64,000 bases of DNA, from NCBI RefSeq assembly GCF_918698155.1, contig NZ_CAKKLX010000002.1, positions 1 through 64,000 of the forward strand, read 5' to 3'. A model generated the notes under the pieces. The model ran no database searches and was not told where the DNA came from. It saw only the letters and a list, made by a program, of their open reading frames with translations. Both the position numbers and the translations under genes were made by a program. Below, piece by piece: positions 1-64,000 of this stretch. The number at the start of each line of letters is the position of its first letter. Position 1 is the first letter of the stretch. Source of the DNA: Roseomonas sp. CECT 9278. Its GTDB lineage: Bacteria; Pseudomonadota; Alphaproteobacteria; Acetobacterales; Acetobacteraceae.

Positions 1-22
1 TGTGGTTGGACAGTGTATGTTT

Positions 23-88
23 CGAGCAGAAGACAGCATACGGGCTCATGACTAGTTGCGTGGGATCGGAGAGTTGTAGAGGAACCAG
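23..88 (+). other. Degraded Illumina Nextera i7 adapter (non-genomic contig end)
   Basis: Bases 23-46 match the Illumina P7 sequence at 20 of 24 positions, 47-54 match the Nextera N706 index (CATGCCTA, from memory) at 7 of 8, and 55-88 match the Nextera read-2 transposon adapter at 25 of 34. All three are in the right order with no gap. The host-like, GC-rich coding sequence begins at about base 89. Bases 1-22 are also AT-rich and unexplained. The mismatches suggest a noisy read or an uncorrected contig tip. This stretch should not be treated as biology. Confidence 0.9.
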
Positions 89-89
89 G

Positions 90-1787
90 CTCGCGGACCT
101 CGCGGCCGCGACACGCATCCGCGCGCCCGGCCGCCCGGCGACGCCGCCGGTGCTCGCGAGCGCGACGCCGGCCTCGCGCGGCGCCCCCGCCGCGGTCATC
201 AGCGATGCGCCGCTGGCGGTCGAGGCCCCGGCCCCGGCCGTGGTCCGCATGGCGCAGGCGCTGCCCCAGGGTGGGCCGCGCAGCGGCGTGCCGCTGACCG
301 TGCCGGTGCAGGGCGCGCCCTTCGGCATCCCGCTGGTGCCGCAGGCGCAGGCGCAGGGGGTGCCGGGCCAGCCGCAGGTGCCGGGCGCTCCGCAGGTGAT
401 CGCGCCGGCGCCGGGGACCACGCTCACCCGGCCGCTGGTGCTGGAGCAGGGCTCCGGGCGGCTGGTCGAGCTGCCCTCCGCGGCGCTGACCGTGCTGGTG
501 GCCGACCCGCGCATCGCGCGCGTGCAGCCGGCCTCGCCCACCAGCCTGTTCATCATGGGCGTCAATGCCGGTCGCACGAACCTGATCGCCACGCGCGAGG
601 ACGGGTCGCTGGTCGCGGAATTCGACATCACCGTGGCGTCCACCGTCGCGACGCCGAACCTGGCGGCGCCCGGGGCCGCGGCCGCCGTGCCGCAGGTCAC
701 CGCCGGCCAGGTCCAGAGCATGATCCGCCGCACGGTGCGCGGCGGGCAGAACGTGCGCGTCAGCATGGTCGGGCGCGGCGCCATCTCGCTGTCGGGCATG
801 GTGCCGTCGGCCGCCGATGCCCAGCGCGCCGAGGCCGTGGCCAAGGCGATGGGCGGCGAATCGCGCGAGGTCATCAACAACCTCACCCTGCTGTCGGGCA
901 TCCAGGTGAACCTGCGCGTGCGGGTCGCCGAGATCTCGCGCGAGATCACGCGCGACCTCGGCTTCAACTGGCTCGGCGCGTTCAACGACGGCACCTGGCA
1001 GGTCGGGCTGCGCACCGGCAGCGGCGTGGTCGGATCGCTGGTCGGCGCGCTGACCGGCGCCACCGCGACGGGCGGGCTGGTGGGCGTGGGCTTCAACAGC
1101 AGCCGCTTCGACATCAACGGCATCATCGACGCCCTGGCGCAGGACCGCCTGGTGACGATCCTGGCGGAACCCAACCTGACGGCGCAGTCGGGCGAGGTCG
1201 CGTCGTTCCTGGCGGGCGGCGAATTCCCGGTGCCGGTGGCGGCCTCGGGCAACAGCAATGCGCTGACGGTCGAATTCAAGCCCTTCGGCGTCAGCCTGGC
1301 CTTCGTGCCGACCGTGCTGTCGCCCGAGCGCCTCAACATGCGCGTGCGCCCTGAGGTCAGCGAACTGTCGGAGGCGAATTCGATCACCTTCCCGGTCGCC
1401 GGCGGCGTGGTGCGCGTGCCGGGCCTGAGCGTGCGGCGCGCCGAGACGACGATCGAGGTCGGCAGCGGCCAGAGCTTCGCCATCGCCGGCCTGCTGAGCC
1501 GCAACATGGCGGCCAACAACAGCGGCCTGGCGGGGCTGGGCGAGATCCCGGTGCTGGGCGCGCTGTTCCGCTCCGACCGCTTCCGCCGCAACGAATCGGA
1601 GCTGGTGATCATCATCACCCCGTATCTGGTGCGCCCGGTCTCCGACCCGTCGGCACTGGCGACGCCGCTCGACAGCTTCCGGCCGTCGACCGATCTGGAA
1701 CGCATCCTGCTGCGCCGGCAGACCGGGTCGGGCGCCCCGTATCGCCAGATCCGCCCGCCGGCGGCCGCTGGCTTCATCGTGGAGTGA
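90..1787 (+). CDS. cpaC: Tad/Flp pilus secretin, 5' partial
   Basis: Outer-membrane secretin of the Tad (Flp) pilus, forming the ring through which the fibre leaves the cell. The frame is open to base 6, but its first 28 codons are adapter, so the true start and signal peptide lie beyond the contig end. In order are an Ala/Pro-rich linker, a pilus-type secretin N-domain (about residues 140-210 of the open frame), a BON-like domain (about 235-295) and the secretin beta-barrel domain. The barrel domain includes the stretches LAEPNLTAQSGE and VPGLSVRRAETTIEVGSG and ends ELVIIITPYLVRP. The downstream lipoprotein gene begins 5 bases after the stop. The order matches cpaC in Caulobacter-type tad clusters. 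Confidence 0.93.
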   Translation, partial: LADLAAATRIRAPGRPATPPVLASATPASRGAPAAVISDAPLAVEAPAPAVVRMAQALPQGGPRSGVPLTVPVQGAPFGIPLVPQAQAQGVPGQPQVPGAPQVIAPAPGTTLTRPLVLEQGSGRLVELPSAALTVLVADPRIARVQPASPTSLFIMGVNAGRTNLIATREDGSLVAEFDITVASTVATPNLAAPGAAAAVPQVTAGQVQSMIRRTVRGGQNVRVSMVGRGAISLSGMVPSAADAQRAEAVAKAMGGESREVINNLTLLSGIQVNLRVRVAEISREITRDLGFNWLGAFNDGTWQVGLRTGSGVVGSLVGALTGATATGGLVGVGFNSSRFDINGIIDALAQDRLVTILAEPNLTAQSGEVASFLAGGEFPVPVAASGNSNALTVEFKPFGVSLAFVPTVLSPERLNMRVRPEVSELSEANSITFPVAGGVVRVPGLSVRRAETTIEVGSGQSFAIAGLLSRNMAANNSGLAGLGEIPVLGALFRSDRFRRNESELVIIITPYLVRPVSDPSALATPLDSFRPSTDLERILLRRQTGSGAPYRQIRPPAAAGFIVE

Positions 1788-1792
1788 GCACC

Positions 1793-2185
1793 ATGGCACG
1801 GCACATCCCTGCGGCCCTGGTCGTCGCGCTCGCCCTGGGCGCCTGCGGCACGGACAACTACTTCCCCGCCCAGGACATCGACCGCCGCGGCACCTGGCAG
1901 GCGGAAGGCATCAACGACCGCAACCTGCGCCTGCAGGTGGCGAACCCGGCGCATCTGACGCGCGGCGCCAGCGCCGCGACCGACCGCGGCGAACATGGCT
2001 CCCTGGCGATCCGCGCCATGCTGGCCTGCCGCCGCCCGGCCCTGCCCACCGGGCTGTCGGATATCGGCGAGGATGATGCCGCCGCATCCGGCATCACCAG
2101 CTGCGGCGGCGGTGGGGGCGGCGGTGGCGGCGGTGGTCGCGGCGGCGGTGGCGGCGGCGGGGGAGGCGGCGGTGGCCAGAACTGA
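1793..2185 (+). CDS. CpaD-like pilus lipoprotein, shortened, with poly-glycine tail
   Basis: A 130-residue lipoprotein. An N-terminal signal ends in a lipobox (LALGAC, Cys at about residue 18). The stretch NLRLQVANPAHLTRG resembles the conserved core of CpaD pilus proteins, which are usually about 200 residues. The C-terminus is odd: a Cys is followed by 11 glycines, an Arg, 12 glycines and QN, where CpaD would have its C-terminal region. The ATG at 1793 was chosen because GGAG lies just upstream; a GTG at 1784 would overlap the secretin stop. Its position between cpaC and cpaE supports a pilus role, probably helping the secretin. Confidence 0.7.
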   Translation: MARHIPAALVVALALGACGTDNYFPAQDIDRRGTWQAEGINDRNLRLQVANPAHLTRGASAATDRGEHGSLAIRAMLACRRPALPTGLSDIGEDDAAASGITSCGGGGGGGGGGGRGGGGGGGGGGGGQN

Positions 2186-2189
2186 TCGC

Positions 2190-3410
2190 ATGGCGGTCCG
2201 CGAGATTCCCGACGCGACGCGTGGCGGCGCGGTCATCTCGGCCGACCGCCCTGCGCTCATGGTCTTCGTCGCCGACGAGGCGAGCGAGGCGGCGATCCGC
2301 GGCGGCATTGGCGACGTGCTCGGCGCGCAGATGCGCCGCGGCACGGTCCGCACCGCCGTGAAGTCGCTCGAGAAGGAAACCACGCCGCGGGTGCTGATCG
2401 TCGACATCAGCGGCGTCGACGATCCCTTCGCGGCGCTGGACGACCTCGCCTCCGTCTGCACGCCGGATGTGCGCGTGCTGGTGGTCGGCGAACGGACCGA
2501 GATCGGCTTCTACCGCGACATCACCCGCAACGTCGGCGTGCATGAATACCTGCACAAGCCGCTGACGCGCGACAATGTGGCGCGGCTGTTTGCCCCGCAT
2601 ATCCAGGGCGGCGGCGATGCCGGGCAGGATCGCGGCGGCCAGGTCACCGTCGTGTGCGGCGTGCATGGCGGCGTGGGGGCGACCACCATCGCGGTCAACC
2701 TCGCGCTCGAGCTCGAGGAAGCGACACGCAGCCACGTGGCGCTGCTCGACCTGCACCTGCGCGGCGGCGCGGCGGCGATGATGCTGGGCGCGCGGGTGAC
2801 CTCCGGCCTGCGCGTCGCGATCGAGGAACCCGAGCGCGTCGACGCGCTGTTCCTCGACCGCGTGGGCGTGCCGATCGGCGACCGCGTGCGGCTGATCGCC
2901 GCCGAGGAGCCGATGGAGGCGCAGATCAAGCCGACCGAGGAAGGCGTGCGCCGCGTGGTCGACATGCTGCGCCAGCGCTTCAACCACGTGGTCGTCGACC
3001 TGCCGATGCCCCCCGGCCCGGCCGAGGTCGCGGTGCTGCAGAAGGCGCGGCACGTGGTGCTGGTGCTGGGCCCCGATGTCGCGAGCATCCGCGACACCGT
3101 CGCGATCAAGAAGCTGGTGGCGCTGACCGGTGGGTCCGGGCGCGTGATCACGGTGCTGAACGGCATCGGCCGGCGCGGCTACCTGCCGATCAAGCTGATC
3201 GAGGAAGGCATCGGCGCGGCCCCCGACGTATCGATCGGCGACCTGTCGCGGCAATTGCCGCGCGCGGCCAATCTGGGGCGACCCGCGCGCAAGGACAGTG
3301 CGCCGCTGCGCCGCGCGCTTGGCCAGCTGACGCAGGAGATCGCCGCCGTGCGCTCCGGCGGCCCGGGCGGGTCCTTCTTCGCGCGGCTCTTTGGCAAGGG
3401 AGGCGACTGA
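2190..3410 (+). CDS. cpaE: CpaE/TadZ-type pilus localisation ATPase
   Basis: A 406-residue TadZ/CpaE protein with a response-regulator-like N-domain (about 20-135) and a MinD/ParA-type ATPase domain. The nucleotide loop GVHGGVGATT (about 156-166) keeps the deviant ParA shape but lacks the usual final lysine, as is common in TadZ proteins. The domain continues with an LLDLHLRGG-type stretch and VVVDLPMPPGP. Known members place the pilus machine at the cell pole. The ATG at 2190 follows the CpaD-like stop by 4 bases; an upstream extension in the same frame lies inside that gene and is not coding. The stop overlaps the cpaF start (TGATG). Confidence 0.9.
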   Translation: MAVREIPDATRGGAVISADRPALMVFVADEASEAAIRGGIGDVLGAQMRRGTVRTAVKSLEKETTPRVLIVDISGVDDPFAALDDLASVCTPDVRVLVVGERTEIGFYRDITRNVGVHEYLHKPLTRDNVARLFAPHIQGGGDAGQDRGGQVTVVCGVHGGVGATTIAVNLALELEEATRSHVALLDLHLRGGAAAMMLGARVTSGLRVAIEEPERVDALFLDRVGVPIGDRVRLIAAEEPMEAQIKPTEEGVRRVVDMLRQRFNHVVVDLPMPPGPAEVAVLQKARHVVLVLGPDVASIRDTVAIKKLVALTGGSGRVITVLNGIGRRGYLPIKLIEEGIGAAPDVSIGDLSRQLPRAANLGRPARKDSAPLRRALGQLTQEIAAVRSGGPGGSFFARLFGKGGD

Positions 3411-4777
3411 TGCGCCCCTTCGGACGGCGCAGCGACGGCTCGCCGCATCTCCCGGTCCCGCTGGCGGCGGAGCCGGAATTCCGTTCGGTCAATATCTCGG
3501 CCGGCGACATCGCGCTGTCGGACAGCGCGGAGCTGGCGCGGCTGCGCACCCTGGTGCTGGAACGCATCGACCCGGTGGTGGCCGGCGAATTGCCCGCCGC
3601 GGCGCTGCGCCAGCAGCTGGATGCGCTGGTCCATGAGCTCGCCAGCCGCGAACGCATGGAGATCTCGGCGCGCGACCAGTCGCGCATCGCCGAGGAAATC
3701 GCCCGCGACATGGTGGGCTACGGCCCGCTGGAACCGCTGCTGGCCGACGACACCATCAACGACATCATGGTCAACGGGCCCGACCATGTCTTCGTGGAAG
3801 TCCGCGGCAAGCTGATCCGCACCAATGTCCGGTTCCGCTCGGCGGCGCAGATCGCGGCCATCGCGCAGAAGATCGCCGCGACCGTGGGGCGGCGCGTGGA
3901 TGAATCCTCGCCCTTGTGCGATGCGCGCCTGCTGGATGGTTCGCGCGTCAACATCGTCTTCCCGCCGCTGGCGCTGGACGGTCCCTGCATCTCGATCCGC
4001 AAATTCGCCAAGAAGCGGTTCGACCTGCCGGCGCTCGCGCAGAACGGGGCGATGTCGCCCTCGGTGCAGCGCATCCTCGAGATCGCGTCGCGCTGCCGGC
4101 TGAACGTGGTGGTCTCGGGCGGCACGGGCTCGGGCAAGACCACCATGCTGAACGCCATGTCGCGGCTGATCGACCATGGCGAACGCATCGTCACCATCGA
4201 GGACGCGGCGGAACTGCAGCTCCAGCAGCCGCATGTGGTGCGGCTCGAAACCCGCCACGCCAACCTGGAAGGACGCGGCGAGGTGACCGCGCGCGACCTG
4301 GTCCGCAATGCGCTGCGCATGCGCCCCGACCGCATCATCGTGGGCGAGGTCCGCGGCGGCGAGGCCTTCGACATGCTCCAGGCCATGAACACCGGCCATG
4401 ACGGGTCCTTCTGTACCGTCCACGCCAACACCGCCCGCGATGCGCTGACCCGCATCGAGAACATGGTGATGATGGCGCAGTCCACGCTGCCCTCGCGCGC
4501 CATCCGCACCCAGATCGCCGCCGCGGTGGACCTGATCGTGCAGATCGAACGCATGCGCGATGGCGGCCGCCGCGTGTCGCAGGTCTCGGAGATCTGCGGC
4601 CTGGAAGGCGATGTCATCACGATGAACGACATCTTCACCTACCAGTACGAAGGCGAGACCGCCGAGGGCAAGCTGCGCGGGTCCTGGGTGTCGCCCGGGA
4701 TGCGCCCGGCCTTCGTCGAACGCCTCAACTACTTCGGCATGCTCGACCCCTGGATGCGTGCGCTCCAGGAAGCCTGA
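3410..4777 (+). CDS. cpaF: Tad pilus assembly ATPase CpaF/TadA
   Basis: A 455-residue secretion ATPase of the VirB11/GspE class that powers Tad pilus extension and, in studied systems, retraction. Visible motifs are Walker A GGTGSGKTT (about residue 237-245), the acidic stretch TIEDAAELQLQQPHVVRLETR, the Walker B region RIIVGEVRGGEA (about 307) and the histidine-box stretch TVHANTARDA. The N-terminal all-helical segment includes MVGYGPLEPLLAD. It is a cytoplasmic hexamer acting with the TadB/TadC membrane pair that follows. The start overlaps the cpaE stop, suggesting translational coupling. Confidence 0.95.
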   Translation: MRPFGRRSDGSPHLPVPLAAEPEFRSVNISAGDIALSDSAELARLRTLVLERIDPVVAGELPAAALRQQLDALVHELASRERMEISARDQSRIAEEIARDMVGYGPLEPLLADDTINDIMVNGPDHVFVEVRGKLIRTNVRFRSAAQIAAIAQKIAATVGRRVDESSPLCDARLLDGSRVNIVFPPLALDGPCISIRKFAKKRFDLPALAQNGAMSPSVQRILEIASRCRLNVVVSGGTGSGKTTMLNAMSRLIDHGERIVTIEDAAELQLQQPHVVRLETRHANLEGRGEVTARDLVRNALRMRPDRIIVGEVRGGEAFDMLQAMNTGHDGSFCTVHANTARDALTRIENMVMMAQSTLPSRAIRTQIAAAVDLIVQIERMRDGGRRVSQVSEICGLEGDVITMNDIFTYQYEGETAEGKLRGSWVSPGMRPAFVERLNYFGMLDPWMRALQEA

Positions 4778-4779
4778 CC

Positions 4780-5736
4780 ATGGATCGCACCCTTCTCCTC
4801 GGCACGGCGGCGATGCTCACCATCGCCCTGGTGACCGGCGTGCTGACCCTGCTGAAATCGGGGCAGCAGCGGCGGCTGCGGGAACGGGTGTCGAATGCCG
4901 GCGCGCTGGAGACCCCCGGCCTGCAGGCCAACGGGCTGCCCAGCATCCGCCTGCAGACCACGGAATCGCGTCCGTTCCTCGAACGCTTCCTGCGGTTCCT
5001 GCGCTACCATCCCGACGTGCCGCAGGCGCATACCATCCCGTGGTACATCGTGCTGGTCTTCGGCGTCCTGGTCGCCGTGCTGGTGGCCAACATGATGTCG
5101 CGGCCGCTGTCGCTGTCGATGTCGATCCCGCTGGGCATCGCGACCGGCTTCTTCGTCATCCGGTCGATCTTCGCCTTCCAGTACAACGCCTATGTCGACA
5201 AGATCTTCAAGCAGATCCCGGATGCCATCGGCCTCATGGTGCGCGCGATCCGCGCCGGCCTGCCGGTCGGCGAGGCGATGCGCTCCGTCGCCGCCGAGCT
5301 CGCCTCCCCGCTGCGCGATGAATTCTCCCGCATGCTGGGCGACGTCGCGATCGGCCGGCCGGTCGACCAGGCGCTGATGCGGCTGTACAAGCGCACCGAG
5401 CTGCCGGAATTCTCCTTCCTGGCTGTCACGCTCGGCATGCAGTCGCAGACCGGTGGCAACCTGGCCGAGACGCTCGACAACCTGGCCGATATCGTCCGCA
5501 AGCGCGTGGCACTCGCCAAGCGGGCCAAGGCGCTCGCCGCCGAAGCGCGCATGCAGGCCGGCATCCTGATGGCGCTGCCCTTCATCGCAGCGCTGGCGAT
5601 GTCGCAGATCCAGGATTTCTACATCGAGCAGTTCAGCTCGCCGGCCGGCCAGAAGCTGGCGCTGGTCGGGTTGGGCTTCTCCCTGACCGGCTTCCTCATC
5701 ATCCGCTGGCTCATCAAGCGCGCGGGACAGGATTGA
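4780..5736 (+). CDS. tadB: Tad pilus inner-membrane platform protein TadB
   Basis: A 318-residue type II secretion F-domain (GspF-like) membrane protein. There is an N-terminal membrane segment, two hydrophobic segments around residues 85-130, the cytoplasmic F-domain with DAIGLMVRAIRAGLPVGEA, and C-terminal membrane segments. With TadC it forms the inner-membrane platform on which CpaF acts. It starts 2 bases after the cpaF stop. Confidence 0.93.
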   Translation: MDRTLLLGTAAMLTIALVTGVLTLLKSGQQRRLRERVSNAGALETPGLQANGLPSIRLQTTESRPFLERFLRFLRYHPDVPQAHTIPWYIVLVFGVLVAVLVANMMSRPLSLSMSIPLGIATGFFVIRSIFAFQYNAYVDKIFKQIPDAIGLMVRAIRAGLPVGEAMRSVAAELASPLRDEFSRMLGDVAIGRPVDQALMRLYKRTELPEFSFLAVTLGMQSQTGGNLAETLDNLADIVRKRVALAKRAKALAAEARMQAGILMALPFIAALAMSQIQDFYIEQFSSPAGQKLALVGLGFSLTGFLIIRWLIKRAGQD

Positions 5737-5741
5737 CCGCC

Positions 5742-6713
5742 ATGGCCGAGCTTTTCGCCGACGCCGGCTGGCTGCCGATCCTGGCTGTCGCGGTCGCCGT
5801 CTGCCTTGCGATCATGGCCGCCATCGTGCTGGCCCGCGGGGCCGAGGACCGCGACATCGCCGGGCGCGTCCAGAGCGTCCTGCGCCCCGCCGACGCCGTT
5901 CGCGGCGAAGGCGATTCCCGGATGAACGCGGCCGCCGCGCCGTTCCGGCGGATCGGCGAGAAGCTGCGCAACACCACCCTGGTGTCGGACAAGGACATCG
6001 AGGATTTCCAGGTCGCCATCGCCTCGGCGGGCCTGAACCCGCGCGCCGCGGTGCCGACCTTCATCGGCGTGAAGGCGGTGCTGATGCTCGGCCTGCCGGT
6101 GATCGCGGGCCTGTACTGCTACTTCAACGTGGTCGACCCGATGCGCATGGCGATCATCGTGTTCGGCGCGATCATCGTCGGCATGTTCGGGCCGAACATG
6201 TTCCTCACCTACATGAAGCGGAAGCACCAGGAAAAGCTGCGCAAGGGCCTGCCCGATGCGCTCGACCTGCTGGTGGTGACCGCCGAGGCCGGCATGGGCA
6301 TCGAGACCGCGCTCGACCGTGTCGCGCGCGAGATCGAGAACAACAACCGCCCGCTGGCGATCTCCTTCCTGGTGCTGGTGCAGGAGCTCCGCATGCTGCC
6401 CGACCGCCGCCAGGCGCTCGAACGGTTTGCCCAGCGTTCGGACTTCGAAGGCTTCAAGCGGCTGGGCGGCACCCTCTCCCAGACCCTGAAATACGGCACC
6501 CCGCTGGCCCAGGCGCTGCGCGTGCTCGCGGCCGAGATGCGCCAGGACCGCATGCTCCGCATCGAGGAAAAGGCCATCCGCCTGCCCGCGGTGCTGGTGA
6601 TTCCCCTGATTCTGTTCATCATGCCGGCGGTATTCATCGCCCTGGTCGGTCCCTCCGCGCTCCAGCTGCGCGGCGGCATCCTCCAGGGCATAGGGGAGAC
6701 GCCCAGGCGATGA
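5742..6713 (+). CDS. tadC: Tad pilus inner-membrane platform protein TadC
   Basis: A 323-residue second F-domain platform protein of the Tad system. It has one N-terminal membrane helix, a pair of helices around residues 100-150, the F-domain (GLPDALDLLVVTAEAGMGIE) and a C-terminal membrane helix. The ATG at 5742 is preferred to the TTG at 5733, which would overlap the tadB stop. The stop overlaps the next ATG (ATGA), so tadD is likely co-translated. Confidence 0.92.
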   Translation: MAELFADAGWLPILAVAVAVCLAIMAAIVLARGAEDRDIAGRVQSVLRPADAVRGEGDSRMNAAAAPFRRIGEKLRNTTLVSDKDIEDFQVAIASAGLNPRAAVPTFIGVKAVLMLGLPVIAGLYCYFNVVDPMRMAIIVFGAIIVGMFGPNMFLTYMKRKHQEKLRKGLPDALDLLVVTAEAGMGIETALDRVAREIENNNRPLAISFLVLVQELRMLPDRRQALERFAQRSDFEGFKRLGGTLSQTLKYGTPLAQALRVLAAEMRQDRMLRIEEKAIRLPAVLVIPLILFIMPAVFIALVGPSALQLRGGILQGIGETPRR

Positions 6714-7474
6714 GCCAGATTCCGCTCCGCTTCGTCACGCTGGCCGTCGCGGCCGCGGCGCTGACGGCCTGCGCGACCGAAGGCGTGCGCGATCCCGATG
6801 CGGCGTCGCGCATGCGCGTCGCCCAGACCGCCGAGGCGGGCGGCCAGATGGATGTCGCGCTGTCGATGTTCGGCGCCGCCGCCGCGCGCGATCCCGACAA
6901 TGCCGAGGCGCAGGCCCGCTTCGCCGCGGCGCTGATGCGCGCGGGCAACCGCGCCCAGGCCGAACAGGTGCTGGCAGCCGCCGTGGCGCGCCGCCCCGAT
7001 GACGGTCGCCTGCTGCTGGAACTCGCGAAGATGCGCCTGCGCGGCGGCGCCGCGGGGGAGGCGCTCGGCCTGTTCGACCGCGTGCTGGCGCGTGACTCGC
7101 GCAATGTCGCGGCGCTGGACGGGCGCGGCGTGGCGCTGGACCTGATGGGGCGCCATCCCGAAGCCCAGGATTCCTACCGCCGGGCGCAGGCGGTCTCGCC
7201 GGACTCCATCTCGGTCGCCAATAATCTCGGCCTGTCCCTGCTGCTGGATGGCCGCCCGGACGAGGCGCGCGCGGTGCTCGAACCGCTGGCGCGGCGGTCG
7301 GATGCGAATCAGCGCGTCACCGCGAACTACGCCATTTCCCTCGCCGCGACGGGCGACGAGGCCGCCGCCCGCACGGTGCTCGGCAGCGAGGAAGCCGACC
7401 TGCGCGGCGTGTCCGAAGTGCTGCGCGTCAATCGCCAGGTCATCGAGGTCACGCCGCCCGGCGGGCGCAGCTGA
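6710..7474 (+). CDS. tadD: TadD-like TPR lipoprotein
   Basis: A 254-residue lipoprotein with lipobox LTAC (Cys at about 21), followed by tetratricopeptide-type helical repeats (for example AQARFAAALMRAGNRAQAEQVL and VANNLGLSLLLDGRPDEARAVL). TadD proteins are periplasmic or outer-membrane-linked and support secretin assembly and pilus stability. It is the last visible gene of the tad operon and overlaps tadC by 4 bases. No clear terminator follows; the next gene is convergent and ends 18 bases away. Confidence 0.87.
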   Translation: MSQIPLRFVTLAVAAAALTACATEGVRDPDAASRMRVAQTAEAGGQMDVALSMFGAAAARDPDNAEAQARFAAALMRAGNRAQAEQVLAAAVARRPDDGRLLLELAKMRLRGGAAGEALGLFDRVLARDSRNVAALDGRGVALDLMGRHPEAQDSYRRAQAVSPDSISVANNLGLSLLLDGRPDEARAVLEPLARRSDANQRVTANYAISLAATGDEAAARTVLGSEEADLRGVSEVLRVNRQVIEVTPPGGRS

Positions 7475-7492
7475 CCCTCGTGACCCGCGGCG

Positions 7493-8404
7493 TCAGCCCG
7501 GCGCCGATCGGCTTGCCGTGCGCAGGCACATGATGCGCGGGCGGTTCGGCCCGGCGGCCGCGGGGGCGCGGCCGCGCAGGCGCAACTCGACATTCGGCAC
7601 CGCGATCACCGGCTGCAGGTTCGGCGTGGATGACCCCAGCAGCAGCACCGCCCCGCGGCCGGACGCGCAAAGCCCCGCCATGGCCGGCCCCGGCAGCGGG
7701 ATGACACCCGGCGCCGGCCCGGGCACGAAGCCCTGGCCGGTCATCGCCGCCATCACGCGCTGGTGATAGATCAGGCCGCGCTCCGGCGTGGCGGAATGAT
7801 AGCGTGCCGTGGCCTGGGCCCAGTCGCCGGTCTGCGCGTGCAGCATCCGCAGGAAGCGCACGGCATAGGCGACATTGGTCGCCGGATCGAAGCCGGCATC
7901 AACCGAGGGGAAGGCGCTCGGGTGGTGCAGCAGGTTGATCTGCATGCAGCCGATGTCGATCGACCGGGTGCCCGCCGCCAGGCGCGCCTGGACTTCCGCC
8001 ACGGCCTCGGCGCGCGAGCCCATGTAGCGGCCCTCGCCGGCGGCGTTGAAGGACCACGGCCAGGGCTGGACCCCGCCGGTCGGGGTGCGCCGGCCGGTCT
8101 CGACGCGCGCGATCGCCCCCAGCAATCCGGGCGGCATGCCGGACCCGGCTTCCGCCGCGGCGATCGCCTGCGCGCAGACATCCCAAGGGCTGTCGGAGAG
8201 CACCGGCGGGGCAGGAACGGCGGGCGCCGGCCGCGCGGCGACGCGGCGCGCGGGCGGGGCGGCAGGGGTCGCGGCGCGGGCGGCCTGGGGGCGCGGCGTG
8301 GCATTGGCCTCTGCCCGATGGGGCGCCAGCAGCAGCAGCGGGGCGGCGAAGGCCAGCGTGAGGCCAAGCGAAAGCCCTGCGGCGCGGTGTCCGTGCGCAA
8401 GCAT
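7493..8404 (-). CDS. Periplasmic lytic transglycosylase (SLT domain)
   Basis: A 303-residue protein with a signal/anchor segment (about 8-28), a Pro/Ala-rich linker and a lysozyme-like SLT domain. The likely catalytic Glu is in IARVETGR, followed by SIDIGCMQINLLHHPSAF, FDPATNVAYAVRFLRMLH and ATARYHS, which are typical of soluble lytic transglycosylases cutting peptidoglycan. The ATG at 8404 was chosen because it places the hydrophobic signal at the N-terminus; the frame extends upstream without one. Its position next to the tad genes may mean it opens the wall for pilus assembly, which is inference. Confidence 0.85.
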   Translation of the reverse strand: MLAHGHRAAGLSLGLTLAFAAPLLLLAPHRAEANATPRPQAARAATPAAPPARRVAARPAPAVPAPPVLSDSPWDVCAQAIAAAEAGSGMPPGLLGAIARVETGRRTPTGGVQPWPWSFNAAGEGRYMGSRAEAVAEVQARLAAGTRSIDIGCMQINLLHHPSAFPSVDAGFDPATNVAYAVRFLRMLHAQTGDWAQATARYHSATPERGLIYHQRVMAAMTGQGFVPGPAPGVIPLPGPAMAGLCASGRGAVLLLGSSTPNLQPVIAVPNVELRLRGRAPAAAGPNRPRIMCLRTASRSAPG

Positions 8405-8682
8405 GGCGCGGTCATGGACCGGGTTGTCGCGCCGGGTCAAGCGTTGCGCACCGTCGTTGTATTGCAAAGTCGCAACGAAAGACCGCGAATGCGGTGCTCC
8501 GCCCCGCCGCGTCGCGCCGCAGCCGCCCCGGCCCGCCAGCCCAGCGCGGAATCGACGCCGGCTGCCCGCGCGTCGTCCTGCTGCGCGAACGCCGGCCGGA
8601 TGGACAGCCGGCGGCGGCGCTGCGACCCTGCGCGCAACGCCGCGCCCTTCCTCGGGCAGCGATGCGCCAGGAGGACACGACC
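8405..8682. promoter_or_regulatory. Divergent intergenic region, promoters expected
   Basis: 278 bases between the transglycosylase (minus) and the binding protein (plus). Both genes must be promoted from here. An imperfect inverted repeat (CGTTG ... CAACG around 8454-8480) encloses the only AT-rich stretch. No gene is seen. Confidence 0.4.
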
Positions 8683-9654
8683 ATGACCATCACGATCCCG
8701 CGGCGGGCGCTGCTGGCCGCGCCGCTCGCCGCCCCCGCCATGGTGCGCGCCCAGGGGGCCTGGAAGCCGGCGCGCCCGGTCAACATGATCGTGCCCTTCG
8801 CCGCCGGGTCGGGCACGGACACCGTCTCTCGCCTGCTGGCCTCCCTGCTGGAGGCCGATTGGGGCATCCAGGTGGTGGTCGAGAACCGCCCCGGCGCCAA
8901 TGGCGCGATCGCCGCCGTCGCGACCGCGCGCGCCGCGCCCGACGGCCAGACGGTGATGATCACCACCAACAGCCCGCATGGCGCGACACCGGCGCTGATG
9001 CGGCGCCCGACCTATGACGCGGTCGCCGATTTCACCGCGATCTCGCGCATGGGCACCTACATCTTCGTGCTGGCGCTGAACGACCAGGTGCCGGCGCGCA
9101 CGCTCGGCGAATTCCTGGCGCTGGCGCGCGCGCAGCCTGGCCGGCTGACCTGCGCATCCGGCAACACCACCGGCGTGGTCGGCGCGGCCATGCTGAACCG
9201 GCTCGGCGGGGTCGAGATCACGCACGTGCCATATCGCTCCTCGCCACCGGCCATGACCGACGTGATCGCCGGGCGGGTGAGCTCGATGTTCGCGGATGTC
9301 GCCGCCTCGCGCGCCTTCCTCGCGGAGGGCAAGCTGAAGCCGCTCGGCATCACCTCGGCGCGGCGCACGCCGCTGTTTCCGGACTGGCCCACGCTGGCGG
9401 AATCCGGCCTGCCGGGCTTCGAGATGCTGTCCTTCATGGGGGCCGTCGGCCCCGCGCGGCTGCCCGAGGAGGTGGTGACCGGCTGGAACGCCGCCATCCG
9501 CCGTGTCTGGGAGCGCCCGGAGACCGAGCGCCGGCTCGGCGAATTCGGCATCGAGCGCGTCACCTCGACCCCCGCGGAATTCGCCGGCTTCATCCGCCAG
9601 CAGATCGCCTTCTGGGGCGAACAGGCGCGCGCTGCGGGGATCGAGCCGGAGTAA
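8683..9654 (+). CDS. Bug/TctC-type periplasmic substrate-binding protein
   Basis: A 323-residue tripartite tricarboxylate-type (Bug) receptor. The N-terminus MTITIPRRALLAAPLAAP...AQG is an export signal. Family marks are PVNMIVPFAAGSGTD, VENRPGANGAIA, the THVPYRSSPPAMTDVIAGRV segment and LKPLGITSARRTPLFPDWPTLAESG. Such proteins bind organic acids or related small molecules; the ligand cannot be told from sequence. No transporter membrane genes lie beside it, as is common for orphan Bug receptors in Roseomonas and beta-proteobacteria. A perfect AGGAGG (8669-8674) precedes the ATG at 8683. Confidence 0.92.
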   Translation: MTITIPRRALLAAPLAAPAMVRAQGAWKPARPVNMIVPFAAGSGTDTVSRLLASLLEADWGIQVVVENRPGANGAIAAVATARAAPDGQTVMITTNSPHGATPALMRRPTYDAVADFTAISRMGTYIFVLALNDQVPARTLGEFLALARAQPGRLTCASGNTTGVVGAAMLNRLGGVEITHVPYRSSPPAMTDVIAGRVSSMFADVAASRAFLAEGKLKPLGITSARRTPLFPDWPTLAESGLPGFEMLSFMGAVGPARLPEEVVTGWNAAIRRVWERPETERRLGEFGIERVTSTPAEFAGFIRQQIAFWGEQARAAGIEPE

Positions 9655-9659
9655 CGGCG

Positions 9660-9681
9660 CGCGCGGCGCACCCGCCGCGCG
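9660..9681 (+). terminator. GC hairpin after the binding-protein gene
   Basis: A 9-bp perfect stem (9660-9668 with 9673-9681) and a CACC loop lie just after the stop codon at 9654. There is no T-run, so it may stabilise the 3' end rather than act as an intrinsic terminator. Confidence 0.4.
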
Positions 9682-9820
9682 TCCGTCATCGTGCTGCCAT
9701 ATGCGTGGGCATCATGTCCGCCATCGACGCACCGCGCTTGCTGCGGCGCGTCAACGTCACCATTTCGACATGACGATCGAAGGTGGGGAGGCCGCGACCG
9801 TGATCCGAAGGACAACCAGC

Positions 9821-10150
9821 ATGACCGCACGCATTCACACCACCACCCTGGCCCGCGCCATCGCCGAGATCGCCGAGGGCGACCTGGCCGACCGCATGCG
9901 CCTCGAGACCGCCGCGCGCATCCTCGCGACCGCGCGCCGCGCCGGGGCCGAGGCGCCGCTGCCCGCGCCCGCCATGGCCGACCCCGCCGTGCAGGCGGTG
10001 ACCGAGATCGCCCGCCATTGGGATGCCGGTGCCGTGACGGCCTTCGAATATGCCGAGACGCTGCCCGCCGCCGCGCTGGAGCGCCTGCTGCGTGCCGCGC
10101 CGCGCTGGGCGGCGGCCTTCGCGCCGCGCACGGACCGCCTGGCGGCGTGA
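9821..10150 (+). CDS. Small helical protein of unknown function
   Basis: 109 residues, rich in Ala, Arg and Glu, predicted largely helical with no membrane segment or signal. Pieces such as IAEIAEGDLADRMRLETAARILATARRAG are acidic-basic amphipathic. The start is the ATG at 9821, about 10 bases after an AAGGACAA stretch. No family is recognised. It is followed by the 30-bp repeat array. Confidence 0.6.
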   Translation: MTARIHTTTLARAIAEIAEGDLADRMRLETAARILATARRAGAEAPLPAPAMADPAVQAVTEIARHWDAGAVTAFEYAETLPAAALERLLRAAPRWAAAFAPRTDRLAA

Positions 10151-10180
10151 TGGCCGCGCCGCACCCGGTGCTGCGGCGCC

Positions 10181-10340
10181 GGGTGCCAGCGTGCGTCGTC
10201 CGGGCGCGCGGGGTGCCAGCTTGCCTTGTCCGGGCGCGCCCGGTGCCAGCGTCCCTCGTCCCGGCGCGCTGGGTGCCAGCTTGCCTTGTCCGGGCGCGCC
10301 CGGTGCCAGCCTGCCTCGTCCCGGCGCGCTGGGTGCCAGC
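10181..10340 (+). repeat. 30-bp tandem repeat array, five full copies plus a partial
   Basis: The core GGTGCCAGC recurs at exact 30-base steps (10181, 10211, 10241, 10271, 10301, 10331) within units of the form GGTGCCAGCnTGCCTnGTCC plus nGGCGCGCn. Two unit types alternate, giving a 60-base higher period. There are no unique spacers. The array lies between two plus-strand genes and reads through in frame, but no start or ribosome site supports translation. Confidence 0.9.
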
Positions 10341-10382
10341 GCGACGCATTCGCGCTATACCCGCGCTTCCTTGCAGCACGGG

Positions 10383-11171
10383 ATGGGCATGATGACATCG
10401 AGCGGCGCAAGCCGGGGCAAGGCAGGCAACGCGCCGCGGCGCGTCCTGCTGCTGACCGGCGCATCGCGTGGCATCGGCCACGCGACCGTCAAACGCTTCT
10501 CGGCGGCCGGCTGGCGGGTCATCACCGTCTCCCGCCAGCCCTTCCCCGAGCAATGCCCGTGGGAGATGGGCCCCGAGGACCACATCCAGCTCGACCTCAC
10601 CGACCCCGCCGCGACCGAAACCGCGATCGCCGAGATCAAGGAACGGTTGAAGCCCGAGGATGGGCGGCTCGATGCGCTGGTGAACAACGCCGCCATCTCG
10701 CCCAAGGGGCCGGGCGGGTCGCGGCTGGGCTCGCTCGAAATGGACCTGGAGGGCTGGCTGAAGGTCTTCCGGGTGAACTTCTTCGCCCCGGTGCTGCTGG
10801 CGCGCGGCCTGGTCGAACCGCTCCAGAAGGCCAATGGCGCGGTGGTGAATGTGACCTCGATCGCCGGCGGGCGGGTGCATCCCTTCGCGGGAGTGGCGTA
10901 TTCCACCTCGAAATCCGCGCTGGCCGGCCTCACGCGGGAGATGGCGGCGGATTTCGCGCCGCTGGGCATCCGCGTGAACGCGATCAGCCCGGGCGAGATC
11001 GACACCTCGATCCTCTCGCCGGGCACCGAGAAGATCGTGCAGGAACAGATCCCGATGCGCCGCCTCGGCCGGCCCGAGGAAGTGGCGCAGGCGATCTACT
11101 TCCTGTGCACTGAGGCGTCCTCCTATGTGAACGGCGCCGAGATCCACATCAATGGCGGGCAGCATGTCTGA
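10383..11171 (+). CDS. Short-chain dehydrogenase/reductase
   Basis: A classical SDR of about 262 residues. The NAD(P) loop is TGASRGIGHATVKR. The NNAAIS motif follows, then catalytic Ser in NVTSIAGG and YSTSK as the catalytic Tyr/Lys pair. IRVNAISPGEIDT and the C-terminal VNGAEIHINGGQHV are typical. The substrate is not predictable. Three nearby ATGs (10383, 10389, 10392) are possible starts; the first is given. The gene ends in a strong intrinsic terminator. Confidence 0.88.
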   Translation: MGMMTSSGASRGKAGNAPRRVLLLTGASRGIGHATVKRFSAAGWRVITVSRQPFPEQCPWEMGPEDHIQLDLTDPAATETAIAEIKERLKPEDGRLDALVNNAAISPKGPGGSRLGSLEMDLEGWLKVFRVNFFAPVLLARGLVEPLQKANGAVVNVTSIAGGRVHPFAGVAYSTSKSALAGLTREMAADFAPLGIRVNAISPGEIDTSILSPGTEKIVQEQIPMRRLGRPEEVAQAIYFLCTEASSYVNGAEIHINGGQHV

Positions 11172-11205
11172 GGCGACCGCCAGAAGCGGGCGCCTCAGTC
11201 TTTTT
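11169..11205 (+). terminator. Rho-independent terminator after the SDR gene
   Basis: Stem TGAGGCG/CGCCTCA (11169-11175 with 11191-11197) continues past an A-G mismatch into CCGC/GCGG (11177-11180 with 11186-11189) around a CAGAA loop. GTCTTTTT follows. The stem includes the stop codon. Confidence 0.85.
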
Positions 11206-11482
11206 CCGCCCTCCATCGGCGGGCGCCGGCATGCGCCGGCTTGCCTGCGCGCCGTGCGCTGGTGCGCCGGGCGCGGCTGATGGTCTGGGCGCGGTCGCGC
11301 TGTGCGCTCCCGGATCGCGCTTCGCACGACCCGCTGGCACCGGATGGCGTGGGCGGGCTTGCCTTTGCGCCGCCCGCGCGCGCCTCGGGGTCGGCCGATC
11401 TCCCGCGCACGAAGCGGCCATGCGTGCAGGGATCTCGCTGCGCGTGATGCGTCGATCCCACAGCGCGGCGAAGGCCTGACGC
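11206..11482. other. Intergenic stretch before the ABC exporter gene
   Basis: 277 bases of GC-rich sequence between the SDR terminator and the exporter start. Open frames exist on both strands but show no ribosome site or family likeness. It should hold the exporter promoter, which I cannot place. Confidence 0.4.
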
Positions 11483-13237
11483 ATGTCCGCTGGTCTTCGC
11501 GCGCGGGGCGCTTCCTCGCTCCGCCTGCTGCTGCCCTTCCTGCGCCCCTATCTCGGGCGCGCGCTGGGCGCCGCGGTGGCGCTGCTGGCCGCCGCCGGGC
11601 TCACCCTCGCGATCGGCCAGGGGCTGCGGCGCTTCATCGATGACGGCTTCGCCGGCGGCGCGGGCGCGCTGAACCGGGCCGCGCTGGTGATGGCGCTGAT
11701 CGTCGCCGCGCTCGGGCTGGCCACCTCGCTGCGCTACTACCTGGTCACCTGGCTGGGCGAACGCGTCGCGGCCGACCTGCGCCGCGCGGTGTTCGACCAC
11801 CTGACGCGGCTCGATGCGCGCTTCTATGAAACCGCGCGCACCGGGGACCTGATGTCGCGCCTGACCGCCGATGTCGCGCTGCTGCAGTCGCTGATCGGCT
11901 CGGCCATCTCGATGGGGCTGCGCAATGCGCTGACCGGGATCGGCGCCTTCGTCATGCTGGTGCTGACCAGCACCAAGCTGGCCGGGCTGATGGCGGTGGT
12001 GGTGCCGCTGGTGGTGCTGCCGATGATCCTGTTCGGGCGGCGCGAACGCAAGCTGTCCAAGGCGGCGCAGGAGCGCGTGGCGGACCTCGCCGCCACCGCC
12101 GAGGAAGCCATCAACGGCATGCGCACCGTGCAGGCCTTCACGCACGAGGCGGCCGAGCGCGCGCGCTACGGCGCGGAATCCGAACGCTCGGTGCAGGCGG
12201 CGCTGCGCCGCATCGCGACGCGCACGGCGCTGATCCTGTCGGTCATCCTGCTGGGCTTCGGCGCCATCACCTTCGCGCTGTGGGTGGGCGGGCAGGATGT
12301 GATCGCCGGGCGCATGACGGGCGGCGATCTCACGGCCTTCGTGTTCTACGCGGTGCTGCTCGCGAGCGCGGGTGCGACCGTCAGCGAATTGTGGGGCGAG
12401 ATCCAGCGCGCCGGTGCCGCCGCCGATCGGCTGGCGGAGATCCTGGCGGTGGCGCCGACCATCGCCGCGCCGGGGTCACCGCTGGCATTGCCCGCACCGC
12501 GCGGCGCGGTGGCGTTGCGCGACGTGACCTTCCGCTATCCCTCGCGCCCCGAGGTCGCGGCGCTGGACGGCTTCTCGCTGGAGGTCGCGCCGGGCGAGAC
12601 CGTGGCCCTGGTCGGCCCGTCGGGCGCGGGCAAGACCACGGTGCTGGCGCTGCTGCTGCGCTTCTACGACCCGCAGGCCGGGCGCATCGAACTGGATGGC
12701 GTGGACATCGCCGCCGCCGCGCCGCAAGACATCCGCGGGCGCATCGGCCTGGTGCCGCAGGACCCGTCGATCTTCAGCGCCACCGTCGCCGACAACATCC
12801 GCTACGGCCGCCCCGGTGCGTCCGATGCCGAGGTGCAGGCCGCGGCCGAGGCGGCCTCCGCCGCCCACTTCATCGCCGCCCTGCCGGACGGCTACGCAAC
12901 GCATCTGGGCGCGCGCGGCGTCACGCTGTCGGGTGGGCAGCGGCAACGCATCGCCATCGCGCGCGCCATCCTGCGCGACGCGCCGGTGCTGCTGCTGGAC
13001 GAAGCGACCAGCGCGCTGGATGCCGAGAGCGAGCGCGCCGTGCAGGATGCGCTGGCGCGCCTGTCGCGCGGGCGCACCACCATCGTGGTGGCGCATCGCC
13101 TCGCCACCGTGCGCGCGGCCGACCGCATCGTGGTGATGGAGGCCGGGCGCATCGCCGCCACCGGCACGCATGAGGCGCTATTGGCGCAGGGCGGGCTTTA
13201 CGCGCGCCTGGCGTCGCTGCAATTCACCGATGCCTGA
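11483..13237 (+). CDS. ABC exporter half-transporter (permease fused to ATPase)
   Basis: 584 residues with an MsbA/type-I exporter membrane domain (six helices, about 1-310) fused to a nucleotide-binding domain. Walker A is GPSGAGKTT (about 377-385), followed by the Q-loop stretch LVPQDPSIFS, signature LSGGQRQRIA (about 481), Walker B VLLLDEATSALD and switch His in VVAHRLATVRAADR. It would work as a homodimer exporting a lipid, drug or peptide; the substrate is not evident. The loop stretch ARFYETARTGDLMSRLTADV is characteristic of the family. It converges with the acetyltransferase gene, whose stop is the very next base. Confidence 0.92.
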   Translation: MSAGLRARGASSLRLLLPFLRPYLGRALGAAVALLAAAGLTLAIGQGLRRFIDDGFAGGAGALNRAALVMALIVAALGLATSLRYYLVTWLGERVAADLRRAVFDHLTRLDARFYETARTGDLMSRLTADVALLQSLIGSAISMGLRNALTGIGAFVMLVLTSTKLAGLMAVVVPLVVLPMILFGRRERKLSKAAQERVADLAATAEEAINGMRTVQAFTHEAAERARYGAESERSVQAALRRIATRTALILSVILLGFGAITFALWVGGQDVIAGRMTGGDLTAFVFYAVLLASAGATVSELWGEIQRAGAAADRLAEILAVAPTIAAPGSPLALPAPRGAVALRDVTFRYPSRPEVAALDGFSLEVAPGETVALVGPSGAGKTTVLALLLRFYDPQAGRIELDGVDIAAAAPQDIRGRIGLVPQDPSIFSATVADNIRYGRPGASDAEVQAAAEAASAAHFIAALPDGYATHLGARGVTLSGGQRQRIAIARAILRDAPVLLLDEATSALDAESERAVQDALARLSRGRTTIVVAHRLATVRAADRIVVMEAGRIAATGTHEALLAQGGLYARLASLQFTDA

Positions 13238-13702
13238 TCACGCGAGGCGTCGCGCCATGTACACCGTCTCGCCGCCCAGGAAGGGTTCGCGCGCCGTCAC
13301 GCCGTAGCCGGCGGCCTCGTACAGCGCGATGTTCGAGGCGAAGGCGCCGTTGGTCAGCAGGCGCAGCTCGGCGCGCCCGGCCTCGCGCGCCAGCGCCTCG
13401 GCATGGGCCAGCAGGCGGCGGCCGAGGCCCTGGCGCTGATGGTCAGGATGCACCGCGATATTCTCGATCCACAGGTGGTCGTCGCGCAGATCGGTCTCGA
13501 TCAGCGCCATCAGCGAAATGCCGCGCAGCAGCAGGTCGAAGCGATGCGCCAGCAGGGCGGCGGCGTAGTCGGCGCGCATCGGCATCGGCTCGCGCCCGAT
13601 CAGCGGCAGCCATCGCGCATAGGCGGCGCGCGTGACGTCGCGGATCGCGGGCGCATCCTCCGGCGTGGCGCGGCGGAACGCGGTGGGGGGCAGCACGGCC
13701 AT
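13238..13702 (-). CDS. GNAT-family N-acetyltransferase
   Basis: 154 residues with the GNAT fold. The acetyl-CoA binding loop is HPDHQRQGLGRRLLAHAE, preceded by DDHLWIENIAV, and LYEAAGYGVTAREPFLGGETVYMARRLA closes the fold. The acceptor could be a small molecule or a protein N-terminus; nothing in the context decides this. The stop is directly adjacent to the end of the convergent ABC exporter gene. Confidence 0.88.
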   Translation of the reverse strand: MAVLPPTAFRRATPEDAPAIRDVTRAAYARWLPLIGREPMPMRADYAAALLAHRFDLLLRGISLMALIETDLRDDHLWIENIAVHPDHQRQGLGRRLLAHAEALAREAGRAELRLLTNGAFASNIALYEAAGYGVTAREPFLGGETVYMARRLA

Positions 13703-13803
13703 GGCGTCGATCCTGTGCGAGAGAGCGGGAGCCGGTCGGGTGAAGCTGCGCGCCGAACCAGGCTGTCCTGGGCGGAGCAGCGAGCGGCGGCGGGCCAGAC
13801 ACG

Positions 13804-13835
13804 AAAAGCCCCGCCGACCTTGCGGTGGGCGGGGC
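13804..13835 (-). terminator. Rho-independent terminator, minus strand
   Basis: Read on the minus strand, an 8-bp perfect GC stem (arms 13828-13835 and 13808-13815) is followed by TTTT (13807-13804). It lies about 150 bases past the alpha/beta hydrolase stop and probably ends that transcript. Confidence 0.75.
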
Positions 13836-13988
13836 GCCGGGAAGACCGAGAGGCGGTGCGGGCGGGCCCGCTAACCTCGTGTCGTCGGAACGGGCGCGCG
13901 CCGCACCATCGTCGTGCTGCGACGTCGGGTGGTCGGCAGGGCGGGGCGCGCGGTCATCGGATGATGGTCGCGGTGCTGCGTGCCGGCG

Positions 13989-14792
13989 TCAATGCCCATC
14001 CAGGAAGGCCAGCACCGCGGCGTTGAAATCCGCCGGGTTGTCCGCCTGCACGCTGTGCGCGGCGCGCGCGATGGTCACGCGCGCGGCGTTCGGCATGGCC
14101 GCTTGCAGCGCGTCCAGGATCACGCCGAATTGCGGCTGCGACTGGTCGCCGCCGACCAGCAGCGTGCGGATGGCGATGCCCTGCGCCTCGGCGCGGGAAT
14201 AGGGCTTGCGCTGTTCGTTGACCTGGCCGAGCAGCGTGCGCGCATTGTCGCGATTGACCGCCTTGCGTGCCTCGGACCGCTTGGCCCAGGCGCCGGGGCC
14301 GCCGGTGTGTTCGGCGATGACGGTCAGGCCTTCCTCGACCTGGCCGGCGCCGATCAGCGCGGCGCCCTTCGCGAAGGCCGCGCCCTGCTGGCCGGCGGGC
14401 GGCGCGCCGCCGAGGGTTTCGTCAAGTTCGCCGCCCGGTTCCAGCAGCACCAGGGACTGCACCAGGTCGGGATGGTGCTGCGCCACGCGGAAGGCGATGT
14501 GCCCGCCGCGCGAATGACCGACCAGCCGCACCGGGCCTTCGCCCAGCGCGCGGATGACGCCGGCGATGTCGGCGGTGTGGCGCGCGATGGTGAAGTCGCC
14601 GTCATCGGTCCATGCGCCGGGCCAGCAATGGCGCAGGCTCACGGCGATGGCGTGGTGGCCCGCGCCGAAGGCCGCCATCTGGCCGCCCCAGGATCGCTGG
14701 TCGCCCAGCGTGCCATGGATCATCAGCAGCGGCGGGCCGGACCCGGCCTCGGCATAGGCGATGGGAAAGCCGTCGATGGCGATGCTGGGCAT
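13989..14792 (-). CDS. Alpha/beta hydrolase
   Basis: 267 residues with the alpha/beta hydrolase fold. The oxyanion stretch is LLMIHGTLGDQRSWGG, the nucleophile Ser lies in GHSRGG, the likely Asp is in LLVGGDQSQ and the likely His in RAAHSVQADNPADF. The substrate is unknown. The ATG at 14792 is preferred to longer frames because GGAGGA lies about 10 bases upstream and the conserved IDGFPIAYAEAGSGPP follows at once. It runs in the same direction as pdxJ but downstream of it. Confidence 0.88.
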   Translation of the reverse strand: MPSIAIDGFPIAYAEAGSGPPLLMIHGTLGDQRSWGGQMAAFGAGHHAIAVSLRHCWPGAWTDDGDFTIARHTADIAGVIRALGEGPVRLVGHSRGGHIAFRVAQHHPDLVQSLVLLEPGGELDETLGGAPPAGQQGAAFAKGAALIGAGQVEEGLTVIAEHTGGPGAWAKRSEARKAVNRDNARTLLGQVNEQRKPYSRAEAQGIAIRTLLVGGDQSQPQFGVILDALQAAMPNAARVTIARAAHSVQADNPADFNAAVLAFLDGH

Positions 14793-14847
14793 GGGTGCGT
14801 CCTCCGTCTCGTGCCATGGAGGCACGATGCGCGGCCGCCGCAAAGGG

Positions 14848-15579
14848 TCAGGCCGCGCGCGCCGCGTCCATGATGGCGCGGAAGCGGCGCACCGTGGCGT
14901 CCAGGCCTTCGAAGACGGCTTGCGAGACCAGGAAGTGGCCGATCGAGACTTCCGTCACCTCGGGCATGGCGGCGATGGCGCCGACCGTGTCGTAGGACAG
15001 GCCGTGGCCGGCGTGGCACAGCAGCCCCGCCGCGCGCGCCGCCGTCGCGCCGGCCTTCAGCCGTGCCAATTGCGCGTCGCGGTTCGCCAGCGGGCCTTCC
15101 GCATAGGTGCCGGTGTGCAGTTCGATGGCCTGCGCGCCGATCCGCGCGGCGGCCTCGATCTGCGCCGGATCGGCCTCGATGAAGATCGACACGCGCACAT
15201 CCGCCGCGCGCAGGCGCTGCACGGCTTCGCGCAGGAAGGGGCCGGCGCGCAGCACGTCCAGGCCGCCCTCGGTGGTCAGTTCGGCGCGCTTCTCCGGCAC
15301 CAGGCAGCAATAGGGCGGGCGGATGCGTTCGGCGAAGGCGACCATCTCCCCGGTCGCGGCCATTTCGAAGTTGAGGGGAGCGGCGATCTCGGCGCGCACG
15401 CGCTCGACATCGCGGTCACGGATGTGGCGGCGGTCCTCGCGCAGGTGCAGGGTCACGCCATCGGCGCCGGCGGCGACCGCCACGCGCGCGGCCTCGACCG
15501 GGCAGGGGAAGCTGCCGCCGCGCGCGTTGCGCAGCGTCGCGACGTGATCGACATTCACCGAGAAATCGAGATGCGTCAT
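14848..15579 (-). CDS. pdxJ: Pyridoxine 5'-phosphate synthase
   Basis: 243-residue PdxJ, which condenses 1-deoxyxylulose 5-phosphate with the amino ketone product of PdxA to make pyridoxine 5'-phosphate. Recognisable stretches are [16 protein letters not shown] near the start, [15 protein letters not shown], the [14 protein letters not shown] segment, [10 protein letters not shown] and [12 protein letters not shown]. The length is normal for the family. The start overlaps the pdxA stop by 4 bases (ATGA), so both enzymes of the terminal vitamin B6 route are translated together. Confidence 0.97.
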
Positions 15580-16553
15580 GCGAACCCCCTGGCGCGCGCG
15601 AGTTCCGCCGCAAGGCGGATGGCCGCGATCAACGATGATGGATCGGCCCGCCCCGTGCCCGCGATGTCCAGCGCCGTGCCGTGGTCCGGGCTGGTCCGCA
15701 CGATGGACAGCCCCAGCGTGACATTCACGCCGCCCGCCATGTCCAGCGTCTTGATCGGGATGAGTGCCTGGTCGTGGTACAGGCAGATCGCGGCATCGTA
15801 GGTCGGGCGCGCATGCGCGGTGAACATGGTGTCGGGTGGCAGCGGGCCGCGCGCGTCGATGCCCTCGGCGCGCAGCAGCGCGACGGCGGGGGCGACGATG
15901 TCGATGTCCTCGCGGCCCATGGTGCCGGCCTCGCCGGCATGCGGGTTCAGCCCTGCGATCGCGAGCCGCGGCGCGGCGATGGCGAATTCGTCGCGCAGCG
16001 CGCGCGCGGTGATGCGGGCGGTCTGCGCGATCAGGTCCGGCGTCAGTCGCGCGATGGCTGTCGCCAGCGCTTCATGCACGGTCACGGGCACCACGCGCAG
16101 GTCGCTGCTGGCCAGCATCATCACGGGCGGGATGCCGGTGCCGGCGATCTCGCCGAGGTATTCGGTATGGCCGGGGTGCTTGAAGCCGGCGGCGGTCAGC
16201 GTGGACTTCTGGATCGGGTTGGTGACCACGCCGGCGGCGCGGCCGGCACGCGCCAGCGCCACCGCCTCGGTGATGGCGGCGATCACGGCGGGGGCATTCG
16301 CGATGTCGGGCGATCCGGCGACAGGGGTGCGCGGCAGCGGGCGATGCAGCACGGGCAGGGCATCGGCGAAGGAGGCGGCGGCATCTTCGGGCGCGTCCAC
16401 CGCGCGGACCGGCACGGCAAGGCGGCGCGCCGCGTCGTCGATCAGCACGAAGGCCGGGCCGGATTCGCGCAGGGCGCGCCAGGCGCCGGCGGCGATCTCG
16501 GCGCCGATGCCGGCGGGTTCTCCCATGGTGAGCACGAGGGGGCGCATGGCCAT
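15576..16553 (-). CDS. pdxA: 4-hydroxythreonine-4-phosphate dehydrogenase
   Basis: 325-residue PdxA, the NAD-dependent oxidation step before PdxJ. The N-terminus [15 protein letters not shown] is diagnostic. Metal-binding His residues are expected in [12 protein letters not shown], in VTVHEALA and in [37 protein letters not shown] is also conserved. The ATG at 16553 has AGGA about 8 bases upstream. The frame continues upstream only as an antisense shadow of the TauE-like gene. Confidence 0.97.
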
Positions 16554-16634
16554 CGCTTTACGTCCTGCCGCGCGACATGGCGAGGGCTTGCGCCGCCGCA
16601 AGGCAGCGCGCGCGGCGCATGGTAGATGTGCGCC

Positions 16635-17372
16635 ATGGAGTTCCTGGCGAATTGCCTGCACGACCTGACGGCGCTCGGCCCCGGCGGGGTGCCGGCGGTG
16701 ATGGCGGCGCTGTTCCTGGCGGGGCTGGCGGGCGGGGCGACGCATTGCGCGGGCATGTGCGGGCCCTTCGTGATGGCGCAATCGGCCGCGGTGGCGGACC
16801 GCGCGGCGGGCGGTGGCGCGCTGGCGCGCGTGGCGGGCGCGGCGCTGCTGCCCTATCACGCGGGGCGGATGCTGGGGTACGGCGTGCTTGGCGCGGCGGC
16901 GGGCGGCTTCGCGGGGGTCGTGGCGCTGGGCACGGGGTTCCGCTTCGTGCTGGCGGGGCTGCTCGTGCTGGCGGCGGTGCTGATGTTCGCGCAGGCCAGC
17001 GCACGCATCGCGGCGCTGCTGCCGCGGATGCCGGCGCCGCGTCTGCCGGGCGTGCTGGAACGCCAGATGGGGGCGCTGCTGGCCGCACCCACGGGGCTGC
17101 GCGGCGTGGCGCTGGGGCTGATGCTCTCCGCACTGCCTTGCGGCTTGTTGTATGGCGCGCTGGCCGGGGCGTCGGCGACGGGCTCGGCGCTGGGCGGGGC
17201 GCTGGCCATGGCGGCCTTCGTGGCAGGCACGGTGCCGGCGCTGGTGGGCGTTGCGCTGCTCGGGCGCTTCTTCGGGCGGCGCGCGGGGCCGGGGATGCGC
17301 GCGGCGGGCGCGGCGCTGTTCGCGCTGAACGGGGTGGTGCTGGCGGCGATGGCCGTACGGGTGGTGGCCTGA
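16635..17372 (+). CDS. TauE/SafE-like (COG2836 type) membrane protein
   Basis: A polytopic inner-membrane protein of 245 residues with about six helices. The motif [16 protein letters not shown] near the N-terminus and [15 protein letters not shown] near the C-terminus mark the DsbD-like/SafE family often linked to metal or sulfur handling and cytochrome oxidase maturation. A slightly earlier ATG (16626) is possible. The stop overlaps the start of the next gene. A role in copper supply for the nearby cbb3 oxidase is plausible but is inference from family and neighbourhood. Confidence 0.8.
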
Positions 17373-17878
17373 TGGCGCGGCAGCTGGCACCAAGGGCGCC
17401 GCAACTCCAGGGTCCCTGCCGCATGCACGACGCGCCGCCTGTCCTGCTGGATGCCGCCTTGCGCTTCGCCGATCCGGGCACGGGCTGTGCGGTCGTGGTC
17501 GAGCAATGCGCGAAGGCCTGCTACGCCTATCTGCATGATCCGCAGGGCCGGATCTGCGCCGATGCCTGGCTGTGGAACGTGCTGGCCGCGCCCGCCGAGC
17601 CCGAATGGCACGACCGGTCGGACAAGGCGGCCTGGCTGTCGCGCACGCCGTTCCTCAACCCCCGCCACCTCGTGCGCGACGACGTGGCGCTGCCGCCGCT
17701 GATACGCGCCGGGCAGCTTCGCGTGACCTGGTCGGCGGGGCCTGGCGGGGCGTGCGCGTCGATCCTGCTCGATGGCCGGCTGGTCGGACGCCTGCGGCCC
17801 AACGAGACGCCGGGCGCCGCGCTGTTGGCGCGTGCGGACGGACCCCTGGCGCGCAGGCTGGACCCCGGCCCGGCGTAG
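17372..17878 (+). CDS. Unknown protein coupled to the TauE-like gene
   Basis: 168 residues without signal or membrane helix. It has scattered Cys residues ([13 protein letters not shown] near residue 45) and a Trp-rich centre ([18 protein letters not shown]). No family is recognised. The ATG at 17372 overlaps the preceding stop (TGATG); an internal ATG 51 bases later is another choice. Coupling to a membrane transporter-like gene suggests a shared function. Confidence 0.65.
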
Positions 17879-17881
17879 TGT

Positions 17882-17927
17882 CCTGCCCGCTGCGTGCGTG
17901 GGTCTGCCCACGCACGCAGCGGGCAGG
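17882..17927. repeat. Perfect 21-bp inverted repeat (hairpin 1)
   Basis: Arms 17882-17902 and 17907-17927 are exact reverse complements around a 4-base loop (TCTG). It follows the stop of the plus-strand gene at 17878 by three bases. There is no T-run. It is probably a strong RNA hairpin ending the transcript, or a mobile palindromic repeat. Confidence 0.85.
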
Positions 17928-17950
17928 CAGGTCACTGAAAACACAGGCCG

Positions 17951-17993
17951 GTGTCCCGGTTGCGAAGCCCACAGGGCTTCGGAACCGGGACAC
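17951..17993. repeat. Near-perfect 20-bp inverted repeat (hairpin 2)
   Basis: Arms 17951-17970 and 17974-17993 pair with one mismatch around the loop ACA. It lies between hairpin 1 and the 3' end of the convergent DUF2189 gene (18008), so it is placed to end that transcript. The sequence is unrelated to hairpin 1. Confidence 0.8.
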
Positions 17994-18007
17994 GAGGCGC
18001 GCCCGGG

Positions 18008-18790
18008 TCAGGCCTGCACAAGATCCCGATAGGCATGCCAGGTGGCGTGCCCGACCAGCGGGATCACCAGTGCCAGGCCCAGGAAGAAGGGCACCATCGC
18101 CATCGCCGTGAACACCACGATCAGCCCGGCCCAGAACAGCATCGCGCCCGGATTGGCCAGCACCGCGCGGACCGAGACCGAGATCGCCTCCATCGCCGTG
18201 AGTTCCGGCCTGTCCACCAGCATCGGGATCGACACCGCCGATATCGCGAAGGCCGCCCCCGCCAGCACCGCCCCCGCGCCGGTGCCCACGATCAGGAAGG
18301 GCAGCAGCATCTCCGACCGCAGCATCGCCATCGGCAGGGCTTCGAGCGACGGCGTGAAGTTGATCCCGAACATCAGCATGAAGATCAGCGCCGCCACGCG
18401 CACCCAGAACAGGTGCAGCACCACCAGCACCACGCCCATGAACGCCAGCTGCCCGCCATTGCGCGTGAAGCCGCCCATGCAGGCGGCGAAGGTCACCGGC
18501 TGGCCGGCTTCGCGCAGCCGCGAGGCCTCGTACAACCCCGCCGCCAGGATCGGCGCCACCATGAAGAACCCGGCCGAGGCCGGCAGGATCGCCCAGGCGG
18601 TGCGCGCCCACAGCAGCAGCATCGCCAGCACCCAGCCCGCGAGGGTGAGCGCCCCGCCATAGAAGAAGCCGACCTGCGGGTTCGCCATCAGGTCGCGCCA
18701 GCCCGCCGTGAGCCAGGCCCATGGCCGGTCGGGCGCGACCGTGCGGATGGTGGCGGGTCGGCGGGCGGCGGCCGGCACGTCGCTTGGCAT
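18008..18790 (-). CDS. DUF2189 membrane protein
   Basis: 260-residue inner-membrane protein with about six hydrophobic segments, matching the DUF2189 family often found beside cbb3 oxidase genes in Rhodospirillales. An early stretch DRPWAWLTAGWRDLMANPQVGF and the C-terminal LVIPLVGHATWHAYRDLV are characteristic. The function is not known. It is transcribed divergently from ccoN, and the FNR box at 18848 lies 57 bases upstream of its start, so low oxygen may control both. Confidence 0.82.
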   Translation of the reverse strand: MPSDVPAAARRPATIRTVAPDRPWAWLTAGWRDLMANPQVGFFYGGALTLAGWVLAMLLLWARTAWAILPASAGFFMVAPILAAGLYEASRLREAGQPVTFAACMGGFTRNGGQLAFMGVVLVVLHLFWVRVAALIFMLMFGINFTPSLEALPMAMLRSEMLLPFLIVGTGAGAVLAGAAFAISAVSIPMLVDRPELTAMEAISVSVRAVLANPGAMLFWAGLIVVFTAMAMVPFFLGLALVIPLVGHATWHAYRDLVQA

Positions 18791-18847
18791 GGCGGATCCT
18801 CTCCCGGTGGCCGTCGCGCAGACTAGTCGTGCTGCACCGCAAGAAAC

Positions 18848-18861
18848 TTGATCCGGATCAA
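18848..18861 (+). promoter_or_regulatory. FNR/FixK-type binding site upstream of ccoN
   Basis: The sequence TTGAT-CCGG-ATCAA is a perfect dyad matching the FNR/Anr/FixK consensus TTGAT-N4-ATCAA. It lies 85 bases before the ccoN start and 57 bases before the divergent DUF2189 gene, as expected for oxygen-controlled cbb3 oxidase expression. Confidence 0.92.
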
Positions 18862-18946
18862 GGACGCCTCGCCATCCCCGGCGTTCCCTGCCGCCCGTGG
18901 CGTGCCTCGCGACTCCGCGTCGGCGCCAGTGCAGGAGAGATCGGTC

Positions 18947-20446
18947 GTGGCATCAGCAACGGCAACCGCCGCCCTGGCCCCGGGGCAGGCATGGCGGGCG
19001 CAGGAGGAGACCTATGTGGAGGCGCCGATCCGCGCCTTCGCGGTCATCACGGCGTTCTGGGGCGTGGTGGGCTTCCTGGCGGGCGTGGTGATCGCATCCC
19101 AGCTGGCCTTCCCGCTGCTGAACCTCGACCTGGAATGGACCACCTTCGGGCGGCTGCGGCCGCTGCATACCAGCGCGGTGATCTTCGCCTTCGGCGGCAA
19201 TGCGCTGATCGGCACCTCGCTGTTCGTCGTGCAGCGCACCTGCCGCGCACGGCTGTTCGGCGGTGACGATGCCGGCTGGTTCCTGTTCTGGGGCTACAAC
19301 TTCTTCATCGTGATCGCCGCGCTGGGCTACGTGCTCGGTGTCACGCAGTCGAAGGAATATGCCGAGCCCGAATGGTATGCCGATATCTGGCTGACCATCG
19401 TCTGGGTCGCCTACCTGGTGGTCTTCGCCGGCACCATCATGAAGCGCGAGGAACCGCACATCTACGTGGCGAACTGGTTCTACCTCGCCTTCATCATCAC
19501 CGTCGCCGTCCTGCATATCGGCAACAACATCTCGATCCCGGTCGATATCGGCGCGTCGGCGTCCTACTCGGCGACGCCGGGCGTGCAGGGTGCCATGATC
19601 CAGTGGTGGTACGGCCACAACGCGGTCGGCTTCTTCCTGACCGCCGGCTTCCTCGGCATCATGTACTACTTCATCCCGAAGCAGGCGGACCGGCCGGTCT
19701 ATTCCTACCGGCTGTCGATCGTGCACTTCTGGACGCTGATCTTCCTGTATATCTGGGCCGGTCCGCACCACCTGCACTACACCGCGCTGCCCGACTGGGC
19801 GCAGGTGCTCGGCATGGTGTTCTCGATCGTGCTCTGGATGCCCTCCTGGGGCGGCATGATCAACGGGCTGATGACGCTCTCGGGCGCGTGGGACAAGCTG
19901 CGCACGGATCCCGCGCTGCGCTTCAGCGTCACGGCGGTCGGCTTCTACGGCATGTCCACCTTCGAAGGCCCGGTCATGTCGATCCGCGCGGTGAACGGGC
20001 TGTCGCACTACACCGACTGGACCATCGGGCACGTGCATTCCGGCGCCATGGGCTGGGTCGGCTTCATCACCTTCGGCGCGCTGTACTACCTGTTCCCGGT
20101 GCTGTGGCGGAAGAAGGCGATCTGGAGCGAGAAGCTCATCGCCTGGCACTTCTGGCTCGCGACGCTGGGGATCGTCTTCTACATCACCGCGATGTGGGTC
20201 TCGGGCATCATGCAGGGCCTGATGTGGCGGGCGTATGACGAGCTCGGCTTCCTCCAATACTCCTTCGTCGAGACGGTGGAGGCGATGCACCCCTACTACG
20301 TGATCCGGCTGCTGGGCGGGCTGCTGTACCTCACCGGCGCGCTGATCATGGCCTTCAACCTGTGGAAGACGGTGACCGCCGGCGAGGAGGCCGCGCCGGC
20401 CCCGGTCGCCGCCCCCGCTTCCTCCATCGCCGTCGCGGCGGAATAA
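18947..20446 (+). CDS. ccoN: cbb3-type cytochrome c oxidase subunit I
   Basis: 499-residue catalytic subunit with twelve predicted helices, reducing oxygen at the haem b3-CuB centre. Haem and copper ligands are visible in [40 protein letters not shown] and [13 protein letters not shown]. The GTG at 18947 was chosen because AGGAGAGA lies about 8 bases upstream; the same frame opens further back over the FNR box, which cannot be coding. CcoO follows after 13 bases. Confidence 0.95.
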
Positions 20447-20459
20447 GGGGAGCACGCAG

Positions 20460-21194
20460 ATGTTCGCATGGCTTCGCGACCACGGCATCATCGAGCGCAA
20501 CGTGGTGCTGATGGCGGTGCTCACCCTCATCACCATCTCGATCGGCGGGCTGGTGCAGATCGTGCCCCTGTTCGCCATCGAGACCACGATCGAGCGCGTG
20601 GCGGGGGTGCGCCCCTACACGCCGCTCGAACTGCGCGGGCGCGACATCTACATCCGGGAGGGCTGCTACAACTGCCATTCCCAGATGATCCGCCCGTTCC
20701 GCGACGAGCTGGAACGCTACGGCCACTACTCGCTGGCGGCCGAGAGCATGTACGACCATCCTTTCCAGTGGGGTTCCAAGCGCACCGGGCCGGACCTGGC
20801 GCGCGTGGGCGGGCGGTATTCGGATGACTGGCAGGCGGCGCATCTGCGCTCCCCGCGGGACCTGGTGCCGGCGTCGATCATGCCGCCCTATGCGTTCCTC
20901 GATCGCCCGCTCGATGTCAGCGACATCCAGCGGCGAATGCGGGCGCTGCGCGCCGTCGGCGTGCCCTATAGCGACGACATGATCGCCAATGCGGCGGCCG
21001 ACCTGCGCGCGCAGGCCGTGCCCGACGCCGATGCCGCCGGCTTCCAGGGCCGCTACGCCCGCGCCCGGCAATCCGCCTTCGACGGCAATCCCGGCGTGGT
21101 GACCGAGATGGATGCGCTGGTCGCGTACCTGCAGATGCTCGGCACGCTGGTGGATTTCCGCGACGTCACCCCCGCCCAGCTGCGCCAGCCGTAA
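20460..21194 (+). CDS. ccoO: cbb3-type cytochrome c oxidase subunit II (mono-haem)
   Basis: 244 residues with one N-terminal membrane anchor (about 15-38) and a periplasmic mono-haem cytochrome c domain. The haem motif is CYNCH in [17 protein letters not shown], and a distal Met ligand lies in [12 protein letters not shown]. It passes electrons from CcoP to CcoN. Length and order are typical. Confidence 0.95.
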
Positions 21195-21205
21195 GGGACC
21201 GCGCG

Positions 21206-21382
21206 ATGCAGACGCTGATCGAAGGCCTGCCCGCGCTGCGCGCGATGTGGGTGGTGTGGTTCTTCGTGCTGTTCCTCGGGATGCTGTGGTTCGTGCTGCG
21301 CCCGTCGAAGAAGCGGCACTTCGAGGACCAGGCCGATATTCCGTTCCGGGACGACACATCCCGCCCGCGCAGCACACGCTGA
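21206..21382 (+). CDS. ccoQ: cbb3 oxidase small subunit CcoQ
   Basis: 58 residues. There is one membrane helix (MWVVWFFVLFLGMLWFVL) followed by the basic-acidic tail RPSKKRHFEDQADIPFRDD, the usual CcoQ form. It starts 11 bases after the ccoO stop and precedes ccoP by 15 bases. CcoQ stabilises the oxidase complex in studied species. Confidence 0.9.
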   Translation: MQTLIEGLPALRAMWVVWFFVLFLGMLWFVLRPSKKRHFEDQADIPFRDDTSRPRSTR

Positions 21383-21397
21383 CAGGAGCATCCGAGG

Positions 21398-22261
21398 ATG
21401 CCGACCAAGATCGAGAAGGACGCCCTGACCGGCACCGACACCACCGGCCATGAATGGGACGGGGTGAAGGAGCTGAACAACCCGCTGCCCAAGTGGTGGC
21501 TGTACACCTTCTATGCCTGCATCGCCTTCGCGGTGGTGTGGATGGTGATCTACCCCTCCATCCCCGGCTGGAAGGGCACCAGCGGCTGGGTGGCGCGCGA
21601 GGCCGTGGTGGCCGAGGTCGCCGCCGCGCAGGCGCGCAACGCCCCGATGATGGCCCGGCTGCGCGAAGCGACGCCCGCGCAGATCCAGGCCGACCCCGAG
21701 CTGCGCGCCTTCGCCCAGGCCGGCGGGCGCGTCGCCTTCGCCAACAACTGCGCCGGCTGCCACGGCGCGGGCGGGCAGGGCGCGCTGGGCGGCTTCCCCT
21801 CGCTGGCCGATGACGACTGGATCTGGGGCGGCTCGCTGGAGGCCATCCAGCACACCATCCGCCACGGCGTGCGCGCCAATGAAAGCGACGACCAGCGGCA
21901 ATCCATCATGCCGCGCTTCGGCGCCGACGGGCTGCTGACCCGCGCGCAGGTCGACGACGTGGCGGAGCATGTGCTCTCCCTGGCCAACCGCGCCACCGAC
22001 CCGGCGGCCGCGGCGCGCGGCGCGGTGATCTACGCCGAGAACTGCGTCGCCTGCCACGGCGATCGCGGCGAAGGCAACCGCGAGGTCGGCGCGCCGCGCC
22101 TGTCCGACCAGGTCTGGCTCTATGGCGCCAGCAAGCGGGACATCGTGGCGATGATCAACAACCCCCGCGCCGGCGTGATGCCGGCCTGGCAGGGCCGGCT
22201 CGACCCCGCCATGGTCAACATGCTGACCGTCTACGTGCATTCGCTCGGCGGGGGCGAATAG
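21398..22261 (+). CDS. ccoP: cbb3-type cytochrome c oxidase subunit III (di-haem)
   Basis: 287 residues. The N-terminus has HEWDGVKELNNPLPKWW, the CcoP hallmark, then a membrane helix and two cytochrome c domains with haem motifs CAGCH (about residue 118) and CVACH (about 215). It takes electrons from soluble cytochrome c. AGGAG lies about 8 bases before the ATG. Confidence 0.96.
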   Translation: MPTKIEKDALTGTDTTGHEWDGVKELNNPLPKWWLYTFYACIAFAVVWMVIYPSIPGWKGTSGWVAREAVVAEVAAAQARNAPMMARLREATPAQIQADPELRAFAQAGGRVAFANNCAGCHGAGGQGALGGFPSLADDDWIWGGSLEAIQHTIRHGVRANESDDQRQSIMPRFGADGLLTRAQVDDVAEHVLSLANRATDPAAAARGAVIYAENCVACHGDRGEGNREVGAPRLSDQVWLYGASKRDIVAMINNPRAGVMPAWQGRLDPAMVNMLTVYVHSLGGGE

Positions 22262-22271
22262 GCCGCGCGCC

Positions 22272-23780
22272 ATGAGCACGATCGACGCACCGCACCGCGC
22301 GAAGGCGGACCGGCCGGCGGCATCGCCCGCCGCCGGGCAGCCGTTGTATGCGGACCGCGTGAAGGTCTATCCGAAGCGGGTCTTCGGCCGCGTGCGCTCG
22401 GTGAAGTGGGCGGTGCTGGTGGCGTGCCTGGCGCTGTACTACGTGCTGCCCTGGCTGCGCTGGGACCGCGGGCCTGGCGTGCCCGACCAGGCGGTGCTGG
22501 TCGATATCGCCCATGCGCGGCTGTTCTTCTTCTGGGTCGAGCTCTGGCCGCAGGAGATCTACTTCCTGGCCGGCGCGCTGATCCTGGGCGCCTTCGCGCT
22601 TTTTGCGGTGTCCTCGCTGTTCGGGCGGCTGTGGTGCGGCTTCACCTGCCCGCAGACGGTCTGGACCGACCTGTTCATGTGGGTCGAACGCTGGATCCAG
22701 GGCGACCGCAATGCGCGCATGAAGCTCGACCAGGGGCCGCGCGATGCGAATTGGTGGACGCGCAAGGCGCTGACGCACGGCGTGTGGCTGCTGATCGCGG
22801 CCGCGACGGGTGGCGCCTGGGTCATGTACTTCAACGACGCGCCGAGCGTGACGCACGCCATCCTGACCGGGCGCGCCAGCCTGGAGGTGTATTTCTTCTT
22901 CGCGCTGTTCGCCGGCTTTACCTATCTGCTGGCGGGCTGGGCGCGCGAACAGGTCTGCACCTACATGTGCCCCTGGCCGCGCTTCCAGGCGGCGATGCTC
23001 GATGAGAACTCGCTGGTCGTGACCTATCGCGACTGGCGCGGCGAACCCCGCGGCAAGCCGCGTGACGCCGCCACCGGCGATTGCGTGGACTGCTTCGCCT
23101 GCGTGCATGTCTGCCCGACCGGCATCGACATCCGTGACGGGCAGCAGCTGGAATGCATCGGCTGCGGCTTGTGCGTCGATGCCTGCGACAGCGTCATGGG
23201 CAAGCTCGGGCGCCCGAAGGGGCTGATCGCCTTCGAGACGCTGAGGAACCTCTCGGCCAGCGCCGCCGCCACCGCCGCGATGCCGCCCGGCGAGGCACGC
23301 TTCAAGGCCGGCATGGCGGCGCGCCACCTGCCGCGCTTCATCCGCCCGCGCACCATGATGTATGCCGGCGCCCTGGCGGTCGTCTCGCTGGTCATGCTGG
23401 GCGCCTTCCTGCTGCGATCGACGCTGGACGTCACCGTCATCCGCGACCGCGCGCCGCTGTTCGTGCGGCTGTCCGATGGCGGCATCCGCAACGCCTACAC
23501 GGTCAAGATCGTCAACAAGACACGCGAGGAAGCGCCGCTCGCGCTGGTGCTCCAGGCGCCCGAAGGCTTCCGCATGGTGGTGCAGGACGTGCCGGACGAC
23601 GCTGAGGGCCGCCCGCTGCTGTCGCGCCGCGCCGATGGCATCGCGCAGTATCGCGTGCTCGTGACGGTCCCCGGCGGGCAGCGCGTGGCGGACTCCACGC
23701 CGGTCACCTTCCGCCTGCTCGACGCGACGGGCCGCGCCGTGGCCAGCACCTCCAGCACCTTCGCAGGACCCCGCCCATGA
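22272..23780 (+). CDS. ccoG: cbb3 oxidase accessory ferredoxin-like protein CcoG
   Basis: 502-residue membrane protein with about five helices and a cytoplasmic di-cluster ferredoxin domain. Cluster motifs are CVDCFACVHVCPTGIDIRDG and CIGCGLCVDACDSVMGK. The early stretch LWCGFTCPQTVWTDLFMWVE and the later QVCTYMCPWPRFQ hold conserved CxxxC pairs. CcoG/FixG reduces copper for cbb3 assembly in studied bacteria. A C-terminal immunoglobulin-like domain follows. The stop overlaps the ccoH start (ATGA). Confidence 0.95.
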   Translation: MSTIDAPHRAKADRPAASPAAGQPLYADRVKVYPKRVFGRVRSVKWAVLVACLALYYVLPWLRWDRGPGVPDQAVLVDIAHARLFFFWVELWPQEIYFLAGALILGAFALFAVSSLFGRLWCGFTCPQTVWTDLFMWVERWIQGDRNARMKLDQGPRDANWWTRKALTHGVWLLIAAATGGAWVMYFNDAPSVTHAILTGRASLEVYFFFALFAGFTYLLAGWAREQVCTYMCPWPRFQAAMLDENSLVVTYRDWRGEPRGKPRDAATGDCVDCFACVHVCPTGIDIRDGQQLECIGCGLCVDACDSVMGKLGRPKGLIAFETLRNLSASAAATAAMPPGEARFKAGMAARHLPRFIRPRTMMYAGALAVVSLVMLGAFLLRSTLDVTVIRDRAPLFVRLSDGGIRNAYTVKIVNKTREEAPLALVLQAPEGFRMVVQDVPDDAEGRPLLSRRADGIAQYRVLVTVPGGQRVADSTPVTFRLLDATGRAVASTSSTFAGPRP

Positions 23781-24247
23781 GCGCGACCTACGATCCGAAG
23801 CGCAGCCGCTGGATCCCCTGGGCCTTCGTCGGCGGCATGGCGCTGGTCGTCGTGGTGAACGGGATCATGGCCTACTACGCCATCTCGACCTTCACCGGCG
23901 TGACGGTCCCGCGCGCCTATGAACGCGGCCGCGGCTACGGCCAGGTGCTGGCCGAGGCCGCGCGCCAGGATGCGCTCGGCTGGACCGCCCATGTCACGCT
24001 GGCCGGCGGCGCGCTGGCCGTGATCGCGACCGATCGCGACGGCCGCGGCATCCCCGGGCGCATCGAAGGCATCCTGCTGCGCCCGCTGGAGGGCCACGAG
24101 TTCCCGCTCGACTTCGTGGCGCGCGGCACCGGGCGCTGGGCGGCGCAGGCGCTGCCCGCGCAGCGCGGCCAGTGGGAAGCGCGGCTGACCCTGTTCGGCC
24201 CGGACGGCACGCCCTTCGACATCCGCCGCCGCGTGGCGGTGCCATGA
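23777..24247 (+). CDS. ccoH: cbb3 oxidase assembly protein CcoH/FixH
   Basis: 156 residues. It has one N-terminal membrane helix (WAFVGGMALVVVVNGIMAYYA), then the periplasmic FixH domain with YERGRGYGQVLAEAARQDALGW. It is needed for stable cbb3 assembly in known systems. It overlaps ccoG and ccoI by 4 bases each, so the three are translated as a coupled set. Confidence 0.92.
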   Translation: MSATYDPKRSRWIPWAFVGGMALVVVVNGIMAYYAISTFTGVTVPRAYERGRGYGQVLAEAARQDALGWTAHVTLAGGALAVIATDRDGRGIPGRIEGILLRPLEGHEFPLDFVARGTGRWAAQALPAQRGQWEARLTLFGPDGTPFDIRRRVAVP

Positions 24248-26586
24248 GCCTTCTCGGCCGCACCCAGCCGGTCGCGTCGGGCGCGGTCTCCGTCGCGGCC
24301 TGCGCGCATTGCGGCGCGCGGCTGGCGCCAGGCCAGGCGCGATTCTGCTGCGCCGGCTGCGAGGGCGCGCATGGGCTGGTCGCGGGCCTCGGGCTCGATG
24401 CCTTCTACCGGCGCCAGGCGACCGAGGCCGGCACGCTGCGCCCGGAAGCCGCCGCACCGGCGCTGGACTTCGCGCCCGTCGCGACCGCGCAAGGCGATGG
24501 CGTGCAGCGGCTCGACCTCGTGGTCTCGGGCTTGAGCTGCGGCGCCTGCGTCTGGCTGGTCGAACAGGCGCTGGCGGTGGAGCCGGACGTGCTCTCCGCC
24601 CGCGCGGCCTTGGCGACGCGACGGCTGACCATCACCTGGCGCGGCGCGGCGGCGCGGGCGAACGACCTCGCGCGCGTGCTCGCGCGGCTGGGCTTCCGCG
24701 CCGCGCCCTGGTCGCCCGCCTGCCTGCGCGCCACCGAGGATGCCGAGGGCCGCAGGCTTGCCCGCGCGCTGGGCATCGCCGGCTTCGGCGCGATGAACAT
24801 CATGCTGATCTCGGTGGCGGTCTGGGTCGGCGGGGATATGGGGCCGTCGCTGCGCCACGGGCTGCATTGGCTGGCGGCGATGATCGGCCTGCCGGTGGTG
24901 CTGGTGGCGGGGATGCCGTTCTACGCATCGGCCTGGGCGGCGCTGCGCGCGGGGCGGCCGTCCATGGACCTGGCGGTGTCGCTGGGGGTGCTTGCCACCG
25001 CCGCGATGTCGCTGTCCGAGACCATCCGCAACGGCCCCTATACCTGGTTCGACGGCGCCACCATGCTGCTGGCGCTGCTGTTGGCCGGGCGCGTCTTCGA
25101 CCGGGCGGCGCGGCGGCGTGCCCGGCAGTCGGTCGCGGAACTGCTGGCATTGCAGGACGGGTTGGTCACGCGCCTGCGGCCCGACGGGCGCGGCGAGAGC
25201 GTCCCGGCCGAGGCCGTGGCCGCCGGCGATCGCGTGCTGGTCGCCGCCGGCGAGCGCCTGCGCCTCGATGGCAGGAGCGACGACGCGGCCTTGCTGGACG
25301 CCGCCGCCACCACCGGCGAGAGCCTGCCGCGCAGCTTCGCGCCCGGCGACGCGCTCCCGGCCGGCGCCGTGAACATGGGCGCCGCCTTCACCATGACGGT
25401 CAGCGCGGCGGCCAAGGACGGTTCGCTCGCCGCCATGGCGCGGCTGCTGGAACGCGCGGAGCAGGCGAAGGGCCGCTTCGTCGCCATCGCCGACCGTGCC
25501 GCGCGCCTGTACGTGCCGGTGGTCCATGCGGTGGCGGCGGCGACCTTCTTCCTGTGGTGGGGCGTGCTGGATGCGCCGTGGCAGGTTGCGCTGGTGCATG
25601 CGGTCTGCGTGCTGCTGATCACCTGCCCCTGCGCGCTGGCGCTGGCGGTGCCGGCGGTGCAGGTGGTGGCGGTGGGCGCGTTGTTCCGCCGCGGCGTGCT
25701 GGTGACCTCCGCCACCGCGCTGGAACGCCTGGCCAGCGCCGATTGCGCCGTGTTCGACAAGACCGGCACGCTGACCGAAGGCCGGCCGGTGCTGCTGCCC
25801 GGCGGCCACGACGCCGGCGTGCTGGCACGCGCCGCGGGGCTGGCGGGGGCGTCGCGCCATCCGCTGGCGCAGGCGCTGGTGCGCGCCTGCCCCGACGCGC
25901 CGCTGGCCGATGCCGTGCGCGAGGTGCCGGGGCAGGGGCTGGTGGCCGGCGCGGCGCGGCTCGGTTCGCCTGCCTTCGTCGGGCTGCCGCCATCGGCCGA
26001 CGGCATGACGCTGGCCTTCCGCGAGGGCGACGCAGCGCCCGTGCTGTTCCGCTTCGCCGACCGCATGCGCGATGACGCGCCAGAGGCGGTGGCCGCGCTG
26101 GCGTCGCTGGGGCTCGCACCCGAACTACTGTCGGGCGATGGCGAGGGCGCGGTCGCCGCGCTCGCCTGGCAGGCGGGAATCGGCGGCTGGCAGGCCGGCG
26201 CCGACCCGGTGGCGAAGCAGGCGCGCATCGCCGCGCTGCTGGCCGAAGGGCGCCGCCCGCTGATGGTGGGCGATGGCATCAACGACGCCGCGGCGCTGGC
26301 CGCCGCGCATGTCTCGGCCAGCCCTGCGGGTGCCACCGACCTCGCGCAGACCGCCGCCGACCTGGTGCTGCAGCGCGAGGGCCTGGCGATGCTGCCGGCG
26401 GCGGTGCGCATCGCGCGGCGCGCGCAGGCGATCGCCCGGCAGAACATCGGCTTCTCGGTCGGCTACAACGTGCTGGCGGTGCCGGTCGCGGTGGCGGGGC
26501 TGGTCACGCCGCTGGTCGCCGCGGTGGTGATGGCGTCGTCGTCCATCATCGTCGTGCTGAACGCGCTGCGGGCGGGCAGGGACTGA
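24244..26586 (+). CDS. ccoI: Copper-exporting P1B-type ATPase CcoI/FixI
   Basis: 780 residues. An N-terminal Cys-rich motif (CAHCGARLAPGQARFCCAGCEG) is followed by a heavy-metal-associated domain with SGLSCGACVWLVEQ. The membrane metal site is CPC in LLITCPCALALAVP (about 460), phosphorylation Asp is in FDKTGT (about 505), and the hinge is MVGDGINDAAALAAAHVSASPAGATD. This is the slow copper exporter feeding CuB insertion into CcoN. The ATG overlaps the ccoH stop. Confidence 0.95.
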   Translation: MSLLGRTQPVASGAVSVAACAHCGARLAPGQARFCCAGCEGAHGLVAGLGLDAFYRRQATEAGTLRPEAAAPALDFAPVATAQGDGVQRLDLVVSGLSCGACVWLVEQALAVEPDVLSARAALATRRLTITWRGAAARANDLARVLARLGFRAAPWSPACLRATEDAEGRRLARALGIAGFGAMNIMLISVAVWVGGDMGPSLRHGLHWLAAMIGLPVVLVAGMPFYASAWAALRAGRPSMDLAVSLGVLATAAMSLSETIRNGPYTWFDGATMLLALLLAGRVFDRAARRRARQSVAELLALQDGLVTRLRPDGRGESVPAEAVAAGDRVLVAAGERLRLDGRSDDAALLDAAATTGESLPRSFAPGDALPAGAVNMGAAFTMTVSAAAKDGSLAAMARLLERAEQAKGRFVAIADRAARLYVPVVHAVAAATFFLWWGVLDAPWQVALVHAVCVLLITCPCALALAVPAVQVVAVGALFRRGVLVTSATALERLASADCAVFDKTGTLTEGRPVLLPGGHDAGVLARAAGLAGASRHPLAQALVRACPDAPLADAVREVPGQGLVAGAARLGSPAFVGLPPSADGMTLAFREGDAAPVLFRFADRMRDDAPEAVAALASLGLAPELLSGDGEGAVAALAWQAGIGGWQAGADPVAKQARIAALLAEGRRPLMVGDGINDAAALAAAHVSASPAGATDLAQTAADLVLQREGLAMLPAAVRIARRAQAIARQNIGFSVGYNVLAVPVAVAGLVTPLVAAVVMASSSIIVVLNALRAGRD

Positions 26587-26589
26587 CGC

Positions 26590-26751
26590 ATGGACGTGCT
26601 GCTCTACCTCATTCCCGTCTCGCTGCTGCTGGGGCTGCTCGGCCTGGTGGCGTTCCTCTGGGCGCTGCGGTCGCGCCAGTATGACGACCTGGACGGTGCG
26701 GCCGCGCGCATCCTGTTCGACGACAAGCCCCGCAAGGAAACCCCGCCATGA
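26590..26751 (+). CDS. ccoS: cbb3 oxidase maturation protein CcoS
   Basis: 53 residues with one membrane helix (LLYLIPVSLLLGLLGLVAFLWAL) followed by the conserved CcoS tail RSRQYDDLDGAAARILFDD. It is needed for cofactor insertion into the oxidase. It starts 3 bases after ccoI and overlaps the next small gene by 4 bases. Confidence 0.93.
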   Translation: MDVLLYLIPVSLLLGLLGLVAFLWALRSRQYDDLDGAAARILFDDKPRKETPP

Positions 26752-26930
26752 CCGGAACCCGCGCCTTTTTCCTGATGTTCTACGCCGTTCTGGCGCTGGT
26801 CGGGCTGTTCCTGGCGGCGGCGGCGAAGGATGCCGGCATCACCATCTTCGCCTGGGGCCTGGTGCTGTTCGGTGTGCTGAACGCCTACCGCACCATCGGC
26901 GCGCATTACGACGGTGCCGGCCGCCACTGA
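26748..26930 (+). CDS. 60-residue membrane protein ending the cbb3 cluster
   Basis: Two hydrophobic segments (FFLMFYAVLALVGLFLAAAA and TIFAWGLVLFGVLNAYRTI) and a short His-ended tail. Its ATGA overlap with ccoS makes co-translation likely, so it should be part of the oxidase assembly or membrane module. No named family is recognised by eye. The stop abuts the convergent regulator gene with no spacer. Confidence 0.8.
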   Translation: MTGTRAFFLMFYAVLALVGLFLAAAAKDAGITIFAWGLVLFGVLNAYRTIGAHYDGAGRH

Positions 26931-27383
26931 TCACGGCACCGGGGAGAGCGTCCGCTTCAGGCAGCGCAGCGTGAAGGCGGTGCGCGTGTGGCGCACGCCG
27001 GGCAGGCGGTAGATCTTCTCCCGCAGCAGCGCCTCGTAGCCCGCGGTGCCGCCGACCGCGGCCTTCAGCACATAGTCGTATTCGCCCGTCACCAGCCAGC
27101 ATTCCAGCACTTCGGGGATGGCCAGCACGGCTTCCTCGAAGCGCGCCAGGTGCGTGTCGTCGTGGCGTTCCATCATCACCTCCAGGAACACCGTGTCCGG
27201 CAGGCCGAGCGCGGCCTGGTCGAGCAGCGCGTGGTAGCCCTGGATCACGCCCGCCTGCTCCAGCCGCTTCACCCGCGTCCAGCACGGCGAGGGCGAGAGG
27301 CCGACCTCCTCGGCCAGTTCGGCATTGGTCAGCCGCGCGCGGCGGGCCAGGGCACGGAGGATCTTGCGGTCGATGGCGTCCAT
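26931..27383 (-). CDS. Lrp/AsnC-family regulator
   Basis: 150 residues with an AsnC helix-turn-helix (LTNAELAEEVGLSPSPCWTRVKRLEQAGVI) followed by the amino-acid-binding RAM domain (CWLVTGEYDYVLKA). The M at 27383 (MDAIDRKILRAL) is preferred over an upstream in-frame codon because the family begins there. It is divergent from the indolepyruvate oxidoreductase gene, which it probably controls in response to an aromatic or other amino acid; that is inference from arrangement. Confidence 0.92.
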   Translation of the reverse strand: MDAIDRKILRALARRARLTNAELAEEVGLSPSPCWTRVKRLEQAGVIQGYHALLDQAALGLPDTVFLEVMMERHDDTHLARFEEAVLAIPEVLECWLVTGEYDYVLKAAVGGTAGYEALLREKIYRLPGVRHTRTAFTLRCLKRTLSPVP

Positions 27384-27386
27384 GCC

Positions 27387-27465
27387 GGCAGGATGTTCCG
27401 CCTGTTCGGCGCTGCACAACAGGAATCGGAAAATATCGCCGCTGGACCGGGCGCATCATCCTGCC
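27387..27465. promoter_or_regulatory. Inverted repeat in the Lrp/ior divergent promoter region
   Basis: GGCAGGATG (27387-27395) and its exact reverse complement CATCCTGCC (27457-27465) flank the only AT-rich core (GGAAAATATC, about 27428-27437). The arms are symmetric about that core. This fits an Lrp-type wrapped operator, but is not proved. Confidence 0.45.
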
Positions 27466-27493
27466 ATTGGCAGACCGCTCCGGGACCCCCAAC

Positions 27494-30400
27494 ATGACCG
27501 CCATGGGCAGCATCATCCGACCCGACGCGACACTCGAGGAACGCTGGGACGCCGTGGGCGGGCCGGTGCTGCTCACCGGCACCCAGGCGCTGGTGCGCCT
27601 GCCGCTGCTGCGGCAGGAGATGGATACCGCGCTCGGGTGGAAGACCGGCGGCTTCATCTCGGGCTATCGCGGGTCGCCGCTGGGTGGCTTCGACCGGGAA
27701 CTCGCGAAGCAGCAGAAGCGCCTGCGCGACCATGGCGTGGTGTTCCAGCCGGGCCTGAACGAGGACCTCGCCGCGACCGCGGTGTGGGGGTCCCAGCAGG
27801 TCGGCCTCACGCCGGGCGCGACGGTCGAGGGCGTCTTCGCCATCTGGTACGGCAAGGGGCCGGGCATCGACCGGTCCGGTGACGTGCTGCGCCATGCCAA
27901 CTCCGCCGGCACCATGCCGCGTGGCGGCGTGCTGGCGCTGGCGGGCGATGATCCGTCGTCGAAGTCCTCCACCATCACCTCGGGCTGCGAATACGCCTTC
28001 ATGGATGCCGAGATCCCGGTGCTGGACCCGGCCGATGTGAGCGAGGTGCTGGAATTCGGCCTGAAGGCCATCGCGCTGTCGCGCTTCGCCGGCACCTGGG
28101 CCGGCATGAAATGCGTGGCGGACACGATGGATGCGTCGATGACCGTGCTGCTCGACCCCGCGCGCTATGCCACGCGCGATCCGGTCGGCCTGCCGCCTTC
28201 GCCCGACGGGCTGCATATCCGCCTGCGCGATGCGCCGATCGCGCAGGAAGCGCGGCTGCGCCACTTCAAGCTGCCGCACGCCATCGCCTTCGCGCGCGCC
28301 AATGGCTTCGACCGCATCGTGCTGGACAGCCCGAATGCGCGCTTCGGCATCGCCGTGCGCGGCAAGGCCTATGCGGTGTTCCGCCAGGCGCTGGAGGAGG
28401 CCGGCATCACCGAGGCCATGGCGCGCGACGCCGGCCTGCGCATCTGGAAGGTCGGCCTGGCCTGGCCGATGGACACCGAGGCCGCGCGCGCCTTCGCAGA
28501 TGGCCTTGAGGAAGTGCTGGTCATCGAGGACCGCCGCCCCATGCTGGAATGGCAGCTGCGCGATGCGCTGTTCCACGCGCCGACCCGTCCGCGCGTCACC
28601 GGCAAGAAGGACGAGCACGGGCGCCCGCTGCTGTCCGACCTGACGGAACTGGACACCGGCGCCATCCTGCGCGCGCTGGCGGTGCGCCTGCCCGAAGCCC
28701 TGCGCACCAACCGCCTGCTGGACCGCATCGCGGAGCTGGACGCGCTGGCCGCCGCGCAGGCCGCGCCGCTGCATGCGCGCGACCCGTATTTCTGCCCCGG
28801 CTGCCCGCACAATTCCTCCACGAAAATCCCCGAGGGATCGCGCGCCCTGGCCGGCATCGGCTGTCACTACCTGGCCAAGAACATGGACCGGAATTCCGAC
28901 CTGTTCACCCAGATGGGCGGCGAGGGCATGCCCTGGATCGGCGCCGCCCCCTTCACCACGGAAAAGCACGTCTTCGCCAATATCGGCGACGGCACCTGGG
29001 GGCATTCGGGGTCGCTGACCGTGCGCTTCGCGGTCGCCGCCAAGGCCAACATGACCTTCAAGATCCTGGTCAACGGCGCCGTCGCCATGACCGGCGGGCA
29101 GATGCCCGAGGGCGAGATCGACGTCCCGCACATCACCGCCGCCCTGCGTGCCGAGGGCGTGCAGCGCATCGAGATCGTGGCAGACGACGAGGACCGCCAC
29201 CGCGGCAATCCACTGATCCCGCCCGGCACGGGCTTTCATCACCGGTCGCAGCTCGATGCCGTGCAGCGCGAATTGCGCGACGTGCCGGGTGTCACCGCCA
29301 TCATCTACGACCAGGAATGCGCGACGGAACGCCGCCGCAAGCGCAAGCGCGACCTGGCCCCCAAGGCCGAGCGCCGCGTCATGATCAACCCGCGCGTCTG
29401 CGAGGATTGCGGCGACTGCTCGCGCGCGTCCAACTGCCTGGCGGTGGAACCGGTCGAGACCGAATTCGGCCGCAAGCGCGCCATCGACCAATCCGCCTGC
29501 AACCAGGACCTGTCCTGCGTGCAGGGCTTCTGCCCGTCCTTCGTCACGCTGGTGGGCGCGCGACCGGCCGACCATGTGGTCACCGCCGCCGGCGCGCAGC
29601 CGCCGGAACCGACGCGCCCGGTGGTCGGCGCGGAACCCTGGAACCTGCTGATGGCGGGCGTGGGCGGGCAGGGGGTGTCCTCGCTCGCGGCCATCCTGGC
29701 GCAGGCGGCGCATCTGGAAGGGCGGCCGGTGCGCAGCCTGGATTTCCTCGGCCTCGCGCAGAAGGGCGGTGGCGTCTACGCGCAGCTGCGCATCGGCGCG
29801 GTGGGCGCGGCGGCCGATGCCATCGCCGGCGCACGCATCGCGGCCGGGTCGGCGGACCTGCTGGTCGCCGCCGACATGGTGGTGGCGCATGGCACGACGG
29901 CGCGCCCGCTGCTCGGCCCCGCGCGCACGGTCGCGGTGGTCAATGCCGACCTGGCGCCGACCGCGCAATTCGTGAAGGACACCGGCACGCGCTATCGCGC
30001 GGCCGAGATGCTGGCCTCGATCCGCAGCGCCTGCCGAGAGACGGTGGCGCTGGGCGGCGCCACGCGCGTCACCGCGGAACTCGGCGATGCGGTGATGCTG
30101 AACGTCTTCCTGCTCGGCATCGCCTACCAGCGCGGCCTGGTGCCGCTGAGCAGCGAGGCGATCGCCCGCGCGCTGGAACTCAACGGCGCGCAGGTGGCGC
30201 TGAACAAGGAAGCCTTCGCGCGTGGCCGCGCGGCGGCGCTGGAGGACCTCGCGCCGCCGGTCGAGGCCGCCGAGACGCTGGATGCGCTCATCGCGCGGCG
30301 CGTCGCCGACCTCACCGCCTACCAGTCCGCGCGCCATGCCCGCGACTATGCCGGCTTCATCGCCCGGGTCCGCGCCGCCGAGGCGGCCGCGCTGCCGCAC

Positions 30401-30910
30401 CAGGACCGCCTGTCACGCGCCGTCGCGACCCAGCTGCACCGGCTGATGGCCTACAAGGACGAATACGAAGTCGCGCGCCTGCACGCCGACCCGGCCTGGC
30501 AAGCGACGCTGGCGCACGGCTTCACCGGCACGCAGCGTGTCGAGCTCAATCTCGCGCCGCCCGTGCTGGCCAAGGCCGACCCCGTCACCGGCGTCCCGGC
30601 CAAGCGCGCCTTCGGCCCCTGGATGCTGCGCGCGATGGCGTTGCTGCGCCACGGCAAGCTGCTGCGCGGCACCGTGCTGGACCCCTTCGGCCGGACCGAG
30701 GAACGCCGCATGGAACGCGCCTTGCCGGGCGAATTCCGCGCGGGCATCGAGGGGTTCCTCGCCACGCTGCCCGACCGCCACGCGACCGCCTGCGACTGGG
30801 CCGAGGCCTGGGCCGGCGTGAAGGGCTTCGGCCACGTCAAGGCGCGCAACCTGGCGGCGACACGCGCGCGCCTCGCGCAACTCGTCGCGCCGGCGACCGC
30901 CGCCGAGTGA
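27494..30910 (+). CDS. Indolepyruvate ferredoxin oxidoreductase (fused alpha-gamma type)
   Basis: 1138 residues. An alpha part (TQALVRLPLLRQEMD, KTGGFISGYRGSPLGGFD) is followed by a thiamine-diphosphate part (CPGCPHNSSTKIPEGS, GGEGMPWIGAAPF, NIGDGTWGHSG). Next come a Cys cluster region (CEDCGDCSRASNCLAV, then SCVQGFCPSF) and the gamma domain (GVGGQGVSSLAAILAQAA). The enzyme decarboxylates aryl-pyruvates to aryl-acetyl-CoA with ferredoxin, in aromatic amino acid breakdown. The ATG at 27494 is chosen; MGSI at 27503 is also possible. The divergent AsnC-type regulator is the likely controller. Confidence 0.93.
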   Translation: MTAMGSIIRPDATLEERWDAVGGPVLLTGTQALVRLPLLRQEMDTALGWKTGGFISGYRGSPLGGFDRELAKQQKRLRDHGVVFQPGLNEDLAATAVWGSQQVGLTPGATVEGVFAIWYGKGPGIDRSGDVLRHANSAGTMPRGGVLALAGDDPSSKSSTITSGCEYAFMDAEIPVLDPADVSEVLEFGLKAIALSRFAGTWAGMKCVADTMDASMTVLLDPARYATRDPVGLPPSPDGLHIRLRDAPIAQEARLRHFKLPHAIAFARANGFDRIVLDSPNARFGIAVRGKAYAVFRQALEEAGITEAMARDAGLRIWKVGLAWPMDTEAARAFADGLEEVLVIEDRRPMLEWQLRDALFHAPTRPRVTGKKDEHGRPLLSDLTELDTGAILRALAVRLPEALRTNRLLDRIAELDALAAAQAAPLHARDPYFCPGCPHNSSTKIPEGSRALAGIGCHYLAKNMDRNSDLFTQMGGEGMPWIGAAPFTTEKHVFANIGDGTWGHSGSLTVRFAVAAKANMTFKILVNGAVAMTGGQMPEGEIDVPHITAALRAEGVQRIEIVADDEDRHRGNPLIPPGTGFHHRSQLDAVQRELRDVPGVTAIIYDQECATERRRKRKRDLAPKAERRVMINPRVCEDCGDCSRASNCLAVEPVETEFGRKRAIDQSACNQDLSCVQGFCPSFVTLVGARPADHVVTAAGAQPPEPTRPVVGAEPWNLLMAGVGGQGVSSLAAILAQAAHLEGRPVRSLDFLGLAQKGGGVYAQLRIGAVGAAADAIAGARIAAGSADLLVAADMVVAHGTTARPLLGPARTVAVVNADLAPTAQFVKDTGTRYRAAEMLASIRSACRETVALGGATRVTAELGDAVMLNVFLLGIAYQRGLVPLSSEAIARALELNGAQVALNKEAFARGRAAALEDLAPPVEAAETLDALIARRVADLTAYQSARHARDYAGFIARVRAAEAAALPHQDRLSRAVATQLHRLMAYKDEYEVARLHADPAWQATLAHGFTGTQRVELNLAPPVLAKADPVTGVPAKRAFGPWMLRAMALLRHGKLLRGTVLDPFGRTEERRMERALPGEFRAGIEGFLATLPDRHATACDWAEAWAGVKGFGHVKARNLAATRARLAQLVAPATAAE

Positions 30911-30923
30911 GCGCGGTGGCGCG

Positions 30924-31715
30924 TCAGCGCCCGATCGTCTGCGACACCCCCGCCGGCGCCGCCGTGCGCCCGCCATCGATCACGTACTGCGCGCCGGTGA
31001 TGTTGCCGGCCAGGCCCGAGCACAGGAACATCACCACATTCGCGACTTCCTCGGCCAGGCCGTAGCGGCGCAGCGGGATGCCGGCGACATAGGCCTCCTC
31101 CACGCTTTCGGGCCGGTTGGGGGAGATCTGGCGCGCGAGGTCGCGGATCATGCGCGTGTCGATCGGCCCGGGGCAGACGGCGTTCACGCGGATGCCCTGC
31201 GGCCCGACCTCGGCCGCGACGGATTTCGTCAGCCCGAGCACCGCATGCTTGGACGCGACATAGATCGGCATCCGCGCCGTGCCCACCAGCCCGGCGGTCG
31301 ATCCGGTATTCACCACCGCGCCCGCACCCTGGCGGATCATCACCGGCAGGACGTGCTTCAGGCCCAGGAAGACGCCCTTCACGTTCACCGCCATGATGGC
31401 GTCGAAATCGGCGTCCTCGTATTCGACGACCGGCGCGACCTTGCCCTCGATGCCGGCATTGTTGTGGAAGCAGTCGATGCGCCCGAAGGCATCGAGCGCG
31501 CGCGCGACATAGCCGGCGACATCGGCCGCCCTGGTCACGTCGGCGGCGCAGGCCAGGGCGGCGCCGCCGATCTCGGCCGCCACCGCCGCCGCGGCGGCTT
31601 CGTCGCGGTCCACCACCAGCACGCGCGCGCCATGCGCCGCGAAGCCCAGGCAGGCGGCGCGGCCGATGCCGTTGCCCCCGCCCGTCACCACCGCCACCTT
31701 GCCGCTGAAATCCAT
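30924..31715 (-). CDS. Short-chain dehydrogenase/reductase
   Basis: 263-residue classical SDR. NAD(P) loop TGGGNGIGRAACLGFAAHG, acidic DRDEAAA after beta-2 (suggesting NAD), NNAGIEG, catalytic Ser in VNTGSTAGLVG, and YVASKHAVLG. The C-terminus is ITGAQYVIDGGRTA. The ATG at 31715 has GGAGGAA about 8 bases upstream. It is divergent from the acyl-CoA dehydrogenase, with which it may share a catabolic route; the substrate is unknown. Confidence 0.88.
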   Translation of the reverse strand: MDFSGKVAVVTGGGNGIGRAACLGFAAHGARVLVVDRDEAAAAAVAAEIGGAALACAADVTRAADVAGYVARALDAFGRIDCFHNNAGIEGKVAPVVEYEDADFDAIMAVNVKGVFLGLKHVLPVMIRQGAGAVVNTGSTAGLVGTARMPIYVASKHAVLGLTKSVAAEVGPQGIRVNAVCPGPIDTRMIRDLARQISPNRPESVEEAYVAGIPLRRYGLAEEVANVVMFLCSGLAGNITGAQYVIDGGRTAAPAGVSQTIGR

Positions 31716-31767
31716 GGGCCGTTCCTCCGTGATCCTGTCGTGGGCGCCGGCGCGCAGCTTGCGGCGG

Positions 31768-31807
31768 CAGCGCCGGCCCGTCGATGGCAGCGCCGGCCCG
31801 TCGATGG
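31768..31807. repeat. 20-bp perfect tandem duplication
   Basis: CAGCGCCGGCCCGTCGATGG occurs at 31768-31787 and immediately again at 31788-31807, in the divergent promoter region between the SDR and the acyl-CoA dehydrogenase. It may double an operator or be a slippage duplication. Confidence 0.85.
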
Positions 31808-31851
31808 CGGCGCGCGACGGGCGCGCTATGCTGCCCGCCAGGGGGAAACCG

Positions 31852-33000
31852 ATGACCGCCACCTTCGACCTGCCCGAGGCCACGCGCGACCTGCAATCCG
31901 TGGCGCGCGACTTCGCCCTCGACGTACTGGCGCCCAACGCGCTGCGCTGGGACGAACAGCGCCATTTCCCGGTCGAGGAAATGCGCCAGGCCGCAGCACT
32001 CGGCATGGCCGCGCTGTATGTGCGCGAGGAAAGCGGCGGGTCGGGCCTGACGCGCCTCGATGCCGCGGTGGTGTTCGAGGCGCTGGCCACCGGCTGCCCG
32101 ACCGTCTCGGCCTACCTGTCGATCCACAACATGGTCGCCTGGATGATCGACCGCTTCGGCAGCGACGCGCAGCGCGCCGAACACCTGCCGGCGCTGATCG
32201 CCATGGACCGCATCGCCTCCTACGCGCTGACCGAACCGGGTTCGGGCAGCGATGCCGCGGCCCTTCGCACGCGCGCGGCGCGCGACAACGCGGGCTATGT
32301 GCTGAATGGCACCAAGCAGTTCATCTCCGGCGCCGGCGTGTCGGACCTGTACCTGACCATGGTGCGTACGGGCGGCGACGGGCCGTCGGGGATCTCCGCC
32401 CTGCTGATCCCCAAGGACACGCCCGGCCTGTCCTTCGGCGCCAATGAACGCAAGATGGGCTGGAACGCGCAGCCGACCCGCCAGGTCATCCTGGAGGATG
32501 CGCGCGTGCCGGCCTCGGCGCTGCTGGGGCAGGAAGGGCAGGGCTTCCGCTTCGCCATGGCGGGGCTCGATGGCGGGCGGCTGAACATCGCGGCGTGCTC
32601 GCTGGGCGGGGCGGAGGCGGCGGTCGCGATCGCGCTGGACTACGTGCAGGGCCGCCGCGCCTTCGGCAAGGCGATCGGCGATTTCCAGAACACGCAGTTC
32701 CGGCTGGCCGACATGCGGATCGAACTGGAAGCCGCGCGCGCCCTGCTGTGGCGCGCCTGCGCCAAGCTCGATGCCGGCGCGCCCGATGCCACCGCCTTCT
32801 GCGCCATGGCCAAGCGCTTCGTCACCGACACCTGTTCGCGCGTGGCCGATGATGCGCTGCAATTGCTCGGCGGCTACGGCTACCTGGCCGATTACGGGAT
32901 CGAGAAGATCGTGCGCGACCTGCGCGTCCACCGCATCCTGGAAGGCACCAACGAGATCATGCGGATGATCGTGGCGCGAGCGATGCTCGGCGCGCGCTAG
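31852..33000 (+). CDS. Acyl-CoA dehydrogenase, isobutyryl-CoA dehydrogenase-like
   Basis: 382 residues with the full acyl-CoA dehydrogenase fold. SALATEPGSGSD-type FAD stretch (YALTEPGSGSDAAAL), NGTKQFISGAG, and C-terminal QLLGGYGYLADYGIEKIVRD with EGTNEIMRMI. The stretch LDAAVVFEALATGCPTVSAY and GWNAQPTRQVI closely resemble mammalian ACAD8, so valine breakdown is likely. The catalytic Glu is probably in the HRILEGTNE region. GGGGGA precedes the ATG at 31852. The stop codon lies inside the first unit of a 27-bp repeat. Confidence 0.9.
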   Translation: MTATFDLPEATRDLQSVARDFALDVLAPNALRWDEQRHFPVEEMRQAAALGMAALYVREESGGSGLTRLDAAVVFEALATGCPTVSAYLSIHNMVAWMIDRFGSDAQRAEHLPALIAMDRIASYALTEPGSGSDAAALRTRAARDNAGYVLNGTKQFISGAGVSDLYLTMVRTGGDGPSGISALLIPKDTPGLSFGANERKMGWNAQPTRQVILEDARVPASALLGQEGQGFRFAMAGLDGGRLNIAACSLGGAEAAVAIALDYVQGRRAFGKAIGDFQNTQFRLADMRIELEAARALLWRACAKLDAGAPDATAFCAMAKRFVTDTCSRVADDALQLLGGYGYLADYGIEKIVRDLRVHRILEGTNEIMRMIVARAMLGAR

Positions 33001-33091
33001 GCGCGCCGCGCATCAAGCGCGCGCTAGGCGCGCCGCACATCAAGCGCGCGCCAGGCGCGCCGTACATCAAGCGCGCGCTCAGCGCGCCGCC
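32984..33091. repeat. 27-bp tandem repeats covering an acyl-CoA dehydrogenase stop codon
   Basis: Copies begin at 33011, 33038 and 33065, each of the form CATCAAGCGCGCGCTAGG plus CGCGCCGCA with 1-4 changes. A fourth, diverged copy (32984-33010) includes the last codons and TAG of the upstream gene. Each unit holds a palindrome GCGCGC-YAG-GCGCGC. They lie between two convergent genes and could act as a terminator for both. Confidence 0.85.
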
Positions 33092-33110
33092 CGCGAATCC
33101 CACGCCGCCG

Positions 33111-36100
33111 TCACGCCCACATCACCGAATTCCCGTCGAAGCCCTCGGGCGGGAAGCCGGGCAGCCAGAAGGCCATGTCGGCGCTGCCCTCGCCATCCAG
33201 GTCGATGCGCAGCTGCTTCGTCGCCTCGTCGAAGCGACCCTCCATGCCGCCCTCGCCGCTGAAGGAGAAGGCGCCGCGCCAGCGGAACGGCCCGCCGCTC
33301 CCGATGCCGGCGAAGCCGAACACGTCGCCCTCCAGCGGATTGAAATTCACGATGGTGTCGGGCGCGTCGGCCGACGACTGCCCCACCGCGGTGTAGATGA
33401 ACAGGTCCGCGCCGGTGCCGCCCGCCAGCCGGTCCGCCCCCGTACCGCCGATCAGCGTGTCGGCACCCGTGCCGCCGGTCAGCGTGTCGTCGCCATCGCC
33501 GCCTTCCAGGCAGGCCCGCTGCGCCCCCGGCGCCACCGTCACCAGGTCGGCGCCGGCGCCGCCGCGCACCCGTTCGACACTCGACACCAGCACGGTGAAG
33601 CCGGCATCGCCCAGCGTCAGCACGTCGTAGCCATCGCCCAGCGAGGCCACCACCGTCGCGGCAGGGCCCTCCAGCATCACCTGGTCGTTGCCGCGGCTGC
33701 CCTGCACGCCTTCCACGCCCTGCAGGCGCACCGCGTTGGACCCGGGGCCGAGCACCACGCGGTCGATGCCCGCGCCGAGGTCGATCACCGCCCCCGCCGC
33801 GACGCGCGACAGCACCACATTGTCGTCGCCGGCCTGGCCCTCGATCCGCTCGGCATCCGCGACGATCACGGTGTTTCCGCCCGGCCCCAGCCGCAGCAGG
33901 TCGTCGCCGGCGCCCATGCGCAGGATCACGCCATCCGCCCCGCCCGCCAGGTCGATGGTGTCCCCGCCATCGCTGCCGAGCAGCAGCTCGACCCCGGCGA
34001 CCGAGATCGCGTTGACCGCCCGCGTGAGGATCAGCCAGTCGCTTCCGGCACCCAGGTCCACCACGCCCGCGGGCAGGGCGCTGCCCAGGATGATGGCATC
34101 GTCCCCGGCGCCGCCCAGGATGGTCTCGGCCATCGCGATGGTCAGCACGTTGCGCCCCTCGGCCAGGCTGACGGTGTCGTTGCCGGCGCCCAGGTGCAGG
34201 TGGCCGCCGCGCACCGCGTCCAGCAGCGTGACGCGGTCGTTGCCGCCGCCGGCCTGCACCAGTTCCACGCCGCGCAGGCGGACCACGTCGTGGGTGTCGT
34301 CCAGGGTCACCCGGTCGCGCCCGGCGCCGAGCGCCACCAGCGGGTTGGCGGCGCGCCCGGTGAAGGTCACCTCATCATGCCCGGCGCTGCCGTCCAGCAC
34401 CTCGATGTCCGAGACGATCACGCTGCTGCCGCCGGGGGCGAGCGACAGGCGGTCGCTGCCCTCGCCGAGCTGCACCACCATGTCGCGCACGCCGCGCAGC
34501 AGCTGGACCAGGTCCGCGCCATCGCCACCCACCAGCGTCTCGATGCCGCCGAGGTCGAAGGTATTGCCGCCATCCGCCAGGCGCAGCCGGTCCTGCCCGC
34601 CCTGCAGGTCGATCGTGCCGGTCATCGGCGCGGTCAGCGTCAGGTCCTCGTCGCCGCCGCCGCCCTGCACCGTCTCGATGCCGATCAGGTGGGCGCTGAC
34701 CGGCCCGCCGCGCACCACCAGCCGGTCCTGGCCGCCGCCGAGGTCGATGACGCCATCGGCGATCGCGCCGGAGAGCGTGACGACATCGGCGCCATCGCCG
34801 CCGGTCAGCGTCTCGATGCCGGCGGCGCGCAGCACATTGCCGCCATCGGCGAGCAGCAGGCTGTCGCGACCCGCGCCGAGATCGACCACCCCGCCCAGGA
34901 TGCGCGTGAGGGCGGTGACGCGGTCCTCCCCGGTGCTGCCCACCAGCGTCTCGACCCCGCGCATCCGCAGGGTGCCCCCGTCCAGCAGCGTGATGTGGTC
35001 GGCGCCGGCGCCGCCGGTCAGCGTCTCGACCCCGCCCAGGCTGGCGATGTTGTCGCCATCGGCCAGCGCCAGGCTGTCGGCGCCGGCGCCGAGGTCGATC
35101 AGCCCGCCCGCCGCGACGGCCTCGAGCAGCAGGACGCGGTCGTCGCCGACGCCGCCGAGCAGCGTCTCGATGCCCGATGCGCGCAGCAGGTTGCCGCCAT
35201 CCGCCAGCACCAGGCGGTCGGCGCCGTCGCCAAGCGCCACCAGCCGGTCGGCCAGCGGGGCGGACAGCGTGATGGCATCCGCGCCGGCGCCGCCGACCAG
35301 GTTCTCGACCCCGGCCGCGTCCAGCGTGCCGCCGCCATCGCCCAGCAGCAGCCAGTCCTCGCCCAGCCCCAGATTGACGGTGCCGCGATAGGCGCCCTCC
35401 AGGGCGATGGTGTCGTCGCCGGCGCCGGCGGTGACGGTCTCGACGCCACGCAGGGTCAGCAGGTTCGGCCCATCGGCCAGGGTGACGGTGTCGTCGCCGC
35501 CGCCCAGGTCGATGCGCGCCCCGCCGGCCACGGCGCCGGTGAAGGTCACGCCATCCTGGCCGGCGCTGCCGGTGATGGTCTCGATATCCGGTGCCAGCAG
35601 CAGGTCGTTGCCGGCGGAGGAGCTGAAGGACAGGCGGTCGGCGCCGGCCCCGAGCGAGACATACCCGGCGAAGCGCGACCCGGAGGAGACATCGTCGGCG
35701 CCGCCGCCGCCGATCACCGTCTCGACATTGGTGACCCGCACCTGGTTGGCCCCATCGGCCAGGGTGAGCCGGTCGGCGCCGCCGCGCAGCGCCACGGTCA
35801 TGCCCGTGACCGGCGCGGCGAGGGTGATGATGTCGGTGCCGGTGCCGCCGTTCAGCGTCTCGACGCCGGCGACGAGCAGCGTGTTGGTGCCGTTCGCCAG
35901 GCTGAGCTGGTCGGCGCCGTCGAGCAGGTCCGCCACGCCACCGGCAAGCGCGCCGGTGACCGAGACATCATCCGCGAGCGCGCCACCGGTGAGGGTCGAG
36001 AAGGACGGGACCGCCTGCGCATTGGGCGCCGAGGCGGAAAGCGTGACGACGGACAGGGGCGGGGCTCCGGCTCGGAACCGGCGCGGGGGTGCGCCGGGCC

Positions 36101-36116
36101 CCGCCAGGATGCCCAC
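33111..36116 (-). CDS. Secreted beta-repeat protein with RTX C-terminus
   Basis: Up to 1001 residues. From about residue 45 to 865 there are 18 repeats of about 46 residues of the form GGxGxDxVxLxxxxxxGxVDLGxGxDxLxLADGxNxLxxxGVETL. The eighth repeat is only half length. Next come classical calcium-binding RTX nonapeptides (GGDGDDTLTGGTGADTLIGG, about 868-905) and a C-terminal domain (DTIVNFNPLEGDVFGFAG) of the kind exported by type I secretion. No N-terminal signal is seen, in line with that route. The start is uncertain: the GTG at 36116 has no ribosome site. No type I secretion genes are in the window. A surface or matrix protein is likely. Confidence 0.85.
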   Translation of the reverse strand: MGILAGPGAPPRRFRAGAPPLSVVTLSASAPNAQAVPSFSTLTGGALADDVSVTGALAGGVADLLDGADQLSLANGTNTLLVAGVETLNGGTGTDIITLAAPVTGMTVALRGGADRLTLADGANQVRVTNVETVIGGGGADDVSSGSRFAGYVSLGAGADRLSFSSSAGNDLLLAPDIETITGSAGQDGVTFTGAVAGGARIDLGGGDDTVTLADGPNLLTLRGVETVTAGAGDDTIALEGAYRGTVNLGLGEDWLLLGDGGGTLDAAGVENLVGGAGADAITLSAPLADRLVALGDGADRLVLADGGNLLRASGIETLLGGVGDDRVLLLEAVAAGGLIDLGAGADSLALADGDNIASLGGVETLTGGAGADHITLLDGGTLRMRGVETLVGSTGEDRVTALTRILGGVVDLGAGRDSLLLADGGNVLRAAGIETLTGGDGADVVTLSGAIADGVIDLGGGQDRLVVRGGPVSAHLIGIETVQGGGGDEDLTLTAPMTGTIDLQGGQDRLRLADGGNTFDLGGIETLVGGDGADLVQLLRGVRDMVVQLGEGSDRLSLAPGGSSVIVSDIEVLDGSAGHDEVTFTGRAANPLVALGAGRDRVTLDDTHDVVRLRGVELVQAGGGNDRVTLLDAVRGGHLHLGAGNDTVSLAEGRNVLTIAMAETILGGAGDDAIILGSALPAGVVDLGAGSDWLILTRAVNAISVAGVELLLGSDGGDTIDLAGGADGVILRMGAGDDLLRLGPGGNTVIVADAERIEGQAGDDNVVLSRVAAGAVIDLGAGIDRVVLGPGSNAVRLQGVEGVQGSRGNDQVMLEGPAATVVASLGDGYDVLTLGDAGFTVLVSSVERVRGGAGADLVTVAPGAQRACLEGGDGDDTLTGGTGADTLIGGTGADRLAGGTGADLFIYTAVGQSSADAPDTIVNFNPLEGDVFGFAGIGSGGPFRWRGAFSFSGEGGMEGRFDEATKQLRIDLDGEGSADMAFWLPGFPPEGFDGNSVMWA

Positions 36117-36129
36117 GTGTCTTTAAAAG

Positions 36130-36176
36130 GAGACGAATTTCCGAGACTGATCTCGTGCTGAGAGACAAATTCCCGG
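36130..36176 (-). promoter_or_regulatory. AT-rich upstream region with paired 15-bp direct repeats
   Basis: Two 15-base elements (36130-36144 and 36162-36176, 12 of 15 identical) are spaced 32 bases apart, about three helical turns. They sit in the only AT-rich stretch upstream of the repeat-protein gene. They are candidate operator sites for its promoter. Confidence 0.4.
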
Positions 36177-36184
36177 AAATGGCG

Positions 36185-36760
36185 TCAGGTCTTGATCGGA
36201 CCTCGACTGCCGCGCCCGCGGCCGGGCGGGTCGTCGGGGTCGGTGTCGCTCGGCCCCGAGGGTGGCCGCGCGCCGCCGCCACCGCCGCGCCCGCCGCCGG
36301 GCGGGTCGTTCGGGTCGGCATCGGTCGTGCCGGTGCGCGGGCGCTGGGCGCCACCGCCGCGCCCGCCGCCGGGCGGGTCGGTCGGATCGGCATCGGACAC
36401 GCCGGTGCGCGGGCGCCCGCCGCCCTGCGGACCGCGGCCGCCATCGGGCGGGTCATTGGGGTCGGCATCGGTGACGCCGGTGCGCTGCTGGCGCTGCTGC
36501 GGGGCGGTGCCGCCGCCGCGCCCCTGGCCGGCCGGGTCGGATGGATCGGCGTCGGAGATCCCGCCGGGCGCGGCGCGCGGCGCGGGACTGGGCGCGGGGG
36601 AGGGTGCCGGGATCGGCCCCGGCGAGGGGGTGGTCCCGCCATCCTCGCCCTTGGTGCCCTGGGCCAGCACGGTGCCGGGCAGCGCCGCGGCACCCCCGGC
36701 AGCCGCCACGCGCACCACCAGGAGGCGTCGGGCGAGGCGGTGGTCGGGCGAATCGGGCAT
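36185..36760 (-). CDS. Exported D-A-D-P repeat protein, unknown function
   Basis: 191 residues. The N-terminus PDHRLARRLLVVRVAAAGG...VLAQG looks like an export signal with a twin arginine. It is followed by a Pro-Ala linker and five repeats around DADPxDPPGGGRGGG (for example TGVSDADPTDPPGGGRGGG). The D-x-D-x-x-D pattern resembles calcium-binding loops of thrombospondin type 3 or EF-hand kind, which is inference. It runs in the same direction as, and upstream of, the calcium-repeat protein gene. No family is recognised. Confidence 0.65.
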   Translation of the reverse strand: MPDSPDHRLARRLLVVRVAAAGGAAALPGTVLAQGTKGEDGGTTPSPGPIPAPSPAPSPAPRAAPGGISDADPSDPAGQGRGGGTAPQQRQQRTGVTDADPNDPPDGGRGPQGGGRPRTGVSDADPTDPPGGGRGGGAQRPRTGTTDADPNDPPGGGRGGGGGARPPSGPSDTDPDDPPGRGRGSRGPIKT

Positions 36761-36892
36761 CGGACCGTTGCTCCGGTGAAGGTCGACGGCGGCATTGTCG
36801 ACACCGCGGGTGGTTGGACACAAGGCCGAACCGGGGTTTGGGCGGGCCTGGGGCGGCGATGCGACGAAGGCCTTCAGGGGGCTTGCATTCAT

Positions 36893-36907
36893 GTTCTGGT
36901 TTTGTTC
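36893..36907 (+). promoter_or_regulatory. LexA (SOS) box of alphaproteobacterial type
   Basis: GTTC-TGGTTTT-GTTC fits the alphaproteobacterial LexA consensus GTTC-N7-GTTC exactly, including the T-rich spacer common in real sites. It ends 10 bases before the ATG of a 59-residue membrane protein gene, where LexA would block transcription until DNA damage. Confidence 0.85.
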
Positions 36908-36917
36908 TTATCATCGC

Positions 36918-37097
36918 ATGAGCCAGCGCACCGCCTTCGACCCCTCCCTGGTCATCCCGCCCCACCCTGTCGTGGTCCGCTTCGTGCCGGCCACGCCGCC
37001 GGCCCGCGCCGCACGCCAGGCGCTGCGCGATTTCACCGCCTTCCTGGTGCTGGCCTGGGCGGCGGCGGAAATCATGCTCTGGGCCGGAGGCGCCTGA
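36918..37097 (+). CDS. Small C-terminally anchored membrane protein under a LexA box
   Basis: 59 residues. A Pro-rich N-terminal half (PSLVIPPHPVVVRFVPATPP), a short basic helix (ARAARQALRDFT) and one C-terminal membrane helix (AFLVLAWAAAEIMLWAGG). The ATG at 36918 follows the SOS box directly. Small SOS-induced inner-membrane proteins that block division are known in Caulobacter (SidA, DidA). This protein shares size class, topology class and regulation with those but no clear sequence. A division-inhibitor role is inference. A longer in-frame start upstream (36795) would run over the LexA box and is unlikely. Confidence 0.72.
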   Translation: MSQRTAFDPSLVIPPHPVVVRFVPATPPARAARQALRDFTAFLVLAWAAAEIMLWAGGA

Positions 37098-37194
37098 GGC
37101 GGCTGGTTCCGCCTGCCGCGGCGCGTCAGCACCTGGTGCTGTCGCGGGGCAGCGGGCGCGCCCGGCACCGCTTGACGCGCCGGGCAATCATCGC

Positions 37195-37235
37195 GCGACC
37201 GGGGGCGCCTGGCGCCGCCTGCCGCGCCCGGTCGC
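37195..37235. repeat. Hairpin after the DsbA-like gene
   Basis: GCGACCGGG (37195-37203) and its reverse complement CCCGGTCGC (37227-37235) enclose a further GC-rich self-complementary stretch. It lies just past the 3' end of the minus-strand gene ending at 37244. There is no T-run. Confidence 0.4.
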
Positions 37236-37243
37236 AGCAATGA

Positions 37244-37918
37244 TCAGGCGGCGCGGTCGCGCAGGATCGCCACCGCGCGGCGAAAGCCATCCGCCATGCG
37301 ATCGGCCGGCATCGCGCCCGAGAACAGCAGGTGGCGGTCCAGCAGGAAGGACGGCACGCCGTTGATCCCGGCCTGCGCCAGGGCGCGGGATTCCTCCACC
37401 ACCTCGGCGCGCGCGGCCTGGCCCGCGGCGAAGGCGGCCAGCGTCGCCGCCGCCATGCCGGCTTCGGCGCCCAGCGCGGCCAGCACGCCGCGCTCCCCGA
37501 TATCCTGGCCCTCCTGGAAATAGGCGCGGAACACGCGGTCCATGGTGGCGTGCTGCACGCCGTCCTCGCCGGCCAGGCGGATCAGGCGATGGGCCTCGAC
37601 CGTATTGGGCGTGCGCGCCATCAGGTCGTGCCGGAACGCCACGCCGGCCACGCGCCCGGCCTCGGCCACCTGGGCATCGAGCTGCTGCGAGCGTTCCCAG
37701 GAGCCGAACTTCTCCGTCCGGTAGGTCCGCCGATCGACACCGCCCTCCGGCATCTCGGGATTGAGCTGGAAGGGCAGCCAGCCGAGTTCGAAGGTCAGCC
37801 CCTCCGCCGCCAGGATCTCCAGCGCGGCATCGAGGTTCGCCTTGCCGATCCAGCACCAGGGGCAGATCGCGTCCGAGACGATCTGGAGCCGGCCGGCGGT
37901 GGCGGGGATGGGGGACAT
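37244..37918 (-). CDS. DsbA-family oxidoreductase (FrnE-like)
   Basis: 224 residues with a thioredoxin fold and an inserted helical domain. The active-site motif is CPWC in SDAICPWCWIGKANLD, and the cis-Pro region is AGINGVPSFLLD. No signal peptide is seen, so it is cytoplasmic like FrnE proteins, which handle thiol redox or isomerase reactions. The ATG at 37918 gives the normal N-terminus. Confidence 0.9.
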   Translation of the reverse strand: MSPIPATAGRLQIVSDAICPWCWIGKANLDAALEILAAEGLTFELGWLPFQLNPEMPEGGVDRRTYRTEKFGSWERSQQLDAQVAEAGRVAGVAFRHDLMARTPNTVEAHRLIRLAGEDGVQHATMDRVFRAYFQEGQDIGERGVLAALGAEAGMAAATLAAFAAGQAARAEVVEESRALAQAGINGVPSFLLDRHLLFSGAMPADRMADGFRRAVAILRDRAA

Positions 37919-37986
37919 GGCGGATCCTCGGTGGGTGCGTCAGGCAGGATGGTGGCGCGACGGGGCGCGGGCAAGCGGGCGGCCCA

Positions 37987-39333
37987 TCATTCGGCGGCGC
38001 GGGCGGCCTGGCGGAAGAAACGGTTCTCCGGCCGCGGCAGGCCGAGGTGCTCGCGCAGCGTCGTGCCTTCATACTCGGTGCGGAAGATCCCGCGCCGCTG
38101 CAGTTCCGGCACCACCTGCGTCACGAAATCCTCCAGCCCGCCGGGCACGTGGGGGAACATCACGTTGAAGCCGTCGCAGGCGCGGCTCTCCAGCCAGTCC
38201 TGCATCTCGTCGGCGATGGTGGCGGGCGTGCCGACGATCGCCGCGCCACCATACCCGCCCAGGCGCTGCGCCAGCTGGCGCACCGTCAGCCCCTCCCGCC
38301 GCGCCAGCGTGATGGCGCGTTCGCGGCCGCTCTTGCTGTGCTCGGTTTCCGGAATCTCGGGCAGCGGCGCGTCCGGGTCGAAGGCGCGGGCATCGACGCC
38401 GAGCGCGATCGACAGCGCGCCGATCGCGCTCTCGTCATGCACCAGGCTGTCGAGCAGCGCGCGCTTGTCCCGCGCTTCGTCGACCGTGGCACCGACCACG
38501 ACCAGCGCGCCGGGCAGGATCTTGATGTGGTCCGGGTTGCGGCCATGCGCCGCGGCGCGGCCCTTCACGTCGGCGTAGAAGGCGCGCGCATCGGCGATCG
38601 GCCCGCCGGCCGCGAAGACCATCTCGGCGGTCTCGGCGGCGAGCTGCCGGCCGGCATCGGAGGCGCCCGCCTGCACGATCAACGGCCAGCCCTGCACCGG
38701 CCGCGCGACATTGAGCGGCCCGCGCACCTTCAGCTCCGGTCCCTCGTGGTTCAGCACGTGCATGCGCGACGGATCCCAGAAGATGCCGCTCTCGGGATCG
38801 CGGATGAAGGCGTCGTCGGCGAAGCTGTCCCACAGCCCGGTGACGACGTCGTAGAATTCGCGGGCGCGCCTGTAGCGTTCGCCATGCGCCATGTGTTCGT
38901 CATGGCCGAAATTCAGCGCGGCGTCCGGGTTCGCGGTGGTCACCACGTTCCACCCCGCCCGCCCGTTCGAGATGTGGTCGAGCGAGGCGAACTTGCGGGC
39001 CACGTGATACGGGTCGTTGTAGGTGGTGGACGCGGTCGCGATCAGGCCGATGCGCTCGGTCACCGCGGCCAGCGCGGGCAGCAGCGTCAGCGGGTCGAAC
39101 GACGTGACGGTGTGGCTGCGCCGCAGTGCCTCGACCGGCATGTTCAGCAGCGCCAGGTGGTCGGCCATGAAGAAGGCGTCGAACCTGCCGGCTTCCAGCC
39201 GCTGGATCAGGTGCTTCAGCCGCGGGAAGGAAAAATTCGCCTCCGGCCAGGCGCCGGGATAGCGCCAGGCCCCGGCATGGATCGAGACAGGGCGCATGAA
39301 GGCGCCGAGATGCAGGCGACGCTGGGCGGGCAT
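37987..39333 (-). CDS. LLM-class flavin monooxygenase (NtaA/SnaA/DszA family)
   Basis: 448 residues of the bacterial-luciferase-like family. Characteristic stretches: LHLGAFMRPVSIHAGAWRYP, GRFDAFFMADHLAL, ASTTYNDPYHVARKFASLDHIS, GRAGWNVVTTANPDAALNFG, and QAGASDAGRQLAAETAEMVF. NtaA-type enzymes oxidise substrates such as nitrilotriacetate, sulfonates or heterocycles with FMNH2. The substrate here is unknown, and no flavin reductase gene is adjacent. Confidence 0.92.
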   Translation of the reverse strand: MPAQRRLHLGAFMRPVSIHAGAWRYPGAWPEANFSFPRLKHLIQRLEAGRFDAFFMADHLALLNMPVEALRRSHTVTSFDPLTLLPALAAVTERIGLIATASTTYNDPYHVARKFASLDHISNGRAGWNVVTTANPDAALNFGHDEHMAHGERYRRAREFYDVVTGLWDSFADDAFIRDPESGIFWDPSRMHVLNHEGPELKVRGPLNVARPVQGWPLIVQAGASDAGRQLAAETAEMVFAAGGPIADARAFYADVKGRAAAHGRNPDHIKILPGALVVVGATVDEARDKRALLDSLVHDESAIGALSIALGVDARAFDPDAPLPEIPETEHSKSGRERAITLARREGLTVRQLAQRLGGYGGAAIVGTPATIADEMQDWLESRACDGFNVMFPHVPGGLEDFVTQVVPELQRRGIFRTEYEGTTLREHLGLPRPENRFFRQAARAAE

Positions 39334-39543
39334 GGATGGGCTCCGTTGCGGGCATCGCGCGGCAGCGCGCCGTCCCGGTGTTCTGCGTCAGATCGGGATG
39401 CGCGCGATGCGGGGCAAGGCGGCGGGTGCGCGCCATGGCCGCGTCGCGCCGGCACCGCCGCGGATCGTGACGGCACGCGGCCTTCCGCCGGCGGCCTGCG
39501 CGCCCCCTTGGATGCCGCCCCGCTTCCGCGCATGGTCGCGCCC

Positions 39544-40653
39544 ATGTCCATGATCTTCCCCGCCGCCCACCCCGCCCCCTGGCCCGAGGCCCCGCCGGCC
39601 GCCCAGGGCTTCGACCCCGCGCGCCTGGCCGATGCCACCGCCTTCGCCGCCGCGCACGAGACGCCCTGGCCCCATGACCTGGCCGGCCATATCGGCCGCG
39701 GCGGCTTCGAACCGCCGCCGGACAACGAGGTGCTGGGCGTGCTCTGGCCGCGCGGCGGCCCCGGCGGGCTGGTCACGCGCCATGGCGTGCTGGTGGCGCG
39801 CTGGGGTGACACGCGGGAGGTCAGCCAGACCTTCAGCGTCGCGAAATCCTACCTGTCCCTGCTGACCGGAATCGCGGTGGCGGACGGCCTGATCGCCGAC
39901 ATCGACCGCCCGGTGCGGCAGAGCATCGACGATGGCGGCTTCGACAGCGCGCAGAACGCGCCGATCACCTGGCGGCATTTGCTGACCAACACCTCGGAAT
40001 GGGAAGGCAGCCTGTTCGGCAAGGCGGACAGCATCGACCGCGGCCGCAACCTCGGTGTCGAGGGCCAGGGCAAGAAGGGGCAGCGCGCGCTGGAGCCCGC
40101 CGGCACGCATTGGGAATACAACGACGTGCGGGTGAACCGCCTGTCGCTGTCTCTGCTGCGCCTGTTCGGCCGCCCGCTGCCGGAGGTGTTCCGCGAGCGC
40201 GTGCTGGGCCCCATCGGAGGGTCGTCCGATTGGCGCTGGGATGGCTATCGGACCTCCTGGGTGACGCTGGCGGACGGGTCGCGCGTGCAGTCGGTGCCGG
40301 GCGGCACGCATTGGGGCGGCGGCATCTCGATCCATGCCGAGGACCAGGCCCGTGTCGGCCTGCTGGCGCTGAACCGCGGCGCCTGGGGCGGGCGGCAATT
40401 GATCCCGGCGAGCTGGTTCGACCTGTCGGTACAGCCCTGCGCGCTGAACCCGCATTACGGCTTCCTGTGGTGGCTGAATTCGGACGGGAAGCGGTTTGCC
40501 TCGGCGGCGCGCGATGCGTTCTTCGCGTCCGGCGCGGGGGGCAACCTCACCTGGGTCGATCCGTCCAGCGGCATCGTCGCGGTGCTGCGCTGGACCGACC
40601 CGGCGGCGATGGACGGGTTCATCGGCCGGGTGCGGGCCGCGCTGGCGGGCTGA
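39544..40653 (+). CDS. Serine hydrolase, class C beta-lactamase fold
   Basis: About 369 residues. The SxxK catalytic motif is SVAK in QTFSVAKSYLSLLTGIAVADG, the second element is YND in THWEYNDVRVNRL, and HWGGGISIHAEDQAR is typical of the family. It has no evident signal peptide. Such proteins are usually esterases or peptidases rather than antibiotic-resistance enzymes. ATGs at 39532, 39544 and 39550 are all possible. Confidence 0.88.
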   Translation: MSMIFPAAHPAPWPEAPPAAQGFDPARLADATAFAAAHETPWPHDLAGHIGRGGFEPPPDNEVLGVLWPRGGPGGLVTRHGVLVARWGDTREVSQTFSVAKSYLSLLTGIAVADGLIADIDRPVRQSIDDGGFDSAQNAPITWRHLLTNTSEWEGSLFGKADSIDRGRNLGVEGQGKKGQRALEPAGTHWEYNDVRVNRLSLSLLRLFGRPLPEVFRERVLGPIGGSSDWRWDGYRTSWVTLADGSRVQSVPGGTHWGGGISIHAEDQARVGLLALNRGAWGGRQLIPASWFDLSVQPCALNPHYGFLWWLNSDGKRFASAARDAFFASGAGGNLTWVDPSSGIVAVLRWTDPAAMDGFIGRVRAALAG

Positions 40654-40792
40654 CGGCATCGCGGCGGCATCCGCTACGGCGTGCCGGCCCGGCCTCGTGC
40701 GCCGCTGGCGCTGCGCGGGCGGGCGACGATCCGCGCTGCGTTGCGCGGCCGCGCGCGCCGGGCCAGCATCGCGCGCGGCAGGGGGGAAGCGC

Positions 40793-41767
40793 ATGGAGAT
40801 CGGCATCGTCGGGATGGGGCGGATGGGGGCGAATATCGCCCGCCGCCTGATGCGCGCCGGGCATCGCTGCGTGGTGTGGGACCGCGATGGCGCGGCCGTC
40901 GCCGCCGTGGTGGCCGATGGCGCGACGGGAGCTGCCGACCTGGCCGGCGTGGTCGCCGCGCTGGCCGCACCCCGCGCCGTCTGGGTCATGCTGCCGCATG
41001 GCGAGCCGACCGAACACGCCATCGCCGCGCTGGGCGGGCTGCTCGCGCCCGGCGATGTCGCCATCGATGGCGGAAATACGCAGTGGAAGGATGATGTGCG
41101 GCGCGCGGCGTCGCTGGCCGAACGCGGGGTGGATTACCTCGACATCGGCACCTCCGGCGGCGTCTGGGGGCTCGAACGCGGCTATTGCCTGATGATCGGC
41201 GGCCGGGCGGAACCGGTCGCGCGGCTGGCGCCGATCTTCGACGCGCTGGCACCCGGGCGCGGCGACATCCCCGCCACCCCGCGCCGCGAGGGCCGCGCGC
41301 CCAACATCGAGGAAGGCTGGCTGCATTGCGGCGGCCACGGCGCCGGCCACCTGGTCAAGATGGTCCATAACGGCATCGAATACGGCATGATGCAGGCACT
41401 GGCCGAGGGCCTCGACCTGCTGCGCGCCGCCGACAGCCCGGCGCTGCCGGAGGCGCACCGCATCAGCGTGGACCTGGCCGATGTCACCGAAGTCTGGCGG
41501 CGCGGGTCCGTCGTCACCTCCTGGCTGCTCGACCTGACGGCGGCGGCGCTGGCGCAGGACCCGGCGCTGGCGCGCTACGCCGGCACGGTCGGCGATTCCG
41601 GCGAGGGCCGCTGGACCGTGCAGCAGGCGGTCGAGACCGCGGTGCCCACGCCTGTGCTGACCGCGGCGCTGTATGCGCGCTTCGCCTCGCGCGACCAGGA
41701 CCGCTTCGCGGGCAAGGCGCTGTCGGCCATGCGCGCGGGCTTCGGCGGGCATCTGGAACCCAAATGA
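40793..41767 (+). CDS. gnd: 6-phosphogluconate dehydrogenase, short (GndA/YqeC) type
   Basis: 324 residues, the short form of the decarboxylating enzyme, usually NAD-preferring. NAD loop GIVGMGRMGANIARRLM, substrate stretch DGGNTQWKDD, DIGTSGGVWGLERGYCLMIGG, and the catalytic Lys/Asn region GHLVKMVHNGIEYGMMQ. It makes ribulose 5-phosphate from 6-phosphogluconate. AGGGGGGAA precedes the ATG at 40793. It overlaps gluconokinase by 4 bases, so gluconate use is coupled. Confidence 0.93.
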   Translation: MEIGIVGMGRMGANIARRLMRAGHRCVVWDRDGAAVAAVVADGATGAADLAGVVAALAAPRAVWVMLPHGEPTEHAIAALGGLLAPGDVAIDGGNTQWKDDVRRAASLAERGVDYLDIGTSGGVWGLERGYCLMIGGRAEPVARLAPIFDALAPGRGDIPATPRREGRAPNIEEGWLHCGGHGAGHLVKMVHNGIEYGMMQALAEGLDLLRAADSPALPEAHRISVDLADVTEVWRRGSVVTSWLLDLTAAALAQDPALARYAGTVGDSGEGRWTVQQAVETAVPTPVLTAALYARFASRDQDRFAGKALSAMRAGFGGHLEPK

Positions 41768-42282
41768 CCATCGCCGCCATCGTGGTGATGGGCGTGTCGG
41801 GCTGCGGCAAGTCCACCGTGGGCGCGCTGCTGGCCGAACGCCTCGGCTGGGCTTTCGAGGATGGCGACGGCTTCCACCCGCCGCAGAACGTGGAGAAGAT
41901 GCGCGCCGGCACGCCGCTGACCGATGAGGATCGCTGGCCGTGGCTGGCTGCCATCGCCGCGCGTATCGCGACCGCGCGCGCGGGTGGCGCCGGCGTGGTG
42001 GTCGCCTGTTCCGCGTTGAAGCGCGCCTATCGGGACCGGCTGCGCGATGGCCATGGCGATGTCCGCTTCCTGCACCTGACGGGCGAGCCCGGCCTGATCA
42101 TGGCGCGCCAGGCCGCGCGCACCGGGCACTACATGCCGGCCAGCCTGATCGCCTCGCAATTCGCCACGCTGGAGCCGCCGGATACCGAGGCCGATGTCAT
42201 CGACCTCGATGTCGATCCCGAACCGCCGGCCATCGCGCACAGGGCTTTCGCGGCGTTGCGGCGGCGCGGCGACATCGCGTGA
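41764..42282 (+). CDS. gntK: Gluconokinase
   Basis: 172 residues. P-loop GVSGCGKST (about residue 10-18), DGDGFHPPQNVEKMRAG and VACSALKRAYRDRLR are diagnostic of GntK, which phosphorylates gluconate to 6-phosphogluconate, the substrate of the preceding gene product. It overlaps gnd (ATGA) and the next gene (TGATG). Confidence 0.95.
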   Translation: MTIAAIVVMGVSGCGKSTVGALLAERLGWAFEDGDGFHPPQNVEKMRAGTPLTDEDRWPWLAAIAARIATARAGGAGVVVACSALKRAYRDRLRDGHGDVRFLHLTGEPGLIMARQAARTGHYMPASLIASQFATLEPPDTEADVIDLDVDPEPPAIAHRAFAALRRRGDIA

Positions 42283-43526
42283 TGCGCGACGTCGCGGTGG
42301 TCGGCGCCGGCGTGGCGGGCCTGGCCGTCGCGACGCTGCTGGCGCGCGCGGGCCATCGCGTGAGCGTGCTGGAACGCTTCGACAGGCCGGCGCCGGTGGG
42401 CTCGGGGCTGATGCTGCAGCCGACGGGGCTGGCCGCGCTGGACCGGCTTGGCCTGCGCGCGGAGATCGAGGCGCTTGGCGCGCGGATCGACCGCCTCCAC
42501 GGCACGACCGACCGCGGCGCCACGGTCTTCGACCTGGCCTATGGCGACCTCGCGCCCGGGCTGCATGCGCTGGCGGTGCATCGCGCCGCGCTGCATGGCG
42601 TGCTGTGGCGCGCCTTCGCGGCGTGCGGCGCAGGCATCGAGACGGCGCGCCCGGTGGCCGGCATCACGGAACACGCCGACCGCATCCTGCTGCACGACGC
42701 CGCGGGCGCGACGCTGGCCGAGGCGGACATCGCCATCGATGCCTCCGGCGCGCGATCCGTGCTGCGCGCGCTGGTCGAACCGGCGCCGCCGCGCGCCTTC
42801 GCCTATGGCGCGGTCTGGGCCAGCGTGCCCGATCCCGGCCTGGCGCCGGGGATGCTGCTGCAACGCTATGTGGCGGCGCGCATCATGCTGGGCTGGCTGC
42901 CGGTCGGGCGCGCCGAGCCCGGCGGCCCGCCGCTCGCCGCGCTGTTCTGGTCGCTCAAGCCGGGCGACCACGCGGCCTGGGTGGCGCGGTATGGCGACTG
43001 GTGCGAGCAGGCCGCCGCGCTGTGGCCGCCGATCGCCCCGGTGCTGGCGGCGCTGCCGGGCCCGCAGGCCTTCTCGCCCGCCACCTACATCCAGTTCACG
43101 GCGAAGCGCCCGTGGCGCGGGCGGCTGGTGCTGCTGGGCGATGCCGCGCATGCGACCTCGCCGCAGCTCGGGCAGGGGGCCAACAACGCCATGCTGGATG
43201 CGCTGGCGCTGGCCGATGCGCTGGCGGCGGAGGCGGGGCACGAGGCCGCCTTCGCGCGCTACGCCGCCGCGCGGCGCGCGCATGTGCGCTTCTACCAGCG
43301 CGCCAGCGCGGTGATGACGCCCTTCTTCCAGTCCGACGCGCGCAGCCTGGCGATGGTGCGCGACCTGGTCTTCGACCGGCTGAAGGTCGTGCCTTGGCTG
43401 CGGCGCGAGATGATCCGCACGCTGGCCGGCCTCAAGACCGGGCTGCTGACGCACCGCGACGCGGCGACGCTGGCGGGCGGGGCTACTGCGCCGCCATCGC
43501 CAGGCCCGGCACCGGTCCATTCGTGA
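42282..43526 (+). CDS. FAD-dependent aromatic-ring-type monooxygenase
   Basis: 414 residues of the p-hydroxybenzoate hydroxylase/UbiH-like family. FAD loop GAGVAGLAVATLLARAGHRVSVLE, and the second FAD motif LVLLGDAAHATSPQLGQGANNAMLDALALADAL. It is coupled to gntK by a TGATG overlap, though no link in metabolism is clear. Its 3' end overlaps the convergent YdhR-like gene by 44 bases. Confidence 0.9.
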   Translation: MRDVAVVGAGVAGLAVATLLARAGHRVSVLERFDRPAPVGSGLMLQPTGLAALDRLGLRAEIEALGARIDRLHGTTDRGATVFDLAYGDLAPGLHALAVHRAALHGVLWRAFAACGAGIETARPVAGITEHADRILLHDAAGATLAEADIAIDASGARSVLRALVEPAPPRAFAYGAVWASVPDPGLAPGMLLQRYVAARIMLGWLPVGRAEPGGPPLAALFWSLKPGDHAAWVARYGDWCEQAAALWPPIAPVLAALPGPQAFSPATYIQFTAKRPWRGRLVLLGDAAHATSPQLGQGANNAMLDALALADALAAEAGHEAAFARYAAARRAHVRFYQRASAVMTPFFQSDARSLAMVRDLVFDRLKVVPWLRREMIRTLAGLKTGLLTHRDAATLAGGATAPPSPGPAPVHS

Positions 43527-43815
43527 TGGCGGTCATGTTCTCCCGCACGTCGAAGATGCGGATCTGCAGGTCGGTGATGTCCGGGTTGGCCTTCATGCGC
43601 GCGACGATGGGGCCGTCCACGTAGGCCTGCGCGGCGGCGCGCGTGTCGAACAGGTAGATGCCCCCGGCGCGTCGGTCGGCCTCGCCATCCAGCCAGATCT
43701 TCCAGTGCAGGCCGGGCACCGCGAGGAACTGGCGCGCGCGGTCGTCGGTGTAGCGCGCCTCCCAGTCCGCCTTGGGCATGTCGGGGCGCGTGTAGTTGAC
43801 CTGCACGATCATCAT
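43483..43815 (-). CDS. YdhR-like small monooxygenase
   Basis: 110 residues with a ferredoxin-like alpha-beta fold of the YdhR family. MIVQVNYTRPDMPKADWEARY, LHWKIWLDGEADRRAGGIYLFDTRAAAQAYVDGP. Proteins of this type are proposed to be cofactor-free monooxygenases. The last 44 bases overlap the 3' end of the convergent FAD monooxygenase gene. Confidence 0.82.
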   Translation of the reverse strand: MMIVQVNYTRPDMPKADWEARYTDDRARQFLAVPGLHWKIWLDGEADRRAGGIYLFDTRAAAQAYVDGPIVARMKANPDITDLQIRIFDVRENMTAITNGPVPGLAMAAQ

Positions 43816-43891
43816 GGCCGGGTCCTCCCTGCCGGGAGGCTACCGCATTGCGCCCCTGCCGGCGCAAGTCACGGAAGGCGGCGCGGCGTGG

Positions 43892-45316
43892 TCAGTCCGG
43901 CATCCAATGGCCGTGCAGCCCCTGCGGCACGCGCTGCGGCAGGCGGATCACGGCGACCGGTGCTGCGTCGATCCGCGCGGCATCCAGCAGCAGCAGGTCG
44001 GATGTCTGCGTCGCCGGGTCGAAGGCATAGACGACCAGCCAGCCATCCTGTTCGCCGCGGCCGCCGGGGCGGGGGATGAAGACGGGCTCGCCCGCCAGCC
44101 TGTTGCCGAGGTCGTGGCGGCGCATCGCGCCTGTCTCGGCATCGAGCGTCACCAGCGCGTTGAAGCTGGCGCTGGGTGGGTCGGGCATGGTCAGCGTGCC
44201 GGTCAGGGTCGGCAGGTGGATGAAGCGCGACGGACGCGCCTCGAATTCATCGTTGATGCGCGGGAACTCGGTGGGGAAATCGGCCAGCGGGTGATCGGCG
44301 GCGATGCGCAGGCCGATCGTGTCGATCACCATGCGATGCGCGCGCGGTGGCGTACGGTCCGCGCTGCGCGGGCCCATCCCGGGATCCTGGTGCCGCACAT
44401 AATCCACCACGATGTCGCGCCCGCGTTCGAAGCCATTGGCGAAGTGGAAGACGAAGAAGGGATCGGCCTCGATCCAGCGCGGCGGGCCGCCATCCAGCGG
44501 CACCAGGGCGATGCGCATGCCCATCTCCGCGCGCCATTGCAGCAGCGGCTTGCCCTGTTCGGCCGCCGCCACGTCGAAGATGGCGGGGCCGACCAGCAGC
44601 ACGGCGTGGCGTTCGCTCAGCACGAAGTCGTGGATCATGCTGGGGGCGGCGAGCGCGATCGCCTGGCTGCGCCGCAGCACGCCATCGGCGCCGATCTCGT
44701 GCAGGTCCACCACCGCTTCGCTCACGCGGTAGCTGATGCCGAACATCGACCCGCTGGCCGGGTGGCGGCGGTTATGCGCGCCGATGGCGATGGGCGCGGC
44801 GGTGCCGGCCGTCCATTCGCCGATGGTCTCAAGGTCCATCGTCATCGCATAGGCGGGCGACGCCTCGTGCAGCGCCAGCAGATGCCCGCCATGGCGCAGC
44901 ACGTTGATGAAGGCGCCGGTCTTGAGCGGCCCGGGGTCGCCGTCCGGCCCGACCAGCGCCGGGTCGACCGGGACCGGGCGCATCAGCCCGCCATAGACCG
45001 CGCGCCCGGCGCGGCGTTCCACCATCAGCCCGCGCGTCAGCACGAAGCGGTTGCGGTAGCGCGCGCGGCCGTTCTCGAAGCGCACCGCATGGATCATGCC
45101 GTCGCCATCCATGGGATAGGCGTAGGAGATCGGCTTGAATTCCGGGTTCGGCCCGTTGCGCATGTAGCTGCCGCGCAATTCGGGCGGGATGCGCCCGGCG
45201 ATCACCGGCAGGTCGTTGGCGTCGATCTCCGGCCCGATCGGCATGAAGTTGCCCGACAGGTGCGGATCGTCGGAGGTCCAGTCGAGCGGCGCGGTGCGGA
45301 GCATGCGGCCGCTCAC
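43892..45316 (-). CDS. Carotenoid cleavage oxygenase (RPE65 family)
   Basis: 474 residues. The family start is RGSYMRNGPNPEF. Four iron-binding His residues are expected at IGAHNRRHP, SMIHDFV, FFVFHFANGFE and GLHGHW. Members cleave carotenoids, stilbenes or related alkenes with a non-haem iron. A GTG at 45316 with GAGGA upstream is chosen; an ATG four codons later is possible. It is the last gene of the metallo-hydrolase operon, starting 3 bases after the preceding stop. Confidence 0.93.
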   Translation of the reverse strand: MSGRMLRTAPLDWTSDDPHLSGNFMPIGPEIDANDLPVIAGRIPPELRGSYMRNGPNPEFKPISYAYPMDGDGMIHAVRFENGRARYRNRFVLTRGLMVERRAGRAVYGGLMRPVPVDPALVGPDGDPGPLKTGAFINVLRHGGHLLALHEASPAYAMTMDLETIGEWTAGTAAPIAIGAHNRRHPASGSMFGISYRVSEAVVDLHEIGADGVLRRSQAIALAAPSMIHDFVLSERHAVLLVGPAIFDVAAAEQGKPLLQWRAEMGMRIALVPLDGGPPRWIEADPFFVFHFANGFERGRDIVVDYVRHQDPGMGPRSADRTPPRAHRMVIDTIGLRIAADHPLADFPTEFPRINDEFEARPSRFIHLPTLTGTLTMPDPPSASFNALVTLDAETGAMRRHDLGNRLAGEPVFIPRPGGRGEQDGWLVVYAFDPATQTSDLLLLDAARIDAAPVAVIRLPQRVPQGLHGHWMPD

Positions 45317-45319
45317 GGC

Positions 45320-46555
45320 TCAGTCCTCGATCGCCTGGTAGGCCAGCATGTTGACCAGCCGCCGGTAGCGCAGCCGCATCTCGCCCGGTGCATGGGCCAT
45401 CAGCACCACCGCCAGGCGTTCCGCCGGGTCCACCCAGAAGAAGGTGCCGAACACGCCGGACCAGCCGAAGGCGCCCGGCGCGCCCATGAAGGCCGACCCG
45501 CCCGGGTTGCGGCGCACCGCCACCGTCAGCCCGAAGCCGTAGCCGGCCAGGCCGGGGTCCATGCGGTCCGGCCCGCCCTCGATCCCCTGCAGGTGGTCCG
45601 AGCCCATCCAGCGCACCGTCGCCGGCGAGAGCACGCGCGCGCCCCCCAGCGTGCCGCCGCCGCGCAGCATCTCGGCGAAGCGCAGGTAGTCGGCGGCGGT
45701 CGAGACCAGCCCCGCGCCGCCCACCTCCAGCCGCGGCGGGCCGTCGGGCGCGGCCACCGATTGCGGCTTGCCGGTCAGCGGGCAGGTCGGCAGCGCCGTG
45801 GCGAAGCGCGCCAGCCCGCCCTCGGGCAGCACGTACCCGGTCTCGGTCATCCCCAGCGGGTCGAAGATCCGCTGCCGCATCAGCGTGCCCAGCGACGCCC
45901 CGCCCGCCGCGCCCGCGACCAGCCCGAGCACATCGGTCGAGAAGCCGTAGTCCCAGGCCTCGCCCGGATGGTGGCGCAGCGGGGTGGCGGCCAGCGCGGC
46001 CGCGAGCGACGCCGCATCATGGTCGCGCGCCACGGTCAGCGAGGTGCCCGGATGCGCCGCATGCACCGCCGTGGCGCCGAAGCCGCCATAGACGAAGCCG
46101 GTGGTGTGGCGCGCCGCGTCCTGCACCGTCATCGGCCGGCGCTGCGGCTCCAGGTCCAGCGGCCCTTCGCCCGACAGCATCGCGGGCGTGGCCTTCGCCA
46201 CCTGCATCGACATCAGCGGCGGCACATGGGCGCCGACCGGGTCGGACAGCAGCAACCGGCCTTCCTCGACCAGGCTCAACGCCGCCACGCCGCAGACCGG
46301 CTTGGTCATGGATGCGATGGCAAACAGCGCATCGGGGCGCATCGGCACGCGGGCTTCGGGATCGAGGAAGCCGACCGCCTCCAGGTGGACCAGCCGGCCG
46401 TCGCGCGCGATGGCGACCACGCCGCCGGGGAAGCGGCCTTCATCGACCTCGCGCTGCAAGGCCGGGCGGATGCGCGCGAGCCTGGCGGAGGACATGCCCA
46501 CGCTCTCGGGCTTCGTGGGCGCAAGCGGTGCGATATCGGCCTGGATCGTGTCCAT
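45320..46555 (-). CDS. Serine hydrolase, beta-lactamase/esterase EstB type
   Basis: 411 residues. SxxK motif is SMTK in FAIASMTKPVCGVAAL, the Tyr element is YGFSTDVLGLV, and a long RVPMRPDALF stretch precedes. It has no signal peptide. Probably an esterase. The ATG at 46555 overlaps the metallo-hydrolase stop (TGATG), so the two are translated together; a GTG one codon earlier is less likely. Confidence 0.9.
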   Translation of the reverse strand: MDTIQADIAPLAPTKPESVGMSSARLARIRPALQREVDEGRFPGGVVAIARDGRLVHLEAVGFLDPEARVPMRPDALFAIASMTKPVCGVAALSLVEEGRLLLSDPVGAHVPPLMSMQVAKATPAMLSGEGPLDLEPQRRPMTVQDAARHTTGFVYGGFGATAVHAAHPGTSLTVARDHDAASLAAALAATPLRHHPGEAWDYGFSTDVLGLVAGAAGGASLGTLMRQRIFDPLGMTETGYVLPEGGLARFATALPTCPLTGKPQSVAAPDGPPRLEVGGAGLVSTAADYLRFAEMLRGGGTLGGARVLSPATVRWMGSDHLQGIEGGPDRMDPGLAGYGFGLTVAVRRNPGGSAFMGAPGAFGWSGVFGTFFWVDPAERLAVVLMAHAPGEMRLRYRRLVNMLAYQAIED

Positions 46556-47196
46556 CACGCGGCTCCTTCGCCGGCATAGGGGTTGCTGCGGCGTTCGTCG
46601 CCAAACGTCGATCCCGGCCCGTGGCCGCAGATGAACTGGATGTCGTCGCCCAGCGGGAACAGCTTGGTGCGGATCGCCGAGATCAGCGCCTGCGTGTCGC
46701 CATAGGGAAAGTCGGTGCGCCCGACCGAGCCCTGGAACAGCACATCCCCCACCAGCGCGATGCCCAGCGCCACGTTCACGAACACCACATGCCCCGGCGT
46801 GTGCCCCGGGCAGTGCAACACGGAAAAATCCTGCCCGGCGATCTCGACGCTGTCGCCCTCGTTCAGCCAGCGGTCCGGCGTCACGGCGCGGCAGGCCATG
46901 CCGTATTTCGCGCCCTGTTCCGGCAGGCTGTCGAGCAGGAAGGCATCGGCGCGGTGCGGCCCCTCGATCGGCACGCCCAGCGCGCGCGCCAGTTCCGTCG
47001 CCGCGCCGGCATGGTCCAGGTGCCCATGCGTGAGCAGGATGCGCTGCACCTGCACCCCGGCCTGCTGGATCGCGTCCTGGATGCGTTCGGCGTCGCCGCC
47101 GGGGTCGACCACCACGCCCTGCTTCGTCGCCTGGTCCCAGACCAGCGTGCAGTTCTGCTGGAACGGCGTTACGAGAATTATAGTGGCTTGTAGCAT
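46555..47196 (-). CDS. MBL-fold metallo-hydrolase with element-supplied 5' end
   Basis: 213 residues, glyoxalase II-like metallo-beta-lactamase fold. Zinc-binding motif THGHLDHAG, later His in CPGHTPGHVV, Asp in ALVGDVLFQGSVGRTDFPYGD and His in FICGHGPGS. The first nine codons (MLQATIILV) are AT-rich and lie inside the integrated element. Host sequence resumes at TPFQQNCT. The original first 15 codons are stranded at 57190-57234. The reading frame is intact, so the protein is probably still made, but its promoter is now in the element. Confidence 0.92.
   Translation of the reverse strand: MLQATIILVTPFQQNCTLVWDQATKQGVVVDPGGDAERIQDAIQQAGVQVQRILLTHGHLDHAGAATELARALGVPIEGPHRADAFLLDSLPEQGAKYGMACRAVTPDRWLNEGDSVEIAGQDFSVLHCPGHTPGHVVFVNVALGIALVGDVLFQGSVGRTDFPYGDTQALISAIRTKLFPLGDDIQFICGHGPGSTFGDERRSNPYAGEGAA
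47155..47169. mobile_element. Left attachment core
   Basis: CTGCTGGAACGGCGT, identical to 57190-57204. On the minus strand it encodes TPFQQ of the metallo-hydrolase. Host sequence lies to the left, element sequence to the right. Confidence 0.9.
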
Positions 47197-47222
47197 AACG
47201 GTTTCCGGGCTGTTATGGGGGC

Positions 47223-47232
47223 GGCTATGCAC
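47223..47232 (+). repeat. Possible integrase arm site, left
   Basis: GGCTATGCAC, found again at 57070-57079 near the other end in the same orientation. Both are followed by an AGCAC- or GGCAC-like motif. It may be an arm-type integrase site. Confidence 0.35.
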
Positions 47233-47242
47233 GGCTTAGGCA

Positions 47243-47701
47243 CTAAAGCAACCTCAGCCGCCCTGGGAGCATCTGATCCATCCGCATGTAAGGTTCAAAC
47301 ATCGGGACCATCGCCGTGAACTGTTTCTGCAATCTGTCCCGAAGGTTCTGTAGGTCTACCTCTTTAGGCGGTTGCTCGTCTGATTTAACGATGCCATTCA
47401 TTCTGGCAATATAATCAGTAAGAATCTTGCACTCCTCAAATAGATCGTCGCCGAACAAAAATCGTATTTTTGCGCCGTTCTGAACAACAAGTGCTAGAGC
47501 CTCAAGATGATCTTCAAAGGTTGCTTTGTGAACAATTATTTGAAGCTGAGCAAACGCATCCATGCGACGATCAAACAGGTCCTGCACAAATTTCTGCCGC
47601 GACGTCTGCCATTGCCCCCATGCGATGGCGGCGGCCAGCAGCGCGATGGCGGGCGTCGCGAGCGCCTGTAGGTAGGACACCCAGAGGGGAACTTGGCTCA
47701 T
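47243..47701 (-). CDS. Membrane-anchored unknown protein (element cargo)
   Basis: 152 residues. One N-terminal membrane helix (LQALATPAIALLAAAIAWGQW) is followed by a charged helical cytoplasmic domain (QTSRQKFVQDLFDRRMDAFAQLQ). This layout recurs in unknown bacterial membrane proteins. It has lower GC than host genes. It lies at the left edge, 46 bases upstream of the metallo-hydrolase start and in the same direction, so it may drive that operon by read-through. Confidence 0.72.
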   Translation of the reverse strand: MSQVPLWVSYLQALATPAIALLAAAIAWGQWQTSRQKFVQDLFDRRMDAFAQLQIIVHKATFEDHLEALALVVQNGAKIRFLFGDDLFEECKILTDYIARMNGIVKSDEQPPKEVDLQNLRDRLQKQFTAMVPMFEPYMRMDQMLPGRLRLL

Positions 47702-48109
47702 CCGCAGCGACCGGTCCTTGCTGATGCGAGATCAGCATATGCGGTGCGAAGCGCATATCCCAGGCTAGGCCATGCACGGGGTTGAGGACAGGGAGGCGTG
47801 CGCTACGCGACCCCACGCGCCGTGATCCGCTGGCCACAGCACCCCTACCTTCTCGCAGTCAAGGTCTGTACGACGTTGATGCGAGAGGAGCGGCTGCGTG
47901 GGAAGGGGCTGGTCGCGGAGGTCCGCAAGACGCCCCCGGCCACAGACATCGTTGCGGGCATCCGGGTGTCCCGCAACAGGCTGGCGCAGCGCGGCGACAA
48001 GGGCGTGCGATAGCCCTCGGCGCTGTCGTCGTTGAATGATCTGTTGAGTTGCTGGTAGGCTTGTTTCTCTGTGGCCGGATGGGCTGGCCATCCGCCGAAT
48101 GCTGGTTCA
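47702..48109. other. 408-base stretch with no convincing gene
   Basis: A GC-rich block (about 47765-48015) lies between AT-rich genes. It is open in several frames, including an ATG at 47798 giving 71 residues, but none has a ribosome site or family likeness. It may be a gene remnant. Confidence 0.4.
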
Positions 48110-48463
48110 ATGGATCAAACAAGATTAATTGCTTTGCTTTTTGTGGAAGCCAAGAACGCATCTTGGTATAGTCTACTCTTATCTACAGGTATATTCTGTC
48201 TGATAATATGGTTATTTTTCCATAAGATGCAATGGGCTCAAATAAGCAAAATAAAAGCTCTGGCATTTTCCGCATTAGTTTTTATTTCGGTTATTGTCGG
48301 AAACATAGCCTTTTCATTATTATACCTCCAGATTATCTATGGAACACTCGAGATTCATCCGGTTTTTGATCGTGCATTCATCAATAATATCTTAAATAAA
48401 TCGGGGTTCGGCGCGCTTGTATGCGGCTTCGTATTTTATCTTTTCGCCCGACGCTCTCGTTGA
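48110..48463 (+). CDS. AT-rich polytopic membrane protein, unknown
   Basis: 117 residues with three strongly hydrophobic segments (SLLLSTGIFCLIIWLFF, AFSALVFISVIVGNIAFSLLYL, GFGALVCGFVFYLFA) and a basic end RRSR. Codons are AT-rich, unlike both host and the rest of the element, showing separate origin. It is one of few plus-strand genes here. The ATG at 48110 is chosen to skip a GC-rich upstream frame. Function unknown; cargo at an element edge may be defence-related, which is speculation. Confidence 0.68.
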   Translation: MDQTRLIALLFVEAKNASWYSLLLSTGIFCLIIWLFFHKMQWAQISKIKALAFSALVFISVIVGNIAFSLLYLQIIYGTLEIHPVFDRAFINNILNKSGFGALVCGFVFYLFARRSR

Positions 48464-48491
48464 TTTTGGGGGTTACACCTCGTCTGATAAC

Positions 48492-48689
48492 ATGATTTGC
48501 GGTCTCATAGGCTGGGCCGCTGATTTACTGGTGCAAATCGCACGGAGGGATTTCCCCTCTGCGGCGGCACGGTGCCGCGCAATTAGCGGACACTACTCGG
48601 CGTCGCCCGAAACACAGGCTATCGCGGAGAAGGTGCGGCTGCGTCGGGCAGTCGGGCTGCCGTATCCGCGGGTCATTCGGCGAGGATAG
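48492..48689 (+). CDS. Possible small protein
   Basis: 65 residues from the ATG at 48492 (MICGLIGWAADLLVQIARR). It has a basic C-terminal half (EKVRLRRAVGLPYPRVIRRG). No ribosome site is clear. It lies 28 bases past the AT-rich membrane gene. Support is weak. Confidence 0.35.
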   Translation: MICGLIGWAADLLVQIARRDFPSAAARCRAISGHYSASPETQAIAEKVRLRRAVGLPYPRVIRRG

Positions 48690-48700
48690 CGCGGGCGACT

Positions 48701-49180
48701 CTAATACGCCCGAATCACACGGCGGCGCTTGCGGTTGAGGCTGAACGTCGCGGCGCCGCCATTTTCCAGGGCCTGAATCGTCAACAGTCCATTTTTAACC
48801 AGCATACTCAGGATATACTGAGCGGACGAGAACGGGACGGCCGCCTTCTTTGCGAAGTCTACTCCGCTAAATGACGTCTGGTTGCGACAGAGTTCCTTGA
48901 CCACAGGCGCATACTGCGACTGCCACGTCTGCGCGGCTCGCTCGTGGGGGCCAGTCGGCAGCAGCCAGAAGCCCAGCGAGTAGGGGCTGACCCGGAACCG
49001 GCCATCGCAAAGCGGGTGGGCGAACAGGATGTGCCGGGCCTCGTCGTAGGAAATGTCCAGAACGTCCACGGCTTGGGATATCGAAAACGGCCTTCGTCCA
49101 AACGCCGAGTAGAGGGCGCTGATGCGAGCGTCCCCAGCGGGTTCGGGGAGGGCTTTGAAGAGCGGGACTACGTTGCTCAT
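48701..49180 (-). CDS. Possible winged-helix protein of the element
   Basis: 159 residues. Stretches such as PFSISQAVDVLDISYDEARHILF and SGVDFAKKAAVPFSSAQYILSMLVKNGLLTIQ look like two helix-turn-helix or winged-helix units, suggesting DNA binding. No named family is recognised. It is the last gene of the minus-strand string, starting one base after the stop at 49182. Confidence 0.65.
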   Translation of the reverse strand: MSNVVPLFKALPEPAGDARISALYSAFGRRPFSISQAVDVLDISYDEARHILFAHPLCDGRFRVSPYSLGFWLLPTGPHERAAQTWQSQYAPVVKELCRNQTSFSGVDFAKKAAVPFSSAQYILSMLVKNGLLTIQALENGGAATFSLNRKRRRVIRAY

Positions 49181-49181
49181 T

Positions 49182-49406
49182 TCAATGCACCGTTGTTCGG
49201 GTGAATGTCACGTAGGGGGGCCGAATCAACAGGTCGTCGAGGCGTCCCCCCTGCCATGCCTCGGTGACTTCCTGCACCTCGCGCCAGGACAGCGGCACGA
49301 GAATGACCCGGCCATCGAGTAGCACCACCACCAGCCCCTGACGGCTGGCGGTCAGCGTGTCGAGGGCGGCCATGTCGCCGTTGCCGAGGTCCACCGGGAT
49401 GGTCAC
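49182..49406 (-). CDS. Small unknown protein, GTG start
   Basis: 74 residues, TIPVDLGNGDMAALDTLTAS near the start, then LLDGRVILVPLSWREVQEVTEAW. The GTG at 49406 overlaps the preceding stop (GTGA). A longer frame upstream lies over another gene. Mostly beta at first, then helical; function unknown. Confidence 0.65.
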   Translation of the reverse strand: MTIPVDLGNGDMAALDTLTASRQGLVVVLLDGRVILVPLSWREVQEVTEAWQGGRLDDLLIRPPYVTFTRTTVH

Positions 49407-49855
49407 CGGCCGGACAGCAGCCCGCGGATCGCCCGGAGTTCCAGCAGCACGTCCTCCAGGATTTCCGCCTGGGCGCGCTTGGCAGGAGGCATCGGGCTGA
49501 ACCGAATGGGCTCGGGGGCCGGTTCGTCCTCGGCATCCGGCGCGAGGGCCAGAAAGTCCTCCCTCGACCACGGCGCCAGATTGGGGCCGAGAATCTCGAT
49601 CGTCAGGGCGCCGGTATGGCGATTGGTGACACACGACACGCGGAACAGGCGACCTTCCAGCAGCACGCCGACCGTGTCGGGCATCACGGGGTCGAGTTCC
49701 ATCCGCACCCCCCGAGCCTGCATGGGGCCGAGCAGTTCGCGGAGTTGATCCTGCGCTTCCTGGGGGAGGCCGGCGAAGGCCGGGATCTGCGTGGTGACGG
49801 GGCGTTGACTGGCGAGGTCCTTGGCGACAACTCGCAACGCTTCGAGGCGGTTCAT
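49403..49855 (-). CDS. Unknown element protein
   Basis: 150 residues. An amphipathic N-terminal half (EALRVVAKDLASQRPVTTQI), a beta-type middle (VGVLLEGRLFRVSCVTN) and a C-terminal helix (RAQAEILEDVLLELRAIRGLL). The ATG at 49855 overlaps the upstream stop (ATGA). No family recognised. Confidence 0.68.
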   Translation of the reverse strand: MNRLEALRVVAKDLASQRPVTTQIPAFAGLPQEAQDQLRELLGPMQARGVRMELDPVMPDTVGVLLEGRLFRVSCVTNRHTGALTIEILGPNLAPWSREDFLALAPDAEDEPAPEPIRFSPMPPAKRAQAEILEDVLLELRAIRGLLSGR

Positions 49856-50166
49856 GCGACTTTCCTTCGGCGGTTGGCGTGATGTTCGGGGAGAGCCTCC
49901 GCGGCGGCCTGGGCGTGGGCGGCCTGGTCCTTCGCTTCGGCGGCTGCCGTGCGGTCGGCCCAGGAATCCATCGCGGCCTGGACCTGCTCGTATCCGCTCA
50001 GGTTGCAGGTATCGCAGGACAGGGCCTTGATCGCGTTGTCGGGCTTGGCCAGCGTCAGCGTCAGGGAGAACGCCCCACACGCCGGGCAACTCATGCGGAT
50101 GGTGGAGTTGTCGCCGCTCCACCAGGTCATTGGCCACGATGGCGGAACGTGAAGTGTGGGGGTCAT
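49852..50166 (-). CDS. Small zinc-ribbon-like protein
   Basis: 104 residues with paired cysteine knuckles CPAC and CDTC about 30 residues apart, which could bind zinc, then an Ala/Glu helix and a basic end (HHANRRRKVA). It resembles phage and plasmid zinc-ribbon proteins in size and form. The ATG at 50166 overlaps the upstream stop. Confidence 0.65.
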   Translation of the reverse strand: MTPTLHVPPSWPMTWWSGDNSTIRMSCPACGAFSLTLTLAKPDNAIKALSCDTCNLSGYEQVQAAMDSWADRTAAAEAKDQAAHAQAAAEALPEHHANRRRKVA

Positions 50167-50366
50167 CCCTGGGGCCTCAGCGTTCGGGTGAAGGTGTCCC
50201 ACGGGCGGTCTCCTTGGGGCGTTCGGGCCACGACCTCGTCATCCACCACGATCAGCCGGACTGCCTCCCCCCGAACCCGGAACTCGTCGTTCAGGTCGGG
50301 CACGTATCCCAGCCGGCACATCATGTTGAAGGCGTAGGAGAGGCTGACGGGCTTCCGGGGTGTCAC
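50163..50366 (-). CDS. Small unknown element protein
   Basis: 67 residues, beta-rich (EFRVRGEAVRLIVVDDEVVA). Overlaps its neighbours on both sides by 4 bases (ATGA). No family recognised. Confidence 0.65.
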   Translation of the reverse strand: MTPRKPVSLSYAFNMMCRLGYVPDLNDEFRVRGEAVRLIVVDDEVVARTPQGDRPWDTFTRTLRPQG

Positions 50367-50584
50367 TGGATCGCGTCGTAGCGAGCGCGCACGGCGGCGG
50401 GCGTCCGGGCTGCGAGTGCCTGCTGCTCGCGCATCTGCCGGATGGCGTCCTTGATCGCGAACAGTTCGGCCTTCAGGGCGGCGATCTCGTTGTGCAGGGG
50501 CGCGGCGGCCTTCGTGGCCTCGATCTTCGCGATCACCGCGGTTCCTCGGATGATGGCGTCGAATTCGGATTTGCTGACACGCAT
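50363..50584 (-). CDS. Small coiled-coil protein, first gene of the string
   Basis: 73 residues, almost wholly helical with a likely coiled coil (APLHNEIAALKAELFAIKD). The ATG at 50584 has AGGAGG upstream and is the only gene of the string with a strong ribosome site, so it leads the operon. Confidence 0.68.
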   Translation of the reverse strand: MRVSKSEFDAIIRGTAVIAKIEATKAAAPLHNEIAALKAELFAIKDAIRQMREQQALAARTPAAVRARYDAIQ

Positions 50585-50595
50585 GGCCCGGGGCC

Positions 50596-50622
50596 CTCCT
50601 GCTTGTTGAAGTAATGCAGGAG
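50596..50622 (-). promoter_or_regulatory. Inverted repeat covering the leader ribosome site
   Basis: CTCCTGC (50596-50602) and its reverse complement GCAGGAG (50616-50622). The left arm covers the AGGAGG ribosome site of the gene starting at 50584. The right arm lies near the expected transcript start. It could be a repressor operator or an RNA hairpin hiding the ribosome site. Confidence 0.5.
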
Positions 50623-50624
50623 AA

Positions 50625-50652
50625 ATTCTACCACAGGTGCAAGTAAAGACAA
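50625..50652 (-). promoter_or_regulatory. Candidate promoter of the small-gene string
   Basis: On the minus strand TTGTCT (50652-50647), a 16-base spacer, then TAGAAT (50630-50625), a fair sigma-70 promoter. It lies about 40 bases upstream of the first gene of the coupled string. Confidence 0.5.
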
Positions 50653-50668
50653 GATTCAGTTTAGGGCG

Positions 50669-50875
50669 TTACTTCCACGGCCAGCCTATTTCTGCGGTTT
50701 GTCTGCCGCGCAACTCGACGATCCAACCCCCCGCGTGGGATGCGGCTCGCTCGGCGTCGCGCTTTCGGGTAAAGACCTTGGCGGGTCCACGATCTATCAG
50801 GACTACTCGGCGGGTTCGGCGAACTACTACGAGGTCGCCTACCTGAACGTAGAATGTTCGGCGGACGCGGGGCAT
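50669..50875 (-). CDS. Small basic unknown protein
   Basis: 68 residues, very basic, beta-type start (RRTFYVQVGDLVVVRR), then TRKRDAERAASHAGGWIVEL, which looks like real protein, perhaps a nucleic-acid binder. No family recognised. Confidence 0.55.
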   Translation of the reverse strand: MPRVRRTFYVQVGDLVVVRRTRRVVLIDRGPAKVFTRKRDAERAASHAGGWIVELRGRQTAEIGWPWK

Positions 50876-51569
50876 GGGGGCATGGTAGCACGGCCCGGCG
50901 CGCGGTGCCGGCGCGGTCGCGGCAGGTTGCGAGCGATCCGGGGGGCGTCCGGGGCGGCCAAGGGACCCTCAGGGCCAAACAAAACTTTGCGCCCTGGGCC
51001 GTGTCGGTTTCGGCCTTCAAGCCAACTTTTGTCCACTCCCCCGCCCGTGGCCAGCGCGCCGGCATTGCGAGCGGACGAATACAGTTTCTCCCTCTATATG
51101 TAGAAAGACGGATTGCGACAGGTCCCACAAGATTTAGGATTGGCTGGAAATCGGGAGGCAGCCAAACAGACTAATCCATGTAAAGACAGGTATTCCTCAC
51201 AAGCCTGACAGTCCAGCCAGCCATCTCCTACGGCCGCATTAATCTGCGAACCGCTAGGGAACATTCGTCTCTACGCAGGGAGGACCGATGCCTTGGCATG
51301 TTTCAGTTCCCACGTGCGCGATGCGAGCGGTGCCGGCGCGGTCGGTGCGCCAGGGTGCAGGGGCAGGGGGCATGGCCGGCCAGCGCGGCGCGTGCCGTGT
51401 GCCGGTAGCCGCATCTGAGCCAGTGCGCCAGGGTGGCCGGTGCCATAGGGCGGGCGGGCGCCAGGGGCGGTCCAGTGGGCGCCTATGCGCGGCGCGGCGT
51501 GGCCATGGCCGGCCGACGGGCGGGCGGTGGTCTAGGCTGGCAGGGCGTGGCAATGATCAGGGCATGTTC
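50876..51569. other. Long stretch without a convincing gene
   Basis: About 690 bases. It is mixed: AT-rich around 51060-51290 and very GC-rich around 51310-51540. A minus-strand frame of 65 residues (50839-51036) overlaps the preceding gene and lacks support. The motif GGTGCCGGCGCGGTCG occurs at about 50895 and 51329. Confidence 0.4.
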
Positions 51570-51598
51570 AAAGGGGGCAAGGCTTTCGCCCTACCCCC
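51570..51598 (-). terminator. Rho-independent terminator with GAAA tetraloop
   Basis: On the minus strand an 11-bp stem (two G-T pairs) with a GAAA loop, arms 51598-51588 and 51583-51573, followed by TTT (51572-51570). It ends the two-gene unit at 52062-51624. Confidence 0.75.
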
Positions 51599-51623
51599 TC
51601 TGCCCCCGGCATAGTCCCCCGGC

Positions 51624-51749
51624 CTAGGTGTCGGCCAGGGCTTTCGCGTATGCCGCGTCGGCTGCGGCCTTGTCGGCTGTGACCAGCACGGTTTCCCAAT
51701 GATCCCGTGCGGTCTGCACCAGCACCAGGAACATGCGGCCGCGCCGCAC
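51624..51749 (-). CDS. 41-residue unknown protein
   Basis: GTG at 51749 lies 4 bases past the preceding stop; an ATG five codons later gives 36 residues. A hydrophobic start (MFLVLVQTARDHWETVLV) and an Ala-rich helix (DKAAADAAYAKALAD). It is too short to assign, but its position between a coupled gene and a terminator supports it. Confidence 0.5.
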   Translation of the reverse strand: MRRGRMFLVLVQTARDHWETVLVTADKAAADAAYAKALADT

Positions 51750-51753
51750 GATC

Positions 51754-52062
51754 CTAACCAAGGCGCACCAGTCCGCGCTCGACCATGAACTTCAGCATGC
51801 CGCCGACCGGGTTTTTGTAGCCGCCATCCTTCAGGGCTTGGGCCAGCTCGCCCCGCGTCTTGGACGCCAGCACCAGCGGCCAGCGTTCGGCGCGGGTGCC
51901 CCGAAGTTTCGGGTCCTGCACCAGAACCGTGATCTTCTGGCCGTCCAGGTTCGGCTTGGCAGTCTTGGTCTTGGCGGGTGCCTCGGCGGCGGGTGCCTCG
52001 GTCGCAGGCTTGGCAGCCTTGGCCGGCTTGGCGGACTTGGTGGTGGCGGTGGTGTCGGTCAT
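51754..52062 (-). CDS. Unknown protein with Ala-Lys-rich tail and folded C-domain
   Basis: 102 residues. The first 45 are low-complexity Thr/Lys/Ala/Pro (histone-H1-like). The rest (ITVLVQDPKLRGTRAERW, then ELAQALKDGGYKNPVGGMLKF) appears folded, with a likely helix-turn-helix. It may bind DNA. AAGGA lies about 9 bases before the ATG. Confidence 0.6.
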   Translation of the reverse strand: MTDTTATTKSAKPAKAAKPATEAPAAEAPAKTKTAKPNLDGQKITVLVQDPKLRGTRAERWPLVLASKTRGELAQALKDGGYKNPVGGMLKFMVERGLVRLG

Positions 52063-52545
52063 GGGCTTTGTCCTTGCAGCGGTGCCCCCCATGGGCGCCG
52101 TGCAACCGTTCTGCCGGGAGGTGCCGTTCCGTAGCCAGAACAATTCCGGGCAAGAGTCCGGAAACATTGTGTCGCAACAATATCGGTGGTGAACCGAATA
52201 AGATTAAGAGTTAGGGAATACTGGTTTTCTGCCCAAGTATGCGGTTTGGAATTATGATTTTTTCTGTAGAATTTAGGAATGATCTGGTTTGGCCGGTTGA
52301 GAAAGCGGCGTCACAAAGGTGGAAATGGCCCCCCCCACTCCCGGCTGGGGCAGCCCTCACCCCCTAAGCGCGTCACACATTAGGCTTCGCCTGAATTAGG
52401 AGAGCCCCCACAGTAACCCCCCCCTAAAAGGGGTTGCCTTATGGCTACTGTGTGCCGCAAAAGCCATCTACCCGTTAGCACTATATACCCTTTGACTATT
52501 CTTAGTGTGGGTGGTGTGGGGTATAGTAAGAAAGCGGCCCGGCAA
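52063..52545. other. 483-base non-coding AT-rich region, possible replication origin
   Basis: No convincing gene. It is much richer in A/T than the surroundings, with short inverted repeats (AACCCC ... GGGGTT at about 52416-52434; ACTATA ... TATAGT at about 52480-52528) and runs of C. It abuts the 3' end of the Toprim-VapE gene. An origin or regulatory region would fit. Confidence 0.45.
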
Positions 52546-54936
52546 CTAGTTTACGACGGCCCACGGCCCACGGCTCCGGCGCACGAGGCGGGGGGTTGGC
52601 GTTGGGGGCGTGGGGTCCGCGGCATCCGCAGCAGACGCGGCCTGCGCTCCCGCAAGGGTGGCGGTCGGCTGCCACACAACGAAGGACGGCTTGCTGATGT
52701 CCATGTCGCGGTGAATCGTCAAAAGCCGACCGACGATATCCCCGCCCCCCGGCTTCTCACCGCGATACCACCCCCTCCACTTCGCACCCTTATCAATCGC
52801 CGCGAGCTCAAAGGCGTTGTCCGGCCGTTGGAACCCGAGCGCACGCATGGCGTCACCGATCTCCTTGTCTGGGCACGACCTCCCATGGCCGATTAGGAAT
52901 TTCTGCACGTCGGCCGACCGGATCACGGCGTCGGGGAATGCTTCCAGAAATGGCTCCAGCGTGATGGCGTAGATGCTCAGCCGCGTGTGCGCCGCCAGCG
53001 TCGCCTCCATCTCGGCCCACAACTCGGTCGGCACCGCGAGTTCCGGCCGGGCACCCCCTGCCGCCTGGATGATCGCCTTCGCAGTGTCCCTCGCCTCGGC
53101 CCAAATCTGCTCCCGATTAGCGGTAAGGAAGGTGAAGTCCCCCATGCGCTGCACCGGCAGGGGGAGGAATCGCCGACTGCCGACCTGCGACCGTATGAAG
53201 TCCATGCCGTTGACAGTGCCGACGTTGATAAACCCGCGAGGCATGTTCAGCGTCGCGCGGCCATAGGCCATGCGCCCGGTGTCTTCCGTGCGGGTGAGGA
53301 ACGCCTTGTGCGACTCCCAATCCGACTTGTTGAACCCCTCCATCTCGGCCCATTCAACCACCGTCTTGCCGAGCGTTTGCTCCAAGACCTGGCGCGGGTC
53401 GTCCACGTTCAGCCGCGCATCGGTGAACCTCTCCGGCCCCCCGGCAGCGATGGCGCGCGCGAAGGATGACTTCCGGTAGCCGGACGCACCAACGAGCACA
53501 TTCATCACGTCCACCTTGGCGCCGGGATACAAGATGCGAAGCGCCTGCCCGAGGAACAGCGCCGCCGAACCCCACTCATTCAGGGGGGTTGCCGCCATGC
53601 CGAAGACCTCCTGGAGCACCTTGGCCATGCGCGGCGTGCCATCCCAGGCTGCGCGCGCCTCTAGCCAGTCTTGCATGGAGTGCTGCCGGGCAGCGTGACC
53701 GAGGGCGGCCAGCCCCGAATGGATCATCGGCGGCGAGAAGGTGACGCCTTCGCGCAGGGCGATAAACGCGATCAGGGGCGACAGGAGTTCGTCGCGCAGA
53801 GCGACGGCACCCCCCATGCCGTGAAGTGGGGCCTGGGGAATGGCAACGATCGGCGATTGTGGATTCGCCGCCTCAAGAAACAGATTCATGTCGAACAGGT
53901 CCAGGCGCGCGGTCAGGCCGATGCGCTGGAACGCGATCATCGCGTTGACAATGTCGCTGGGCTTGATGCCTTCGCGGTTGAAGCGGTAGCCGGCGGTAGC
54001 CGCGTGCCGGATTGAATCGGAGACGCCGCTTGCGACGATCGAACGCTTAGGCCGAGCCGCCTTGATGAACCCTTTCCATTCAACCTGAATGGAGCCGAGT
54101 TTGACGCCGCTAGCCTTGGCGAGATCGCGCAGGCGAAGGTCAATCTCCCCGGCAGACAGCGACCGCCATTGCGAGAACAGGGTGAGACGCTCGATCCACC
54201 CCTGGAGGATGGGCACGATGTCGCTCTTTTCGCGCCACACGTCGTTGGGATCGTGACCCGACATGGGCGAGGCGAAGATATGCACGATCTTACCGGCCAG
54301 CACGGCACGCATCGCCAGTTTCTGCGCTGAGTCCAAACCGGCCGGATCATTGTCCGCGCAGATACGCAGGTCCCTCAGGCCGGGGGGAAGATCTATCTCC
54401 TCCATGCCGCGCCGGCCGCAGCACGCCCAGCAGGACGAGCCCGGAAAGAGACGGACGACGGACATGGCGTCTTCCAGCCCCTCGGCGACATACAGCACGC
54501 CGTCCTTCGGCTGGCCGAGGCAGATCGCCGCCCCGTATGCTTCGCCAACCGTGATGCGGTCGTTGCGAGTGCCGACTTTGACCTTCTCCCCCTGCTTGTT
54601 GACGGCTGTCCGCTGAATGGCGGCGATCAACCCGTCCTTGTCCAGCAGGGGCGCCACCAGCCAGAAACCCGAATAGTCGAGGTCAAGGTCTAGTGCCGGA
54701 TCAAGGTCATCGCACTGAACCTTGAGTAGATGCCGCTCATTTTCCAGCAGGGGCAGCAATCCACGGCTCGCAAGATAGATGCCGACCGGATGATCCTCAG
54801 GAACGGGGGAGATACCTTTCTTGTAGAGCGCCCGCGCCCGCTTGACGGTTGTCCCTAGGTCCTGCGAGCGTTCGTAGTCGCTGCCATCTAATGCTTGCGC
54901 GTCGGGATTTTCGCTGCTATAATTATCGTCAGACAT
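52546..54936 (-). CDS. Toprim-VapE replication protein (primase/helicase type)
   Basis: 796 residues. The N-part has a Toprim domain (YVAEGLEDAMSVVRLFPG ... LRDLRICADNDPAGLDSAQ) as in DnaG-type primases. The C-part has a VirE/VapE P-loop domain with Walker A VGASGYRKSSFARAI (about 480-495), followed by VVEWAEMEGFNKSDWESHK and the stretch NVGTVNGMDFIRSQVGSRR. Such proteins start replication of phages, satellites and islands. The start overlaps the AlpA-like gene by 8 bases. Confidence 0.88.
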   Translation of the reverse strand: MSDDNYSSENPDAQALDGSDYERSQDLGTTVKRARALYKKGISPVPEDHPVGIYLASRGLLPLLENERHLLKVQCDDLDPALDLDLDYSGFWLVAPLLDKDGLIAAIQRTAVNKQGEKVKVGTRNDRITVGEAYGAAICLGQPKDGVLYVAEGLEDAMSVVRLFPGSSCWACCGRRGMEEIDLPPGLRDLRICADNDPAGLDSAQKLAMRAVLAGKIVHIFASPMSGHDPNDVWREKSDIVPILQGWIERLTLFSQWRSLSAGEIDLRLRDLAKASGVKLGSIQVEWKGFIKAARPKRSIVASGVSDSIRHAATAGYRFNREGIKPSDIVNAMIAFQRIGLTARLDLFDMNLFLEAANPQSPIVAIPQAPLHGMGGAVALRDELLSPLIAFIALREGVTFSPPMIHSGLAALGHAARQHSMQDWLEARAAWDGTPRMAKVLQEVFGMAATPLNEWGSAALFLGQALRILYPGAKVDVMNVLVGASGYRKSSFARAIAAGGPERFTDARLNVDDPRQVLEQTLGKTVVEWAEMEGFNKSDWESHKAFLTRTEDTGRMAYGRATLNMPRGFINVGTVNGMDFIRSQVGSRRFLPLPVQRMGDFTFLTANREQIWAEARDTAKAIIQAAGGARPELAVPTELWAEMEATLAAHTRLSIYAITLEPFLEAFPDAVIRSADVQKFLIGHGRSCPDKEIGDAMRALGFQRPDNAFELAAIDKGAKWRGWYRGEKPGGGDIVGRLLTIHRDMDISKPSFVVWQPTATLAGAQAASAADAADPTPPTPTPRLVRRSRGPWAVVN

Positions 54937-55261
54937 CTTGTTGATCCTTGATGTTCTGGATTGCCGAGTTGAGGCGGCGGTCTACTGGCCTATGTCTTCC
55001 GGGGATGAGTTCCTGCGCCCGCTCCTGATCACCCAGGGGCGGGCGCGAATGTTTTCGAGGCTTGATGGCGTGTCGCAGCGCCCACGTCTCCCTCCATTCC
55101 AAGTATTTCTCGATCTGGGCTTTGGACCAGACGTAGCGGTTGTTGAGCATCCGGGGACGCGGCAGTTTCCCATTCTTGACTTGCCAGTGTATCGTCTGAC
55201 GAGACCGGAAAATACCGAGGGCCATCAGATCGTCACTGATCACGACTTCGGGCAGGTCCAT
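54929..55261 (-). CDS. AlpA/MerR-like helix-turn-helix protein
   Basis: 110 residues. The N-half (LMALGIFRSRQTIHWQVKNG ... NRYVWSKAQIEKYLEWRE) is an AlpA-like DNA-binding unit. AlpA proteins activate excision or early genes in satellites and prophages. GGAG lies 8 bases before the ATG at 55261, and the region upstream is AT-rich and promoter-like. It is translated into the Toprim-VapE gene. Confidence 0.75.
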   Translation of the reverse strand: MDLPEVVISDDLMALGIFRSRQTIHWQVKNGKLPRPRMLNNRYVWSKAQIEKYLEWRETWALRHAIKPRKHSRPPLGDQERAQELIPGRHRPVDRRLNSAIQNIKDQQDV

Positions 55262-55492
55262 AGAATTACTCCATATGAATACTTAAAGTGTGGCAGGCGC
55301 GTCGCTGACGTGACTAGCCCGCATGTTTCTGTATGCGAGCGATGTGCTTTCTGAGTAACAGGGCTTGCCAGGGGGCCTATTCTGAGCCCTCTGCGGTGCC
55401 GGCCGGTGCATGGGTGCGGGCGCATGGCCAGGGCGGCTCCCTTGGCGCTACCGGGCAAGGCCGAATGGGCATTCGGGCAGGGGGCGCTGGGC

Positions 55493-55573
55493 CTATCGCC
55501 AAAGGCTGCCGTGGGTCAGGGCCAGAAAGCCGATCAACGACAGCCCAAGGCCGATCCACAGGCGGGCGATCAC
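55493..55573 (-). CDS. 26-residue membrane peptide
   Basis: IARLWIGLGLSLIGFLALTH after the start codon: a single membrane helix with a short basic end. GTG at 55573 overlaps the preceding stop (GTGA). No other support exists beyond coupling and the clear hydrophobic pattern. Small phage membrane peptides and type I toxins have this form. Confidence 0.45.
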   Translation of the reverse strand: MIARLWIGLGLSLIGFLALTHGSLWR

Positions 55574-55821
55574 AGCGCCACCCCCTGGCCGAGGATCACC
55601 CGGCGACGATTGATGGTGCGGCGCTCGTGCTTCCGCACCCAGGCACGCAAGTCGCCCATGCGGTAGCGGACCCAGCGACCGTTCTTGATGTATTTCGGGC
55701 CGATGCCTTGGACAGCCCACTCCTCAAGGAGTTGGTGCCGGCAATCCAGGTAGGTGGCGGCTTCTTTGCGACGGAGGAGAGTTTCGTCAGGCCAAGCGGC
55801 GACTTCTGCGCGCAGACTCAT
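55570..55821 (-). CDS. HTH_17 (excisionase-like) protein
   Basis: 83 residues with a helix-turn-helix of excisionase/MerR-like type (RRKEAATYLDCRHQLLEEWA ... RWVRYRMGDLRAWVRKH). Placed just after integrase, it is a candidate recombination directionality factor. Confidence 0.75.
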   Translation of the reverse strand: MSLRAEVAAWPDETLLRRKEAATYLDCRHQLLEEWAVQGIGPKYIKNGRWVRYRMGDLRAWVRKHERRTINRRRVILGQGVAL

Positions 55822-55994
55822 AGCGGGGGTCCCGAATATCGGGTTGTCCCCCGTCTAGAGCCTTGGGCTCCGCCGCACGCGGGCTCCTGGCGGGGAGCCT
55901 CACTCCTTGCCGGGAGTGTGCGGGTCTTTCTCGGGTGGGCTTGACCGGTTCAAACCTCGCGGTGCCGGGGCCGCTGCTAGGGTAGCCCAGGGAG

Positions 55995-57068
55995 TTATTC
56001 CGCCGCAAGTCTCGCTTGCAGCCGGGCTACCACTCTCTCCATGGCGGGCCGCATGTCGCTAGCCTTGGCGACATATCCGAACGTCACCCCCGGCACCTTG
56101 TGATTCACCAGCAGGGCGATCTCGAACGGGGTCAGGCCAGCCTCAACCGCGGTGGATATGAACACGCGACGCAGCGAGTGGGGGGACCAGCGAAGGTCGC
56201 CGAACCGCTTGACCTCGCCGGGGCTGAGCCTTGCGTTGAACAGCGGGAACACGCGCTGCCCCCGGCTATGCGGCCGGGCTTGCCCAAGGAGCTCAACATG
56301 GGCGGCGGTTAGCGGCAGAGTGAACGCCTTGGAGGATCCACCTTTGGGATTGGGCACGAACAGCGTGTCCCCCCGGATCGCGTCCCATCTCATGGTCTTG
56401 ACGTCGCCGCTGCGAAGGCCGGTCAACAACATGAAGCGGAGCATGGTGCGGCGAAGCGGATTGACGACGGCCGTGTCCAGCCCCGTGCTCCATTCAGGAA
56501 GCCGTGCCAGCAAGGCCGATTCATCCACCGGCCGCTGAGCGTGCCAGTTGATCGCGATGGTGGGGCAGGCGGGCAGATGCGGGTCGAGTTTCTGCGCGGC
56601 GGACCACCACGCCCGAAACCCCTTCGCCCCGTTGTTCGCTGCCTTGGGGCCTCGGTCGCGTGTGACCTTCTCATGCCGACGCTGCATGTCCACGCGGCTG
56701 ATCTTCGCTAGGTCGGTGTCCTGCCAGTCGCCGAAGTGCAGGGTGAGATACTCGCGGTGATTCCGCAGCGTGGATGCGGCGCGCGGCTTCTGCTTCTTCC
56801 AGAGGCCGTATGCGGCCTCCACGGTCAGCCCCATGGGGCGCCCCGTGTCGTCGGCGGCCAGGAGTTCCAGCGTGCGCTGGCGAGCGGCGGCGGGGCTGAG
56901 AGCGGGCCAGCCTCCCACGCGGACCCAGCGGTTGCGACGCTTGAGCATCCACGTCTTGGTCGCCTTGCCGACAACCAGGTAGAGGCCGCGCTGGCGCTCG
57001 TCTTGGATGCGGATTTGCGCCTGTCCTTCGGGCGGATTCAGCGCGGCTATCACGCGTTCGGTCAGCAT
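55995..57068 (-). CDS. Tyrosine-recombinase integrase
   Basis: 357 residues. An N-terminal arm-binding domain (GLYLVVGKATKTWMLKRR), a core-binding SAM-like domain, and the catalytic domain with Arg in LTGLRSGDVKTMRW (about 217), HSLRR (about 300) and the Tyr in VTFGYVAK (about 331). It would carry out integration at the 15-bp core. It starts 122 bases from the right core. Confidence 0.93.
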   Translation of the reverse strand: MLTERVIAALNPPEGQAQIRIQDERQRGLYLVVGKATKTWMLKRRNRWVRVGGWPALSPAAARQRTLELLAADDTGRPMGLTVEAAYGLWKKQKPRAASTLRNHREYLTLHFGDWQDTDLAKISRVDMQRRHEKVTRDRGPKAANNGAKGFRAWWSAAQKLDPHLPACPTIAINWHAQRPVDESALLARLPEWSTGLDTAVVNPLRRTMLRFMLLTGLRSGDVKTMRWDAIRGDTLFVPNPKGGSSKAFTLPLTAAHVELLGQARPHSRGQRVFPLFNARLSPGEVKRFGDLRWSPHSLRRVFISTAVEAGLTPFEIALLVNHKVPGVTFGYVAKASDMRPAMERVVARLQARLAAE

Positions 57069-57069
57069 T

Positions 57070-57079
57070 GGCTATGCAC
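57070..57079 (+). repeat. Possible integrase arm site, right
   Basis: GGCTATGCAC, identical to 47223-47232 and in the same orientation, just upstream of the integrase start. Confidence 0.35.
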
Positions 57080-57189
57080 CCTCTAAGCACGGGCTGCACC
57101 ATGCCACGCCACACCGGGGAATACCATGAATGGCGGTTTGCCGGGCCTTTCCGGGTCCCCCCGTGCCGACCCAGGCATGGGGTTAACTA

Positions 57190-57204
57190 CTGCTGGAACG
57201 GCGT
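57190..57204. mobile_element. Right attachment core
   Basis: CTGCTGGAACGGCGT, identical to 47155-47169. Element sequence lies to the left, host to the right. Confidence 0.9.
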
Positions 57205-57234
57205 GACCGGGATGATGGCGGCGGCGATGCTCAT
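57190..57234 (-). pseudogene. Stranded original 5' end of the metallo-hydrolase gene
   Basis: Reads MSIAAAIIPVTPFQQ then TAG. The last five residues are the core, and the sequence aligns with the current N-terminus MLQATIILVTPFQQ at 47196. Removing the element would rejoin it to the gene body at 47155. Confidence 0.88.
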
Positions 57235-57277
57235 GCGGCCGACCTTCGCGCGCGCCCGCCGCGACGTCCAGCCGCGC

Positions 57278-57763
57278 TCAGGGGGCCACCAGCGCCGGCA
57301 GCACCTCGGCGCGCAGCTTCTCGATATTGCCGCGCGCCACCTCCGGGGACCCCGCGACCGACCGCGCGATCACCATGGCGCCGTCGCGCAGCAGCACCAG
57401 CGTGGACCCGGCCACGGCGCCGGCGCGATAGGCCGAGACCCAGCCCACCGCCGGCCCCAGGTCGGCCCGCTGCACCCGGCAGGTCGGGTTGCGGCCGCGG
57501 CATTGCTGGTCGAGCACGGCGATGGTCGTGGCGCCGGAGCGCAGCCGCGCCTCGGTCCCGTCCTCCTGGCGGCCGACCCGCAATTCGACCGCGGGCGCGC
57601 CGTCGCAGCCGGGGCAGGTCAGGGTCATGCGCTGGTCCTCGACCTGCGCGATGTAGCCTTCGCCCAGCGCCGCCACCGCGCGCGCCTGCAGCGCGGCAAG
57701 GTCCTGCCCCTGCGCCGCGCCGCCGGCCAGCACCACCATCGCCAGGGCCATCCGCCACCGCAT
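57278..57763 (-). CDS. Periplasmic unknown protein
   Basis: 161 residues. Signal peptide MRWRMALAMVVLAGGAAQGQ, then a domain with two Cys pairs (TLTCPGCDG and QQCRGRNPTC) likely forming disulfides. No family recognised. The ATG at 57763 puts the signal first. It is host sequence just outside the element, 43 bases beyond the original metallo-hydrolase start and in the same direction, so it may have been the gene before it in an operon. Confidence 0.75.
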   Translation of the reverse strand: MRWRMALAMVVLAGGAAQGQDLAALQARAVAALGEGYIAQVEDQRMTLTCPGCDGAPAVELRVGRQEDGTEARLRSGATTIAVLDQQCRGRNPTCRVQRADLGPAVGWVSAYRAGAVAGSTLVLLRDGAMVIARSVAGSPEVARGNIEKLRAEVLPALVAP

Positions 57764-57952
57764 CGCCGCGCCATCCTCCGCCCTGCCTCGGGGCGCGCAG
57801 AGTCCGGCCGGCGGCGCGCCCGCGTCAAGCGCCCCGCGGGGCCGGGTGCGGCCGCGCCGCCCCTGCGGGACCACCCGGCAATTTTCGCCGGGCTGTTCAT
57901 TGTTCATTCAACTTCTGCGCGCTTTCCTGCATTGATCGGATCGCAGGACGCG

Positions 57953-60900
57953 ATGACCACCTACGCCTTCACCGATGTCGCCGGCACCAGCCTTGCCTTC
58001 GTGCCGGCCCAGGACCTGCTTGTCCTGCCGTTCGGCGTGCCGGCGGCCGCGCTGCGCTTCGCGGCGTCGGGCAGCGACCTGCTGGTCAGCCTGGGGCCGG
58101 ATTCGGTGCGGCTGCTGGGCATCGGCTTCGGCGGGGCGGGGTTCACGGCCGCCAACCTGGCGACCCAGGATGGCAGCCTGCTGATCCTCGATGGCCCGGC
58201 CGGCAATGTGCGCGTCGGCAGCAGCAGCGGCGACTGGATCGGCGCCGATCGCGGCGGCGACGACCGCATCACCGCCGATGCCGGGGACGACTACATCCAC
58301 GCCGAGGCGGGGCTCAGCCCGCTCGACACCATCGATGGCGGGGCGGGCACGGGGGACCTGCTCTATCTCTCCGGCAGCGTCTCGGTGGTGCTGGGGCCGC
58401 TGACCGTCACCGGGATCGAACGCTTCGAGGTCGGCCCGGGCACCGTCTCGCTGACCCTCGATGCCGCCACCGTCGCGACCGCCACCCTGGCGGCCGGGGC
58501 GGTCTTCACGATCGACGGCACGGCGCAGGGCAGCGGGCAGCGCCTGTGGGTCGATGGCCGCGCGGTGACCGCCGGCGGCATGGCGCTGCTGGCCGGCGGC
58601 GGGGATGATTCGCTGGCCGGCGGCAGCGGCGGCGACACGCTGCTGGGCGCCGCCGGGGACGACACGCTGGATGGCGCCGGGGGCGACGACACGCTGTCGG
58701 GCGGCGGTGGCATCGACCTGCTGACCGGCGGGCTGGGCGACGACCTGTTCCTGTTCGACGTGGCGGGCCTGGCCAACAGCCCGCCGGCGACGCCCGACCT
58801 GGTGGCGGATTTCGCCGGCGGCGGCGTGGCTGGGGGCGACCGCATCGGCCTGCCCGGCGTCGCCGCCATCGGCCTGGGGCTGACCTTCCATGTCGGCGCC
58901 GCCGACTTCGTCTTCGAAGGCTATGCCGAATCGGGCGTGCAGCTGCCCGCCGCGCGGATCGGCGACGGCTTCGCCGACGTCATGTGGCGCCTGGTCGAGG
59001 GCGAGGCCTGGCGCTTCGAGCTCTGGGCCGACCTCAACGACGATGGCCGCTTCAGCCCCGGCGACCTGTTCCTGCGGATCGCGGTGGCGGCGGGGGACAC
59101 CGCCACCACCCTGGCGCCGGGCGACTTCGTGGCGGGCTTCGCCGGGCTGGTGGGCAGCGCGGGCAATGATTCCTTCGCCGGGCTCGGCGGCACCGACGAC
59201 CAGCTCTGGGGCGAGGGCGGCAACGACGTGCTGTCGGGCGGCGACGGCGTCGATGTGCTCGAAGGCGGCCTCGGCAACGACACGCTGCGCGGCGACGACC
59301 TGGCGGACCAGCTGCGCGGCGGGCCGGGCTCCGACTGGCTCGAGGGCGGCGAGGGCTGGGACACGCTCTATGCCTTCGACAACCTGTCCCCCGAGACCGA
59401 GGCGCCGGAGGACCGCAACCTCCTCGATGGCGCCGCCGGGCGGGACATGCTGTTCGGCGGCGCCGGCCTGGACACGCTGCTGGGCGGGGAGGGCGACGAC
59501 CTGCTCTGGGGCGGCGAGGGCAACGACAACCTGGCCGGCGGCGAGGGGATCGACCTGCTCTATGGGCTGGAGGGCGACGACGTCCTCGATGGCGGCGGCG
59601 CGGAGGACACGCTGCTGGGCGGCCTCGGCGCCGATACCTTCACCGGCGGCGCCGGCGCGGACCTGTTCATCATCGACCTGTCGACCGGCGGCCAGGCCGA
59701 GGCCACCGGCGACGCCCCGGACTGGATCACCGATTTCGACCCGGCGCAGGGCGACGTGCTGTCGCTCGCGCTGGTCGGCGGGCTGGTCGGCGGCGCCTTC
59801 GGCCCCGGGCCGCTCGCCTGGCGCGGCGCGCTGGCGCCGCGCGACCTGGCCCTGGGCGTGGGCCTCGGCACGGTCCTGCCGGGGTCCGACCTCGGGCCGG
59901 GCTACTACCAGTCCTGGTTCCTGCCGGCGGTCTCGGGTGGGCTCGCGGCGGGCGGCTGGTTCATCGTCGACCTCGACCAGGACCTGGTGATCGGCGCGGA
60001 TGACGCGATCATCCGCATCGGCGGGCCGGCCGCCCCGATCGCGCTGGCGCCCGAGCACTTCGCCGAGGGCACCTTCCGCCTGCGCGTCGGCACCGCCGGC
60101 GCCGACGTGCTGCTGGCCGCCGCCGACGGGCAGGAGATGTTCGGCCTGGCCGGCAATGACCGCCTGACCGGGCGCAACGCCGCCGACCGGCTGGTCGGCG
60201 GGGAGGGCGACGACACGCTGCTGGGCGCCGGCGGGATCGACCAGCTCTGGGGCGGCGCGGGCAATGACAGCCTGGACGGCGGCGCCGCCGACGACGAGCT
60301 GTTCGTCGAGGGCCCGGGCATCGAGGAGCAGGACGGCATCTTCGCCCGCAACACCCTGGCCGGCGGCGATGGCAATGACAGCCTGTGGGGCGCCGATGGG
60401 CGCGAATCCCTCGATGGCGGGCTGGGCGCCGACCGCCTGCATGGCGGCGTCGGCCTCGATACGCTGCTGGGCGGGGAGGGCGACGACACCATCATCGCGG
60501 GCGATGGCGCCGACCTGGTGGTGGGCGGGGCGGGCGCCGATTCGATCGATGCCGCTTCCGGCGACGACACGGTCGACTACGACCCGGCGGACAGCCTGGT
60601 CGATGGCGGGGACGACAACGACCTGCTGGTGCTGGCGGCGGCCGCCAGCATCGCGCTGGAAAGCAGCATCGACCAGGTGGCCGGCGGCGGCATCACCCGC
60701 GGCTTCGAGGGGGTCGATGCCTCGGCCGTGGCGGTGGCGATCACCCTGGCGGGGTCGACCGCGCGCAACCGGCTGGTGGGCGGCATCGGCGGCGACTGGA
60801 TCGAGGGGCGCGACAACAACGACACGCTGGAGGGCGGCGGCGGCGCCGACACCATCGATGGCGGGGCGGGCGACGACCTGGTGCAGGGCGGGGTGGGCGG

Positions 60901-62281
60901 CGACCGCCTCGACGGCGGCGCGGGCTTCGACATCCTGTCCTACGCCGATGCCAGCGCGGCGGTGACCATCGGCCTGGTGGGCGGCGGCGCGGGGGATACG
61001 CTGGCCGGCTTCGAGGCGCTGCGCGGGTCGGGCTTCGCCGACCGCCTGTCCGGCGCGGCCGATGCCAACCGGATCGAGGGCCTGGCCGGCAACGACACGC
61101 TGGATGGCCTGGGCGGCGACGACACGCTGGTCGGCGCGGCCGGGCGCGACAGCCTGTCGGGCGGCGCGGGCATCGACAGCCTGGTGGGCGGCACCGAGGC
61201 CGACACGCTGCAGGGCGGCGACGGCAACGACGTGCTCGATGGCAATGAGGGCGGCGACCGGATGGCGGGCGGCTTCGGCAACGACCTGTACCAGGTCGAC
61301 AGCCGCGCCGACGTGGTGCTCGACTTCCTCAACAGCGGCGAGGACACCGTCATCGCCGCCAGCAGCATCTACCTGCCGCGCAACATCGAATGGCTGGTGC
61401 TGGCGCCCGGCACCGGCGGGATCTTCGGCATCGGCAATATCGGCGACGAACGCATCCGCGGCAACGAGGGCGTCAACCTGATCATCGCCCTGGGCGGCGA
61501 CGACACGGTCTGGGGCGGCGCGGGCGGCGACCGCATCCAGGGCCGCGAGGGCGCCGACAGCCTGCTGGGCGAGGCCGGTTCCGACTTCATCTATGGCGGC
61601 AGCGGCGACGACGTGATCGACGGCGATGTCGCCCGCGACAACCTGCAGGGCCAGGACGGCAACGACACCATCCGCGGCGGCACCGACACCATCACCGACC
61701 TGCTCTATGGCCAGGCCGGCAATGACTGGCTGGATGCCGGGCCGGGCAACGACCTGATCTATGGCGGCCTCGGCAACGACACCATCATCGCCAGCCAGCA
61801 GGTCGAGAGCATCTTCGAGCAGCCCGGCCAGGGCATCGACCTGGTGGTGGCGCGCGGCGAGGGGTCCTTCACCCTGCCGGCGAATGTCGAGCAGTTGCTG
61901 CTGGAGGGCGCGACGCGCGGCATCGGCAATACGCTGTCCAACCGGATCACCGGGTCCGCCGCCGCCGACACGCTGTTCGGGCGCGACGGCAACGACACGC
62001 TGGTGGGCGGCGGCAATGCCGATGCGCTGTTCGGCGAAGGCGGGCGCGACGCCTTCCTGTTCGCGCCCGGCTCCGGAATCGACGCCATCCGCGACTACGC
62101 GCCGGGCTTCGACCGGCTGCTGCTGCAGGGCTTCGGCTTCGCCAATGCCGCGGCCGTGCTGGCGGCGACGCGCCAGGGCGCCAGCGGCGCGATCATCGAC
62201 CTGGCTGCCGGCGATTCCGTGCTGCTGGCGGGGGTGCAGAAATCCGCGCTGGGATCGGCGGACTTCGTCTTCCTGGCGTGA
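57953..62281 (+). CDS. Large RTX calcium-binding repeat protein
   Basis: 1442 residues. A short non-repetitive N-domain (TYAFTDVAGTSLAFVPAQD) is followed by many blocks of GGxGxDxLx nonapeptides (from about residue 60, dense at 210-270, 400-560, 720-870, 960-1060, 1170-1290 and near 1350), with non-repeat modules between, including a DFDPAQGDVLSLALV block at about 595. The C-end (AIRDYAPGFDRLLLQGFGF ... ALGSADFVFLA) is of the type I secretion kind. No signal peptide. AGGA precedes the ATG. Confidence 0.9.
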   Translation: MTTYAFTDVAGTSLAFVPAQDLLVLPFGVPAAALRFAASGSDLLVSLGPDSVRLLGIGFGGAGFTAANLATQDGSLLILDGPAGNVRVGSSSGDWIGADRGGDDRITADAGDDYIHAEAGLSPLDTIDGGAGTGDLLYLSGSVSVVLGPLTVTGIERFEVGPGTVSLTLDAATVATATLAAGAVFTIDGTAQGSGQRLWVDGRAVTAGGMALLAGGGDDSLAGGSGGDTLLGAAGDDTLDGAGGDDTLSGGGGIDLLTGGLGDDLFLFDVAGLANSPPATPDLVADFAGGGVAGGDRIGLPGVAAIGLGLTFHVGAADFVFEGYAESGVQLPAARIGDGFADVMWRLVEGEAWRFELWADLNDDGRFSPGDLFLRIAVAAGDTATTLAPGDFVAGFAGLVGSAGNDSFAGLGGTDDQLWGEGGNDVLSGGDGVDVLEGGLGNDTLRGDDLADQLRGGPGSDWLEGGEGWDTLYAFDNLSPETEAPEDRNLLDGAAGRDMLFGGAGLDTLLGGEGDDLLWGGEGNDNLAGGEGIDLLYGLEGDDVLDGGGAEDTLLGGLGADTFTGGAGADLFIIDLSTGGQAEATGDAPDWITDFDPAQGDVLSLALVGGLVGGAFGPGPLAWRGALAPRDLALGVGLGTVLPGSDLGPGYYQSWFLPAVSGGLAAGGWFIVDLDQDLVIGADDAIIRIGGPAAPIALAPEHFAEGTFRLRVGTAGADVLLAAADGQEMFGLAGNDRLTGRNAADRLVGGEGDDTLLGAGGIDQLWGGAGNDSLDGGAADDELFVEGPGIEEQDGIFARNTLAGGDGNDSLWGADGRESLDGGLGADRLHGGVGLDTLLGGEGDDTIIAGDGADLVVGGAGADSIDAASGDDTVDYDPADSLVDGGDDNDLLVLAAAASIALESSIDQVAGGGITRGFEGVDASAVAVAITLAGSTARNRLVGGIGGDWIEGRDNNDTLEGGGGADTIDGGAGDDLVQGGVGGDRLDGGAGFDILSYADASAAVTIGLVGGGAGDTLAGFEALRGSGFADRLSGAADANRIEGLAGNDTLDGLGGDDTLVGAAGRDSLSGGAGIDSLVGGTEADTLQGGDGNDVLDGNEGGDRMAGGFGNDLYQVDSRADVVLDFLNSGEDTVIAASSIYLPRNIEWLVLAPGTGGIFGIGNIGDERIRGNEGVNLIIALGGDDTVWGGAGGDRIQGREGADSLLGEAGSDFIYGGSGDDVIDGDVARDNLQGQDGNDTIRGGTDTITDLLYGQAGNDWLDAGPGNDLIYGGLGNDTIIASQQVESIFEQPGQGIDLVVARGEGSFTLPANVEQLLLEGATRGIGNTLSNRITGSAAADTLFGRDGNDTLVGGGNADALFGEGGRDAFLFAPGSGIDAIRDYAPGFDRLLLQGFGFANAAAVLAATRQGASGAIIDLAAGDSVLLAGVQKSALGSADFVFLA

Positions 62282-62593
62282 CGGACCGCCCGGACGCCGG
62301 GCTGCGGCCCCGCCCGGGGCGCCGGCTGGCGCGGCTTCGCGCGCTGCACGCCAGCCCTGCCCTCGGCGGGGTCGGCGGCGCGCCCGCGCCGAGGGCAGCC
62401 CTGTCGCACCGCGTGCGAGCCTTCCGCGCGTGACCTTTCGCCCCCACATGGCGAAGGGTGTCGGCGGGCGCGCGGTGACGTCCCGGGGGCGTCGTCGCCG
62501 TGCCGCGGGCCATGGTGCCGGGTGACCCGCCGTTCCCTTCCGCCGATCGGCCGGGCCAGGATGGCGGGACACCCGCGAAGCAAGGAGGATATG
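62282..62593. other. Intergenic stretch before msrA
   Basis: 312 GC-rich bases with no supported gene. It should hold the msrA promoter; none is evident by eye. Confidence 0.4.
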
Positions 62594-63151
62594 ATGATCG
62601 CACAGGCAGGACACGAGGCGGCGACGCTGGGCGGCGGCTGCTTCTGGTGCCTTGAGGCGGTGTTCAAGGACCTGCGTGGCGTGGTGTCGGTGATGTCCGG
62701 CTATGCCGGGGGGCATGTCGACAACCCGACCTACGAGGCGGTCTGCGGCAAGCAGACCGGCCATGCCGAGGTGGTGCGGGTGGTCTTCGACCCGGCCGAG
62801 CTGGCCTATGCCGACCTGCTGCGGGTGTTCTTCACCATTCACGACCCGACCACCAGGGACCGCCAGGGCGCCGATGTCGGGCCGCAATACCGGTCGGTCA
62901 TCTTCACCCATTCGCCGGAACAGGCCGCCACCGCGCGCGCCGTGGTCGCCGAGGTCGAGCAGGCCGGTCTGTATGACGGCAAGGTGGTGACGGAGCTGCT
63001 GGACGAGGCGCCGTTCTGGCCGGCCGAGGCCGAGCATCACGACTACTTCGCGCGCAACCCCTGGTCGGGCTATTGCCGGGCGGTGGTGGCGCCGAAGGTG
63101 GTCAAGTTCCGCAAGGTGTTTGCGGACCGGGTGAAGCGGCCGGCGGCGTGA
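62594..63151 (+). CDS. msrA: Peptide-methionine (S)-S-oxide reductase
   Basis: 185 residues. The active-site motif is GGCFWC in [16 protein letters not shown], followed by [25 protein letters not shown]. It repairs oxidised methionine. AAGGAGG lies 5 bases before the ATG at 62594; an ATG at 62591 is too close to it. msrB follows. Confidence 0.96.
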
Positions 63152-63159
63152 CGAACGAG

Positions 63160-63206
63160 GGGGCGTCGCCCCCGCGCGCTCCCCCACCAGGGGGCGACGG
63201 CCCCCT
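63160..63206 (+). repeat. GC hairpin between msrA and msrB
   Basis: GGGGGCGTCGCCCCC (about 63160-63174) and GGGGGCGACGGCCCCC (about 63190-63205) are each self-complementary and nearly reverse complements of each other. They could form one or two hairpins in the msrA-msrB spacer. Confidence 0.5.
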
Positions 63207-63234
63207 GGACCGCGAGAACGACAGGACAGGAACC

Positions 63235-63663
63235 ATGCTTTTCAAGCGCAACGAGACTCCCGACGAGACCTTTCCGGTCACCCGGACCGACGCCGAATGG
63301 CGCGCGGCCCTCAGCCCCGAGGCCTTCCGCGTGCTGCGCCAGCACGGCACCGAGCGCCCCGGCACCTCCCCGCTGAACGACGAAAAGCGCCCGGGCACCT
63401 TCCTGTGTGCCGGCTGCGCGACGCCCCTGTTCGACGCCGGCGCGAAGTTCGAAAGCGGCACCGGCTGGCCGTCCTTCTTCGCGCCGATCGACGGCGCGGT
63501 GGCCGAGAAATCGGACCGGTCCTTCTTCATGACCCGCACCGAGGTGCATTGCGCGCGCTGCGGCGGGCACCTTGGCCATGTGTTCCCGGACGGGCCGCGG
63601 CCGACCGGGCTGCGCTACTGCATGAACGGCGTGTCGCTCGCCTTCCAGCCCGCCGAGGGCTGA
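63235..63663 (+). CDS. msrB: Peptide-methionine (R)-S-oxide reductase
   Basis: 142 residues. Zinc Cys pairs CAGC and [18 protein letters not shown], and [13 protein letters not shown] with the active Cys. It complements msrA for the R isomer. AGGA lies just upstream of the ATG at 63235. Confidence 0.96.
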
Positions 63664-63762
63664 CGCGCGGCGGGGGCCATTGCGGGCTTGCGTCGCGCGC
63701 GGGCGCGGCGCAATTTCCGGCCCGACGGCGCCCCCACCGTCATCCGGAACCCGTGCCCCGCC

Positions 63763-64000
63763 ATGCGTCGCCGCTCGCTCCTGCTCTCCGCCCCCCTGCT
63801 GCTGCTGGCGCGCCCGGCCGCGGCCGACCTGGTCTATGTGCTGAATTCGGGGGATTCGAGCATCTCGATCCTCGATGCCATCACGCGGACCGAACTGCGC
63901 CGCATCCCCGCCCTGCGCGAGGTCCACCACCTGGTCCTCTCGCCCGATGGGCGCGACCTGCTGATCGCGGATTCCGGCGGCAACGAGATCTTCTTCGTCG
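63763..64000 (+). CDS. Exported beta-propeller protein, 3' partial
   Basis: 79 codons before the window ends. A signal peptide (MRRRSLLLSAPLLLLARPAAA), then YVLNSGDSSISILDAITRTE and LVLSPDGRDLLIADSGGNEI, typical YVTN/cytochrome-d1-like propeller blades. The full function cannot be judged. Confidence 0.75.
   Translation, partial: MRRRSLLLSAPLLLLARPAAADLVYVLNSGDSSISILDAITRTELRRIPALREVHHLVLSPDGRDLLIADSGGNEIFFV

Follow-up and report, generated by a model that had tools for sequence, protein, structure and literature searches.

What kind of mobile element occupies positions 47155 to 57204 of the window (the whole 64,000-nucleotide stretch of Roseomonas sp. CECT 9278 DNA that was analyzed), and by what route might it spread? 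A first-pass annotation had proposed a discrete integrated element of about 10 kb belonging to a PICI-like satellite family, and its discreteness is borne out by direct repeats, empty sites in two congeners, and a lower GC content. The sequence delimits an island of 10,035 bp, a size similar to that of Gram-negative PICIs, bounded on either side by a copy of a 15-nt repeat (47155-47169 and 57190-57204). These copies, CTGCTGGAACGGCGT, are the identical first 15 nt of a 33-nt direct repeat that is 79% identical overall and recurs at 47155 and 57190, with a spacing of 10,035. A specific attachment site with direct repeats, as is characteristic of Gram-negative PICIs, is thus present. The attL core (47155..47169) lies within a gene for an MBL-fold hydrolase (PF00753; 46555..47196, minus strand), identified as the target by Pfam, sequence, and empty sites. 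Insertion took place at the 5′ end of this gene, whose replacement start MLQATIILVTPFQQ and N-terminus come from the island, while beside the attR core (57190..57204) the native N-terminus MSIAAAIIPVTPFQQ is left stranded and runs into a stop. In the two congeners inspected for empty sites, Roseomonas fluvialis (L032) and G309 (L033), the flanking ORF is followed by the uninterrupted start of the MBL-fold gene, ATGAGCATCGCC..ACGCCCTTCCAGCAGAAC, and the gene itself was found in all 34 genomes of the genus. The GC content of the island (0.626) is 10-11 points lower than that of its flanks (0.729 and 0.738), and it shares a single piece of DNA with the remainder of the host genome, a 33-nt match of 91% inside the integrase gene.

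Pfam was run on each of the 15 listed ORFs, and 11 of them had no match above the cut-off; the first-pass annotation had placed most genes in no family known to it. The proposed module of integrase, AlpA-like regulators, and Toprim-VapE protein was recovered by Pfam. The tyrosine integrase (357 aa; 55995..57068, minus) matches PF13356, PF00589, and phrog_1. AlpA-like HTH protein 1 (83 aa; 55570..55821, minus), a candidate excisionase or regulator, scores 27.0 bits against PF12728 (HTH_17), exactly the Pfam cut-off, and matches phrog_66 at E 5e-4. AlpA-like HTH protein 2 (110 aa; 54929..55261, minus) scores 22.3 bits against PF12728, under the cut-off. The AlpA family model itself gave no match for the HTH proteins of the island, and it is through HTH_17 at the cut-off that the AlpA or MerR regulator of Gram-negative PICIs is represented. 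The primase-helicase (796 aa; 52546..54936, minus) combines PF13362 (Toprim_3) with PF05272 (VapE), and its sole PDB sequence match is 7pds, 'Similar to D. nodosus vapE', which we take to be the helicase of a staphylococcal phage-inducible island (SaPI origin). By their PHROGs matches, the genes for integration and replication are phage-type. The order is int-alpA-rep-ori, with unidirectional transcription from int as in Gram-negative PICIs. Of the 15 listed ORFs, 14 follow the one-direction layout claimed earlier, all on the minus strand with int first and with every frame intact; the exception is a lone candidate cargo ORF on the opposite strand.

The same gene set had been suggested as something to seek in other genomes, and a related one was found in R. 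fluvialis, which is of the same genus as the host and is placed by NCBI in Roseomonadaceae, order Acetobacterales. The R. fluvialis element measures about 10.47 kb between its repeats, a 33-nt repeat with two mismatches, and an aldehyde dehydrogenase gene (PF00171) is its target, entered at the 3′ end. Its integrase differs from that of the island, and it carries an AbiTii gene. Ten gene pairs are common to the two elements in nearly the same order, namely VapE, 60% identical, and nine smaller proteins, for each of which the score exceeded all of 300 shuffles. The second AlpA-like protein shows 68% identity with its R. fluvialis copy over 54 aa; for the first AlpA pair, homology is not claimed, as its score of 44 lies below the shuffle maximum of 46. 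The ten shared pairs argue that the gene set of the island is more than chance, and at the level of sequence the island belongs to a small family with a nearly colinear second member.

Downstream of the replication gene, the first small protein (102 aa; 51754..52062, minus; 44% identity with its R. fluvialis counterpart) has a low-complexity N-terminus and a conserved KITVLV..LVRL domain, with a weak match to DUF7157 under the cut-off. Its gene is overlapped by an uncertain 45-aa ORF with a TTG start, read from sequence only (51624..51761, minus), which has no R. fluvialis counterpart, and a basic protein of 68 aa (50669..50875, minus; 43% identity) follows. Six small genes then form one overlapping run with gaps of -4, -4, -4, -4, and +1 nt, which are the tiny coupled genes of the first-pass annotation. 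The run, entirely on the minus strand, is opened by a 73-aa protein (50363..50584; 30% identity with the R. fluvialis protein, z 11) and continues with a 67-aa protein (50163..50366; 41% identity) that has a second related copy in R. fluvialis (z 8.3). The third is a 104-aa four-cysteine protein (49852..50166; 42% identity) that is zinc-ribbon-like and weakly Lar-like; its cysteines are invariant between both elements, and Lar models stay under the cut-off in both (TIGR03655, 23.1/39.6 bits in the island; PF14354, 16.3/28.6 bits in R. fluvialis). Next come a 150-aa protein of no known family (49403..49855; 40% identity) with two metagenomic relatives, a 74-aa protein with a GTG start (49182..49406; 30% identity, z 9.4), and a 159-aa protein (48701..49180; 36% identity) with two further relatives. 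PDB sequence searches with two small proteins gave chance-level matches only. For two candidate cargo ORFs the R. fluvialis element offers no counterpart: the opposed hydrophobic ORF (130 aa, GC 0.40; 48071..48463, plus), which has no family and only a PHROGs match at E 0.09, and an ORF of 152 aa with a hydrophobic N-terminus (47243..47701, minus), which has no Pfam match above the cut-off.

A candidate iteron origin lies directly 3′ of vapE (52406..52521), in a block conserved in both elements (E 1e-6 and 0.002). The iteron TAGTGTGGGK occurs as two direct copies at 52503-52521 (0 and 1 mismatch) and one inverted copy at 52406-52415 (1 mismatch), and this arrangement recurs in the R. fluvialis element with three exact copies. 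In the PICI pattern, iteron sets flank an AT-rich stretch; here, GC is 0.50 between the candidate iterons, and the most AT-rich part (52165..52320, GC 0.417), which includes the lowest-GC 86-nt windows of 48700-57100, adjoins them. A conserved hairpin block (52070..52107, minus) covers an AAGGA Shine-Dalgarno-like stretch just upstream of the next gene and corresponds to a 42-column block conserved with R. fluvialis (E 8e-9); the fold is similar in both elements, with z of only -1.6 and -0.9. Another non-coding region, roughly 750 nt long (50870-51620), was considered as a packaging or RNA site, but its conservation is not claimed, since its best local score against R. fluvialis (39) equals the maximum of 200 shuffles (mean 25.8, sd 3.2). 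BLAST gave a C-rich 21-mer as the best piece (E 4e-5). Rfam returned a single sub-threshold match (18.9 bits versus 39).

As the first-pass annotation had stated, virion and conjugation genes are lacking: Pfam and PHROGs scans of the 15 listed ORFs matched no virion family, including capsid families such as the own capsid genes of cf-PICIs, and Pfam scans of the island matched no relaxase family. One R. fluvialis protein matched a head-protease family at chance level (E 0.07). P4-like satellites carry the capsid and regulation genes sid, psu, and delta, none of which was matched among the 15 listed ORFs in PHROGs or Pfam. The proposed PICI-like satellite family stands as to its design and its second, nearly colinear member, but not as to signatures of a helper or of packaging: no TerS or capsid-morphogenesis family was matched in the island ORFs (Pfam, PHROGs), no cos/pac site was recognized, and four tailed-phage markers for terminase, portal, and HK97-capsid (PF03354, PF04860, phrog_2, and PF05065) were absent from the one host genome, these markers being positive in 3, 4, 11, and 4 of 14 named control genomes. 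The family is also rare. A search of 5.8 billion proteins yielded seven close VapE sequences, the island's own included; at E <= 1e-60 the integrase was found in one of 299 genomes of relatives, that of the island itself, and scans of genome contigs returned nothing. IMG/VR scans gave no family member, their lone match being a 34% VapE-domain hit on a 36-kb contig, and the conserved hairpin patterns were absent from IMG/VR. A tblastn comparison with 50,697 phage records gave no match for four small proteins or for the integrase.

Among known systems, Gram-negative PICIs such as EcCICFT073 (PMC6092414) share with the island a specific att site, a unidirectional layout from int, an AlpA-type regulator, a replication gene with an origin, in the island a candidate one, immediately 3′, and no full virion set. 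Unlike in these PICIs, no TerS, cos, or capsid-morphogenesis gene was recognized in the island, its small genes match no known family, and no phage or plasmid record matches its VapE over the full length; the likeness is one of published traits, not gene by gene. PICMI of Vibrionaceae (PMC10803314) have a similar core of integrase, AlpA, and primase, lack genes for capsid remodelling, and show a gene overlap of four nucleotides and defence cargo. However, PICMI115 is 6.1 kb, with a site next to fis and a DUF3987/DUF5906 primase, whereas the island family has Toprim_3 and VapE with MBL-fold or aldehyde dehydrogenase targets and falls outside PICMI. Insertion into a protein gene at its 5′ end, with the start swapped for island sequence, recalls dusA-associated islands (PMC4482086), which differ in their target gene and have only the integrase in common with one another. 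SaPIs likewise have a VapE-type helicase (the 7pds match) and behind it an iteron origin, of which the island has a candidate, but the island yielded neither a divergent Stl-type regulator nor TerS or capsid genes, and their hosts differ.

The evidence supports a new family of integrative elements of PICI-like design. We read the island as an element that integrates site-specifically, brings its own replicon but lacks a transfer apparatus, has a Gram-negative-PICI build, and is most likely a phage satellite, with a probability of about one half; the conserved non-coding blocks, the ten related gene pairs, and the att repeats with their empty sites count for it. A phage satellite would be the favoured interpretation given the layout matching published Gram-negative PICI traits (PMC6092414), 7pds as the only PDB match, and AbiTii in the R. 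fluvialis member, while the lack of helper markers, of a TerS or capsid match, and of any member in phage records or IMG/VR counts against it. An incoming phage, perhaps virulent as no prophage markers were seen in the host genome, would induce the AlpA-like regulators; the integrase would excise a 10,035-bp circle, and VapE would melt the iteron origin and replicate it. The small proteins would manage the interaction with the helper, in whose particles island DNA would be packaged, and cargo such as AbiTii may defend the host. Somewhat more tentatively, this might be a new Alphaproteobacteria satellite family with Toprim-VapE replication, in which eight conserved small genes (six overlapping) hijack a perhaps-virulent helper by means unseen in known satellites, and in which integrases and defence cargo are exchangeable.

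Other routes have to be weighed against a satellite. The island could be a relaxase-less integrative mobilizable element: its own contribution to transfer would be an oriT alone, a conjugative element would provide the relaxase and the mating apparatus, and VapE would raise its copy number after excision. Elements with oriT but without relaxase are described (PMC11389934), 954 plasmid records (809 typed conjugative) carry VapE-domain relatives, and no phage signature was found; yet no plasmid record encodes either of the two small proteins tested (two more are absent from phage records, as are these), plasmid matches to the integrase are limited to two plasmids at 29-36%, and AlpA-rep-ori is the PICI order. 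We consider this route unlikely. A selfish integrating replicon, a plasmid-like unit spread by rare uptake, generalized transduction, or gene transfer agents, would suit the rarity of the family, and jumbo phages are reported to transduce genomic islands (PMC12595487). The Acetobacteraceae plasmids pGO128 (4.3 kb) and pKNA06 also carry VapE near HTH and recombinase genes. They differ, however, in being circular plasmids with a 'recombinase family protein', presumably of serine type, in place of a tyrosine integrase, and their VapE matches reach only 30-33% identity over the helicase region (30-36% of the query). As eight conserved small genes, six of them overlapping, are also much baggage for a bare replicon, we hold such a unit to be distinctly unlikely. 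Very improbable is a decayed prophage that lost its structural genes: it would account for the phage-type integrase and replication genes, but the listed minus-strand frames are intact, and random decay is not expected to leave an R. fluvialis relative, with another integrase and target, that keeps the small genes nearly in order and likewise lacks structural genes. No full phage with the island gene set was found in phage records.

Described satellites come mostly from Gammaproteobacteria and Firmicutes, and a rare, nearly colinear Roseomonas family would bring the PICI-like design into this group as well. A defined set of small proteins stays together while integrase, target, and cargo change, making these conserved proteins direct candidates for interaction with a helper, and R. 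fluvialis offers a family member in a named species with a single-contig genome. Within this set, the 159-aa protein possibly consists, on a by-eye reading, of two winged-helix-like halves.

The island occupies positions 47155-57204 of the window, as delimited by flanking direct repeats: a repeat search returned two copies of CTGCTGGAACGGCGT with a spacing of 10,035 bp, the left of which lies inside a gene encoding an MBL-fold hydrolase (46555-47196, minus strand; PF00753). At two congener loci with an uninterrupted target, L032 of R. fluvialis and L033 of genome G309, the MBL-fold gene is intact, directly follows the upstream ORF and begins with the N-terminus MSIAAAIIPVTPFQQN. Separate alignments of the window flanks to both loci were consistent with insertion at the point where the left repeat lies in this gene. 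The first 15 codons of the native gene have been left behind at the island's right end, where they run into a stop, and the new start of the gene, MLQATIILVTPFQQN, is provided by the island. In PMC4482086, dusA islands are likewise described as swapping the 5′ end of their target gene for island sequence. The GC content of the island is 0.626, versus 0.729 and 0.738 for its flanks. A short way to the right of the island, a gene encodes a large protein rich in RTX calcium-binding repeats (57950-62278, plus strand; PF00353, 20 stretches), and carotenoid-oxygenase/RPE65-family and serine beta-lactamase-family genes stand in a row on the left side of the target gene (43895-45316 and 45323-46558, minus strand).

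Read from the right end on the minus strand, the island encodes an integrase, two AlpA-like HTH proteins and a 796-aa Toprim-VapE protein. Past the Toprim-VapE gene and a 483-nt non-coding stretch, the same strand encodes a protein of 102 aa and contains a doubtful ORF of 45 aa; after a further 748 nt in which no gene is convincing come proteins of 68, 73, 67, 104, 150, 74 and 159 aa. Neighbors in the six-gene run that starts at the 73-aa gene are 1 nt apart or overlap by 4 nt. The left end holds two low-GC ORFs, one of them on the plus strand, so that the one-direction layout claimed earlier applies to 14 of the 15 listed ORFs and is broken by a single left-end ORF. A promoter-like site (50652-50625, minus strand; 9/12, with TG before the second hexamer) closely precedes the run of overlapping small genes, and the count of such sites did not exceed that in shuffles. 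Island ORFs were scanned against Pfam (19 window sequences representing 16 ORFs, i.e., 15 listed and one unlisted of 56 aa, three of them scanned twice with different starts), PHROGs (the 15 listed window ORFs and 12 from R. fluvialis), NCBIfam and PADLOC (ten ORFs each). These scans gave no match above chance to a family of relaxases, terminases, portals or capsids, in agreement with the earlier view that virion and conjugation genes are lacking. The four-cysteine 104-aa protein gave a weak Lar-like (restriction alleviation) match below curated cut-offs in both this element and its R. fluvialis relative, which we treat only as a lead to its identity.

That relative emerged from a VapE search of other genomes. 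At E ≤ 1e-40, VapE was found in 2 of 299 family genomes, its own and that of R. fluvialis, where the second element lies between repeats starting at 4596 and 15062 of locus L004 (minus strand), 10,466 bp apart; this repeat is 33 nt long with two mismatches and sits where an aldehyde dehydrogenase gene (PF00171) has its 3′ end. Ten protein pairs are related: VapE (60% identity), the second AlpA-like protein and the proteins of 102 (compared from a longer, 137-aa start), 68, 73, 67, 104, 150, 74 and 159 aa. The nine smaller pairs all scored above every one of 300 shuffles (z from 9.4 to 40.7), the first AlpA pair did not score above shuffles, and the integrases are only distantly related (22% identity). 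The two elements share their gene order apart from a swap of the last two genes, and the R. fluvialis element carries an extra gene copy related to the 67-aa protein. It also carries an AbiTii gene (PF18864, 122 bits; L004 11761-12678, plus strand) in opposite orientation between its two AlpA genes, a site that is possibly a cargo slot.

Comparison of the two elements revealed three conserved blocks after vapE: an iteron pair (TAGTGTGGGK; E = 1e-6), one iteron copy in inverted orientation (E = 0.002) and, adjoining the Shine-Dalgarno-like stretch of the next gene, a hairpin block of 42 columns (E = 8e-9). Each arm of the R. fluvialis hairpin is two matching bases longer than in the window, and the folding energy of the hairpin is unexceptional. 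The number of iterons is weak evidence in the window (4 matches versus 1.99 expected, with as many in 13 of 100 shuffles), and in L004 as many occurred in 3 of 200 shuffles; the candidate origin is argued from iteron position and conservation rather than from count. An AT-rich stretch containing the lowest-GC intervals of 48700-57100 adjoins the iteron region. Judged by eye, the C-terminal tail of P0006, a metagenomic protein, also resembles a read-through product of the iterons.

We read the island as a PICI-like design combined with a set of small genes that belong to no known family. Published Gram-negative PICIs (PMC6092414) are likewise laid out in one direction and have their origin directly behind the replication gene, where the candidate origin lies here. 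The protein families present suggest integration, excision and self-replication, and the AlpA-like proteins may act as regulators or excisionases; the small genes are proposed as the natural site of helper interaction. PICMIs, according to PMC10803314, excise and replicate by means of a core of three proteins (integrase, AlpA and primase), have a fourth protein, IOLG, that is essential for excision, and use virulent helpers. Virulent helpers would fit the host genome here, from which four prophage markers (PF03354, PF04860, phrog_2 and PF05065) were absent, although the lack of helper markers in itself speaks against a satellite. None of the 50,697 phage records searched by tblastn encodes the integrase or any of the four small proteins tested, five protein scans and three DNA-motif scans of IMG/VR returned no family member, and VapE-domain proteins are as common on plasmids as in phages (954 versus 881 records, in each of which the match spans less than 80% of the query). 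Taken together, these results speak against a satellite and leave a relaxase-less hitchhiker on conjugation or a bare integrating replicon as a possible alternative. One 36-kb IMG/VR contig carries a VapE domain at 34% identity (L005 10001-10621).

The family to which we assign this PICI-like island appears rare. Among open-licence papers, we found none on a Roseomonas phage satellite or on Acetobacteraceae phage-inducible chromosomal islands, which is no proof of novelty, and none on an integrative element combining VapE, Toprim and AlpA; the matches listed for Roseomonas genomic islands or VapE, R. fluvialis and alphaproteobacterial satellites (titles and abstract starts, open-licence) included none about the window element. 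Of 385 genomes drawn from across the class, one, its own, matched VapE at E ≤ 1e-80, with R. fluvialis not among the matches listed. The 150-aa protein occurs in 2 of 397 family genomes. A search of 5.8 billion proteins, in which the best 7999 candidates were scored, yielded at least seven close VapE sequences including its own, the others at 48-61% identity, and at least three further matches to the helicase region only. Within the genus, 19 of 35 genomes match the VapE alignment, at full length in only two and over the VapE or Toprim part only in the other 17. The host genome itself holds three more such partial matches (C6:60439-61272, C1:91143-91787 and C1:24132-24557), possibly belonging to other mobile elements.
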